Source of the DNA: Euptelea pleiosperma | Taxonomy: Eukaryota; Streptophyta; Magnoliopsida; Ranunculales; Eupteleaceae | Reading direction: 5' to 3' | Assembly (NCBI GenBank): GCA_035048495.1 | Contig: CM068544.1 | Span: 13,758,138-13,822,137, forward strand | DNA length: 64,000 nt | Notes under the pieces: model-generated | What the model saw: only the letters and a program-made list of their open reading frames with translations | The model's database searches: none | What the model was told of the DNA's origin: nothing | Shown: positions 1-64,000 of the stretch, in pieces | Position numbering within the stretch: position 1 is the first letter of the stretch | Layout: every line of letters starts with the position of its first letter | Made by a program: the position numbers and the translations under genes

Positions 1-129
1 ATATCCGACACGAGCCACTGTGCAAGTCTGCATTTTTGTAGATTAAGTGAACCAATTCGGAGAAATTACAAATATTGTTGAAATCAAGGGTATCCATAAA
101 CAACGACGCGGAAAAAAATCCTAATTTCA
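1..129 (+). repeat. 3' end of the 5' LTR of element B
   Basis: This matches the last 129 bp of the 3' LTR (24689-24817) with one visible difference. It ends in TTTCA and is followed after two bases by the primer binding site, so it is a 5' LTR. Confidence 0.92.
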
Positions 130-131
130 AT

Positions 132-149
132 TGGCGCCGCTGCCGCTCG
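132..149 (+). promoter_or_regulatory. Primer binding site of element B (variant tRNA-Asp type)
   Basis: TGGCGCCGCTGCCGCTCG starts two bases after the LTR. The first eight bases and TGCCG match the complement of the plant tRNA-Asp 3' end used by Athila elements. Position 9 and the last four bases differ. Element A has the same variant; element E has the exact tRNA-Asp form. Confidence 0.8.
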
Positions 150-1186
150 GTTGACGGGATTGCAAAAAGACGAACAAGAATTCGGAAAGCTGCTTAATCT
201 TCAAGATCCGATCCAAATCGGAAACTTTCCACTTTATTTTTCACATTTTCCACTTATTATTTTAATTCCTCGGACGGCCGAGTGCAAAGTTGTAATAACT
301 TAGGACTTTATTTTCTCTATTTTTAGAATAACTGCTAGATAATTAACTAATTAAAAATACCAAAAATATTAGGGTCAGACTTCAATTCTGCTATATCTAG
401 TTAGATCACCATTGGTTATTTGATTTAAATTGGAAGATTTCCAACTCTGGGTAATTCAAAAGTAGATATTTCTGAACCCTAATTCGGGAATAGCTAAAGT
501 TGAATTTTAAACCCTAATTGGAACTAATTCACAATATCGGCCCTAAATCATTGAGTGTTTCTTGAAACCCCAAAGGCGGTATATCTTCTAATTACATACC
601 ATAGACCATTGTGGACTAACGTGATTGCAGATTGCATTTACCAAGTGAGTAGGGAGCGAAAGCTCAAAGAGGTGGAGTCGGGCCCAAGCCCATTTGGATA
701 CCCCTCCCTATCTCACGGAGGAGACTCCATGCGTAGCCAATGGGCAGGTAAGTTTCTACACCTCGCCTTGAGTGCGATCTTGATCATTGTGCAAAATACT
801 GTGCCGATTGTTTATTTGCTTTTGCAAAAATTATCGGAATTGCTTGGTTTGGCCGTAATAAAATACATTAAAGAGCAAACCCAGCTCTAACTTGAAACTG
901 GTGGGATTTCATCACTCACCTCGTCATTCCAGCTTTTGTGCAACCACATCCAAGAATTAAAATCAATCAAGAATAGAGCCCACTTAGATCGGTGTTCGAG
1001 GAAAACTCCACATAAAGCGACCCCTTCAAAGATCAAGTCGATTAAGTCCATGAGTGCGGGTCCCTATTATCTAACACACCCATAGGTCCCTACTACTCAA
1101 GTATACCGAGCTCGTAAGTGGCTTCCTTGATTGTCTGTCGGATTAGCTTAGTGTTGGATTAGGAACACGAACCAACCCTAGCTCCT
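150..1186 (+). other. Untranslated leader of element B, left part
   Basis: No coding sequence is supported here. The stretch corresponds to the leaders of A and E, with shared blocks such as the exon-like segment at 631-747, the block around 895-935 and the block around 985-1100. It stops at CTCCT (1182-1186), the target duplication of element A, and continues at 13195. A 111-codon open frame at 555-890 runs through the exon-like segment but has no family match. Confidence 0.75.
631..747 (+). other. Exon-like 117-nt segment in the leader of element B
   Basis: It is bounded by an acceptor-like GATTGCAG ending at 630 and a consensus donor CAG/GTAAGT at 748. The matching segments in A (5157-5273) and E (46211-46327) are exactly the same length with the same boundaries. 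The core around AAGCTCAAAGAGGTGGAGTC is nearly invariant in all three. Splicing is inferred, not shown. Confidence 0.5.
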
Positions 1187-2871
1187 TGATATTCGCTCAA
1201 AAGTGCTTATTTTAAGCAATTATCCTGTTAGCGTTATCGCACTCTCCTACGTAAAAGGCTCTATTTATCTACTTTTCTACGTAAGAGTCTCTTTTGTTGC
1301 GTAGAACACATTTTTCTGGACGAAATGGTATATTTGCATGCATTAAACACATTTTTGGAAGTCTAGGTATGAGACGTTATGATTGAGACTCATTACGCGT
1401 TTTTCACTACTTTCAGGAAATCCGATCGGACAAGTCTTGAAACGTGCGGGCCCACAATCAACCTACAATGCCTTTGAACAAAGCTTAGAGAGCCAGTGAA
1501 CTTAGACAAGAAGATATAGGCCGAGTGTGGGAATGAGCCAAAGGATCAAAGAACTAGAAAGACGACCAAGAGAGTTGAAGTGTAGATTTTCAAGAAATGA
1601 GACCAAAATACAAGAAACCCTAAAGTGCGCAATGAAGAACAAGATTGCGGGAGGAAAAATGCTTGGTCCCCAAGCTCAAGAACCTATTGTCAAGAACACG
1701 AAGTCCAAGATTGAACTGAGCACAAGTTAAACCGAGTTGGTAGACCAAGATTATTGGCTGTGACTGTCAAAATATAGTTGTGGAACTTGTGGTTGACTGC
1801 AAAAATATAAAACGTGGAGCGGGTCTTTGAAACATATAGATGGTCTTGATTTAAGTCATTGAGTTGACAGCGGGTCAAGGCAACAATTGGAAAGTGAGAT
1901 GTGCAGTCATGTGTATGGTAATCAAAATAGAAGTGCAGGAATTGCTTGAAAAGATGGGCTAGCACATGTGATAGCCAAGGTATTGGGCCTTGAGCTGAGC
2001 CTTACAAAGTGTGGATGACCTATGGTAATATTGTGGGCCAAGTCTATTGGCCAGCATAGATGGTGTGGCCTGGGTTTTAATAAGATTGTTACATAGTGGA
2101 TCAAGAAGATCTGGATGATCTTAGCACTAAAGAACGGGATGGCCGGAGGATTAGAGTTGCTACACAAAATCTTGTACACCAAAATACATGGACTGGTGAA
2201 GCATCAAAGCAAAGATAGTGGGCTAATGTGATGGGCTAGTGGGCCACAAAGGCCAGCCACGATGCTGGCAAAAAGATCTAAGATGTACGGCTATGAGTGA
2301 AGAGAGATGAAGGGTTTGGTACTTGAAAGAAAAGCTGGACCATTGGACTTGAATAAGGGGAGTCCATCTCTCCATATATTATGTGGAGATCTCTCCACGT
2401 CATGACAGCTCACCATCCCTAGTTACTATTTCTCACCCTTAAAAAGAAAAGAAAGAGAAGGGTAGAAAGGGGAACGTGCATCTCTTCTTCTCTCGGATAA
2501 CCCTAGCCACCCCATATATATTCCCTTCTTCTCCCCATGTTTGAGGGGCCTCCTCTCTTCCCACTTGAGGATGATCATTCACTCTCTCACCTTACCGCCC
2601 CCATCTCTTCCTTCTCTTCTCCTATCCCAACTCTTCCCACGTCCTCTCTAACTCTCATCTCCATTCCTTCTAGAAAACCACCGGTTGCTCCTCCTCTTAG
2701 GCAACCAGCGGTTTCACCGCTGCACCTCCACGCAACCCATCCTCAACGTAATCTGGAGTTGCAAAACCTGCAACTCCAGCCGTCCACAGGAGTTCCCTTA
2801 ACCCCTATCTTCTCTACATCTTCTCTCCTCTCTTGGAGAAAAGCTGAGTCGCCCTCTCGATCTTCTCCAGC

Positions 2872-2904
<33 letters not shown>

Positions 2905-3089
2905 TTCAAGAGTTCGCCGGAGTTGCAACCTGCAACTCCGACGAGCTCCATTAACGCCGGCAGCCTGCGACCTCTCTCACTCCCTGTCACTCTCTCTCAC
3001 TCTATCATCTCTCTCAACACCATCTCTCTCTTCTCCGGAGCTCTCCCACGTTTCTTTTTATTTTTTTCTTTCTTTCTTCTTCAATATCT

Positions 3090-3114
3090 CCGGAGTTGCA
3101 GGTTGCAACTCCGG
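3090..3114. repeat. LTR core hairpin (CCGGAGTTGCA / TGCAACTCCGG)
   Basis: This 25-base inverted repeat has 11-base arms around GGT. It belongs to a hairpin family found at least 20 times in LTR cores throughout the window. The identical copy in the 3' LTR is at 11899-11923. Confidence 0.85.
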
Positions 3115-3831
3115 CAACGGTGCCACCATTAACGCCTGCCGCTGCTGCTGTTGCTTCTACCCCTTGCAACTCTCCACCTCTCGCTAGCAACCACCACGAA
3201 GACCACTCTCGTCGCCATTTTCTCTTCCTCTCCACGGTGTTGCTGCACCGCCTGAAAATCCTTCACCATTCTCCACGTCATTGCTGCAACCTTGGCTTTT
3301 AAGAGTTGCAGGCCGTCATCTTTTCCGGTAAACCACCTACTCCACCCGTTGGACGTTAAACCTGCAACCCCGCTCCTCCTCATTGCTGGGAGCCGTCATC
3401 ATGATCTCACCTGGCTGGGACGTCACCAACTTCTCCATGGCAATCTCCTTTGATCGTGCTTCACTCAGCTGCTGCTACATCTAGCAGCCTCTTCCCAACC
3501 ATCTTCTCACCATCGTGAAACCACCTGCTGTAGTCTCCATCCACCTCAGAACCAACGGTCAGCAACCACCACCGTTTTCCCTCTCTCACGCTACCTTCAC
3601 CACAGCACCTTGAGGACTGCGCCACGACCACTTGCTGAACCGTGTACATCATGTCTCCTCCTCAACCTTCATCTCCATCTCAAGTCAAGGCCAGTGCACT
3701 CCATCTCTTAAAACTGATCAAGCCATCTCCCTGGCTGCCCTGTCCATCACCAACTCCACTTGGCCGACCAGTCACTTGGACCGCCACGTCATGCTAGTTT
3801 CCTTCGAGGGCTGCAATCACTCACACTATCT

Positions 3832-3840
3832 CCGGTAAGT
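3832..3840 (+). promoter_or_regulatory. Splice-donor-like site in the 5' LTR of A
   Basis: CCG/GTAAGT sits about 545 bp before the LTR end. Equivalent donor-like sites lie at the same relative place in B (24291), S (32293), arm M (29546), G (55520) and, on the minus strand, in L, F, H and K. The acceptor could be the TTTTCTGCAG ending at 5156. Confidence 0.5.
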
Positions 3841-4382
3841 GTTCAAAGGTGAGGATCTAATTTTCTCTCTCTAGATCTTCTTACTCTCTTCATCTCTCTA
3901 GGCCTTTTATCACTTTCTCTCTCTAGCTCTCTCCTTCTCTCTCTAGCATCCTCTTGTTTTACCTCTAGGATAGTTTATTTGTGTTTATTTTCTTTTATTA
4001 TCAGTGTAAACAGCTTTTGATGATTTAATAAAAGTAGTTTCCATTCAAGTTCATTTTTGTGAGTTCATTATCATGAATAGTAATTTTAAACTTATTTGTT
4101 TAGCAATCCCAGTGATTAATATTCAATCTTCAAAATCAAACATCATGTTTTGAATCCAACCTCATCACTCTTCTTCTGTCATTATTTCTATCAATTTCTG
4201 AGAAGAAAATCCGTCATTTTATGTGTTAAGTTGCGCAAACTAACCCCGAGTGCGGATCGACATCCGACACGAATCCCTATACAAAAGTTCATATTTTACA
4301 GGTTAAAAGTCTCGGATTAATTAAAAATGTGTTGAAGTTAGGGTTTCCGTAACCAACGACGCGGAAAAACCCTATTTTCAAA

Positions 4383-4400
4383 TGGCGCCGCTGCCGCTCG
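4383..4400 (+). promoter_or_regulatory. Primer binding site of element A
   Basis: TGGCGCCGCTGCCGCTCG follows the LTR after AA. It is the same tRNA-Asp-like variant as in element B. Confidence 0.82.
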
Positions 4401-5156
4401 GGTGTTCGGGAGTGCGAAAAAGGACGTAAAAGACGGAATTGGAAAGTTGCTGAAGCGGAAAGCTGCTCAATTTGGACAGCTCGACCTTTTCGGGAAACTT
4501 TCTATTTTGTGTTTTTAGTGATTTTTAGCAGTTTTTAAATTACTATTTTTAATGCCTCGGAAGGCCGAGTGCAATTTGTAATAATTTAGGAATTTTATTG
4601 CTTTCCATATAACTGCTAGATCTTGTTTTAGGGTTTTTTTAGAAACCCTAGATTAAGTGGAAATTACCAAAAAAATAAAAAAATCAAAATTCAAAAAAAT
4701 TAGGGTTTTATATTCTGCAGATTTTTAGAAATCACCAATCAAGGATTTGTGATTTTTGGAAAGATTCCAAAATCTTGAAACTTTGCTAAATTAGGGTTTC
4801 CCCTCTTAGAAATTTCCTCTTTAGAAGAATTTCTATTTTTAGAAATCTTCCGAATTTGGAAAAGTCTGCAAAAGGAAACGCCCCAAATCTAGCAGAATTT
4901 CAATTTTGGGAAATTTCCCAAAATTGTAAGGGATCTCGCAATCAAATCTTTCTTGGAAGATCTACACAGTTCGGGAAACTTTCCAATCTAGGTATTTTCC
5001 AAATCTGGGAATTCCTAAATTTTAACCCATCTCGAACTTGGAAATTAATTCAAAAACTTGCCTAAATCCAGTGCTTGTTCTGTGAACCCTAAAAAGGCAA
5101 AGATTTTCCAAATAGAATCCCAACTACCTAGACCGTGTGATCTAACTTTTCTGCAG

Positions 5157-5273
5157 GAACACGATCCAGTGTGGGTAGAGAGCAAAAGCTCAAAGAGGTG
5201 GAGTCGGGCCCAAGCCCATTAGGATACCCCTCTCTAACCCACGGAGGAGACCCCGTGGCGTGGCCCACGGGAG
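5157..5273 (+). other. Exon-like 117-nt segment in the leader of element A
   Basis: It is preceded by CTAACTTTTCTGCAG and followed by GTAAGTC. Same length and boundaries as in B and E. One frame, starting two bases in, is open throughout in A, B and E and gives a similar 38-residue peptide, but it has no start codon of its own. Confidence 0.5.
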
Positions 5274-5920
5274 GTAAGTCTCTATCCTCGCCTTGAGTGC
5301 GATACAGAGCATATTGGGTGCATCATTGCCGCTTGTCTATTTGCTTTCGCATCCATATTCTTCGACTTGCGTGGCGTGGCCGTTAATCAATCAACTCTAA
5401 GAGAGCAGACCCAGCTCCAAATTGAAACTGGTGGGATTTCATCACCCACCTCATCATTCCAACTGATTTGATCCCAAGGCTCCATTTAATTAAAAAGAAT
5501 CAAGCAGTAGAGCCAATTAGCCCGGTGTTCGAGGAAAAATCCACACAAAGCGAACCCGCTTAACATCCAATCGAAATAAGACCACGAGCGCGGGTCCCTG
5601 TTGTCTAACACACCCATAAGTCCCTGCTACTCAAGTACACTGAGCTCGACGTGGCATCTTGGACTATTCGGCGGTTAGTTGCGTGTGGACTAGGAACACG
5701 CACCAACCCTAGCTTAACCCGAGGGAACACTCTTCTTATACACTTGACCAATCCGGTTAGTCTGGGACGTACTTAAGACAGCCATTGTGCCGCACGTCTG
5801 TCTAGGCTTCGGATTGCCTTGTTGTTAACTAGAGTTAGTACTAAAGGATTCGCTCTGAAGAGTGTAGCCTGGTGAGAACCTATGAGTGCATACAGTTAGT
5901 CCGGCGGCTAAAAAATAAAC

Positions 5921-5937
5921 CAGTGGTCCGCCCACTG
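5921..5937 (+). other. Leader hairpin upstream of gag, element A
   Basis: CAGTGG, a five-base loop and CCACTG, 242 bases before the ORF start. The same hairpin is present in B (13399-13415) and E (46975-46991). A packaging or dimerisation role is possible but only inferred. Confidence 0.5.
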
Positions 5938-6178
5938 TCATAATCTACTCTAGCCCCAAAACTAACAAGATAATGCCTAAAATATATCCTGATTGTTTAG
6001 AATAGGATTATCTGTGCTTGGTGTGCATCATTTAGAATCACTACTCCAGTATCTCCTTTTGGCAATTTTTTACCAAATCTTGGGCTTGCTTTTTCAAGTA
6101 GACGCCCGGTTGGACCTGTCCTAACCTTTTACTGACTCGATCTGAGAGTTAGTCCACCACACCCCTCTATCGCCTCTA

Positions 6179-7999
6179 ATGGCAGATGAAAGGCCTCTGT
6201 ATGAGACCTACTACAGTTTCTGTGAGAATCGAGGTGATCACTCTCAACAATGGTATGACAATTCTGCGTATCATCATGATACTCCAGTCTCGCACACTTC
6301 TACAGGGTATGATAATCACCAAGATCCGGAGTACAATTCTGTACTCCAAGAGCTTAAAAATTCAGTCTCTGCCCTTCGTGCCGCAGTCCAGCAACCTGTG
6401 TACCATTCCCAGTCTGTAGGATATTATCCTCCTATCCAGCAAGATGTCTGTACCTTTCAATCTCCAATACAGACCTCCTATGACAACACTTATTATCCGG
6501 ATAATAGGAGTCACCATAACTTTGATTGGGAACAGTCTACTATCCCGCAGCAACTACCGCAGGATAATTATCCTTCCGGGTTCCATCAACCCAATGGAGA
6601 GTATGACTGGCAATACTCGCAATCCCAGTACCCGTCATATCCACAGAATGACTATTCTGATCAACAGTGGGCCCCTCAGGATTTTCAGAGTCAGCAACTA
6701 GTCCCAGACTCCACTTTGCCTTATAATTTTCATACCCAGTCGGACTACAATCAAGAGTTGGCACCTCAGCTCCCCTTAGCTGAACCGCCTCCGTTGGCTA
6801 CTAAACCCGGTCTAGAGGACCTTCTCTCTCAGTACATTGCACAGCAACAACAGTATTTCCAAGGTCTAGAGCACCAACAACAGCTATCTATGGAGAGCTT
6901 GGAGCAACGTCTAGTTCAATTAGAAAATGAAAGAGAGGAAGTCAACTTCACTAGCCCACCAATAGCCTATCCTGAGGAGAATGACATGGCCACTGTCTAT
7001 AATGAGGAGTCACACAATTGGACCATGTACCAAAATTGCCAAGATGAAATAGAGAGCCAGACTATTGAGGAGCCAGTGTTTCCTTCTTCGGTGCCTTTAA
7101 CAGCACCAAATCTTGAACCTACCTCAGAGCAACCTAATTCTCACTCTACCTCTGCTGCCCCTGATGTCGATCTTCATGACACTAAGCTGTGTCTCGATCG
7201 TAGGATCCCAACTGTCATTGATCTACCGTTCCTCCCCACCTCCCTTGGATTGTGCAACAACAGTGATAAACCCGATTCTCAATCTTTGGTGCCCTTAACA
7301 GCACCAACTTCTAGACCGAGCACAGAGGAACTCAGTTCCATCTCTATCTCTGTTAATTCTCTCTCTGCTCTGAATGCAGACATTCCTACTGATGAGCCAT
7401 GTCTAGAAAATGGGCCTCCCGCTGTCCTGGACCTACCGATCCCCACCGAGGAGGGACATATTGAGTGTAGGGATTGGAACATCCCTATCACATTAGGAAA
7501 CATCGAGAAAGAAGTCAACAATTTTCACCTGTCACCCTACGTCGATATTATCGATGACCCATGTGTCGTAGAGAGTCTAATTCAAGACTCTCCTGAAGAT
7601 ATATTATCCAAGTGTCATGAACACTGTGAGTTTGACTTCATCTCGAAGTCCAATATTTCTGGTATTACTGATCTGCAGGAGTCTGCTCCATTCAGATACA
7701 TTCCCGCAAAACTCAATGAGTTTGCGGCTCTGCTAACCACGGTCAGAGAACCCACTACTACTCCCTTCTCAGTCTTTACTGAGAAGCTTCTATCCCTCCC
7801 CGCTGAACTAAATGTTTTTGCGGGTCTGCTCAGAGAAACCGCTCCTACTCTCCTCTCAATCTTTACTGAGAAGCTTCGATCCCTCCCAGATCAACTCCGT
7901 ACTTTTGTCAGTCTGCTCAGAGAGCTCAATGCCCTTCTCTCAATTTACACTGAGAAAGACCTGTTCTACACAGGTATACCTAGACAAGGGATAGGATAA
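6179..7999 (+). CDS. Gag-derived protein of a non-autonomous element, lacking capsid, zinc knuckle, protease site and pol
   Basis: 606 codons, intact. The start MADERPL is shared with the Gag of element B, which fixes the start codon. After about 50 residues it jumps to sequence matching the Gag C-terminal half: a Q/Y/S/N-rich low-complexity stretch (about 85-205), then KPGLEDLLSQYIAQQQQ and a likely coiled coil (about 209-255). Two degraded copies of the protease C-terminal segment (RRIPTVIDLPFLPT near 345 and CLENGPPAVLDLPI near 409) follow, then VESLIQDSPEDIL. The end (about 506-600) is three tandem repeats of about 28 residues. The capsid fold, the CCHC knuckle and the protease DLGA motif seen in B are absent. 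Function is unknown; the composition suggests self-association. The 617-codon ORF of element E is its close relative, so the frame has been kept in two insertions. Confidence 0.85.
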   Translation: MADERPLYETYYSFCENRGDHSQQWYDNSAYHHDTPVSHTSTGYDNHQDPEYNSVLQELKNSVSALRAAVQQPVYHSQSVGYYPPIQQDVCTFQSPIQTSYDNTYYPDNRSHHNFDWEQSTIPQQLPQDNYPSGFHQPNGEYDWQYSQSQYPSYPQNDYSDQQWAPQDFQSQQLVPDSTLPYNFHTQSDYNQELAPQLPLAEPPPLATKPGLEDLLSQYIAQQQQYFQGLEHQQQLSMESLEQRLVQLENEREEVNFTSPPIAYPEENDMATVYNEESHNWTMYQNCQDEIESQTIEEPVFPSSVPLTAPNLEPTSEQPNSHSTSAAPDVDLHDTKLCLDRRIPTVIDLPFLPTSLGLCNNSDKPDSQSLVPLTAPTSRPSTEELSSISISVNSLSALNADIPTDEPCLENGPPAVLDLPIPTEEGHIECRDWNIPITLGNIEKEVNNFHLSPYVDIIDDPCVVESLIQDSPEDILSKCHEHCEFDFISKSNISGITDLQESAPFRYIPAKLNEFAALLTTVREPTTTPFSVFTEKLLSLPAELNVFAGLLRETAPTLLSIFTEKLRSLPDQLRTFVSLLRELNALLSIYTEKDLFYTGIPRQGIG

Positions 8000-8393
8000 G
8001 TGTTTCCGTTCCACCTTAGGTGTCAGGAAGACTGCAGATTCACTCAGTCTCCATGAGTTTTATCCTGGTTGGGGGTACTTGATATACCCCCGTCATGTCT
8101 GGCTGAAGACATAAAACTTAGCGCTTTCGGAAAGGCAATTCCGGTATTCCTAGAATACATGAGTCTCATGCATTTGTTATTACTGTTATATCTCTGAAAA
8201 TGCAGGTACATTCATTCTTCCGATCATCAGGTATCACACTGTCGAGTTTCTGCCGACTTGGTAACATCCTCCCTGAACCTTTGCATCATCATCACTGATT
8301 TTTCATCATTTTATGTCCCGGTCATGAGCACCGAGGACGGTGCTGTATTTTGGTTGGGGGTGGGTATTTACCAAAACTCATGTCTTCATTTTG

Positions 8394-8395
<2 letters not shown>

Positions 8396-8443
<48 letters not shown>
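8396..8443 (+). repeat. Poly(A) tract inside element A
   Basis: An uninterrupted run of about 48 A. A shorter run lies at the same place in B (about 19599) and E (about 49491), and as T runs in D (about 36763) and K (about 63573). Confidence 0.9.
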
Positions 8444-8457
<14 letters not shown>

Positions 8458-9983
8458 GTTTTTGGGGTGATTTCCGATGTTCTCTAAAAGTTTTCTAGAA
8501 TTTCAAAAATGTGTCAAATACCCTGACTTTGATTAGCTGAAAACCTCCGTTAAGTCAGTATTGAGGATGTCAATTTTTGTTTAAAGTTAGCGTTGAGTCA
8601 ATTCAAGCGTGACTACAGCAGGTTTGAAAACTCAGAAAAACTCATATTCGGCACAATTGTACACTATCAATATCAGAGTCATCCTAAGTTTAGAAATTCT
8701 AGAGACCCTGCGAGAATAATTGTGGAGACCGAACCCAGTGAGCTTTCGAGCCTTTAATCAATTCAGAGTGTTATACAACAATTCTGAGTCACAAGATGAC
8801 TCACTATTCTTCATGCCCGCAATATTCGTTGAGAGATCTCATTATCTTTTGCTTCGATCATAAAACTCGGAACGACATCAACATTGGATTACTACGACAG
8901 AACCTTCTCTGTATCCAGTCAAGACAGTATACATGATAGTGCAAACCCTAGAAAATGATTTAGGCCATTTTTCTGAACCATTCAGCCTTTTTACTCACCT
9001 GAATTGTACTTCACTAGAAACCCCTTGAGCCATTCTATAAAAGCCTTTTTCTTTGTACACCCATCAACCTAAAATCTAGTCCAGCTACGAAGCATAATTG
9101 TCTACCCTTATTTTGAGATGGACAAAAGAATAACTGATATGGGTGTACCGTGAAAAGAAAAGTAAAGAAGAAGAATCAAAAGGAAAAGAAAGTGGTTCAA
9201 GCTGAAAACAAAATATGAAAAGAAAGTATGAAGAAGAGCTGAAAAGAAATTGAGCAGTCTCAGAAATATCAAGAAAAAGAGAAAAATACGAAAAAAAGGA
9301 AAAAGAACCAGATAATGGTGTTACGCCGCAGGAAAAATACAAGAAAATGGCAATATCCTCTCAAGATCTTTGAAATCCTGTATCCCTTTATCTCTCTACA
9401 CCTGACCTAAGCCTCATTACAACCCAGGAAAGTCCTACTTGATTCTAGGATAGTACGATCATAAAATGTGGAGATTGGAGAAAGAGAAGCTATAGAGTTT
9501 GATCTGACGTTCCCGAGTGAAGTGGTATTCCAATCATGAGATCTTCTTCTGTTAAAGATGTCCTTCCTTCAAATAAAACATATGTGAGATCTTTTGCCTC
9601 TTTATATTAAATACATCTCCTCACATATAAATTGAGAGAAAAGAAGAAAACACTTCTTGTGTGATTCTATTCTGAGTGTTAAACATGTGAGATTTGAGGT
9701 CGAGGCATAAAAACTTAGAGGTGATCTGGAAATCTTTACTGTTGGATGATGAGAATGTTGAGCACACACACACGCAGAGTCTGACTATTCTGGGTCATGA
9801 TTATCAGTCTGTAGTCTTGCCAAAACTTTCCAACTCTTCGCTACCATGTAACTATTTTTGCATCCATTCAATGATTTGACGAACGGTGTTTTCCCTGAGC
9901 TAATTTGAAAAAGTGTGCAGCATGTGCAGAGCCCTTTTAAGCTCATTTATTTCGCACTAATTGCCAAGGATTGGCAATATGCT

Positions 9984-9995
9984 GGTTGGGGGTTG
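9984..9995 (+). promoter_or_regulatory. Polypurine tract of element A
   Basis: GGTTGGGGGTTG lies immediately before the 3' LTR, where plus-strand DNA synthesis would be primed. The same sequence occurs in E, and on the minus strand in D, H and K. Confidence 0.8.
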
Positions 9996-11680
9996 TGATA
10001 TTCGCTCAAAAGTGCTTATTTTAAGCAATTATCCTGTTAGCGTTATCGCACTCTCCTACGTAAAAGGCTCTATTTATCTACTTTTCTACGTAAGAGTCTC
10101 TTTTGTTGCGTAGAACACATTTTTCTGGACGAAATGGTATATTTGCATGCATTAAACACATTTTTGGAAGTCTAGGTATGAGACGTTATGATTGAGACTC
10201 ATTACGCGTTTTTCACTACTTTCAGGAAATCCGATCGGACAAGTCTTGAAACGTGCGGGCCCACAATCAACCTACAATGCCTTTGAACAAAGCTTAGAGA
10301 GCCAGTGAACTTAGACAAGAAGATATAGGCCGAGTGTGGGAATGAGCCAAAGGATCAAAGAACTAGAAAGACGACCAAGAGAGTTGAAGTGTAGATTTTC
10401 AAGAAATGAGACCAAAATACAAGAAACCCTAAAGTGCGCAATGAAGAACAAGATTGCGGGAGGAAAAATGCTTGGTCCCCAAGCTCAAGAACCTATTGTC
10501 AAGAACACGAAGTCCAAGATTGAACTGAGCACAAGTTAAACCGAGTTGGTAGACCAAGATTATTGGCTGTGACTGTCAAAATATAGTTGTGGAACTTGTG
10601 GTTGACTGCAAAAATATAAAACGTGGAGCGGGTCTTTGAAACATATAGATGGTCTTGATTTAAGTCATTGAGTTGACAGCGGGTCAAGGCAACAATTGGA
10701 AAGTGAGATGTGCAGTCATGTGTATGGTAATCAAAATAGAAGTGCAGGAATTGCTTGAAAAGATGGGCTAGCACATGTGATAGCCAAGGTATTGGGCCTT
10801 GAGCTGAGCCTTACAAAGTGTGGATGACCTATGGTAATATTGTGGGCCAAGTCTATTGGCCAGCATAGATGGTGTGGCCTGGGTTTTAATAAGATTGTTA
10901 CATAGTGGATCAAGAAGATCTGGATGATCTTAGCACTAAAGAACGGGATGGCCGGAGGATTAGAGTTGCTACACAAAATCTTGTACACCAAAATACATGG
11001 ACTGGTGAAGCATCAAAGCAAAGATAGTGGGCTAATGTGATGGGCTAGTGGGCCACAAAGGCCAGCCACGATGCTGGCAAAAAGATCTAAGATGTACGGC
11101 TATGAGTGAAGAGAGATGAAGGGTTTGGTACTTGAAAGAAAAGCTGGACCATTGGACTTGAATAAGGGGAGTCCATCTCTCCATATATTATGTGGAGATC
11201 TCTCCACGTCATGACAGCTCACCATCCCTAGTTACTATTTCTCACCCTTAAAAAGAAAAGAAAGAGAAGGGTAGAAAGGGGAACGTGCATCTCTTCTTCT
11301 CTCGGATAACCCTAGCCACCCCATATATATTCCCTTCTTCTCCCCATGTTTGAGGGGCCTCCTCTCTTCCCACTTGAGGATGATCATTCACTCTCTCACC
11401 TTACCGCCCCCATCTCTTCCTTCTCTTCTCCTATCCCAACTCTTCCCACGTCCTCTCTAACTCTCATCTCCATTCCTTCTAGAAAACCACCGGTTGCTCC
11501 TCCTCTTAGGCAACCAGCGGTTTCACCGCTGCACCTCCACGCAACCCATCCTCAACGTAATCTGGAGTTGCAAAACCTGCAACTCCAGCCGTCCACAGGA
11601 GTTCCCTTAACCCCTATCTTCTCTACATCTTCTCTCCTCTCTTGGAGAAAAGCTGAGTCGCCCTCTCGATCTTCTCCAGC

Positions 11681-11713
<33 letters not shown>

Positions 11714-13189
11714 TTCAAGAGTTCGCCGGAGTTGCAACCTGCAACTCCGACGAGCTCCATTAACGCCGGCAGCCTGCGACCTCTCTCACTCCCTGTCACT
11801 CTCTCTCACTCTATCATCTCTCTCAACACCATCTCTCTCTTCTCCGGAGCTCTCCCACGTTTCTTTTTATTTTTTTCTTTCTTTCTTCTTCAATATCTCC
11901 GGAGTTGCAGGTTGCAACTCCGGCAACGGTGCCACCATTAACGCCTGCCGCTGCTGCTGTTGCTTCTACCCCTTGCAACTCTCCACCTCTCGCTAGCAAC
12001 CACCACGAAGACCACTCTCGTCGCCATTTTCTCTTCCTCTCCACGGTGTTGCTGCACCGCCTGAAAATCCTTCACCATTCTCCACGTCATTGCTGCAACC
12101 TTGGCTTTTAAGAGTTGCAGGCCGTCATCTTTTCCGGTAAACCACCTACTCCACCCGTTGGACGTTAAACCTGCAACCCCGCTCCTCCTCATTGCTGGGA
12201 GCCGTCATCATGATCTCACCTGGCTGGGACGTCACCAACTTCTCCATGGCAATCTCCTTTGATCGTGCTTCACTCAGCTGCTGCTACATCTAGCAGCCTC
12301 TTCCCAACCATCTTCTCACCATCGTGAAACCACCTGCTGTAGTCTCCATCCACCTCAGAACCAACGGTCAGCAACCACCACCGTTTTCCCTCTCTCACGC
12401 TACCTTCACCACAGCACCTTGAGGACTGCGCCACGACCACTTGCTGAACCGTGTACATCATGTCTCCTCCTCAACCTTCATCTCCATCTCAAGTCAAGGC
12501 CAGTGCACTCCATCTCTTAAAACTGATCAAGCCATCTCCCTGGCTGCCCTGTCCATCACCAACTCCACTTGGCCGACCAGTCACTTGGACCGCCACGTCA
12601 TGCTAGTTTCCTTCGAGGGCTGCAATCACTCACACTATCTCCGGTAAGTGTTCAAAGGTGAGGATCTAATTTTCTCTCTCTAGATCTTCTTACTCTCTTC
12701 ATCTCTCTAGGCCTTTTATCACTTTCTCTCTCTAGCTCTCTCCTTCTCTCTCTAGCATCCTCTTGTTTTACCTCTAGGATAGTTTATTTGTGTTTATTTT
12801 CTTTTATTATCAGTGTAAACAGCTTTTGATGATTTAATAAAAGTAGTTTCCATTCAAGTTCATTTTTGTGAGTTCATTATCATGAATAGTAATTTTAAAC
12901 TTATTTGTTTAGCAATCCCAGTGATTAATATTCAATCTTCAAAATCAAACATCATGTTTTGAATCCAACCTCATCACTCTTCTTCTGTCATTATTTCTAT
13001 CAATTTCTGAGAAGAAAATCCGTCATTTTATGTGTTAAGTTGCGCAAACTAACCCCGAGTGCGGATCGACATCCGACACGAATCCCTATACAAAAGTTCA
13101 TATTTTACAGGTTAAAAGTCTCGGATTAATTAAAAATGTGTTGAAGTTAGGGTTTCCGTAACCAACGACGCGGAAAAACCCTATTTTCA
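9996..13189 (+). repeat. 3' LTR of element A
   Basis: 3194 bp and apparently identical to the 5' LTR at an offset of 8809. It ends in TTTCA, followed by the duplicated CTCCT. Confidence 0.95.
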
Positions 13190-13699
13190 CTCCTCTTTTG
13201 GGAAAACTCATCTTCACGCTTGAAAAAACCGGTTAGTCTGGGGCGTACTTAAGCCAGCCGATGTGCCGCACGTCTGTCTAGGCTTCGGATTATCTTGCAG
13301 TCAACTTGAGTTAGTACTAGCGGATTTGCTTTGAAGAGTGTATCCTGGTGAGAACCTACAGAGTGAAAAGTTAGTCCGGCGGGTATTTGAAGATAAACCA
13401 GTGGTCCGCCCACTGTCATAATCTACACTAGCCCTACACTAACAAGATAATTCATAATACTATCCTGATTGTTTAGGTTAAGAATATCTGTTGCTTTGTG
13501 TGCATCATCTAGGCTTATTTGGTTTCATACACCTCTTGCCGACTCTAGAGGCTTGCTCTTTCAGCACATGCCCGCTTGGACTAGATCCAATCGTAGATTG
13601 ATTCGATCTGAGAATCATTCTCTTACAGTGGAGTCTTCCACTATTCATCACCCTTCCCCCTTTCCTCCCCCTTCTTCCAGAGAAAATACCTTTATCGTC
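13190..13699 (+). other. Leader of element B, right part
   Basis: This continues the leader interrupted at 1186. It aligns with 5760-6178 of element A: the CCGGTTAGTCTGG block near 13230, the CAGTGG/CCACTG hairpin at 13399-13415, and the approach to the gag start. A frame open from 13469 is an upstream extension of gag and has no family match. Confidence 0.7.
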
Positions 13700-16255
13700 A
13701 TGGCAGACGAACGTCCCCTCATCGAGACGTATGCGCCGATCTCGGCCAACCCGCCATCATGCATTGTTCTTCCACCTACTGCGGCGGTACAATTCGAGAT
13801 CAGGCCGCAAACTATTCAAATGCTGCCAACTTTTAGAGGTCTCCCCAGAGAAGACCCCTATTCCCATATCAGGGAATTCCAACATGTCATCCTGCTCTTT
13901 AGAAATTAGAATCTTGATGATGACAATGTTAGACTGCGAGTTTTTCCTTTCTCTCTAAAGGATAGAGCCTCGGACTGGCTTTACTCTCTTCCTGCAGATT
14001 CTATCACAAGTTGGAAAGAACTTGTAGGAAAATTTATGTCCAAATTTTACCCCATGACTCGTACTAATCAAATGAAACAACTCATACAAGACTTCCGACA
14101 AAAGTCCAATGAGAAATTTTATGAAGCCTGGGAAAGATTCCAGGATCATCTGACCAAGTGTCCAGATCACAGTATCGACAAAGGCAGTCTGGTTCACATT
14201 TTCTACAAAGGACTTACTAATGAGTCCCGCACAATGGTTGAGTCAATGTGCCAAAGAAAATTCATGCATAATACTCCTACTGAAGCGTACAAATTTTTGG
14301 GAGAATTAAGTGAAAATTCCCAGCATTGGACGATTGACAATGACTTCAGTCGAAATACTCCGGTCCTAAAAACTAATATGGGAAATGAAGCAAAGGTTGA
14401 CCCTGAACTCAAATCCCTCATTCAAGAGTTGACCAAGTCAGTCTCTGCCCTGGCTGTGTCTGTACACAAGCCTGTTCACCATTCTGCCCCAGTCATGAAT
14501 ATAGGTCAAGAGAACCTAATGGAACCCTGTAATATCTGTTTACAGCCCTCCCACTCTACTGAAAATTGTCCTTTAAATGACGGATGTGCCCCTCCACTCC
14601 AAGAAGAAGTTTGTGCGTTTAATACCTTTAAACCACCTACCCAGAACTCGTATAGCCAAACATACCATCCTGATACGAGAAATCATCCTAACTTCTCCTG
14701 GAGGCAGCAGTCTGCTCCACAACAAAGACCTGCGCAGAGCACATATCCTCCTGGGTTTAATCAACCCAACAGGCAATACCAACAGGGACAATACCAACAG
14801 GGACAGTACCAACAGAGTCAGAACCAGACGAGTCAATACCCGTCTAATCAGAATCGATCATTCCAGCAAGGACAATACTCTGGTCAACAGGCACCTAATC
14901 AGAATTCCCAGAATCTGCAGTTAAGTCAAACTGCACCTCAATCCTACAATTATTCTACCCCTATGAGCTCAAATCGTGAACTGGTTGCTCAAGCTGCTCC
15001 TAAACCGGGTCTAGAAGACCTCTTATCACAATTTATTGTGCAGCAAACCCAGTCCATGCAGCGCCTAGAGCAGCGTCTCGGGAATTTAGAAGCTGAGAAA
15101 GCCAAAGGCATCTTCCCTAGCCAACCTATTGCAAATCCTAAAGGGAATGCTAAGGGCACAGTTTATGAGGTCGGTTCCCAGTCACAGAATCCAAACTACC
15201 AAGGAGAGGTACAAGCTATAACCACACTCCGATCTGGAAAGACTGTGGATATGGGAGTAAAAGAACCGACAGAGTCATCTCCCGATCCTATTCCTAAACC
15301 CAGCATAGAGGAACACATTTCAAAATCCACCTCTGATGCTGTGAAGCCTGCACCAAAATCTACAATCCCAGTGCAAAGATATCAGGCGAAGGACAAATCT
15401 ATTTGTCGGATTAAGCCTCCCTTCCCGGACAGGCTTGTCCAAGACAAAAGAGATCAGCAATTTTCAGAGATCTTAGATGTTTTCAAAGACGTCCAGATCA
15501 ATATCCCCTTCCTATCTGCTATCAAACAGATCCCTTCCTATGCCAAATTCCTGAAAGAATTATGCACTGTCAAACGGCGTACGCATGTACCCAAAGATGC
15601 CTTTTTGGCAGAAAAAGCTACAGCGTTCATCAAACGCAACAGTGTAATTAAGCATAAGGATCCGGGAAGTCCTACTGTGCAATGTGAAATTGGTGATAAC
15701 TTTAGTTGCACAGCTTTGTTGGACTTAGGAGCTAGTGTGAATCTCATACCATTTTCGGTATACCAGCAGTTAGGCCTAAAGGATATGAAGCCAACAAAAA
15801 TCACTCTGAAGCTGGCCGACCAGTCCATAAAAATTCCACGAGCAATTATTGAAGATGTCCTAGTGAAAGTAGCTGACTTTTACTACCCTGTAGACTTCAT
15901 CATCCTCGACACAGAACCGTGTCAGGATAATCGGATCCCGATCATTCTAGGCCGACCGTTCCTTGCTACCGCAAATGCACACATCGGGTGTAGGGACGGG
16001 AATATGTCAATTGCCTTCGGCAACCTAAAGGCTGAGGTTAACATCTTTCGACTTATGCGACAGGATGCCGATCGTGATGTGACAGATGAAATGTGTGCCG
16101 TTGAGAGTCTAATTCAGGACTCCACCGAAGATATCTTGAAACAGTGCCAAGAGCACTTTGATACTGACTTCCAATGGGAGTCAACAATTTTTGAGGATAA
16201 TACTATCCAAGAGTCAGCTACACTGATTTCTACTCCTCCTCCTATTGTTGAGTAA
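13700..16255 (+). pseudogene. gag-PR: Gag-protease region of element B, with in-frame stops
   Basis: Starts MADERPLIETY (ATG at 13700). The frame is closed by a TAG at 13907-13909, reopens in the same frame and runs to a TAA at 16253-16255. It encodes the Athila-like capsid region (LRVFPFSLKDRASDWLYSLP, FYEAWERFQDHLTKCP), a zinc knuckle CNICLQPSHSTENC (CX2CX4HX4C) near codon 277, QYQQG low-complexity repeats, and an aspartic protease with DLGASVN near codon 675 and IILGRPFLATANAHIGC downstream. Gag would form the particle and bind the RNA; the protease would cut the polyprotein. The TAA aligns with TTT in the ORF of element A, so it looks like decay, not a designed stop. Without the stops this would be one polyprotein with RT. 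Confidence 0.88.
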
Positions 16256-17374
16256 GAGCCTCTGCTAACCATGATCAGAGATCCTACTACTGTCAACTCT
16301 ATCTCGGTAGAGGAGGAAGAATCAAGCTCCACTGATCAGAAACTTGAGCTTAAGCCTCTACCCTCTGAACTATCTTATGCTTATCTTGGTCCTGAAGAGA
16401 CTTATCCTATCATCATTTCTTCTGCCCTATCTGCGTCCCAAAAAGAGAAACTGATTATGTTGCTAAAAAAGCACAAAGCAGCAATAGGATGGACCATTGA
16501 CGACATTCGTGGGATAGACCCTTCTGTGTGTCAACATCACATTTATCTTGAAGACGACTCTAAGACGTCTAGAGAGCACCAGAGGAGGTTAAATCCGGTC
16601 CTAAAAGAAGTAGTACGGGATGAAATTCTAAAATTGCTAGATGCGGGTATCATTTACCCCATCTCTGATAGCAAATGGGTGAGTCCAATCCATGTCGTAC
16701 CTAAGAAGGCGGGTTTCACTGTTGTAGAAAATGATCAAGGAGAAATGGTGACCCAGCGCTTAAAGAAAGGATGGAGAGTTTGTATTGACTACAGACGGCT
16801 CAATACCAACACTCGGAAAGACCATTTCCCTCTCCCATTCATTGATCAGATGTTGGAACGTCTTGCAGGTCATTCCTACTATTGCTTCCTAGATGGGTAC
16901 TCGGGATATAATCAGATTCCCATTGCACCGGAGGACCATGAGATGACCACGTTCACCTGTCCCTTTGGCACTTTTGCCTACAGTCACATGCCTTTTGGCC
17001 TCTGCAATGCACATGTGACTTTTCAAAGGTGTATGATGAGTATATTTTCAGACATGGTCGAACGGTTCTTAGAAGTTTTTATGGATGACTTCTCCGTCTT
17101 TGGATCCTCTTTCGATGACTGTCTCCAACATCTGAGTCTGGTACTCGCAAGATGTCAGGATAAGCGACTTGTCCTAAATTGGGAAAAATGCCACTTCATG
17201 GTAAAGAAAGGAATCGTGCTAGGACATGTCATTTCTGACAAGGGTATTGAGGTCGACAAAGCTAAGATTGATATTATCTCGACCCTACCAATTCCTAAAT
17301 CTGTGCGTGATATTCGATCTTTTCTTGGACATGGAGGATTCTACAGGAGATTCATTAGGATTTCTCCCAGATAG
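16256..17374 (+). pseudogene. pol (RT): Reverse transcriptase region of element B
   Basis: Same frame as gag-protease after the TAA; the first methionine is at 16271. Clear RT motifs: WVSPIHVVPKKAGF, RVCIDYRRLN, FPLPFIDQMLERLAG, FTCPFGTFAYSHMPFGLCNA and the catalytic FMDD box near 17078-17089 (YMDD variant usual in Athila), then VLGHVISDKGIEVD. It would copy the element RNA into DNA. The frame is lost at about 17358: compared with element D, one base is missing in the stretch reading TTCATTAGGAT, and a false stop follows at 17372. RNase H follows in the next frame. Confidence 0.9.
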
Positions 17375-19248
17375 CTCGACCCCTATGTAGTCTTCTGGCC
17401 AAGGATAGCACTTTTGACTTCAATGCTGACTGTGTGAAAGCATTCGAGCGTCTTAAATCTGAGCTTACTTCTGCGCCCATCATCCGCCCTCCTGATTGGA
17501 CCATACCTTTTGAAGTGATGTGTGACGCATCCGACTATGCTCTTGGAGCAGTTTTGGGCCAAAGAGTCAACAAAATGCCACATGTGATATACTATGCGAG
17601 TAAGACTTTAAACTCGGCTCAGTTAAACTACTCCACTACTAAAAAAGAGCTTTTGGCCGTTGTTTTTGCTCTGGATAAATTCAGACCATACTTACTGGCT
17701 ACTAAAGTCATAGTTTATACGGATCATGCGGCTCTGAGATATCTAATGTCCAAAAAGGAGACGAAACCGAGATTGATAAGATGGATCCTTCTATTACAGG
17801 AATTCGATCTAGAGATCAGGGACAAGAAAGGAACTAAGAATGTTGTGGCTGATCACTTGTCAAGGCTGACTTTAGAGTCTAATTTTGAATCTCAGCCCAT
17901 TCTCGAAACTTTTCCTGACGAACAACTGTTCGCTATCTCCGTCACCCCATGGTATGCTGACATTGTCAATTACCTAGTGACAGAGGATATACCATCTCAT
18001 TGGTCAAAACAGGACAAAAATCAATTCCTGGCAAGAGTTAAGTATTACTCTTGGGACGAGCCTTATTTATATAAATACTGTCCTGACCAGATTATTCGTC
18101 TCTGTGTCCCTGAATCTCAGCAATTAAACATCTTGTCCTCTTGTCATGACCAACCATGTGGTGGTCACTTTAGTTCCAAAAAGACGGCAGAGAAAATCCT
18201 ACAATGTGGATTCTACTGGCCTTCTCTGTTTCGAGAAACACATATCTACTGCAAGGCCTGCCCTAATTGTCAAAACCTTGGCAGAATTTCTCAGAGAAAT
18301 ATGATGCCCTTGAACCCTATTCAAGTCGATGAGATATTCGATATGTGGGGTATTGATTTCATGGGGCCCTTTCCTACATCCAATGGTTTCCAATTCATCC
18401 TCCTAGCTGTGGACTATGTCTCTAAGTGGATTGAGGCAATTCCTACAAGAACAAATGACCATCAAGTTGTGGTGAGATTTTTGAGGGAGTACATTTTCAC
18501 AAGATTCGGAGCCCCCAAAGCCATTATAAGTGATGGGGGTAGCCATTTCTGCAATAGAGTTTTTGAAAAGTTAATGAAAAAGTACGGTGTAACTCATAAG
18601 GTTGCCCTTGCTTACCATCCGCAGACCCGCGGTCAGGTCGAGGTCTCCAATCGGCAAATCAAGCAGATACTGGAGAAGACAGTCAATACAACTCGTAAAG
18701 ACTGGTCTACATGCCTCTCAGATGCTCTATGGGCTTACCGAACAGCTTATAAAACTTCCTTGAATATGTCTCCATACCGTTTGGTTTATGGTAAACCTTG
18801 TCATCTCCCTGTTCAGATTGAGCATCGCGCCCTATGGGCGATTAAAAAACTCAATTTCGACTTAGACGCAGCAGGAGAGGAAAGGAATTTACAACTCAAT
18901 GAATTGGATGAACTGAGAAATGATTCATATGCCTTGTCAAAAAAGTATAAAGATAAAATGAAATGGATACATGACAAGAGCATTCTTAGGAAGGATTTCC
19001 ACCAGGGACAGAAGGTCTTACTTTATAATTCTAGACTTCACATCTTCCCTGGAAAATTGAAATCCTGATGGTCAGGCCCATTTGTTGTTACTGAAGTCAA
19101 GCCCTATGGGGCTATAACTGTTGAGGATCCGAAGGATAATTCAACCTTCCAGGTCAATGGATAGCGTCTCAAACCTTTTCAAGAATTAGACGTGTCATCT
19201 ATTCAAACCTTCGAGATAGATCTTATTGATCCAATATATGAAGACTGA
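17375..19248 (+). pseudogene. pol (RH-IN): RNase H and integrase region of element B
   Basis: One frame from the frameshift, long open stretch 17434-19068. RNase [29 protein letters not shown] and [10 protein letters not shown] supply the D, E and D residues. Integrase: the zinc-binding H and C residues in [10 protein letters not shown] and CKACPNCQ, then the catalytic D in GIDFMGPF (18355), D in SDGGSHF (18532) and E in QVEVSNRQ (18640). A TGA at 19066-19068 falls where D reads arginine (CGA to TGA is one change). A later TAG after FQVNG is a second stop. The frame would end at the TGA at 19246-19248. No chromodomain or env sequence follows. Confidence 0.9.
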
Positions 19249-21178
19249 TGTTTCTGTCAGTCTCTCTGAGCTCCAACTTAGTTGGGGGTGAATTTCACCC
19301 CCGTTGTGTCTGGCTGAAGACATAAAACTTAGCGCTTTCGGAAAGGCAATTCTGGTATTCCTAGAAGTCATTGAGTCACATGCATAATTCTTATATTTCA
19401 TATATTATTATGGCTATACAGGTACAATTCCTCTCACTACCATCAGGTATCACCAAATATCAGCCATACTGGTATAACTCTTCCTCTAACATGCATCACA
19501 TTCAGAGTTTTCATACATTTTTGTCCCGGTCTGAGCACCGAGGACGGTGCTGTATTTCAGTTGGGGGTGGGGATTTATCAAAACTCATGTCTTCATATAA
19601 AAAAAAAAAAAAAAAAAATTTGAGAAAAATGAGAAAAAGATGTATTTTGGGGTGATAACCTGTGTTTTACAAAGTTTTCTGAGTACTTTCGAAATGATTT
19701 TCAAATCCTTTACAATGATGAGTACAAAATTTTCGGAAAGTCTATTTATTGAAAAGGATGTCTATTTTGAAAAATCACTTATTAGCTCTTCATTCAGTTT
19801 GAAAGCAAACATTACTACAGTGGATTGAAAAATCTTTGAAAACTCAGATTCAGCAAAAATGTTCACATATCAACGTCAGAATTATCCGAAGTGTAGATTA
19901 TCCAGAGATCCAAGAAGAACAATTGTGGAGACCTAACCTAGTGAGCTTTTGAGCTTTTCATTATTTCTGAGGGTAATAAAATTATTCTGAGTCACAAGAT
20001 GACTCACAATTCTTCTACTTCCCAAATATTTCCATTGAGTGATCTCATTAACCCTTGCTTTGGTCATGGAACTTAGAACGACATCAAATTTGGATTATTA
20101 CATAAAGAACCTTCTCTCTATCCATTCGAGACATCGAAGATGAAAGAACAAATCCTAGAAAATGATATAGGCCATCTTTCTAACCAATCAAACTTTTTAG
20201 CTTCCCTAAACATCTATACCATTAGAAACTATTTTTGAGCCTTTTGATGAAAACCTTTTCTTGTTAAACCCATCAACCAAAAACCCAATCCCAAAAAGAG
20301 TTCAATACGATAACCTACTTCTGAGAGGGATCAAAGAGTATTTGGTATGATTACACCAAGAAAAGAAAAGAAAACAAATGGTTTGTGCTGAAAAGAAACA
20401 TGATCAGAAAAAAAAGAACGAAAGGAAAAAGAATTTGAAAAAGGTTGAAGAATATCCAAAAAGACAAAAATTGGAGAAAGGAAAGAAGAAAAATCAAGGA
20501 AATATTACCCTTGGAAAATATTGCAAAGAATAGTGAGATACCCTCTCAGAATTTTTGAATACCAGAATATCCTTCTTTTCTGAACCTATCCTAAGCCTTA
20601 ATATAACCTATATAAGTCCTATTTGATTCTAGATTTGTACCATCATCAAGTGTGGAGAATGGAGAAAAGAGAAATTATAGAGTTTGATCCGACGTTCTTA
20701 AGTGATATGACATTCCAATCATGAGATCTTAAATCTTCTTATATCCTCCATTCAAGAACTATATATGTGAGACGTTTGCCAGTTTTTATATTCATCTCCT
20801 CACATATAGTTTGAGAGAAAAGTATAAAACCATTTCTGAGTGATTCACTTCTGAGTGGTATACAAGTGAGGATTGAGGTCGAGGCATAGAGTCTCTAAGG
20901 AGATCCAAATATCTCTACAACCAGATAAGGATGATGTTGAACACACACACACACTGAGTCTGAGTAATCTTTTGTTTGAAGGTCCATTTGTAGAAGTGTT
21001 GTATTTTGCTGATTAGTTCTAATTTGTGAATGATTTCTTGCATCCTTGAAATAATCGGACAAAACAGAATTTTCCTGAGTAATGCAAATAAGTTTTCTAG
21101 CATGTTCTGCTAAGCCCTTTTTAGCTCACTTATTTCGCAATAATTGCCAAGGATTGTCAATATGCTAGTTGGGGGTTG
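19249..21178 (+). other. Conserved 3' non-coding region of element B
   Basis: Homologous to 8000-9995 of A. It contains the GGGGGTG/CACCCCC dyad (19284-19302), the AGCACCG hairpin (19534-19551), GTTGGGGGTGGGG near 19561, an A run near 19599, the TGAGTCA/TGACTCA dyad near 19990, a purine-rich block and a CA repeat near 20942. No ORF above about 94 codons and no family match. Confidence 0.75.
21167..21178 (+). promoter_or_regulatory. Polypurine tract of element B
   Basis: AGTTGGGGGTTG abuts the TG of the 3' LTR. Confidence 0.78.
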
Positions 21179-24100
21179 TGATATTCGCTCAAAAGTGCTT
21201 ATTTTAAGCCATTATCCTTATAGCGATGTCGCATTCTCCTACGCAAAACTTGTCTTTTCGTCGACTTTTTCACGTAAGAGTTTCTTCCAATGCGTAGAGC
21301 GCAATCTTTAAACGAAAATCGACTATTTGCATGAAATATACGCATTTCGGATAGTCTAGATATGAAGCCGTTTTGATTAAGTCTCATTACGTGCTTTTCT
21401 CTCGCAGGAAACCCAATCGGGCGATTTTAGAGACTTGTGAGCCCACGATCAACCATAGAAGCCTAATATCAAAGCTTAAGGAGTCAACAAGCTATGACAA
21501 GAAGAGACCGGCCAAGTACGGGTCAAGTCAGAGGATCGTAGAGCCAGATAAAGAACCAAGTGAGAGGAAAAGCTGAAGACCAAGAGACGAGCTAAAGTGA
21601 TTCAAAGCCGCACCAACTGACATAAAATGACGGCTTACGTAATTGGTAAAGCCGACGGAAGATTACATTGAAGATCAGGGTTCATGACCCTCCGCCAGCT
21701 CTTTTGCCATTATTTTGTATTATTTTCTCTCTCCTCTCTCCTAATTCTCTCTCCATCTCTCTAGACTCTAATATCTAACCTGTAGATCATCTCATCCTAC
21801 CATTAGATCCCCAGATCTACCATCCGATCCTTAGATCGATCGTCCTAACCCTCTGATCTCCATCATCTAACCTCAGATCTTCTCTCATTTAGCTTTATTC
21901 CATCTCTCATAGTTCTTCTACCGTTAGATCATTCATCTGACCGTTGGATCTTTCTAGATCCTACGGTCCGCCAATTGTGGATCGAGTCAAACTGCCACCT
22001 CATCTCATCCAATTATTATAGTTTCATCATCTAACAGGCCCCATGGCCAAGTGACCCACAAGCAAATTGGAAGCCCACGGCCTTGTAACCCGTCCTAGAG
22101 CCCATGGTGTTTTGGGCTCATATACCATTTTTTCTCCTCTAGCGGCCAAACGCACCCTAACCCATGGCCTCGCAAGAGGCCCATATCTATCCGGCCCATT
22201 AGCCCGCTTATCCTTGAGCCCATGCCCATACCCATTGACACATGGTCACAAGGCCCACGGGCCAATTATCCTTGTAATGACCCAATCAAAGCAAGTGGCC
22301 AACATAAACCCATGGGCTCTCACAAGCCCACATTCAAGCCAATGGGAGAAGTGGTCAACTTTGACCACTTCTCATCAATCCCCAACTTCATTCCCACGAT
22401 TTCTCTCTCCCACAACAAACTACTCCTATAAAAGAGAGAGAAACCTTGGGTTTCTTTGGTTCCCTCCCCCTTTCAAACTCCTACCTCTCTTCCCCTCTCA
22501 TCCCTTTCCTCTATCAATTACTAGTGGTTGTCCTTTGCTCCTCCTTGAGCAACCGGACTACCCTTGCACACCACCTTCTTACTCACCATTAATTCCGGCG
22601 AGAAGCTCGCCGGAATTGCGTCACCGTTGTGCAAAGTGTGCTGCCACTACGTCTTCTCCCCTTTCCCCTTCACGTTTGCTTCTTCTTCTCCTTCTTTCCC
22701 CCTTTCCTGGCATCTTGTCTACTTTCTTAATCTTCTTCCTCTTCTTGATCTTCACCGGAGTTGCAGGCAGCAACTCCGGTCGTCTTCTTCCCCCTCTTTT
22801 CTTCGGTTTCTCCTTCTTTTCTTGCTGGCCATCTCCGCTTGTTGCCTTGCACCCCTCCTCTTGTGTGCACCTCTGTCCATCTAAGTTTGCCATCAGCTCC
22901 TTCCACCAACTACGAGTGAAAATCCAGCGGCTCACGATCTCTTGCTGCCCTTCAGCCTGCAACGTGGTGGTTCTTCACCACGTTTCTGGATATCTTCTCG
23001 CTGGGTATTTCCTCAACTCCAGAGCACAGGAGATCTGCAACTCTATTCCACCAATCTTCACCCTAAAACGTATCTCAGGTTTGCTCCCCACGAGTAGCAC
23101 CACCTCACAAACACCGTCTTCATCCTCTTGCCATTGATTCTGGAGAGAAGCTCGCCGGAATCTGCACACCACAATCTCCATTACCAGCTAGGTTGCACCC
23201 ATCAACCACACCGTCTCCTCCCTCTTATTCTTCTTTCTTCTCCTTCTATTCTTCTTATTCTTCCTCTTCTGTTCTTCTCTTTCTTCTCCTTCTTCTTCAC
23301 TTTTTGCTCGCCGGAGTTGCCACCTGCAACTTCCGGCCATCACCAACGCCTTCCACTTTCGCATCCTCTTTCGGTGGCTTCTCCGCCCGAACGGCCAGCA
23401 GTCCGACAAAAGCATCGCCCCATACCACCCACCACCGCCATTCACCTCTCCATTATGGTGTGCAGCCTGCACATCTTTCCTCTCCAGTAGGTGTATCCCC
23501 CAAACCATCAACCTGCGATCCTTCTAGCCGTTGCTACTGCAGTGAATTTGCAGGTCCAGTAACGCCTCCTTGAAATCCAAAAGCTAGCTGCCCTTTGTCG
23601 CTAGCTTGCAAGCTTACAATGTCAAACACCTGCACCACTGTTTCTCCACTGCCTATGCTCCACAACACCGGCCTCATCTTCATCTCCACCTGGTGCTATC
23701 CCTCATCCTCTCAGTGCAGCAACGGAGTGCTATTCCTCTTCCTTACCGTTGGGTTGCACCAGCAACTTCTCTCCACCGGTCCAGCAACCAAGAACGATCC
23801 TCCACACTGACTTGTTGGATGTGATCTCCACCACCTCCTCAATCACCGCTGCACCTTGCCGGCGATCATCACCTAGCTACCAGCCACCATTGCTACAGTC
23901 CACGTTGCTCACCTGCTATTCTCCTTTGTGGTCAACCACCGTTTTCATCACGCACCTGTGTGTGCAATCTAGTTCCTATCGGGTCCCACTGGGTATGCCA
24001 AGAAGATCTGCTACTGCTTCTTGCACCTCTTGAACCATCATCATCAACGCATGCGACACCCTATTGGAGCAACAGCCACGCCTCATCTTCAAGCACATTC

Positions 24101-24817
24101 TATTCTCCACCTGCTGGTGCACCGTGGAGCACCTTCACAACCACCAAGTACAGGTTGCAACTCAACCTCCAAAACCATCAGTGTGCTCCTCTAGAGCTTT
24201 TCAAGTGCAGACCAACCGATCCCTTTACCTTGCTGCCTGTACCTATGCATGCACCCACCTGAGCATAAGATCCACGTGGCCAAACCTTTGGTAAGTTCAT
24301 GGTGAGATCCTTCTTTCTCTCTTTTCTCTCTTTCCCTCTCTAAATCTCACTTTCTCTCTCTAAAACTTTCTCTCATTTTTTCTCTCTCCTTAATTTCTAA
24401 ATTTCTCTCTCTACATTACTTTCGAGTTTCATTTCAATTATTTGCTTTCTAAATTAGTGTTTGCTTTATTTGTTAAATTTTTGTAAACTCGTTTGATCAT
24501 TCAATAAATTGAATTGAATTTTATTATTTTGGTATTTTCTATTTTCTTTTATTCCTGCTCAAATCTATTTTCTTTTCTCCAAAAGAGTGTTTTAAAAATC
24601 AATCATATCACCATTCTCACCCTTCCATAAATTCTCAGCAGTTTCTATTATTATTGTTCTTAATTTGTCCTAACCCCGAGTGCGGACGATATCCGACACG
24701 AGCCACTGTGCAAGTCTGCATTTTTGCAGATTAAGTGAACCAATTCGGAGAAATTACAAATATTGTTGAAATCAAGGGTATCCATAAACAACGACGCGGA
24801 AAAAAATCCTAATTTCA
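21179..24817 (+). repeat. 3' LTR of element B
   Basis: 3639 bp, TGATATTCGC to AATTTCA. The upstream (U3-like) part is full of GGCCCA/TGGGCC words (22030-22330). A TATAAAAG lies at 22427. The downstream strand is very C/T-rich with a hairpin ACCGGAGTTGCAGG.. at 22754-22780. A donor-like TTG/GTAAGT at 24291 begins a TCTCTCTCTA-rich tail. The first 600 bp is close to LTR G, so B and G share an LTR type. The 356-codon frame at 22067-23137 starts upstream of the TATA box and is judged non-coding. Confidence 0.93.
22427..22434 (+). promoter_or_regulatory. TATA box of the element B LTR
   Basis: TATAAAAG followed by a GAGAGAAACC stretch, about 1250 bp into the LTR. Pyrimidine-rich transcribed DNA begins just after it. 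This is the clearest core promoter in the window. Confidence 0.6.
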
Positions 24818-25201
24818 AATTCAATGGACGTTTCTTTCCCTTACCACTTCATCTCTCAACCCTTTACATGCTTTCTTACATGCTTTCTTTATTTCTGTTA
24901 TTTTGATTAATGTACGCACTCTTTGATGATTAATGAAGTTGATTTTGATATTTTGGTGTTCTGAATCTCAAACGAATGTTGTTTTTAAATCGACTCGCCC
25001 TTCTCATCTCTTCCACCATTCTCATTTCTCTCTGTATATTATTTGACAGTTTTAATTCCTTATTGTGCTAACTCACTCCGAGTGCGGATTGAAATCCGAC
25101 ACCTACTGCTATACAAGTTACATTTTGCAGATAATCAGATTTTACAAATATTGTTGAAGTTAGGGTTTCTGAATTGACGACACGGAAAAACACTTCTTTC
25201 A
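24818..25201 (+). mobile_element. C: 3' end of an older LTR of the same superfamily
   Basis: It carries the common LTR tail (GAGTGCGGAT, GTTGAAGTTAGGGTTTC, ACGACACGGAAAAA) and ends CTTCTTTCA at 25201. No PBS follows, so it is a 3' LTR or a solo LTR. Element B is inserted in it; the left part lies outside the window. Confidence 0.8.
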
Positions 25202-25486
25202 GGTACCGAACCCTAATTAATTGATAAAACCAATATAAACGTATATAATATACTTCAACCCCGTTCCCTTATCCACCCCTTATATGAAATGACGTGATGA
25301 TCATGGTATGACAACAAGATGGTACTAGGGTTACATTGCATAAGCACACATATATTTAACATTTAAATAAGAATATAAAATGAATACATAATCATCAAAA
25401 ATAATAATATGGAAACAAACTAGGGTTAAACAACATGAATAACATGTGAACGATCACTGAAGATCACGATCAACATTGATGAATAA
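25202..25486. other. Unassigned AT-rich DNA between LTR C and LTR L
   Basis: 285 bp with no ORF, no LTR tail and no PBS. It is the only stretch not explained by the elements described and may be host DNA or an old element interior. AATAA (25482-25486) precedes LTR L. Confidence 0.5.
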
Positions 25487-26374
25487 TGAAAATAGGATTT
25501 TTCCGCGTCGCTGGTTACGAAAACCCTAGAATCAACAAGATTTGTAATTTATCCGAGATTTCCTACAAAATTCAGAGATTCTAGCATAGGGATTCGTGTC
25601 GGATGTCGATCCGCACTCGGGATTAGGAAACGTGTAGTAAAGAACATAAAATGATTCTAATCATGATTTTTGATTTTTTTGGAGATCGAAAAGTAACTCT
25701 AATCACTTAAATAAATAACAACAAAATTAAACTAAAAATAAATGCATAAACAACACTTTACTTTCTTCATAAACTGTATGAAAAGATCCTTACAGGAATT
25801 TAATTTAAACTAAACAAAAACTAGACTAAAAAGCATTGAAGATAGAACTAGAGAGAGAAATGGAGAGGGTTCTAGAGAGAGAGATAGTAAGGTAGAGAAA
25901 GAGAGAGAGAGAAAATCATGAATGTCTTAAGAGAGAAAGATCAAAGAGAGAAACTAGAGAGGGAAAATAAGGAGAAAATGAGTGTAGATGAGGGGTTCTT
26001 ACCACTGATTTTACCAAGGAAGGTTTAATGGCCATGGAATGGATCTTGGGCGTTGTAGAGGATCTCCCTTACTGGTTCAAGGACGCACCAGGTAGGGATG
26101 GTCTCCCCTTCTCTTCCCTCTTCTTCTATCCTCTTCTTTCTTCATTCCATTCCCTTTTTTTTTTTTTTTTTTTGATTCTTTTCGGAATGGAATGAAAGAA
26201 GAGGGCGTTAGAGAGAGGAAACCAAAACCGTTAGATGCACAACTTTAAGTTGCAGGTTTGGGCTACGGGAGGCACACCAGCAGGTGACTGTTGCTGTCGT
26301 TTGGAGATGAAGGAAGTGCTGCTGTTGGTGCACCTCGTAGTGTTAATGGAGGCGGTACAGCAAGTAGAGAAGAA

Positions 26375-26397
26375 CCTTGCTGGTTCGGCCAGCAAGG
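26375..26397. repeat. Second LTR hairpin type (CCTTGCTGG / CCAGCAAGG)
   Basis: Nine-base arms around TTCGG. A related form lies at 29282-29300, and degraded forms near 57080 and 60730. Confidence 0.6.
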
Positions 26398-27205
26398 AGA
26401 GGAGCTAATGGAGGATGGCAACGTGGTTGAGGGTGCGTTGAGAGGAGGGCAGACCTGCCGGAGTTGCAGGTCCAGCTAGCGGTTCCGGCAACTGGCGCAC
26501 AAGGGCAGCAAGTTGCTGGCGTTAAGGGTGTGGTGGCTGCAAATAGCAGCGTGGTGGAGGCGTACCAGTCCAACAGTGCTAATGGAGAGGGTGGCGGTTC
26601 AGTCAAGGGAGAGATTGGAAGGAGGAGCTTTGAGACCGCTGGTTCCTCTGCCCAACAAGGGAGAAGATGTCGGAGGCTAGAGGTTGCAGGTTTCGCCGGA
26701 GTTCCGACCTGCAATTCCAGTGATCTTTTTTTTTTTTTTTTTTTTGTTTTGAAGGTGCAGACCTGCAACTCAATATTGCTGGTCGTGGAGGAGGAAGGGG
26801 CAGCAACAAGGAGGTGTGGGTGATAGACGATCCAGCAGGTGGGGGCGTCTTCCTCTTCTCTACCCTTCTTCCCATTTTCTTTTTTTTTTTTCTATTTTGA
26901 AGGGAAGAGAGATGAGGACGGGATTGAGAGAAAGAGAAGGAGAGAGGGGCGGTAAGAGAATGGGTAGTGCAGGAGGCGGATCTGCAAATCAGACTTGCAG
27001 GTTTTGAAAACAGTAAGAAGATGAATGAAGAAGGAGGCGTGGAGTGATAGAAAAGGATCGGCCAAAGAAGAAGGGAAACGTGGGGAAGGGCTTTTGGGGA
27101 AGGATTGAAGGGATTAGAGGGGGATTAGGGTTCCAAAGAACCCTTCTCCTTCCCCTTTTAAAGCTCCCTAGTTTCCATTAATGGAAATTAGGAAATTTTT
27201 TAAAT

Positions 27206-27219
<14 letters not shown>

Positions 27220-27258
<39 letters not shown>
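27220..27258. repeat. (AT)n microsatellite in LTR L
   Basis: About 19 uninterrupted AT units following an A run. Confidence 0.9.
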
Positions 27259-27261
<3 letters not shown>

Positions 27262-28531
27262 TTAAAGTAAAATACTACTTTTCTTTGGGGAATTTCCCCA
27301 TTTAGTGGACCCCCCATTTTTTAAAATTTAATTAAAATTATTTTGAAATTCACGGGGTCCAGTAACTGGTCGGACAGCGGGTCGATGATGATGGGCCCGG
27401 CTACTGGCCCACATGGATTGATGATGTCCATCGTCTCACAAGATGATGTGACAGACAGTCTGATGGCGATTGGATGGATGGTGACTTGATTGGGACCCAG
27501 ATTGGTAGACCGACTGATATTCGCTCAAAAGTGCTTATTTTAAGCAATTATCCTTTTAGCGTTATTGCATTCTCCTACGTTAAAATACTCTATTTATCTA
27601 CTTTTCTACGTAAGAGTCTCTTGTGTTGCGTAGAACACACTTTTTTGGACGAAATGGTATATTTGCATGCATTAAACACATTTTCGGAAGTCTAGACATG
27701 TAGTCATTCTGATAAAGTCTCATTACGCGCTTCTTCTGTCGCAGGAAACCCCGATGGGACAATTCTCGAGACTTGCGAGCCTACGTCGATCAGGAAAGCC
27801 CATTATCAAAGCTTAAAGAGCCCACATGCTATGACTAAAAGATATGGGCCAACTATGGGCTGAATAGGAGGACCAAAAAGCCGGCCCAAAGAACGAAAAG
27901 AACAGGAGAGCCAATGACCAAGAGACGGACCAAAGCGTTTAAAGCCACATGAGTCAGCAAGGAATGATAGTCTACTCTACTGGAGAAGCGTAAGGATGGT
28001 CACAGTGAAGACCAGGGTTCCAGACCCTTTGCCAATACTTTTCTCCATTTTTTTTGATACTTTCTCTCTCATCTCTTCTTATTCTCTCTCTCTCTCTTCA
28101 TCTCTCGATCCTCGAATCTACTGACCTAACCCCAGAACTCCTACCCTTCGGCTCTATCTCATCTCCCTTAGCTTTCTGACCATTGGATCTTCCATCGGAC
28201 CACTGGATCTTCAATCGGACCGTTGGATCTCTCTAGATCCGTCGATCTACCAATCTGGGTCCCAATCAAGTCACCATCCATCCGATCGCCATCAGACCGT
28301 CTGTCACATCATCTTGTGAGACAATGGACATCATAAATCCATGTGGGCCAGTAGCCGGGCCCATCATCATCGACCCGCTGTCCGACCAGTTAGTGGACCC
28401 CGTGAATTTCCAAAGAATTTTAATTAAATTTCAAAAAAATGGGGGGTCCACTAATTGGGGAGATTCCCCATAGAAAAGTAGATTTTTACTTAAAACAAAA
28501 AAAAAAGTATATTTTTTTATTTTCAAAAATA

Positions 28532-28557
28532 CCCTATTTCCATTAAAGGAAATAGGG
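28532..28557. promoter_or_regulatory. Dyad just upstream of the LTR TATA box
   Basis: CCCTATTTCC, ATTAAA, GGAAATAGGG, six bases before TATAAG at 28563. It is repeated in S, E, F, L and K. In H (58024-58049) both arms have changed together to CCTAATTTCC and GGAAATTAGG. Confidence 0.6.
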
Positions 28558-28670
28558 AGCTTTATAAGAGGAGGGAGAAGGGTTCGTTCGAACCCTAATC
28601 CCCCTCCAATCTCTTCCATTCTCTCCCAAAAAACTCTCTTGCCCCTTTTCCCCCTCTCTTGGCCGTTCTT

Positions 28671-28711
28671 CCTCTTCTTCTTCTTCTTCTTCTTCTTCTT
28701 CTTCTTCTTCT
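28671..28711 (+). repeat. (CTT)n microsatellite in LTR arm M
   Basis: About 13-14 units, ending just before the GCCGGAGTT hairpin. Similar tracts sit beside hairpins in S, F and E. Confidence 0.9.
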
Positions 28712-29969
28712 TTTACCGGCCGGAGTTGCAGAACTCCGGCCACCTCGTCTTCTTCATGTTCTTCTCCTCCTCCAGCGTCTCCACAACACCCTGTTCACCT
28801 CGCCAGCACCGTCTTCATCACCAACACCCCACACCAGCCGTCCTCAACCTCCATTGACGCTGCCTTCATCGTCTTCATTAAGGGGCAGCAACGCCTCCCC
28901 CCTTGCTACGATCTGCACGCTGGTGCGCCCCCTTGTGTGCATCTCTTGGACGTTTTTGGTTCTCCAAAAACCAGATGGCCATCGTCTCCATTTGGCTCCT
29001 CATCAAGCAGCTGCTGCACCTGCAAAAATAAGAGAGGTCTGCAACTTTCACCGCCCTCCTCTCTTTCTCTCCTCCATTCACGGTGCTGTTGCAGCAAGGA
29101 CCGTGTGCTGCACCATCGCTCCAGCCATTCCACCCTCTCCCTTTGCATTCAACGGTTCCAAAAGAAAAAAAAAGAACCAGAAGAAAGAGGGAGAAGAAAG
29201 AAAGAAGGAGGAGGGAGCGTCCTCACCTGCACCTCCTCCATCGCCGAGCCACCACCGGCCATTCCACTTCACCTTCATAAGTTGCTGGTTCGGCCAGCAA
29301 GCCTTCCTCACCAACCGCCTGCTGCAAGCGCCTCCATCTCAAACGCCTTTGAGAGGAGAAGCCACTGTGCTCCTCTGCCCTCCAATCTTTTACCATCAAA
29401 GGCAACACCCTCTATTGGTGCACTATGGTGCTCCTTCACGGGCGGACCGGAACTCCACCATGATTCATGGGCCAATCCCACTTCACTCTGGACAGCTACA
29501 AAACTTGAGTCCAGGGACCATTCATATCCATTAATAAGTTCTTGGGTAAGTTTCTCTCTCTAGTTTTCTTTTTTCTCTCTAGGATTTTCTATGGTTATGT
29601 TCTCTCTCATAAACACTCTAACTCTTTCTCTCTATAGATATATCTCTCTCTCCTCTCTCTATGTGAAGAACTTCACCTTCTCTCTCTAGTTTTCTAGTTT
29701 CTTTTTCTATATCTTCTTTCTCTATCTTTTTAATGCTTTATTAGTTAGTCTTTTATTAAAGCAATGTAAGCAACTTTTATTTCAAATAATAAAATAGTCA
29801 TTTTTTTTGGGCAATTTGTTATTGTTGAATCATTCTATAGGCTTTTTGATAAATTCTCTCTCTAAGAAAATAGATTTTTAAATCTCGTGATCATCACTCT
29901 CACCCCTCCATCCTTTATTTTTATCATTTTTTGTGAAAAAAAAATTTGTCATTTTATGTTCTTGTCTGC

Positions 29970-30073
29970 GCTACTAATCCCGAGTGTGGATCGACATCCG
30001 AAACTTCCCACTGTGCAAGAATTCTTGCACAGTGGGAAGTTTCGGATGTCGATCCATACTCGGGATTAGTAGC
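29970..30073. repeat. Centre of a large palindrome joining two LTRs
   Basis: Two 52-base arms (29970-30021, 30022-30073) with one mismatch and no spacer, centred on GAATTC. Outside the right arm the solo LTR S intervenes. Beyond it (32844 onward) the arm continues to match 29969 and leftward, so the full arms are LTR-length. Confidence 0.9.
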
Positions 30074-31324
30074 TGATATTCGCTCAAAAGTGCTTATTTT
30101 AAGCAATTATCCTTTTAGCGTTATTGCATTCTCCTACGTAAAATATTCTATTTACCTACTTTTCTACGTAAGAGTCTCTTCTGTTGCGTAGAACACACTT
30201 TTCTGGACGAAATGGTATATTTGCATGCATTAAACACATTTTCGGAAGTCTAAATATTAAGCCGTTCTGATAAAGTCTCATTACGCGCTTCTTCTGTCGC
30301 AGGAAACCCCGATGGGACGATTCTCGAGACTTGTGGGCCCAAATCGATCATGAAAGCCCATTATCAAAGCTTAACAAGCCCACATGCTATGACTAGAAGA
30401 TATGGGCCAAATATGGGCTGAATAAGAGGACCAAAAAAGTCGGCCCAAAGAACGAAGAGAGTAGGAGAGCCAATGACCAAGAGACGGACCAAAGCGTTTA
30501 AAGCCACATGAGTCAGCAAAGAATGATGGTCGACTCTACTGGAGAAGCGTGAGGATGGTCACAGTGAAGACCAGGGTTCCAGACCCTCCGCCAGTGCTTT
30601 TCTCTCTATTTTCTGATACTTTCTCTCTCATCTCTCCTTATTCTCTCTCTCTCTTCATCTCTCGGTCCTCGAATCTACTGACCTAACCCCAAAACTCCTG
30701 CCCATCGGCTCTATCTCATCTCCCTTAGCTTTCCGACCGTTAGATCTTCCATCGGACCGTTGGATCTTCAATCGGACCGTTGGATCTCTCTAGATCCGTC
30801 GATCTACCAATCTGAGTCCCAATCAAGTCACCATCCATCCAATCGCCATTAGACTGTCTGTCACATCATCTTGTGAGACGATGGACATCATCAATCCATG
30901 AGGGCCAATAGCCGGGCCCATCTTCATCGACCCGCTGTCCGACCAGTTAGTGGACCCCGCGAATTTCAAAATAATTTTAATTAAATGGGGGGTCCACTAA
31001 TTGGGGAGATTCCCCATAGAAAAGTAGGTTTTTACTTAAAATAAAAAAATAAAAAAATAAAAAAATATTTTTCATATTTTTTATTTTCGAAAAATACCCT
31101 ATTTCCATTAAAGGAAATAAGGAGCTTTAAAAGGAGAAGGATAGGGGTTCGTTCGAACCCTAATCCCCCTCTTTTCTTCTCCTCTCCTTCCCCCAAAAAT
31201 CCCCCGACGTTTTCGTCACCTTCTTCTCCTTCTTTTTTCTTCTTCTTCCATCTTCTTCTTCTTCTTCTTCCTCGATCTTCGCCGGAGTTGCAGGCAGCAA
31301 CTCCGGCCATCTGGTTCTTCTCCG

Positions 31325-31376
31325 TCTTCTTCTTCTTCTTCTTCTTCTTCTTCTTCTTCTTCTTCTTCTTCTTCTT
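31325..31376 (+). repeat. (TTC)n microsatellite in solo LTR S
   Basis: About 17 units lying between two hairpin copies of the LTR core. Confidence 0.9.
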
Positions 31377-31436
31377 TGTCCTTCTCTCTTCTGTCTTCTT
31401 CTTCTTGCTTTTCTGGTTTTTCGTTTTCACGTCCTC

Positions 31437-31463
31437 ACCGGAGTTGCAGGCTGCAACTCCGGT
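31437..31463. repeat. LTR core hairpin in S
   Basis: 27 bases, ACCGGAGTTGCAG paired with CTGCAACTCCGGT around one base: 13-base perfect arms. A similar copy lies at 31281-31307 and a weaker one at 31613-31638. Confidence 0.88.
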
Positions 31464-34400
31464 CGCCAGCGCACCTCTCCGCCTCCACCATCTTCTCCGG
31501 CCACAGATGCACTTCTTGCAACCTGCAAGACCCCCACGCTCCTCACCGCGGATCCACGGAAAGGAGAAGACGTCCCACTGCAACACACCACCGTCGAACC
31601 ACTACAACGCTACTGGAGTTGCAGACCTGCAACTCCGGTCAGCCATCCTCTTAAAACCAGCGGCTCCAAGCTCGTGCAGAACCTGCACCATGATCTCCTA
31701 ACCTACTACATGCTCCCCATATCCACTACAGATCACGCCGGTAGTTCATCCCCCGGGAAACTCAACCTGCAACTTTTAGTTGCTGGACCATTCTCTTCTC
31801 CCTGTTGCACTCTTCTCCGGGCTACAAGTGCTCCATCAACGGCACACCCTCTCCACTTTGGTGTTGTATGCACTAGCAGCGAGAACATTTGCAGGTTCGG
31901 GGCCCTCCTCTTGGTGCTCCTCGCCTTCAAGACCTGCTGGTGTGCTTTAACTAAAAGCGCCTCCCCTTCTCCATTGTTGCACTGCAACTTCGCCCCTCCA
32001 TGAATCAGAAAGTTCAACGGCCAATGAGTGCACCTGAAACCTCCATCAACCTCCTTTGCTGCCACCTAGTGGCTTCTCCTCCAACACCTTCGTGAAAGCA
32101 AGGAAGGAAGTGCGCCTTACCCTCCATTGCATCACCACATGTGCACCGCGAACAAGTCACCACGGGCAGCCACCATTTTAAGCATGGGATTCATCTTCCC
32201 CAAAGTCGTGTTCACTTGCTTTCTTCCCGTACTCATTCGCGGTTAAGTCGGGAAAACCATCACAATCCACATCCCATGCATCTTCCACCATGGTAAGTGT
32301 TTGTGAGTGCTCTCTTTCTAACTTTGTCTCTTTAACTTTCTCTATCTAGTTCTCTCTTCTATCTCCATTTTCTCTCTCTAACTTTTTCCTCATCTTCTTT
32401 CTACTTTCTTCCTCTTTACCCTTCTCTCTAATTTCTCTCATCTCCTAGGTTTTTCTCTCTTTACCTCTCATCCTCTCTCTCTAAACCTTTTACCTCTCTT
32501 CTCTCCTCTCTACCTACTTTCTCTCTCAACCCTATTATCTTTCTCTCTCTAGTTTATTTATTTAATTTTTTATGCTTTATGATTTAGTTATTTTTACTTG
32601 ATTGTAAGAGACATGTTCGATCGAATGAAGTTGATTTGAATAAAAGTGTGTTCCATTCTTTGCAAATTTCCCGTCATTTTATGTTCATTATTGTGCTAAC
32701 CCGACTAATCCCGAGTGCGGATCGACATCCGACACGAATCCCTATACAAATTTATCAATTTTGCAGGATAATCGGATCAAATTACAAATGTGTTGAAGTT
32801 AGGGTCGTTCTCTCAACGACGGAAAAACCCTAATTTCAGTAGCGCAGACAAGAACATAAAATGACAAATTTTTCCACAGAAAATGATAAAAATAAAGGAT
32901 GGAGGGGTGAGAGTGATGATCACGAGATTTAAAAATCTATTTTCTTAGAGAGAGAATTTATCAAAAAGCATATAGAATGATCAACAATAACAAATTGCCC
33001 AAAAACAAATAACTATTTTATTATTTGAAATAAAAGTTGCTTACATTGCTTGAATGAAAGACTAATCTAATAGAGAGAAAGAAAGCATTATTCTAGAGAG
33101 AGAAAGGGAGGAGAGAGAGAAAGGGAGAAAGTTCTAGAGAGAGAAACTATGGTAAAAAAAAATGTTTTACCTTCAACTTATTTGGAGAGATAAGATCTGC
33201 CCGGTGAGTGGTTCGCTGGTGGTGTTGACTGTAGATGCAGTCATTAATGGCTTGGACGAGGTTGTGGAGGGGATGTTGATGCTGAATGGTGCTGGAGGTA
33301 GCAGCTGTTGCATGTCACCAGGAAGGATCTATTTCGTGTTGCAGCTTTGGAGGAGCAACCGTCCAGCAATGAAAAACGTGAAGAAGCTTGCTGATGTGGT
33401 GATGTTTGGCAGGTGCGTGGGATAGTTCGGGATGGGCTGAGCACACCCAACCGTCTCTTTTCTTCTCCTCTTTCTCTATTTCTTTTTTTTCTTTTTTTCT
33501 TTTTTTTTATTTTTCCTTGGGTTTAGCGGTGAGGAAGAAGAGAGGGATGATGGCGGCTGAGAGAGAGGCGGCAAGGGAGGATAAAAGTCAGCCACATAGT
33601 CCTCCAATGGTGGCTTTTAACGGTGAAGGCAGCAAGGCAGAGGCAATGCAGGCAATGGTGGTTTGGTACGTTGCAAACCAGCACATGGGATGGAGATCAA
33701 GACGTGGTGGAGTCTTTTGGCAGCGAACTGCCGTTGGAAGATGTGGAGATGGGGAGCGGCTGCAGGCAGAGGGATGGCTTGGCAACAACCAAGGTGAAGG
33801 GAGGATGCAGCAAGCTGTAGCAGGCGGTGGTTGCTGGTGAAACGGACTGGAGTTGCAGGTTGCAACTCTAGCAACGTTAAAGAAAGATGGGGCTGCTGGT
33901 TTGGGTGGTGATGGAGGCTTCTGCTCCGTTGCAAGAGGATGGCGAGGTCGTTAATGGAGGGGCAAGGGGTGGCCAGCAAGAGATGGTGGAGGAGATCTTG
34001 ATCGGCCAGAGTTGCAGCCTGCAACTCCGGCAATGACGTGGTGAAGAAGATGAAGAAGAAGGTGGAGAAGAAAAGGAAAATGGCCAAACAAGAAGGGAAA
34101 AAGGCGCACGAGGGCTTGGGGGAGAGAATGGAATAGATTGGAGGGGGATTAGGGTTCGAACGAACCCTTCTCCCTCCTCTTATAAAGCTCCCTATTTCCT
34201 TTAATGGAAATAGGGTATTTTTGAAAATAAAAAAATATTTTTATTTTTTATTTTTTAAGTAGAATTCTACTTTTCTATGGGGAATCTCCCCAATTAGTGG
34301 ACCCCCCGTTTTTTTGAAATTTAATTAAAATTCTTTGGAAATTCACGGGGTCCACTAACTGGTCGGACAGCGGGTCGATGATGATGGGCTCGGCTACTGG

Positions 34401-35230
34401 CCCACATGGATTTATGATATCCATTGTCTCACAAGATGATGTGACAGACGGTCTGATGGCGATCGGATGGATGGTGACTTGATTGGGACCCAGATTGGTA
34501 GATCGACGGATCTAGAGAGATCCAACGGTCTGATTGAAGATCCAATGGTCTGATGGAAGATCCAACGATCAGAAAGCTAAGGGAGATGAGATAGAGCCGA
34601 AGGGTAGGAGTTCTGGGGTTGGGTCAGTAGATTCGAGGATCGAGAGATGAAGAGAGAGAGAGAATAAGAAGAGATGAGAGAGAAAGTATCAAAAAAATGG
34701 AGAAAAGTATTGGCAGAGGGTCTGGAACCCTGGTCTTCACTGTGACCATCCTCACGCTTCTCCAGTAGAGTAGACTATCATTCCTTGCTAACTCATGTGG
34801 CTTTAAACGCTTTGGTCCGTCTCTTGGTCATTGGCTCTCCTGTTCTTTTCGTTCTTTGGGCCGGCTTTTTGGTCCTCCTATTCAGCCCATAGTTGGCCCA
34901 TATCTTTTAGTCATAGCATGTGGGCTCTTTAAGCTTTGATAATGGGCTTTCCTGATCGATGTGGGCTCGCAAGTCTCGAGAATTGTCCCATCGGGGTTTC
35001 CTGTGACAGAAGAAGCGCGTAATGAGACTTTATCAGAATGACTACATGTCTAGACTTCCGAAAATGTGTTTAATGCATGTAAATATACCATTTCGTCCAG
35101 AAAAGTGTGTTCTACGCAACAAAAGAGACTCTTACATAGAAAAGTAGATAAATAGAGTATTTTAACGTAGGAGAATGCAATAACGCTAAAAGGATAATTG
35201 CTTAAAATAAGCACTTTTGAGCGAATATCA

Positions 35231-35242
35231 CAACCCCCAACC
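35231..35242 (-). promoter_or_regulatory. Polypurine tract of element D
   Basis: CAACCCCCAACC on the plus strand, the complement of GGTTGGGGGTTG, abutting the LTR start. Confidence 0.78.
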
Positions 35243-37136
35243 AGCATATTGCCAATCCTTGGCAATTAGTGCGAAATAAATGTGCTTAAAAGGGCTCTGC
35301 ACATGCTGCACACTTTCACATTAGCTCCGGGAAAACACCGTTCGTAAAATCATTGAATGGATGCAAAAACAGTTACATGCTAGCGAAGAGTTTGAAAGTT
35401 TTGGCAAGATTACAAACTGATAATCATGACCCAGAATAGTCAGACTCTGCGTGTGTGTGTGCTCAACGTTCTCATCATCCGACAGTAAAGATTTCCAGAT
35501 CACCTCTAAGTTTTTATGCCTCGACCTCAAATCTCACATGTTTAGCACTCAGAATAGAATCACACAAGAAGGGTTTTCTTCTTTTCTCTCAATTTATATG
35601 TGAGGAGATATATTTAATATAAAGAGGCAAAAGATCTCACATATGTTTTATTTGAAAGAAGGACATCTTTAACAGAAGAAGATCTCATGATTGGAATACC
35701 ACTTCACTCAGGAACGTCAGATCAAACTCTATAGCTTCTCTTTCTCCAATCTCCACATTTTATGATCGTACTATCCTAGAATCAAGTAGGACTTTCCTGG
35801 GTTGTAATGAGGCTTAGGTCAGGTGTAGAGAGATAAAGGGATACAGGATTTCAAAGATCTTGAGAGGATATTGTCATTTTCTTGCATTTTTCCTACGGCG
35901 TAACACTATTATCTGGTTCTTTTTCCTTTTTTCGTATTTTTCTCTTTGATATTTCTGAGACTGCTCAATTTCTTTTCAGCTCTTCATACTTTCTTTCCAT
36001 ATTTTGTTTTTAGCTTGAACCACTTTCTTTTCCTTTTGATTCTTCTTCTTTACTTTTCTTTTTCACGGTACACCCACATCAATTATGCTTTTGTCCATCT
36101 CAAAATAAGGGTAGCCAGTCATGTTTCGTAGCTGGACTGGATTTTAGGTTGATGGGTTTGCAAAGAAAAGGCTTTTATAGAAAGGTTCAAAGGGTTTCTA
36201 GTGAAGTATAATTCAGGTGAGTAAAGAGGCTGAATGGTTTAGAAAAAATGGCCTAAATCATTTTCTAGGGTTTGCACTATCATGTATACTGTCTTGACTG
36301 GATATAGAGAAGGTTCTGTCGTAGTAATCCAATGTTGATGTCATTCCGAGTTTTATGATCGAAGTAAAAGATAATGAGATCTCTCAACGAATATTGCGGG
36401 CATGAAGAATAGTGAGTCATCTTGTGACTCAAAATTGTTGTATAACACTCTGAATTGATTAAAGGCTCGAAAGCTCACTGGGTTAGGTCTCCATAATTAG
36501 TCTCACAAGATCTCCAGAATTTCTAAACTTAGGGTGACTCTGATATTGATAGTGTACAATTGTGCCGAATATGAGTTTTTCTGAGTTTTCAAACCTGCTG
36601 TAGTCACGCTTGACTTGACTCAACGCTAACTTTAAACAAAAATTGACATCCTCAATACTGACTTAACGGAGGTTTTTAACTAATCAAAGTCAGGGTATTT
36701 GACACATTTTTGAAATTCTAGAAAACTTTTGGAGAACATCGGAAATCAACCCAAAAACAACATTTTTTTTTTTTTTTTTTAAATAAAGACATGAGTTTTG
36801 GTAAATACCCCAACCCCAACCAAAATATAGCACCATCCTCGGTGCTCATGACCGGGATTTAAAATGATGAAAAATCAGTGATGATGGTGCAAAGGTTCAT
36901 GGAGGATGTTACCAAGGGGGCAGAAACTCGACAGTGTGTGGTACCTGATGATCGGAAGAATTAATGTACCTACAGTTCCAGAGATATAACAATAATAACA
37001 AATGCATGGGACTCATGTACTCTAGGAATACCGGAATTGCCTTTCCGAAAGCACTAAGTTTTATGTCTTCAGCCAGACACAATGGGGGTGACAGGCACCC
37101 CCAACCAAGTTAGAGCACAGGAGACTGAGTGGATCA
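35243..37136 (-). other. Conserved 3' non-coding region of element D
   Basis: The same landmarks as in A and B in reverse: a CA/TG repeat near 35451, a pyrimidine-rich block near 35920-36070, the TGAGTCA dyad near 36415-36433, a T run near 36763, ACCCCAACCCCAACC near 36809, the AGCACC hairpin (36829-36846) and the GGGGGTG/CACCCCC dyad (37084-37102). No credible ORF. Confidence 0.72.
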
Positions 37137-39077
37137 TCAGTCGACATAGACAGGATCGATGAGATCGATCTCAGAAGTCTGAATGAACAATACGTCAAGT
37201 TCATGGAACTGTTTTAGACGCTGCCCATTGACCTGAAAAGAGGAGTGATCCTTGGGATCCTCAATAGTGATTGCCCCAAAGGGTGTGACTGCGGTGACCG
37301 TATAAGGACCGGTCCACCTAGATTTCAGTTTCCCAGGGAAGAGATGGAGACGAGAATTATAAAGAAGGACCTTCTGTCCTGGATGGAACTCTTTCCTGAG
37401 GATGCTCTTGTCATGTATCTACTTCATTTTTGCTTTATAATTCTTGGACAAGTTGTAGGCATCATTTCTGATTTCTTCTAACTCATTCATTTGAAGTTTT
37501 CGCTCCTCCCCTGCAGAGTCGAGGTCGAAGTTGAGTTTCTTAATGGCCCACAGGGCACGATGTTCAATCTCTACCGGTAGATGACAGGGTTTCCCAAAGA
37601 CGAGACGATAGGGAGACATATTGAGTGGGGTCTTGTAGGCGGTTCTGTATGCCCATAAAGCATCAGTGAGACGAGTCGACCAGTCTTTACATGTGGTATT
37701 GACCGTTTTCTCCAAGATCTGCTTGATCTGACGATTAGAAACCTCTACTTGACCACTAGTCTGTGGATGATAAGCTAGGGCAACCTTGTGGGTTACCCCA
37801 TACTTTTTCATTAATTTATCGAATATCTTATTGCAGAAATGGGTGCCCCCATCACTAATGATGGCCTTAGGGGCACCGAATTGGGCGAAGATGAACTCCT
37901 TTAGGAATTTGACCACCACTTTGTGGTCATTGGTCTTGGTGGGAATGGCTTCTATCCATTTGGATACATAGTCTACCGCAAGGAGAATGTACTCAAAACC
38001 ATAGGAAACGGGAAAGGGGCCCATGAAGTCGATGCCCGAGATGTCAAATATTTCATATTCCTGGATGGGAGTGAGGGGCATCATGTTCCTCTGGGAGATG
38101 CGGCCTAGATGCTGGCAATTAGGACAGGTTTTGCAGTAGATATGGGCGTCTTTAAATAGTGTAGGCCAGTAGAATCCGCATTGCAGCACTTTTTCTGCAG
38201 TCTTCTTAGTGCTGAAATGACCACCACAAGGTTGGTCATGACATGAGGACAAGATATTGAGTTGGTCCGACTCAGGGACACAGAGACGAATGATCTGGTC
38301 AGGACAGTATTTATACAAATAAGGGTCATCCCAAGAGTAGTACTTAACTCTTGTTAGGAATTGGCTTTTGTCCTGTTTTGACCAGTGTGAAGGCATTTCT
38401 TCGGTGACAAGGTAATTGACAATGTCAGCATACCATGGATGAACGGAGATAGCGAACAGTTGTTCGTCTGGAAAGGTTTCAGGGATGGGCTGAGTGTCGA
38501 AGGATGACTCTAAAGTTAGTCTAGACAAGTGATCAGCCACTACATTCTCAGTTCCTTTCTTATCCTTAATCTCAAGGTCGAATTCCTGCAGTAAGAGAAT
38601 CCATCGAATTAATCGAGGTTTGGTTTCCTTTTTTGACATGAGATAACGAAGGGCTGCATGATCAGTGTACACTACCACCTTAGTGGCTAAGAGGTACTGA
38701 CGGAATTTATCAAGGGCGAAGACTACCGCCAGGAGTTCTTTCTCAGTGGTGGAGTAATTCATTTGGGCAGAGTTAAGAGTTTTGCTCGCGTAGTAGATCA
38801 CGTGTGACCTTTTGTCAACTCTCTGCCCTAAAATAGCGCCTAACGCGTAGTCAGAAGCATCGCACATTACCTCGAAAGGTAGAGTCCAATCTGGGGGACA
38901 GATAATGGGCGCAGTAGTGAGCTCAGATTTGAGACGCTCAAATGCCTTGACACAGTCAGCATTAAAGTCGAAATGACTATCTTTAGCTAGAAGATGGGAC
39001 AGAGGTCGAGCGATTTGAGAGAAGTCCTTGATGAATCGCCTATAGAATCCTCCGTGTCCCAAAAAGGACCGGATGTC
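37137..39077 (-). pseudogene. pol (RH-IN): RNase H-integrase part of element D pol, truncated
   Basis: Open from 39077 to a TAG at 37419-37421, then in the same frame to TGA at 37137-37139. It starts within the RT tail ([20 protein letters not shown]), then RNase H ([38 protein letters not shown]) and integrase with [10 protein letters not shown] and CKTCPNCQ zinc-binding residues and the D, D, E residues in [15 protein letters not shown] and QVEVSNRQ. The TAG stands where B has TGG (tryptophan), a single change. The RT catalytic box, protease and gag are cut off by LTR G. Very similar to B, but with fewer breaks and no frameshift in the part seen. Confidence 0.9.
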
Positions 39078-42043
39078 TGATATTCGCTTAAAAGTGCTTA
39101 TTTTAAGCCATTATCCTTTAGCGTTATCACACTCTCCTACGTTAAACTTTCCTATTTATACACTTTTCTACGGAAGAGTCTCTTTCATTGCGTAGAACAC
39201 ACTTTTCTGGACGAAATAGTATATTTGCATGCATTAAACACATTTCTGAAAGTCAAGATATGAAGTCGTTTTGATTAAGTCTCATTACACGCTTGTCGTT
39301 TTTGCAGGAAACCCGATCAAGCGATTTTTGAGACTTGCGGGCCCACGATCAACCATAGAAGCCACTATCAAAGCTTAAAAGAGCCATCAGGCTATGACTA
39401 GAAGATACAGGCCAAGTACGGGTCAAGTCAGAGGATCGTAGAGCTAGATAAAGAATCAAGAGAGGAAAAGCTGAAGACCAAGAGACGGGCCAAAGTGATT
39501 CAAAGTCGTACCAACTGACATAAAATGACAGCTTACGTAGTTGGTGAAGCTGACGGAAGATTACATTGAAGATCAGGGTTCAAGACCCTCTGCCAGCTCT
39601 TTTGTCTTTATTTTGTATTATTTTCTCTCTCATCTATCCTAATTCTATCTCCATCTCTCTAGACCTTAACATCCTACCATTAGATCATCATATCCCCCGT
39701 CCGATCCTTAGATCGACCGCCCCAATCCTCAGATCGATCATCTTAACCCTCCAATCTCCATCATCTAACTCCTAATTCTCTCTCCTCTAGCTCCATCCCA
39801 TCTCACATAGCTTTTCCACCATTAGATCTTTCTGGCCGTTAGATCATCCATCGAACCGTTGGATCTCTCCAGATCCGACGGTTGGCTAATCTTGGCCCAT
39901 CCCCATTAGAAACCTCAATATCCCATCTTAGTGGCTAAGTGGCCCACAAGCCTAATGGCAAAAAGGGCCCACTAAATAAACCCACAGTCTTGTCTGAATA
40001 GGCCCAATTCATGCTCTAATCCAACGGCCTAGATCGATTTTCCCTCCATTCTCAACAACCTTCACCCATTTAATATCCACGAGTTCTCAATAGCCCATGT
40101 GACATCATGTGGCCCCAAGGCCTTCAATGGTGGCCCACAATGTTAATGGCCAATGCTTCACTTAAACTCGAAGAGCACATGGTCTTTTGGGCCATTTACC
40201 CTTACTCTCTCTCATCTATCCCATGTCTAAGCCCACGGCCTAAACAACTTAAAGCCCATGTTGTGGCCCATAATATATACCCATGAGGGAGAAAAGGTCA
40301 TTCTTGACCGATTCTCTCTCCAAAAACTCCTACGGTTTCTACAACCGTGTATCTCTCTCACCTCTCTTCCACGTCATCCTAAGTTCTCTCTAACCTCTCA
40401 CACACATCTCCTAATTAAGTCCTAACCTCCTCTCTAATCTCCCAATTTAAGCTCTCTCTTTTCTCTCTCAGGAGGATCTCAATGGAAGGAAACCATCATC
40501 TTTCCTCCACTTTGTTGGCCGGACCTGCAACTCCGGCCAGCAACCACCGTTGCAACTCTCCATGCTATTCTCACAGGCGTTCCTCCTCTCCTCCACGCTG
40601 TCTTCACTTGGAAAGCCAGCAGCACCGAACCTCCTCCTTCTCTCTTGTGTTACTGTACGAACGGCAGCCACCGTGGAGAACACCTCCATCTCCGGCACCC
40701 TGCACGTGTGAAAATAGTGTTTTTTCCGCGTCGTTGGTTACGAAAACCCTAACTTCAACATATTTTTGTAATTTGATCCGATTATCCTGCAAAATTGATA
40801 GATATTTGTATAGGGATTCGTGTCGGATGTCGATCCTCACTCGGGATTAGTCGGGTTAGCGCAATAATGACATAAAATGACGGGAAATTTGCAGAGAATG
40901 GAACATAATTTTATTCAGATCAACTTCATTCAATCAAAATTGTCTTTTACAGCAAAAATCTAACAAAATAACTAAACAAGAAAGCATTTTAATAAGAGAG
41001 GGATGTAGAGAGAGAAAGAGGTTTAGAGAGAGAGAAACTAGAGAGAGAAAGTGGTAGAAGAAGAGAGAAAATTGGAGTTTTAGAGAGATTGAGAGAAAAT
41101 GAGAAGAAGAGATTATTCGAGAGAGAGAAAAAGGAAAAAAGCAAGAGAGAGAAAGAGAAAGGAAAAGGTAAGAGAAAAAAAAAAGAAAGAAGGAAGAGTT
41201 CTAGAGAGAGGAATAGAAAATGAGAATCACCTAGGAAAAGCTTACCATGGAAGAAGATTGGTTGCTGGTGCTCGGGTTGAAGAGTTTGCAGCCGTTCCGG
41301 TGGAGTTGCATGTATGCTGGCGTCAATGGTGATGGAAACGGCTTGGGTTGAACTTTGGAGATGGCGGGGGCAACGGCTGTCACGTTGGATTTTCTCGTGG
41401 CAGCGAAGTGAAGGCTTGCACCTTCTTGGAGTAGCCTGACCGTGACAACGAAGAAGAAGGAGGAGGATGTTGCTGCACTGGTCGTTCAGTGGTTGCTGTC
41501 CAGCGTTGAATGGCTGGAGAAAAGAAGAGATGACGTTTCACCCTGTAAAGGGCGGTGTTGCTGTTCGTGTTGGAGCACTGGCAGACCACCGTGAGGAGGA
41601 GAGCAAGGTGAAGACAGACCTGCAAGGGCTGCTCCAACTATGAAAGAGAGATGGGAGCTGTGCTACAGACCAGTTCGCCGGCACTAATGGAGGGTGGCCG
41701 GAGAAGAAGATGGAAGGGAGAAAGAAGGAAAGAAGGAGGCGCGGTTTGGTAGAATACCGTGATGCAGCAGCGTTGCGGGGGTGTTGGCGGACGAAGCAGC
41801 AGGAGGAGGAGGAAGAAGGGTATGAAGAAGAAGGAGACAGCCGGTGAAGGAAGAGGTGACCGGAGTTGCAGGCTGCAACTCCGGTAATCAAAACTTTGAA
41901 TAAAAAAGAAAAAATGGTGCTGCTCGTGGCAGCAAGATTTGCTGCGCTCAGGCGGAGGGTGGAGAATTTCAGATGAAGGAGAAAGAGAAGGAGACGACAG
42001 AAGGAGAAGAGAAGAAGGAGGTGGCAACTCCGGCCGGAATGAG

Positions 42044-42059
42044 GAAGAAGAAGAAGAAG

Positions 42060-42089
<30 letters not shown>
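42044..42089. repeat. (GAA)n microsatellite in solo LTR F
   Basis: About 15 units; on the LTR sense strand this is a CTT repeat like those in E, M and S. Confidence 0.88.
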
Positions 42090-42090
<1 letters not shown>

Positions 42091-43860
42091 GGGAGAAGAT
42101 TCGGGGAAGGTTTTGGGGAAGGAGAGGAGGAGAGGGGAGAGGGATTAGGGTTCGAACGAACCCCTATCCTTCTCCTTTTAAAGCTTCCCTATTTCCTTTA
42201 ATGGAAATAGGGGATTTTTTGAATAAAAAAAATACGAAAAATAATTTTTAAATTTTTTTTTTTTTTTTAAGTAAAAACCTACTTTTCTATGGGGAATCTC
42301 CCCAATTAGTGGACCCCCCATTTAATTAAAATTATTTTTGAAATTCGCGGGGTCCACTAACTGGTCGGACAGCGGGTCGATGATGGTGGGCCCGGCTACT
42401 GGCCCACATGGACTGATGATGTGACAGGCATTCTGAAGGCGATCGGATGGATGGTGACTTGATTGGGACCCAGATTGGTAGATCGACGGATCTAGAGAGA
42501 TCCAACGGTCCGATTGAAGATCCAACGGTCCGATGGAAGATCCAACGGTCAGAAAGCTAAGGGAGATGAGATAGAGCCGAAGGGTAGGAGTTCTGGGGTT
42601 AGGTCAGTAGATTCGAGGATCGAAAGATGAAGAGAGAGAGAGAATAAGAAGAGATGAGAGAAAAAGTATCAAAAAAATGGAAAAAAGCACTAGCGGAGGG
42701 TCTGGAACCCTGGTCTTCACTGTGACCATCCTCACGCTTCTCCAGTAGAGTCGACTATCATTCCTTGCTGACCCATGTGGCTTTAAACGCTTTGGTCTGT
42801 CTCTTGGTCATTGGCTCTCCTGCTCTCTTCGTTCTTTGGGCCGGCTTTTTGGTCCTCTTATTCAGCCCATATTTGGCCCATATCTTCTAGTCATGGCATG
42901 TGGGCTCTTTAAGCTTTGATAATGGGCTTTCCTGATCGATGTGGGCTTGCAAGTCTCGAGAATTGTCCCATCGGGGTTTCCTGCGACAGAAGAAGCGCGT
43001 AATGAGACTTTATCAGAACGACTCAATGTCTAGACTTCCGAAAATGTGTTTAATGCATGCAAATATACCATTTCGTCCAGAAAAGTGTGTTCTACGCAAC
43101 TGAAGAGACTCTTACGTAGAAAAGTAGATAAATAGAGCCTTTTACGTAGGAGAGTGCGATAACGCTAAAAGGATAATTGCTTAAAATAAGCACTTTTGAG
43201 CTGATATTCGCTCAAAAGTGCTTATTTTAAGCAATTATCCTGTAGCGTTATTGCATTCTCCCACGTTAAAATACTCTATTTATCTACTTTTCTACGTAAG
43301 AGTCTCTTCTGTTGCGTAGAACACACTTTTCTGGACGAAATGGTATATTTGCATGCATTAAACACATTTTCGGAAGTCTAGATATTAAGCCGTTCTGATA
43401 AAGTCTCATTACGCGCTTCTTCTGTCGTAGGAAACCCCGATGGGACGATTCTCGAGACTTGTGGGCCCAAATCGATCATGAGAGCCCATTATCAAAGCTT
43501 AAAGAGCCCACATGCTATGACTAGAAGATATGGGCCAAATATGGGCTGAATCAGAGGACCAAAAAGTCGGCCCAAATAACGAAGAGAGCAGGAGAGCCAA
43601 TGACCAAGAGACGAACCAAAGCGTTTAAAGCCACATGAGTCAGCAAAGAATGATAGTCGACTCTACTGGAGAAGCGTGAGGATGGTCACAGTGAAGACCA
43701 GGGTTCCAGACCCTCCGCCAGTGCTTTTTTCCATTTTTTTGATACTTTTTCTCTCATCTCTCCTTATTCTCTCTCTCTCTTCATCTCTCGGTCCTCGAAT
43801 CTACTGACCTAACCCCAGAACTCCTACCCATCACCTCTATCTCATCTCCCTTAGCTTTCT

Positions 43861-43910
43861 GACCGTTGGATCTTCCATCGGACCGTTGGATCTTCAATCG
43901 GACCGTTGGA
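43861..43910 (-). promoter_or_regulatory. Three tandem TCCAACGGTC motifs (MYB3R/MSA-like) in the E LTR
   Basis: GACCGTTGGA at 43861, 43881 and 43901, exactly 20 bp apart. The complement contains AACGG, the core of mitosis-specific MSA elements bound by three-repeat MYB factors. Similar arrays occur in S, F, D, H and K LTRs. The regulatory role is inferred. Confidence 0.45.
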
Positions 43911-44414
43911 TCTCTCTAGATCCGTCGATCTACCAATCTGGGTCCCAATCAAGTCACCATCCATCCGATCGCCTTCAGAATGCCTGTCACATCATCTTGT
44001 GAGACGATGGACATCATCAGTCCATGTGGGCCAGTAGCCGGGCCCATCAGCATCGACCCGCTGTCCGACCAGTTAGTGGACCCCGCGAATTTCAAAAATA
44101 ATTTTAATTAAATGGGGGGTCCACTAATTGGGGAGATTCCCCATAGAAAAGTAGGTTTTTACTTAAAAAAAAAAAAAAAAAAAAAAAAATTTAAAAATTA
44201 TTTTTCTTATTTTTTTTATTCAAAAAATCCCCTATTTCCATTAAAGGAAATAGGGAGCTTTAAAAGGAGAAGGATAGGGGTTCATTCGAACCCTAATCCC
44301 CCCCCTTTCTCTTCCATTCTCTTCCCCTATCAATCCCGCACAGATCTCTTCTCCTTCTGGCCCCATCTTCCCTTCTTCTTAATTTTTTTTTTCTTCTTCT
44401 TCCTCCTCATCTTC

Positions 44415-44441
44415 GCCGGAGTTGCAGGCAGCAACTCCGGC
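44415..44441. repeat. LTR core hairpin in E (5' LTR)
   Basis: GCCGGAGTTGC, AGGCA, GCAACTCCGGC. The second copy is at 44583-44610; the 3' LTR copies are at 52268-52294 and 52439-52466. Confidence 0.88.
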
Positions 44442-44454
44442 CATCAAGGTCTTC

Positions 44455-44513
44455 CTCTTCTTCTTCTTCTTCTTCTTCTTCTTCTTCTTCTTCTTCTTCT
44501 TCTTCTTCTTCTT
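44455..44513 (+). repeat. (CTT)n microsatellite, 5' LTR of E
   Basis: About 19 units; the 3' LTR copy (about 52308-52369) is one unit longer and accounts for the 3-bp length difference. Confidence 0.9.
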
Positions 44514-45982
44514 GCTGCCCGGACAGCAACACCAGAACCGTGCTGCCTCCTCCTCTATCACCGTCTTCTTCATCAAGTTATCGCCGGAGTTGCAGGTCTG
44601 CAACTCCGGCCATCTCCCCTTCTTCTTCTCTATTTCCTTCTCCTCTTTCTCCCTCGTCTGCCTGCACTTAAGGCATTCCTGAAACCGTGCATCATATCGC
44701 AGCCATCACCCCATCCACGAGTTGCAACCAGCAACGCCCCTCCACCACCGTCTTCTCCTTCCTCCTTACAACGCCTCACCTTCCCTTGGAACGGCGGTGA
44801 CTGTTCTTCCAACAGCCACCATCGTTTCCATCTCTTCTCTTTTGATGGATCTGGATCATCTTCTCCATTGGAAAAGGAGGAAGACGTCCACTATTGCTGG
44901 CTTACAAACAGATCTCGATCGGTTGATGATCTCTCCACTCTCTCCTTCACGCACAGCTGCCCTCAACTTGCGTTCTACATCCAGCCACTTGTAGCCACCG
45001 TCTCATGCGCCACAGCCATCGTTTCATGCACCACAGCCGTTAGCTTCCATCCCTACGCCTGTTCCACCGCTCAAAACAGTCATCTCTCCACCGTCCTCAC
45101 CTTTGCACACCACGGTGATCTTCATACCGTGGAGCACATCAGCAACCACAAACGTTGCTGCCTCCTCCGCCATCTCACAGGAAGAACCTCACCATCACGA
45201 TCTCTCACAGGAGATTGGCTGCCTCTACGTGCATCAAGTGAGTCCAAGTCAGTTGCAGCAACGTGCTGCTACCCTCAACGCCTCCACTAGCCTACCTCCA
45301 CGCATCCATCACCGGAATCCACCATCTTCTCACTGTTCTGGTATACCAACCAGCAACACCAGTCACCCTCACCTTGATGCCTCCATCTTTCTGCAACTCA
45401 CATGCAACTCAGCTTGCACAACGGCCATCACCCACCGTAAGATCACGAGGTAACCCTATCTCTCTAGGTTTCTCTCTCTAAAACCCTCTATCTCTCTCTA
45501 AGTCATTTTAGGTCTTCTCTCACTTTCTCTCTCTAGACCTTCTCTCACTATTTCTTTCTCTCTCTATTCCTTTACGAATGCTTTATAGATTAGCTTTCTT
45601 CTTGGCATATTTATTTCAGAAGTTATGTAATTGACAATTTTATTAGATTAATGGATGATTTCAATGTTGGTTATTATGATTTTGCTATTTCGCATTAGTT
45701 AGGTTATTAATTTCATGGCTCTCTCTCTAAATCAAAGCATATTTTAATCCGATCTATCCACCACTCTCACCCCACCATCATTCGCATCAATTTCTATGGA
45801 AAAATCTGTCATTTTATGTTCTTATTTGCGCTAATCCGACTAATCCCGAGTGCGGATCGACATCCGACACGAGCCACTGTGCAAAATTGCTCATTTTACA
45901 GGTTAAAAGTCTCGGATAAATTAAAAATGTGTTGAAGTTAGGGTTTCCGTAACCAACGACGCGGAAAAACCCTACTTTCAAA

Positions 45983-46000
45983 TGGCGCCGTTGCCGGGGA
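45983..46000 (+). promoter_or_regulatory. Primer binding site of element E (exact tRNA-Asp complement)
   Basis: TGGCGCCGTTGCCGGGGA, 18 bases, two bases after the LTR. It matches the complement of the plant tRNA-Asp 3' end in full, unlike the variant PBS in A and B. Confidence 0.92.
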
Positions 46001-46070
46001 AGGTGAGGCGTTGTAAGGAGGAAGGAGAAGACGGTGGTGGAGGGGCGTTGCTGGTTGCAACTCGTGGATG
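45997..46070 (-). repeat. 74-nt exact inverted copy of the E LTR placed against the PBS
   Basis: The stretch is the exact reverse complement of 44712-44785 in the 5' LTR (also present in the 3' LTR). It overlaps the last four PBS bases (GGGA) and ends where the normal leader sequence AATTTTAACCC resumes. The roughly 600 bp of leader found in A at this point is missing. Confidence 0.93.
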
Positions 46071-47231
46071 AATTTTAACCCATCTCGAATTTGGAAACTC
46101 ATTCAAAAACTTGCCTAAATTCAGTGCTTGTTCAGTGAACCCTAAAAAGGCAAGGATCTTCCAAATAGAATCCCACATACCTAGACCCTGCGATCTAACT
46201 GTTTCTGCAGGAACACGATCCAGTGTGGGTAGAGAGCGAAAGCTCAAAGAGGTGGAGTCGGGCCCAAGCCCATTAGGATACCCCTCTCTAACCCACGGAG
46301 GCGACCCCGTGGCGTGGCCCACGGGAGGTAAGTCTCTATCCTCGCCTTGAGTGCGATACAGAGCATATTGGGTGCATCATTGCCGCTTGTCTATTTGCTT
46401 TCGCATCCATATTCTTCGACTTGCGTGGCGTGGCCGTTAATCAATCAACTCTAAGAGAGCAGACCCAGCTCCAAATTGAAACTGGTGGGATTTCATCACC
46501 CACCTCATCATTCCAACTGATTTGATCCCAAGGCTCCATTTAATTAAAAAGAATCAAGAAGTAGAGCCAATTAGCCCGGTGTTCGAGGAAAAATCCACAC
46601 AAAGCGAACCCGCTTAACATCCAATCGAAATAAGACCACGAGCGCGGGTCCCTGTTGTCTAACACACCCATAAGTCCCTGCTACTCAAGTACACTGAGCT
46701 CGATGTGGCATCTTGGACTATTCGGCGGTTAGTTGCGTGTGGACTAGGAACACGCACCAACCCTAGCTTAACCCGAGGGAACACTCTTCTTATACACTTG
46801 ACCAATCCGGTTAGTCTGGGACGTACTTAAGACAGCCATTGTGCCGCACGTCTGTCTAGGCTTCGGATTGCCTTGTTGTTGACTAGAGTTAGTACTAAAG
46901 GATTCGCTCTGAAGAGTGTAGCCTGGTGAGAACCTCTGAGTGCATACAGTTAGTCTGGCGGCTAAAAGATAAACCAGTGGTCCGCCCACTGTCATAATCT
47001 ACTCTAGCCCCAAACTAACAAGATAATGCCTAAAATATATCCTGCTTGTTTAGAATAGGATTATCTGTGCTTGGTGTGCATCATTTAGAATCACTACTCC
47101 AGTGTCTCCTTTTGGCAACTTTTTGCCAAATCTTGGGCTTGCTTTTTCAAGTAGGAGCCCGGTTGGACCTGCCTTAACCTTTTACTGACTCGATCTGAGA
47201 GTTAGTCCACCGCACCCCTCTATCGCCTCTA
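46071..47231 (+). other. Untranslated leader of element E
   Basis: Close to 5021-6178 of A. It contains the exon-like segment (46211-46327), the CAGTGG/CCACTG hairpin (46975-46991) and the gag start. No gene. Confidence 0.75.
46211..46327 (+). other. Exon-like 117-nt segment in the leader of element E
   Basis: CTGTTTCTGCAG precedes it and GTAAGTCTC follows. Same length as in A and B. Confidence 0.5.
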
Positions 47232-49085
47232 ATGGCAGATGAACGGCCTCTGTATGAGACCTACTACAGTTTCTGTGAGAATCGAGGTGATCACTCTCAA
47301 CAATGGTATGACAATTCTGCGTATCATCATGATACTCCAGTCTCGCACACTTCTACAGGGTATGATAATCACCGAGATCCGGAGTACAATTCTATACTCC
47401 AAGGGCTTAAAAATTCAGTCTCTGCCCTTCGTGCCGCAGTCCAGCAACCTGTGTACCATTCCCAGTCTGTAGGATATTACCCTCCTATCCAGCAAGATGT
47501 CTGTACCTTTCCATCTCCAATGCAGACATCCTATGACAACACTTATTATCAGGATAATAGGAGTCACCATAACTTTGGTTGGGAACAGTCTGCCCTCCCG
47601 CAGCAACTGCCGCAGGATAATTATCCTTCCGGGTTCCATCAACCCAATGGAGAGTATGACTGGCAATACTCGCAATCCCAGTACCCGTCATATCCACAGA
47701 ATGACTATTCTGCTCAACAGTGGGCCCCTCAGGATTTTCAGAGTCAGCAACTAGTCCCAGACTCCACTTTGCCTTACAACTTTCATACCCAGTCGGACTA
47801 CAATCAAGAGGTAGCACCTCAGCTCCCCTTGGCTGAACCACCTCCGTTGGATACTAAACCCGGTCTAGAGGACCTTCTCTCTCAGTACATTGCCCAGCAA
47901 CAACAGTATTTCCAAAGTCTAGAGAACCAACAACAGCAATCTATGGAGAGCTTGGAGCAACGTCTAGTTCAATTAGAAAATGAGAGAGAGGAAGTCAACT
48001 TCACTAGTCCACCGATAGCTTATCCTGAGGAGAATGATATGGCCACTGTCTATAATGAGGAGCCGCACAATTGGACCCAGTACCGGCATTGCGAGGAAGA
48101 AATAGAAATTGTACCCACCCCTAGATCGAGCCAGACTATTGAGGAGCCAGTATTTCTTTCTTCGGTGCCTTTAAAAGCACCACATCCTGAACCTACCTCA
48201 GCGCAACCTATTTTTCACTCTCCCACTGCTGCTTCTACCCTGGACTCTGAAGATGATCATCATGACACTGAGTTTTGTCTCGATCGTAGGATCCCTGCTG
48301 TCATAGATCTACCGTTCCTCCCCACCTCCCTTGGATTGTGCAACAATTGTGATGAACCCGAGTCTCAATCTTTGGTGCCCTTAACAGCACCAACTTCTGG
48401 ACTGAGCACAGAGGAACTTAGTCCCATCTCTATCTCTGATAATTCTCTCTCTACTCTGAATGCAGACATTCCCACCGTAGAGCCGTGTCTAGAAAATGGG
48501 CCTCCCGCTATCCTGGACCTACCGATCTCCACCCAGGAGGAACATACTGAGTGCAGGGATTGGAACATCCCTATCACATCAGGAAACATCGAGAAAGAGG
48601 TCAACAGTTTTCACCCGTCACCCTACGTCGATGTTGTTGATGAACCATATGTCATTGAGAGTCTAATTCAGGACTCTCCAGAGGATAATTTATCCAAGTG
48701 TCATGCACACTGTGAGTTTGACTTCATCTCGAAGTCCAATATTTCCGGTATTACTGATCTGCAGGAGTCTGCTCCATTCAGATACATTCCCGCAAAACTC
48801 AATGAGTTTGCGGCTCTGCTAACCACGGTCAGAGAACCCACTACTACTCCCCTCTCAGTCTTTACTGCGAAGCTTCTATCCCTCCCCGCTGAACTAAATG
48901 TTTTTGCGGGTCTGCTCAGAGAACCCACTCCTACTCTCCTCTCAATCTTTACTGAGAAGCTTCGATCCCTCCCAGATCAACTCCGTGCTTTTGCCGGGCT
49001 ACTCCGAGAGCTCAATGCCCTTCTCTCAATCTACACTGAGAAAGACCTGTTCTACACAGGTATACCTAGACAAGGGATAGGATAG
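47232..49085 (+). CDS. Gag-derived protein of element E, relative of the 606-codon ORF of A
   Basis: 617 codons, intact, start MADERPLYETYYSFCE. Same order as the product of A: short Gag N-terminus, Q/Y/S-rich low-complexity stretch, KPGLEDLLSQYIAQQQQ with a likely coiled coil, two degraded protease-tail segments (RRIPAVIDLPFLPT and CLENGPPAILDLPI), VESLIQDSPEDNL, and three C-terminal repeats ending LLSIYTEKDLFYTG. Compared with A it has an extra EIVPTPRS-type stretch and many substitutions without loss of frame. No capsid, CCHC knuckle, protease DLGA or pol. If translated it is the only protein this element makes. Function is unknown. Confidence 0.85.
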   Translation: MADERPLYETYYSFCENRGDHSQQWYDNSAYHHDTPVSHTSTGYDNHRDPEYNSILQGLKNSVSALRAAVQQPVYHSQSVGYYPPIQQDVCTFPSPMQTSYDNTYYQDNRSHHNFGWEQSALPQQLPQDNYPSGFHQPNGEYDWQYSQSQYPSYPQNDYSAQQWAPQDFQSQQLVPDSTLPYNFHTQSDYNQEVAPQLPLAEPPPLDTKPGLEDLLSQYIAQQQQYFQSLENQQQQSMESLEQRLVQLENEREEVNFTSPPIAYPEENDMATVYNEEPHNWTQYRHCEEEIEIVPTPRSSQTIEEPVFLSSVPLKAPHPEPTSAQPIFHSPTAASTLDSEDDHHDTEFCLDRRIPAVIDLPFLPTSLGLCNNCDEPESQSLVPLTAPTSGLSTEELSPISISDNSLSTLNADIPTVEPCLENGPPAILDLPISTQEEHTECRDWNIPITSGNIEKEVNSFHPSPYVDVVDEPYVIESLIQDSPEDNLSKCHAHCEFDFISKSNISGITDLQESAPFRYIPAKLNEFAALLTTVREPTTTPLSVFTAKLLSLPAELNVFAGLLREPTPTLLSIFTEKLRSLPDQLRAFAGLLRELNALLSIYTEKDLFYTGIPRQGIG

Positions 49086-51054
49086 TTGTCTTCGTTCCAC
49101 CTTAGGTGTCAGGAAGACTGCAGATTCACTCAGTCTCCATGAGTTTTATCCTGGTTGGGGGTACTTGATATACCCCCGTCATGTCTGGCTGAAGACGTAA
49201 AACTTAGCGCTTTCGGAAAGGCAATTCCGGTATTCCTAGAGTACATGAGTCTCATGCATTTGTTATTACTGTTATATCTCTGGAAATGCAGGTACATTCA
49301 GTCTTCCGATCATCAGGTACCACACACTGTCGAGTTTCTGCCGACTTGGTAACATCCTTCCTGAATCTTTGCATCATCATCTCTGATTTGTTATCATTTT
49401 ATGTCCCAGTATTGAGCACCGAGGACGGTGCTATATTTTGGTTGGGGGTGGGTATTTACCAAAACTCATGTCTTTATAAATAAATAAATAAAAAAAAAAA
49501 AAAAAAATTTCCTTTTTTGGGTGATTTCCGATGTTCTCCAAAAGTTTTCTAGAATTTCAAAAATGTGTCAAATACCCTGACTTTGATTAGCTAAAAACCT
49601 TCGTTAAGTCAGTATTGAGGATGTCAATTTTTGTTTAAGGTTAGCTTTGAGTCAAGTCAAGCGTGGCTACAGCAGTTTTGAAAACTTAGAAAAACTCAGA
49701 TTCGGCACAATTGTACACTATCAATATCAGAGTCATCCTAAGTTTAGAAATTCTAGAGATCCTGCGAGAATAATTGTGGAGACCTAACCCAGTAAGCTTT
49801 CGAGCCTTTAATCATTTTAGAGAGTATACATTAATCCTGAGTCACAAGATGACTCACTATTCTTCATGCCCGCAATATTCGTTGAGAGATCTCATTATCT
49901 TTTGCTTCGATCATAAAACTCGGAACGACATCAACATTGGATTACTACGACAGAACCTTCTCTGTATCCAGTCAAGACAGTATACATGATAGTGCAAACC
50001 CTAGAAAATGATTTAGGCCATTTTTCTGAACCATTCAGCCTTTTTTACTCACCTGAATTATACTTCACTAGAAACCCCTTGAGCCGTTCTATAAAAGCCT
50101 TTTATTTGCAAACCCATCAACCTAAAATCCAGTCCAGCTATGAAACATGACTGGCTACCCTTATTTTGAGATGGACAAAAGAATAACTGATGTGGGTGTA
50201 CCGTGAAAAAGAAAAGTAAAGAAGAAGAATCAAAAGGAAAAGAAAGTGGTTCAAGCTGAAAACAAAATATGAAAAGAAAGTATGAAGAAGAGCTGAAAAG
50301 AAATTGAGCAGTCTCAGAAATATCAAGAAAAAGAGAAAAATACGAAAAAAAAAAAAGGAAAAAGAACCAGATAATGGTGTTACGTCGCAGGAAAAATTCA
50401 AGAAAATGGCAATATCCTCTCAAGATCTTTGAAATCCTGTATTCCTTTATCTCTCTACACCTGACCTAAGCCTCATTACAACCCAGGAAAGTCCTACTTG
50501 ATTCTAGGATAGTACGATCATAAAATGTGGAGATTGGAGAAGGGGAAGCTATAGAGTTTGATCTGACGTTCTCGAGTGAAGTGGTATTCCAATCATGAGA
50601 TCTTCTTCTGTTAAAGATGTCCTTCCTTCAAATAAAACATATGTGAGATCTTTTGCCTCTTTATATTAAATACATCTCCTCACATATAAATTGAGAGAAA
50701 AGAAGAAAACCCTTCTTGTGTGATTCTATTCTGAGTGCTAAACATGTGAGATTTGAGGTCGAGGCAGAAAAACTTAGAGGTGATCTGGAAATCTTTACTG
50801 TCGGATGATGAGAATGTTGAACACACACACACGCAGAGTCTGACTATTCTGGGTCATGATTATCAGTCTGTAGTCTTGCCAAGACTCTCCAACTCTTCGC
50901 TAGCACGTAACTATTTTTGCATCCATTCAATTATTTGACGAACGATGTTTTCCCTGAGCTAATATGAAAAAGTGTGCAGCATGTGCAGAGCCCTTTTAAG
51001 CTCATTTATTTCGCACTAATTGCCAAGGATTGGCAATATGCTGGTTGGGGGTTG
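49086..51054 (+). other. Conserved 3' non-coding region of element E
   Basis: Same sequence landmarks as in A: GGGGGTA/TACCCCC dyad near 49157-49177, AGCACCG hairpin at 49415-49432, GGTTGGGGGTGGG near 49440, A run near 49491, TGAGTCA dyad near 49839, purine-rich block near 50200-50365, CA repeat near 50821. No credible ORF. Confidence 0.75.
51043..51054 (+). promoter_or_regulatory. Polypurine tract of element E
   Basis: GGTTGGGGGTTG directly before the 3' LTR. Confidence 0.8.
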
Positions 51055-53836
51055 TGATATTCGCTCAAAAGTGCTTATTTTAAGCAATTATCCTGTAGCG
51101 TTATTGCATTCTCCCACGTTAAAATACTCTATTTATCTACTTTTCTACGTAAGAGTCTCTTCTGTTGCGTAGAACACACTTTTCTGGACGAAATGGTATA
51201 TTTGCATGCATTAAACACATTTTCGGAAGTCTAGATATTAAGCCGTTCTGATAAAGTCTCATTACGCGCTTCTTCTGTCGTAGGAAACCCCGATGGGACG
51301 ATTCTCGAGACTTGTGGGCCCAAATCGATCATGAGAGCCCATTATCAAAGCTTAAAGAGCCCACATGCTATGACTAGAAGATATGGGCCAAATATGGGCT
51401 GAATCAGAGGACCAAAAAGTCGGCCCAAATAACGAAGAGAGCAGGAGAGCCAATGACCAAGAGACGAACCAAAGCGTTTAAAGCCACATGAGTCAGCAAA
51501 GAATGATAGTCGACTCTACTGGAGAAGCGTGAGGATGGTCACAGTGAAGACCAGGGTTCCAGACCCTCCGCCAGTGCTTTTTTCCATTTTTTTGATACTT
51601 TTTCTCTCATCTCTCCTTATTCTCTCTCTCTCTTCATCTCTCGGTCCTCGAATCTACTGACCTAACCCCAGAACTCCTACCCATCACCTCTATCTCATCT
51701 CCCTTAGCTTTCTGACCGTTGGATCTTCCATCGGACCGTTGGATCTTCAATTGGACCGTTGGATCTCTCTAGATCCGTCGATCTACCAATCTGGGTCCCA
51801 ATCAAGTCACCATCCATCCGATCGCCTTCAGAATGCCTGTCACATCATCTTGTGAGACGATGGACATCATCAGTCCATGTGGGCCAGTAGCCGGGCCCAT
51901 CAGCATCGACCCGCTGTCCGACCAGTTAGTGGACCCCGCGAATTTCAAAAATAATTTTAATTAAATGGGGGGTCCACTAATTGGGGAGATTCCCCATAGA
52001 AAAGTAGGTTTTTACTTAAAAAAAAAAAAAAAAAAAAAAAAATTTAAAAATTATTTTTCTTATTTTTTTTATTCAAAAAATCCCCTATTTCCATTAAAGG
52101 AAATAGGGAGCTTTAAAAGGAGAAGGATAGGGGTTCATTCGAACCCTAATCCCCCCCCTTTCTCTTCCATTCTCTTCCCCTATCAATCCCGCACAGATCT
52201 CTTCTCCTTCTGGCCCCATCTTCCCTTCTTCTTAATTTTTTTTTTCTTCTTCTTCCTCCTCATCTTCGCCGGAGTTGCAGGCAGCAACTCCGGCCATCAA
52301 GGTCTTCCTCTTCTTCTTCTTCTTCTTCTTCTTCTTCTTCTTCTTCTTCTTCTTCTTCTTCTTCTTCTTGCTGCCCGGACAGCAACACCAGAACCGTGCT
52401 GCCTCCTCCTCTATCACCGTCTTCTTCATCAAGTTATCGCCGGAGTTGCAGGTCTGCAACTCCGGCCATCTCCCCTTCTTCTTCTCTATTTCCTTCTCCT
52501 CTTTCTCCCTCGTCTGCCTGCACTTAAGGCATTCCTGAAACCGTGCATCATATCGCAGCCATCACCCCATCCACGAGTTGCAACCAGCAACGCCCCTCCA
52601 CCACCGTCTTCTCCTTCCTCCTTACAACGCCTCACCTTCCCTTGGAACGGCGGTGACTGTTCTTCCAACAGCCACCATCGTTTCCATCTCTTCTCTTTTG
52701 ATGGATCTGGATCATCTTCTCCATTGGAAAAGGAGGAAGACGTCCACTATTGCTGGCTTACAAACAGATCTCGATCGGTTGATGATCTCTCCACTCTCTC
52801 CTTCACGCACAGCTGCCCTCAACTTGCGTTCTACATCCAGCCACTTGTAGCCACCGTCTCATGCGCCACAGCCATCGTTTCATGCACCACAGCCGTTAGC
52901 TTCCATCCCTACGCCTGTTCCACCGCTCAAAACAGTCATCTCTCCACCGTCCTCACCTTTGCACACCACGGTGATCTTCATACCGTGGAGCACATCAGCA
53001 ACCACAAACGTTGCTGCCTCCTCCGCCATCTCACAGGAAGAACCTCACCATCACGATCTCTCACAGGAGATTGGCTGCCTCTACGTGCATCAAGTGAGTC
53101 CAAGTCAGTTGCAGCAACGTGCTGCTACCCTCAACGCCTCCACTAGCCTACCTCCACGCATCCATCACCGGAATCCACCATCTTCTCACTGTTCTGGTAT
53201 ACCAACCAGCAACACCAGTCACCCTCACCTTGATGCCTCCATCTTTCTGCAACTCACATGCAACTCAGCTTGCACAACGGCCATCACCCACCGTAAGATC
53301 ACGAGGTAACCCTATCTCTCTAGGTTTCTCTCTCTAAAACCCTCTATCTCTCTCTAAGTCATTTTAGGTCTTCTCTCACTTTCTCTCTCTAGACCTTCTC
53401 TCACTATTTCTTTCTCTCTCTATTCCTTTACGAATGCTTTATAGATTAGCTTTCTTCTTGGCATATTTATTTCAGAAGTTATGTAATTGACAATTTTATT
53501 AGATTAATGGATGATTTCAATGTTGGTTATTATGATTTTGCTATTTCGCATTAGTTAGGTTATTAATTTCATGGCTCTCTCTCTAAATCAAAGCATATTT
53601 TAATCCGATCTATCCACCACTCTCACCCCACCATCATTCGCATCAATTTCTATGGAAAAATCTGTCATTTTATGTTCTTATTTGCGCTAATCCGACTAAT
53701 CCCGAGTGCGGATCGACATCCGACACGAGCCACTGTGCAAAATTGCTCATTTTACAGGTTAAAAGTCTCGGATAAATTAAAAATGTGTTGAAGTTAGGGT
53801 TTCCGTAACCAACGACGCGGAAAAACCCTACTTTCA
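51055..53836 (+). repeat. 3' LTR of element E
   Basis: 2782 bp, nearly identical to the 5' LTR. It ends CCTACTTTCA and is followed by TGAGC. Confidence 0.95.
52308..52369 (+). repeat. (CTT)n microsatellite, 3' LTR of E
   Basis: One unit longer than the 5' LTR copy. Confidence 0.88.
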
Positions 53837-55623
53837 TGAGCGAATATCAACGTGCTCTATTCTCTTCCATGTTCGGCCTCCTTAACTTACAACTAGCAGG
53901 CTGGATCTTGATCTCCACCACCTTTTCATGCAAAGCAGATCCACTGATCTGATGGTTCCTCCACCAACGGCCATCCTCATCATCTAATATCAACATTGTT
54001 GCCCCTCTCTTGGGCAGCAACGTAGGTTGTTCTCCCCACCATTCCTCCACCTTTCCAACAACAACAACCTTCTGTCTCCTCCTTCATCGTAGGCAGCAAT
54101 GTTGCTACACCTCTTTGCCTCTACCACCTGCAACTTCACTAAGTTGCAAGCCATCCTTTGATCCTCCCTTTGAGCAATCACCTTCCTCGTCTTCTTCATC
54201 CTCTTCACATCTTCCTACCGGAGTTGCAGCCTGCAACTCCCGGTAGCACAACTTCAACAGCACCTGCTGGTGTGTCCCTCACTAGACCCAAGCTTCCTTG
54301 CTGGGCAACCTCCTTACGGCTCAACCTTGCTGCCAAATCGGGCTCCTCTTCTCTGCCGGCCAAACTAGCAAACCTGCAACTTCCGACGAGTTTCTCCTCT
54401 TCTTCAGGAGGTCCTTTTCCCTGTACCAAATCGGTAACTTACGGATGTAGGAACACCTGCAACTTCAGCATCCACGTGAAGACCTGCTAGTGCGTCTTCA
54501 TTTCTTACGCCTCAACTTGCTAGTGTGTGTTGTTCTTCCACCTCATCAACAGTTTCAGATCACTCCGGGAGCCAACATGTTGCTCCACTAATGGTTTGCG
54601 CCGCTGCCCCCCTTCATCACCGTTGCACAGAGGTACAACACCATCTTGCTGCCCACTCTTCCTCTCCTTCTTCTTCTCCACGATCGGACCTGTGCACACC
54701 TCCGTCCATCCCCTATTTTTCCTCCACCATCCATGCGCGTACTGCTCCTTTCAAATCTCCCCGCCGCTGCACATACCAGCAACCTTGCTGGTTTTCCTTC
54801 AACCATCTCCACCTTCTTCTTCTTCAAATCTCCATTCACCGGAGTTGCAGACCAGCAACTCCGGCCATTGCCTCCTTGTGCTAAGTTGCAGATCTCCTCC
54901 TTGGAGAACCAGCAGGCGATCTCCTTGCTGGCTGAACACCAGCCTGCAATACCGGTGAATGGTGGCCATTCCACGATCTGGAAGTGAGGCGTATCCTCCA
55001 ACGTGCTCTAGCCTCCTTCTCCGGCCTCACCTGGTTCTCCCCTCTCCTTTGCACGGTCTGCCAATACTCAATTCCTTTCACCATCATCTTCTTTCCGGCC
55101 ACCTGCAACTCTGGCCAGTCACAACAAATCGCCAGCCACCTTCAACGCAACCTGCAACGCCCTCCTTGACCATGCTTCTCCACGGCCAACCACCTGCAAG
55201 TTGGGTTCCCCCACTGCCATGTAGCACTTTGGAGAGCTTCTCCTCCCACGTGTGTTCTGTCTGTGTGCCTCCATCATACAGAATAGTCCGTGTTGTCTCC
55301 CCTGAGCAGCAAGGCCATGCACACTCTTGGGTTCCCTCACCTGCGCATGCAGCCTGATCTCCTCCAAGGCAACGACTCAGCACTCCAAGGTGCATCTTCT
55401 CCTCCATTCCCTTGTCCAACCTGCTCCACCATGCAGCCACCACATACATTCACCTCCTCCTCCATGCAAGCATCGCATGTGCCCCTAGTGCAAACTTACC
55501 GGGGCCGATCCGATCAATGGTAAGTGTTTGAGGTTAGTTTCTCTCTCTAGAAATTACTTTCTCTCACTAGTGCCATTTTCTCTCTTCTTCTACTTTCTCT
55601 CTCTAGATCTCCTCTCTAAATGA

Positions 55624-55820
55624 CATGGAAGGGATGTGACATCCCTAATTCCATGTTCTCTCACTTTCTCTCTCTAGGATTTCTCTTCTCTCTAAAAATC
55701 TTAGTTTCTTTCTCTAACGGACATGGAAGGGACGTCTCATCCCTAAACCTGTGTCCTAACCCTCAATTTCTCTCTCTAGACTGCATGGAAGGGACGTGAC
55801 ATCCCTAATCCCGTGTTCTC
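55624..55820 (+). repeat. Three CATGGAAGGGAYGT repeats in LTR G
   Basis: Copies start at 55624, 55722 and 55784. In the first, AGGGATGT and ACATCCCT form a 17-base dyad (55630-55646). The third keeps near-complementary arms; the second has lost them. They sit among TCTCTCTCTAG runs after the donor-like site. Confidence 0.75.
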
Positions 55821-56038
55821 TCTCTAGAGTGAGATTTCTCTCTCTAAGTCTATTTTCTCTCTCAAGATCCTCTCACTACATTCTCAGGCCGATCGCCTAT
55901 TCACTTGGTCGACTCCTTTCGGCGAGTGAAAAGGTGAGCTTTTTAGGGCACATTATAGTACATTAGCCAATTCACATCTACCTTGTCGGCCGGTAAGAGT
56001 CGATGTGGATTCCATGATTGAGCAGCATTCCATGAAAT

Positions 56039-56171
56039 TTGGACGATCCTCTTCTTGATCGGTAGCGCCCTTAGCTCCAAAGGTCATGGGATGCTTCTCT
56101 GTCAAAACCCTTCTCCACTATTGAAGCATTCATCGAAGTCTTGGACGATCCTCTTCTTGATCGGTAGCGCC
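56039..56171 (+). repeat. 31-bp direct repeat in LTR G, ending at the H insertion site
   Basis: An exact 31-bp copy at 56039-56069 and 56141-56171, starting TTGGACGATCC and ending GGTAGCGCC. Element H starts at the next base, so GCGCC is the expected duplication. Confidence 0.85.
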
Positions 56172-57830
56172 TGAAAGTAGGATTTTTCCGCGTCGTTGGT
56201 TACGGAAACCCTAACTTCAACACATTTGTAATTATCCGAGACTTTTAACCTGTAAAATGGGCAATTTTGTACAGTGGCTTGTGTCGGATGTCGATCCGCA
56301 CTCGGGATTAGTCGGATTAGCGCGAATAAGAACATAAAATGACAGATAATATACAAGAGAAAAAGGAGAATGATGGAAGAGATGAGAAGGGCGAGTCGAT
56401 TTAAAACACATCCAAATAAGATCCAGAGAAGACTAAAATTATCGAAATCAAATTGCATTAATCAAACTGTTGCTTACATGAAATAAATGACAGAAATAAA
56501 TAAAGCGGTAAATCTATTCTAGAAAGCATGTAAGAAAGCATGTAAAAAGAGATTTTAGAGAGAGAGGAAGAAGGTAGAGAGAGAATTTTCACACCTCGGT
56601 CGTTTACCGGCCGACAAGGTAGAGGTGAGAGAAAAACTCACCCTCTTGCATTCACCGAACGGAGTCGGCGGTGCAAAAAGGCGATCAGCCTGGGGATTCT
56701 AGAGAGAGAAAATAACCTCACACACTTACCATTGGAGTAGATCGGTGATCGGAATACGCAGGTGATTGTGACACTTCGGCCAAGGTTCAAGCATGGAGAA
56801 GGATCGTCATGAAGATGGCCAATGAAGGTGGTACTTGACCGGTGAGTGCTTCTGCCCGGGCGGCATTAGTGGAGCGGAGTGGTTCTCGGCCAAGGAGTGG
56901 ATCGGGCAGCATGGAAGATGATGACTGTTGAAGTACCAGCCACGTGGTGGCTACATGGTGGAGAAACAACCAACTCTCCTTTGGAAGGAAGATGCACAGT
57001 AGGTTCTTGGGAGGAGCCCACCGATTTGTAGAGGAAGAAACTCGTGGGAGCTTGGTTTGCAGGGGCAGCAACCATTTTTCATTGCTGGTTCGGCCTGGTG
57101 CACATGGCTAGCAGGCCGTGGTGCACACTGGTTCAATGCAGGAGCCCAAACGGTGGTGCATAGGTGGCTGCATTGCCGTTTTGTGGAGAGGTCAGCAAGT
57201 GAGAGGGGAAGAGAAGGGAATAGCGGCTTGCAAGTGTTGCAGGCCGTGAAGAGGAGGGTGGCAGAAGCAGCAATGGAGGTTGGTCGCCAGAGTTGCAGGT
57301 TTCGCCGGAGTTGCAAACCTGCAACTCCGGTGGTGGTGACAGGAGTTCGCACCAGCAGGTGCACCGAAGAGGGGATGTATCCACAGCAGACCCGTGGAGA
57401 ACTTGATGTAGATCGTGGAGGAGCCTACGACGCTGGTGCAGATGCATCAGCAGGTGAACCTTGACTCGCTCCGGTGAAGTGCAGCGGCGGAGGAGGGCGG
57501 AGGCGAACCAGTCCGTTAGAAACACAGGCGGTGCTGTTTCTAACGGAGTTGCAGGTTCGGCCAAGGGTTGAATGGCAGACCTGCAACTCGGTTTGCAAGT
57601 GGAGGACATATAGGGGTGGTTCGCTAGTGGATGGAGGCGCTGTTGGTGCCCGAAAAGGGAGGACGACAGTGGAGGAGGCGGAGGCGAACCAGTCCGGTGG
57701 AGAAACGGTGGTGGTGTTGCAAGTTTTGCAGGCGGGGATGGTATGGAGGTCGTGCTGGCCAGGAGGAATGGTGGAGCAGTTGCAGGCAGCACAGGAGGGG
57801 AGGAAGAAGGGTATGAAGAAGAAGAAGACA

Positions 57831-57858
57831 GCCGGAGTTGCAGGCCTGCAACTCCGGC
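57831..57858. repeat. Perfect 28-base LTR core palindrome in H
   Basis: GCCGGAGTTGCAGG followed by its exact reverse complement, no spacer. The cleanest member of the hairpin family. Confidence 0.93.
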
Positions 57859-58023
57859 GAGGGATGAAGATGAAGAAGAAGAAGAAGGAAAAGGAGAAGG
57901 AAAAAGGAGAAGAAGAGGAGAAAAAGGAGGGGGAAGAAGGAGGAATGATGTGGGGGGGAAGGAGAGGAGGAGAGGGGTTTGAAAATTAGGGTTCGTCCCC
58001 CTCCTTCCCCCTTTTTATAAGCT

Positions 58024-58049
58024 CCTAATTTCCATTAATGGAAATTAGG
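58024..58049. promoter_or_regulatory. Pre-TATA dyad with covarying arms in H
   Basis: CCTAATTTCC, ATTAAT, GGAAATTAGG. Both arms differ from the usual CCCTATTTCC/GGAAATAGGG in a way that keeps pairing. The minus-strand TATA (CTTATAAAAAG) is adjacent. Confidence 0.6.
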
Positions 58050-58064
58050 ATTTTTAGGAAATAA

Positions 58065-58104
<40 letters not shown>

Positions 58105-59492
58105 TAAAATACTACTTTTCTATGGGGAATCTCCCCAATTAGTGGACCCCCCATTTAATTAAAATTATTTTTGAAATTCGCGGGGTCCACTAACTGGTCG
58201 GACAGCGGGTCGATGCTGATGGGCCCGGCTACTGGCCCACATGGACTGATGATGTCCATCGTCTCACAAGATGATGTGACAGGCATTCTGAAGGCGATCG
58301 GATGGATGGTGACTTGATTGGGACCCAGATTGGTAGATCGACGGATCTAGAGAGATCCAACGGTCCGATTGAAGATCCAACGGTCCGATGGAAGATCCAA
58401 CGGTCAGAAAGCTAAGGGAGATGAGATAGAGCTGATAGGCAGGAGTTCTGGGGTTAGGTCAGTAGATTCGAGGATCGAGAGATGAAGAGAGAGAGAGAAT
58501 AAGGAGAGATGAGAGAAAAAGTATCAAAAAAAATGGAAAAAAGCACTGGCGGAGGGTCTGGAACCCTGTTCTTCACTGTGACCATCCTCACGCTTCTCCA
58601 GTAGAGTCGACCATCATTCTTTGCTGACTCATGTGGCTTTAAACGCTTTGGTCCGTCTCTTGGTCATTGGCTCTCCTACTCTCTTCATTCTTTGGGCCGA
58701 CTTTTTGGTCCTCTTATTCAGCCCATATTTGGCCCATATCTTCTAGTTATAGCATGTGGGCTTGTTAAGCTTTGATAATGGGCTTTCATGATCGATTTGG
58801 GCCCACAAGTCTCGAAAATCGTCCCATCGGGGTGTCCTGCGACAGAAGAAGCGCGTAATCAGAACGGCTTAATATTTAGACTTCCGAAAATGTGTTTAAT
58901 GCATGCAAATATACCATTTCGTCCAGAAAAGTGTGTTTTACGCAATGAGATAGACTCTTACGTAGAAAAGTGGATAATTAGAGTAGTTTTACGTAGGAGA
59001 GTGCGATAATGCTAACAGGATAAGTGCTTAAAATAAGCACTTTTGAGCGAATATCACAACCCCCAACCAGCATATTGCCAATCCTTGGCAATTAGTGCGA
59101 AATACATGAGCTTAAAAGGGCTCTGCACATGCTGCACACTTTTTCATATTAGCTCAGGGAAAACCCCGTTCGTCAAATCATTGAATGGATGCAAAAAAAG
59201 TTACATGCTAGCGAAGAGTTGGAAAGTTTTGGCAAGACTACAGACTGATAATCATGACCCAGAATAGTCAGACTCTGCGTGTGTGTGTGCTCAACATTCT
59301 CATCATCCGACAGTAAAGATTTTCAGATCACCTCTAAGTTTTTATGCCTTGACCTCAAATCTCACCTGTTTAGCACTCAGAATAGAATCACACAAGAAGG
59401 GTTTTCTTCTTTTCTCTCAATTCATATGTGAGGAGATGTGTTGATATATGAAAGCAAAGATCTCACATATGTATTATTTGAAGGAAGGACAT

Positions 59493-61029
59493 TGAAAGTA
59501 GGGTTTTTCCGTCGTTGAGAGAACGACCCTAATCTCAATACATTTGTAATTTCGATCTGAGATTTCCTGCAAAATTAAGCTATGCTTTGCATGGTGGAAG
59601 TATGTCGGATGTCGATCCGCACTCGGGGTTTAGTTAGCGCAAACAAGAACATAAAATAACGGAAGAATGTAAAAACATCATGGTTCATAAATGCTTCTAA
59701 AAATGAATGGTGGGATGAGAATGATGGAGAGGTCGGGATTTAAAACATGCTTTTGATTTTATTGATATCAAAGAACTATAATTCGCAAAAATCATATAAT
59801 TCAAAAGAGAACACTAAAACCAAGAATAATTGCATTAATTTAAACTGTCATTACATCAAAACAAAACTTACATAATTCAAACTAATCTAGAAAGAAGTAA
59901 AACTAGAGAGAGAGAAAGAGTTAAAATAGAGAAAATCTAGAGATTTTTAGGGCGAGAAACAAGAACTAAGAGAAGTCCTAGAGAGAGAAAGATAGACATA
60001 GATAGAGAAATTGAACGGACCGAGGGATAAGGGAGGGAAACTGTATTTTGATCTTACCATGGTGGTTGCGGGTTTCCAGTGTTGTAGGCTCATACCGTGG
60101 AAGGTCATATTGAGTTTCCGGCCAAGAAATAAGATGTGCAGTCCGATCGTGGCAGTAGCTTGGAGAAGTAGATCATTGTGGTCTGGGCTATGGAAGGCGC
60201 ACCAACAGGTGGTTGTTGCTCGCCGTTTGGGGATGAAGGAGGTGTTGCTGCTGGGGGACTTGCTGATGAAGATGGAGGAACGGTTTGGTGATGCGTTTAT
60301 GGCAGCAACGCAAGGTTTAACGGCCCGCAACTTGCAGGCCGTGGCAGCAGCAGGTGGAATGGAGATAGGTAGGGGCGGTTTCTCCTCCTTCTTCTTCTAC
60401 TCTCTTTCTTATACGATGGGTGGAGGTGATAATCGGACCGACCGGAGTTGCAGGTCCGGCTACACGGTGGCTGAGATCGTGGAGATTCGTTGGGCAGCAA
60501 GGAAGAGCACCAAACTCGATGTTGCAGGTGGGGTTGGTGATGAGAAACACCGTGAGTGCTTGCAAGGAGAAGGCAAACACAGGCAGTGTAGTGCCGTTGG
60601 ATTTGAAGATCACCAGCAGGTGGTACCGGCGACTGTGGTGGGCGGTAATGGAAGGAGAAGATGAACCAGTCCGGCGAGAACGGTGGTGGCTAGCGGGCGG
60701 CAAAAAGGAGAGGAAGATGATGGTTTTTAGCTGGTCGAACCAGCAATGAAGGGCCAAGGAGATGATGACGGCTGGGGTTAGCAATGAGAAGTCGTTGGCC
60801 GGAGTTGCAGGCTGCAACTCCGGTGATAGAGATGAAGAAGATGAAGAAGATTGAGAAGAGAAAAATGGAGGACAACGGTCTAAAACCGAGGGGAAGAAGG
60901 GGCAAACGAGTTGGGGGAGAGAATGGAGCAGATTTGAGGGGGATTAGGGTTCGAACGAACCCTTCTCCCTCATCTTATAAAGCTCCCTATTTCCATTAAT
61001 GGAAATAGGGTATTTTTTGAAAATAAAAA

Positions 61030-61075
<46 letters not shown>

Positions 61076-62027
61076 TAAAATGCTACTTTTCTATGGGGAA
61101 TCTCCCCAATTAGTGGACCCCCCATTTAATTAAAATTATTTTTGAAATTCGCGGGGTCCACTAACTGGTCGGACAGCGAGTCGATGCTGATGGGCCCGGC
61201 TACTGGCCCACATGGACTGATGATGTCCATCGTCTCACAAGATGATGTGACAGGCATTCTGAGGGCGATCGGATGGATGGTGACTTGATTGGGACCCAGA
61301 TTGGTAGATCGACGGATCTAGAGAGATCCAACGGTCCGATTGAAGATCCAACGGTCCGATGGAAGATCCAACGGTCAGAAAGCTAAGGGAGATGAGATAG
61401 AGCTGATAGGCAGGAGTTCTGGGGTTAGGTCAGTAGATTCGAGGATCGAGAGATGAAGAGAGAGAGAGAATAAGGAGAGATGAGAGAAAAAGTATCAAAA
61501 AAAATGGAAAAAAGCACTGGCGGAGGGTCTGGAACCCTGTTCTTCACTGTGACCATCCTCACGCTTCTCCAGTAGAGTCGACCATCATTCTTTGCTGACT
61601 CATGTGGCTTTAAACGCTTTGGTCCGTCTCTTGGTCATTGGCTCTCCTACTCTCTTCATTCTTTGGGCCGACTTTTTGGTCCTCTTATTCAGCCCATATT
61701 TGGCCCATATCTTCTAGTTATAGCATGTGGGCTTGTTAAGCTTTGATAATGGGCTTTCATGATCGATTTGGGCCCACAAGTCTCGAAAATCGTCCCATCG
61801 GGGTGTCCTGCGACAGAAGAAGCGCGTAATCAGAACGGCTTAATATTTAGACTTCCGAAAATGTGTTTAATGCATGCAAATATACCATTTCGTCCAGAAA
61901 AGTGTGTTTTACGCAATGAGATAGACTCTTACGTAGAAAAGTGGATAATTAGAGTAGTTTTACGTAGGAGAGTGCGATAACGCTAACAGGATAAGTGCTT
62001 AAAATAAGCACTTTTGAGCGAATATCA
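59493..62027 (-). repeat. 3' LTR of element K
   Basis: 2535 bp. Hairpin at 60798-60824, pre-TATA dyad at 60985-61010, a T run of about 42 near 61031-61072, and MYB-like triplets near 61327-61377. From about 61073 on it is nearly identical to the LTR of H, but the cores differ. Confidence 0.9.
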
Positions 62028-63570
62028 CAACCCCCAACCAGCATATTGCCAATCCTTGGCAATTAGTGCGAAATACATGAGCTTAAAAGGGCTCTGCACA
62101 TGCTGCACACTTTTTCATATTAGCTCAGGGAAAACCCCGTTCGTCAAATCATTGAATGGATGCAAAAAAAGTTACATGCTAGCGAAGAGTTGGAAAGTTT
62201 TGGCAAGACTACAGACTGATAATCATGACCCAGAATAGTCAGACTCTGCGTGTGTGTGTGCTCAACATTCTCATCATCCGACAGTAAAGATTTCCAGATC
62301 ACCTCTAAGTTTTTATGCCTCGACCTCAAATCTCACATGTTTAGCACTCAGAATAGAATCACACAAGAAGGGTTTTCTTCTTTTCTCTCAATTTATATGT
62401 GAGGAGATGTATTTAATATAAAGAGGCAAAAGATCTCACATATGTTTTATTTGAAGGAAGGACATCTTTAACAGAAGAAGATCTCATGATTGGAATACCA
62501 CTTCACTCGGGAACGTCAGATCAAACTCTATAGCTTCTCTTTCTCCAATCTCCACATTTTATGATCGTACTATCCTAGAATCAAGTAGGACTTTCCTGGG
62601 TTGTAATGAGGCTTAGGTCAGGTGTAGAGAGATAAAGGAATACAGGATTTCAAAGATCTTGAGAGGATATTGCCATTTTCTTGAATTTTTCCTGCGACGT
62701 AACACCATTATCTGGTTCTTTTTCCTTTTTTCGTATTTTTCTCTTTTTCTTGATATTTCTGAGACTGCTCAATTTCTTTTCAGCACTTTTTCATACTTTC
62801 TTTCCATATTTTGTTTTCAGCTTGAACCACTTTCTTTTCCTTTTGATTTTTCTTCTTTACTTTTCTTTTCACGGTACACCCACATCAGTTATTCTTTTGT
62901 CCATCTCAAAATAAGGGTAGCCAGTCATGTTTCGTAGCTGGACTGGATTTTAGGTTGATGGGTTTGCAAATAAAAGGCTTTTATAGAACGGCTCAAGGGG
63001 TTTCTAGTGAAGTATAATTCAGGTGAGTAAAAAGGCTGAATGGTTCAGAAAAATGGCCTAAATCATTTTCTAGGGTTTGCACTATCATGTATACTGTCTT
63101 GACTGGATACAGAGAAGGTTCTGTCGTAGTAATCCAATGTTGATGTCGTTCCGAGTTTTATGATCGAAGCAAAAGATAATGAGATCTCTCAACGAATTAT
63201 TGCGGGCATGAAGAATAGTGAGTCATCTTGTGACTCAGGATTAATGTATACTCTCTGAAATGATTAAAGGCTCGAAAGCTTACTGGGTTAGGTCTCCACA
63301 ATTCTTCTCACAGGATCTCTAGAATTTCCAAACTTAGGATGACTCTGATGTTGATAGTGTACAATTGTGCCGAATCTGATTTTTTCTGAGTTTTCAAACC
63401 TGCTGTAGTCACGCTTGAATTGACTCAACGCTAACTTTAAACAAAAATTGACATCCTCAATACTGACTTAACGGAGGTTTTCAGCTAATCAAAGTCAGGG
63501 TATTTGACACATTTTTGAAATTCTAGAAAACTTTTGGAGAACATCGGAAATCACCCCAAAAACAACTTTT

Positions 63571-63608
<38 letters not shown>

Positions 63609-63980
63609 TCTATATCTATATTTATCAAAAGGAATACATGAGTTTTGGTAAATACCCACCCCCAACCAAAATATAGCACCGTCCTCGGTGCTCATGACCG
63701 GGACATAAAATGATGAAAAATCAGTGATGATGATGCAAAGGTTCAGGGAGGATGTTACCAAGTCGGCAGAAACTCGACAGTGTGATACCTGATGATCGGA
63801 AGAATGAATGTACCTGCATTTCCAAAGATATAAAAGTAATAACAAATGCATGAGACTCATGTACTCTAGGAATACCGGAATTGCCTTTCCGAAAGCGCTA
63901 AGTTTTACGTCTTCAGCCAGACACAATGGGGGTGATAAGCACCCCCAACCAAGTTGGAGCACAGGAGACTGAGTGGATCA
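62028..63980 (-). other. Conserved 3' non-coding region of element K
   Basis: Starts with the polypurine tract complement CAACCCCCAACC. Landmarks follow as in D: TG repeat near 62251, pyrimidine-rich block near 62690-62870, TGAGTCA dyad near 63220, T run near 63573, AGCACCG hairpin (63675-63692), GGGGGTG/CACCCCC dyad (63928-63946). No credible ORF. Confidence 0.72.
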
Positions 63981-64000
63981 TCAGTCGACATAAACAGGAT
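63981..64000 (-). CDS. pol: Last codons of the pol ORF of element K (partial)
   Basis: On the minus strand the edge reads as the final residues PVYVD and a TGA stop (63981-63983), the same ending as pol of D at 37137. Too short to judge whether the gene is intact. Confidence 0.5.

Follow-up and report, generated by a model that had tools for sequence, protein, structure and literature searches.

Element B and its neighbours

The window, the whole 64-kb stretch of contig C5 of the 613-Mb Euptelea pleiosperma genome that was analysed, holds an LTR element, element B, which spans positions 43202–53836 on the plus strand. Its 5′ LTR (43202–45980), delimited by self-comparison, its boundaries and the target duplication, and its 3′ LTR (51055–53836), delimited by self-comparison and the target duplication, are one substitution and one CTT repeat unit apart, and the element is flanked by two copies of the target duplication TGAGC (43197–43201 on the left and 53837–53841 on the right). 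The LTR ends and the 5-bp duplication are the marks of an ordinary cDNA insertion, which a change taking place after insertion would leave intact as well. Element B inserted (43201/53837) no more than about 13 bases from where an older, inverted LTR of its own family has its head, so that two LTR heads now lie back to back.

The PBS of element B (45983–46000; TGGCGCCGTTGCCGGGGA) is of the 18-nt tRNA-Asp type, with 18/18 matching positions, and no match at up to three mismatches was found in 100 shuffles of the 64-kb window. Its last four bases, GGGA (45997–46000), form a tRNA-like part that is absent from the closest sister elements. They are followed by a 70-nt inverted copy of the LTR (46001–46070), delimited by exact-match comparison, and by a second joint (46070|46071) at which this copy gives way to a leader devoid of 617 nt present in the sisters. 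The remaining internal region (46071–51054) contains as its longest ORF a single frame of 617 amino acids (47232–49085), for which no Pfam match was found and for which a protein search returned nothing at E ≤ 0.001.

Two further elements precede element B. Element Z extends from before the window to 24818, is interrupted by element A, and carries three ORFs with gag, protease, RT, RNase H and integrase domains (Pfam). Since the ORFs of Z hold domains of the gag-pol type while the longest ORF of B has no Pfam match, element B looks non-autonomous. Element A (1187–13189) has two identical 3194-nt LTRs, which point to a very recent insertion, and a CTCCT target duplication. The PBSs of elements A (4383–4400) and Z (132–149), both on the plus strand, display the ordinary form of the family, matching the form found in B at 13/18 positions, and ordinary relatives elsewhere match the tRNA-Asp form of B at 13–14/18. 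Elsewhere in the window, on the minus strand at 59492–59493, an LTR tail directly abuts 3′-internal-like sequence, with neither PBS nor leader between them, as the result of another deletion or of a nested insertion.

A tRNA-Asp-type PBS combined with a long leader is also found in the Athila/Diaspora/Calypso lineage of plant Ty3-gypsy elements, a likeness judged on features. Domains of the gypsy gag-pol type are found here in the relative Z, in contrast to the long ORF of element B with its lack of a Pfam match. The PBS of Diaspora is described as perfectly complementary to 18 nt of tRNA-Asp (PMC1142308), unlike the ordinary PBS of the B family with its 13–14/18 matches. An Arachis element also has a perfect tRNA-Asp PBS, a form that is commonplace among other elements of plants.

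The inverted LTR copy and the unrearranged sisters

The sequence-only reading had described 45997–46070 as the exact reverse complement of 44712–44785, joined at the last base of the PBS with GGGA shared by both sides. The match holds over 74/74 nt, and the alignment places the joint as described; when mismatches are allowed, the inverted pair extends to 85 nt, with 82/85 identities (44712–44796 against 45986–46070). As GGGA at 45997–46000 belongs both to the PBS and to the inverted LTR copy, the switch point may lie anywhere from 45996|45997 to 46000|46001. The second joint (46070|46071) has no microhomology. Within the window, no inverted LTR copy was found in the internal stretches of elements A and Z that were tested (E ≤ 1e-3).

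The converse possibility, that the LTR had acquired a copy of the leader, was rejected. A genome search with a 161-nt LTR stretch that encloses 44712–44785, in which 40 of 105 candidates were scored, returned 34 full-length hits, two of them the LTRs of element B itself, as well as the inverted 85-nt copy of element B and 16 partial hits; orientation, for which the strand given is that of the contig, is known for the full-length hits and the inverted copy, the 16 partial hits being outside this count. The 161-nt stretch is thus complete at 32 other places in the genome, 28 of which run to the LTR end; moreover, this stretch suits the pyrimidine-rich strand of the LTR. In the predicted RNA fold from the 5′ LTR into the leader (44712–46070), the two copies form a perfect 74-bp stem (74/74 pairs) that includes the last bases of the PBS, and this inverted repeat is a possible source of double-stranded or silencing RNA.

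The closest sisters of element B are two copies on contig C3 (L053 and L054), between which no difference exists in the 2601 nt retrieved. They are identical to element B at 1307/1307 positions from 44690 to 45996 and, in the segments fetched from the same copies as L002 and L003, at 1630/1630 positions from 46071 onwards. Between these two points the sister has a 617-nt leader that starts with CTCG, its PBS reading TGGCGCCGTTGCCG followed by CTCG, while in element B this place is taken by GGGA plus the 70-nt inverted LTR copy. With identity on both sides, it follows that element B lost the leader segment and gained GGGA and the inverted copy. The earlier estimate that some 600 bp of leader present in element A are missing from B was thus right, the figure being 617 nt with respect to the closest sister. 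On the same contig, three LTR copies of the B kind at 14159824, 14168215 and 14176606 are spaced by 8391 bp, as in two elements that share an LTR, and it is the leaders of these copies (L053 and L054) that are the closest relatives of element B.

The ordinary state of the PBS was assessed in two samples of relatives, which overlap in the two sister copies. Among 19 loci fetched by leader similarity, a sample selected for having a leader, positions 15–18 of the PBS are CTCG in 17/17 relatives with a detected PBS, and in all 17 the point equivalent to 46071 is reached after 631–637 nt. Among 32 loci fetched with the LTR segment, eight have a PBS after the LTR, of which seven carry CTCG and one (L065) reads through into tRNA sequence; in a ninth (L061) the LTR is followed by AATGG and an inverted LTR tail. 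In L068 the divergence comes at a later point of the leader. The presence of CTCG in the sister and in all 17 relatives indicates that the tRNA-like end of the PBS is new in element B. The claim that the perfect PBS was freshly copied from the tRNA is supported for GGGA, which replaces the CTCG of the sister, but not for position 9: the T at this position, considered as a sign of fresh copying, was rejected as such because the sister has it too.

A search of other copies for the same junction, proposed as a check by the sequence-only reading, disclosed none: among the 40 of 4390 candidates scored in the genome search only element B spans the junction, and its continuation is absent from 67/67 other exact GGGGA sites. 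No match to the junction pattern in a viral collection, or to an LTR-head pattern in viral and prokaryote collections, was found, as expected for a plant element. Judged from these sequence matches, the junction is unique among the copies examined, and the near-identical LTRs and the identical sister place the rearrangement in the recent past.

The similarity between the PBS and the copied LTR continues beyond the 74 exact bases, where the LTR complement CGCCGTTCCAAGGGA and the PBS CGCCGTTGCCGGGGA agree at 12/15 positions. The corresponding LTR site (44782–44796, with TCCC opposite GGGA) ranks first within the LTR both by matches and by duplex energy, with −15.7 kcal/mol against −11.6 kcal/mol for the next site. 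In a Markov model of the LTR, an equally good site ending in GGGA arose in 6/500 runs, and 4/7178 of the simulated GGGA sites had at least 8/11 matches beyond GGGA. The location of this extra similarity on the PBS side agrees with a PBS-ended strand having acted as the primer. In a partition-function fold of the naked single-stranded LTR and PBS, the PBS is found in a local hairpin and not on the LTR site.

PBS sites with a tRNA-like end across the genome

Element B is one of a larger class. At up to one mismatch, TTTCAAATGGCGCCGYTGCCGGGGA occurs at 113 sites in the 613-Mb genome, the reversed control giving none. The 68 exact sites, namely 66 read over 335 nt together with element B and L065, were classified, leaving 45 one-mismatch sites outside the classification; among the 32 of these that were listed, position 18 is not A in two. 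The exact sites are distributed over contigs C1–C14 and seven smaller ones, and mostly display the same stop. In 51/68 of them the tRNA-like run stops early, at 18 nt (40 sites), 19 nt (nine) or 20 nt (two), a distribution close to that predicted from a single stop at 18 nt with chance extension. We take position 18 of the PBS to correspond to base 59 of the tRNA, which adjoins A58.

The other 17/68 sites continue to 31–71 nt of antisense tRNA-Asp, with at most two mismatches allowed, in comparison with a tRNA-Asp sequence assumed to represent that of the host. ARAGORN identified a tRNA-Asp(gtc) in one (L144) of the six loci given to it, and with the Rfam tRNA model, given four loci, the antisense stretches of L131 and L144 scored 46 and 27 bits, respectively, the cut-off being 29. 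As DNA repair has no tRNA template, at least these read-through junctions go back to reverse transcription.

After GGGGA, about 56 different continuations are found among the 68 sites, a rough figure obtained with a grouping threshold of 85% over 50 nt; six read-through sites that diverge only later fall into one group in this way, and some kindred sites are separated (L104 and L141 are counted apart). With repeats included and the best match required within 40 nt of the joint, the best source of the continuation is the inverted LTR at 23 sites, sense internal sequence at 22 (eight of which are the ordinary leader), the sense LTR at four and antisense internal sequence at none, 19 sites being assigned no source; eight of the 23, one of the 22 and one of the four duplicate the junction of another site, and the assignment of L086 corresponds to a 22-nt match. 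A second look at the 19 sites without a source identified L119 as antisense internal, so that the proposition that such copies never occur was rejected, and pointed to the inverted LTR for L136 and to sense internal sequence for L101 and L123. Before the second transfer, plus-sense DNA comprises only the LTR and the PBS, while minus-sense DNA holds everything; inverted LTR and sense internal continuations are consequently what a stranded plus-strand end would make. The presence of the ordinary leader after GGGGA at 8/68 sites, with L090 and L115 looking alike, means that not every GGGGA site represents a failed transfer.

At the 19 junctions usable for this purpose, microhomology averages 2.95 nt, against 0.72 nt under random joining, a value reached in 0/5000 simulations; at the eight inverted-LTR junctions the mean is 4.0 nt. 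The remaining 49/68 sites were left out as junction repeats (10), as unaligned at the joint (13), as ordinary leaders (six) or as unassigned (19), together with L128. For element B the value was set by hand to 4, since the 15 returned by the program ran through the mismatched PBS similarity, and L096 was kept, although it possibly represents the L094 junction in a divergent form. Position 9 of the PBS is C in 47/68 and T in 21/68 of the tRNA-ended sites, T being the base of the tRNA, and the occurrence of C beside a tRNA-copied end suggests the correction of a heteroduplex.

The plan of element B, with a full LTR, PBS, inverted LTR and leader, is not to be assumed for the whole class, as the upstream side was rearranged at all five sites where it was fetched. 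Three of them (L093, L117 and L143) show a short recognizable LTR ahead of the PBS, with inverted internal sequence upstream of it; in the other two (L122 and L130) the rearrangement is of another kind. Of six inverted pieces compared with the element's own LTR, only those of L130 (100% over 54 nt) and L122 (98% over 288 nt) aligned well, both in the same direction; as both upstream sides are rearranged, these matches speak neither for nor against an own-LTR origin. Six sites (L094, L095, L104, L114, L143 and L147) share nearly one tRNA-ended junction to the inverted LTR, with GGGGA followed by ATCTCCCC, which indicates that certain rearranged forms have become more numerous, by multiplication or by duplication; no such increase has been seen for the junction of element B. 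Behind L143, the shortened LTR preceded by inverted internal sequence is such that an inverted U5-PBS block may have spread.

Two other insertions likewise bear the target duplications of ordinary cDNA integration. L065 (contig C12, 12185475 onwards) has an ATGAT target duplication and LTR parts that differ at 1/1292 positions; its PBS is followed by at least 24 nt of antisense tRNA-Asp read-through, about 400 nt of inverted-LTR-like sequence and the leader. A clear origin of this insert from the element's own LTR was not upheld, the matches being weak and repeat-rich. In the small copy L061/L060 (contig C3, 13016502–13022661), with an ATGGT target duplication and identical LTR parts (0/1291 differ), the LTR is followed by AATGG and an inverted LTR tail, as if plus-strand DNA had turned back after three PBS bases.

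A probable failure of plus-strand transfer and its alternatives

Element B most probably goes back to a cDNA whose second strand transfer was unsuccessful, the tRNA-copied end of the plus-strand strong-stop DNA having mis-primed. The strong-stop DNA would consist of U3-R-U5 with an 18-nt extension templated by the tRNA-Asp primer, whose 3′ end would be TCCCCGGCAACGGCGCCA, and would terminate in GGGA-3′ at the m1A58 block. Since the parent genomic PBS would carry CTCG and not GGGA at its last four positions, the minus strand would be a poor template for elongating this 3′ end, and the mismatch between the genomic PBS of the family and the tRNA at these four bases is probably the cause of the mis-priming. 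The GGGA end would anneal to TCCC and to additional PBS-like sequence on an LTR strand of plus sense, either its own or that of another molecule, and its extension by 70 nt would generate the inverted LTR copy. At 46071 the growing strand would then move over to the minus-strand DNA of the leader, with the loss of 617 nt, and the finished cDNA would be integrated normally. That the rearranged element could still insert, as had been proposed from the sequence, is in keeping with the LTR ends and the TGAGC duplication on both sides.

From what is directly observed, namely the anatomy, the unchanged sister, the four tRNA-like bases, an annealing site that ranks first in the LTR, and the many other tRNA-ended junctions, we infer the identity of the strand, the order of the switches, the PBS mismatch as the cause and a reaction in cis rather than in trans. 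For element B itself, the case for a tRNA origin of GGGA lies in four bases, which the LTR copy could also supply: a blunt join at 45996|45997 would give GGGA wholly from the latter.

Of the snap-back proposed in the sequence-only reading, mis-priming on TCCC followed by the copying of 70 nt stands as the best mechanism, given the CTCG of the sister, the first-ranking site and the class of similar junctions. Its fold-back component is plausible but unproven: the fold of the naked DNA speaks against it. The presumed return to the leader would have taken place without microhomology, a point against the mechanism as a whole. A version of the same mechanism in trans, in which the strong-stop 3′ end finds its template in the LTR of a second plus-sense molecule within the particle, accounts for a substantial though minor share of our confidence in mis-priming and adds nothing to it. 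Such particles package two RNAs, and the naked-DNA fold does not favour pairing in cis. On the other side, element B contains a single, simple and short copy, most simply given by fold-back in cis, and the 74-nt copy is identical to its own LTR; being identical also to the LTR of the sister, the copy does not separate the two versions.

A quite different origin, in which a chromosomal double-strand break arising after insertion was repaired by polymerase-theta end joining, with the loss of 617 bp of leader and the addition of a 74-nt filler from the nearby LTR, is improbable. Deletions with templated insertions are a known outcome of this pathway in Arabidopsis (PMC10923293). Microhomologies of about 3 are typical of it, and the template would lie some 1.2 kb away. 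Such a repair would nevertheless require a break within 4 nt of the PBS end and a chance conversion of CTCG into the GGGA of the tRNA, and leaves without explanation the further copies with the same terminal PBS base, the 17/68 sites that read into tRNA-Asp, and the 23 inverted-LTR continuations against one inverted internal case. The joint lies at the end of the tRNA-copied 18 nt, a position common to other copies, and not at a break unrelated to the landmarks of reverse transcription.

Still less probable is a double template switch of the minus strand, from the leader to a minus-sense LTR strand and from there to the PBS of the genomic RNA. Minus-strand template switching is common and would lead to the same final sequence, but the extra LTR similarity is found on the PBS side, where the paired part of a primer belongs, and the nascent TCCC would mismatch the CTCG of the sister genomic PBS. 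The mis-joining of two LTR copies during assembly, conceivable in a repeat-rich region known from one assembly, is hardly credible, as it gives no reason for stopping at the last tRNA-copied base or for the mostly identical stop at the exact sites on contigs C1–C14 and seven smaller ones.

The mis-priming proposed for element B has partial counterparts in known systems. Self-priming of HIV-1 minus-strand strong-stop DNA at TAR was reportedly described by Guo in 1997 (cited in PMC10986323); there too the strong-stop DNA primes on itself instead of being transferred, but the other strand and the other transfer step are involved, and the product in B was integrated. HIV-1 plus-strand synthesis stops at m1A58 after 18 nt and yields minor longer products (PMC13191261), a sharp stop with a minority of longer tRNA copies that resembles the pattern found here; the ends described here, by contrast, are known from copies integrated into plant DNA. 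Retroviral 'deletions with insertions' are ascribed to template switching (PMC3187697, citing Pathak and Temin 1990) and likewise combine a deletion with an insert arising in replication, but in element B the primer end is a tRNA-copied PBS and the insert is inverted LTR. Aberrant LTR-element structures have also been attributed to reverse transcription in Triticeae (PMC1950507); unlike element B, these template-switching complexes are fused elements sharing an LTR, and words in 'inver-' and 'strong-stop' are absent from that text. No report of genomic traces of the kind described here was found in the literature searched, whose coverage excludes most subscription papers. Ordinary members of the B family resemble a case cited in PMC5371799 in keeping a tRNA-mismatched PBS, whereas B and its like appear to inherit the tRNA-copied end.

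The agreement of the ordinary family PBS with the tRNA-Asp form at only 13–14/18 positions offers a cause for repeated failures of transfer. It is on balance likely that plus-strand transfer in this family fails repeatedly through PBS mismatch and that each failure is stored as a junction, the genome thereby constituting an in vivo catalogue of strong-stop 3′ ends that documents the m1A58 stop, the share of read-through and the choice of wrong templates; such failures would create new combinations of LTR and leader, some of which multiply. The many integrated strong-stop ends present in this plant genome allow the stop next to tRNA position 58 to be read base by base, and permit direct tests of the frequency of read-through at this position, of the templates taken by a stranded end, and of whether mismatch between PBS and tRNA drives the birth of rearranged, non-autonomous elements. 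The genome of E. pleiosperma thus appears to preserve traces of a copying step that usually leaves none.
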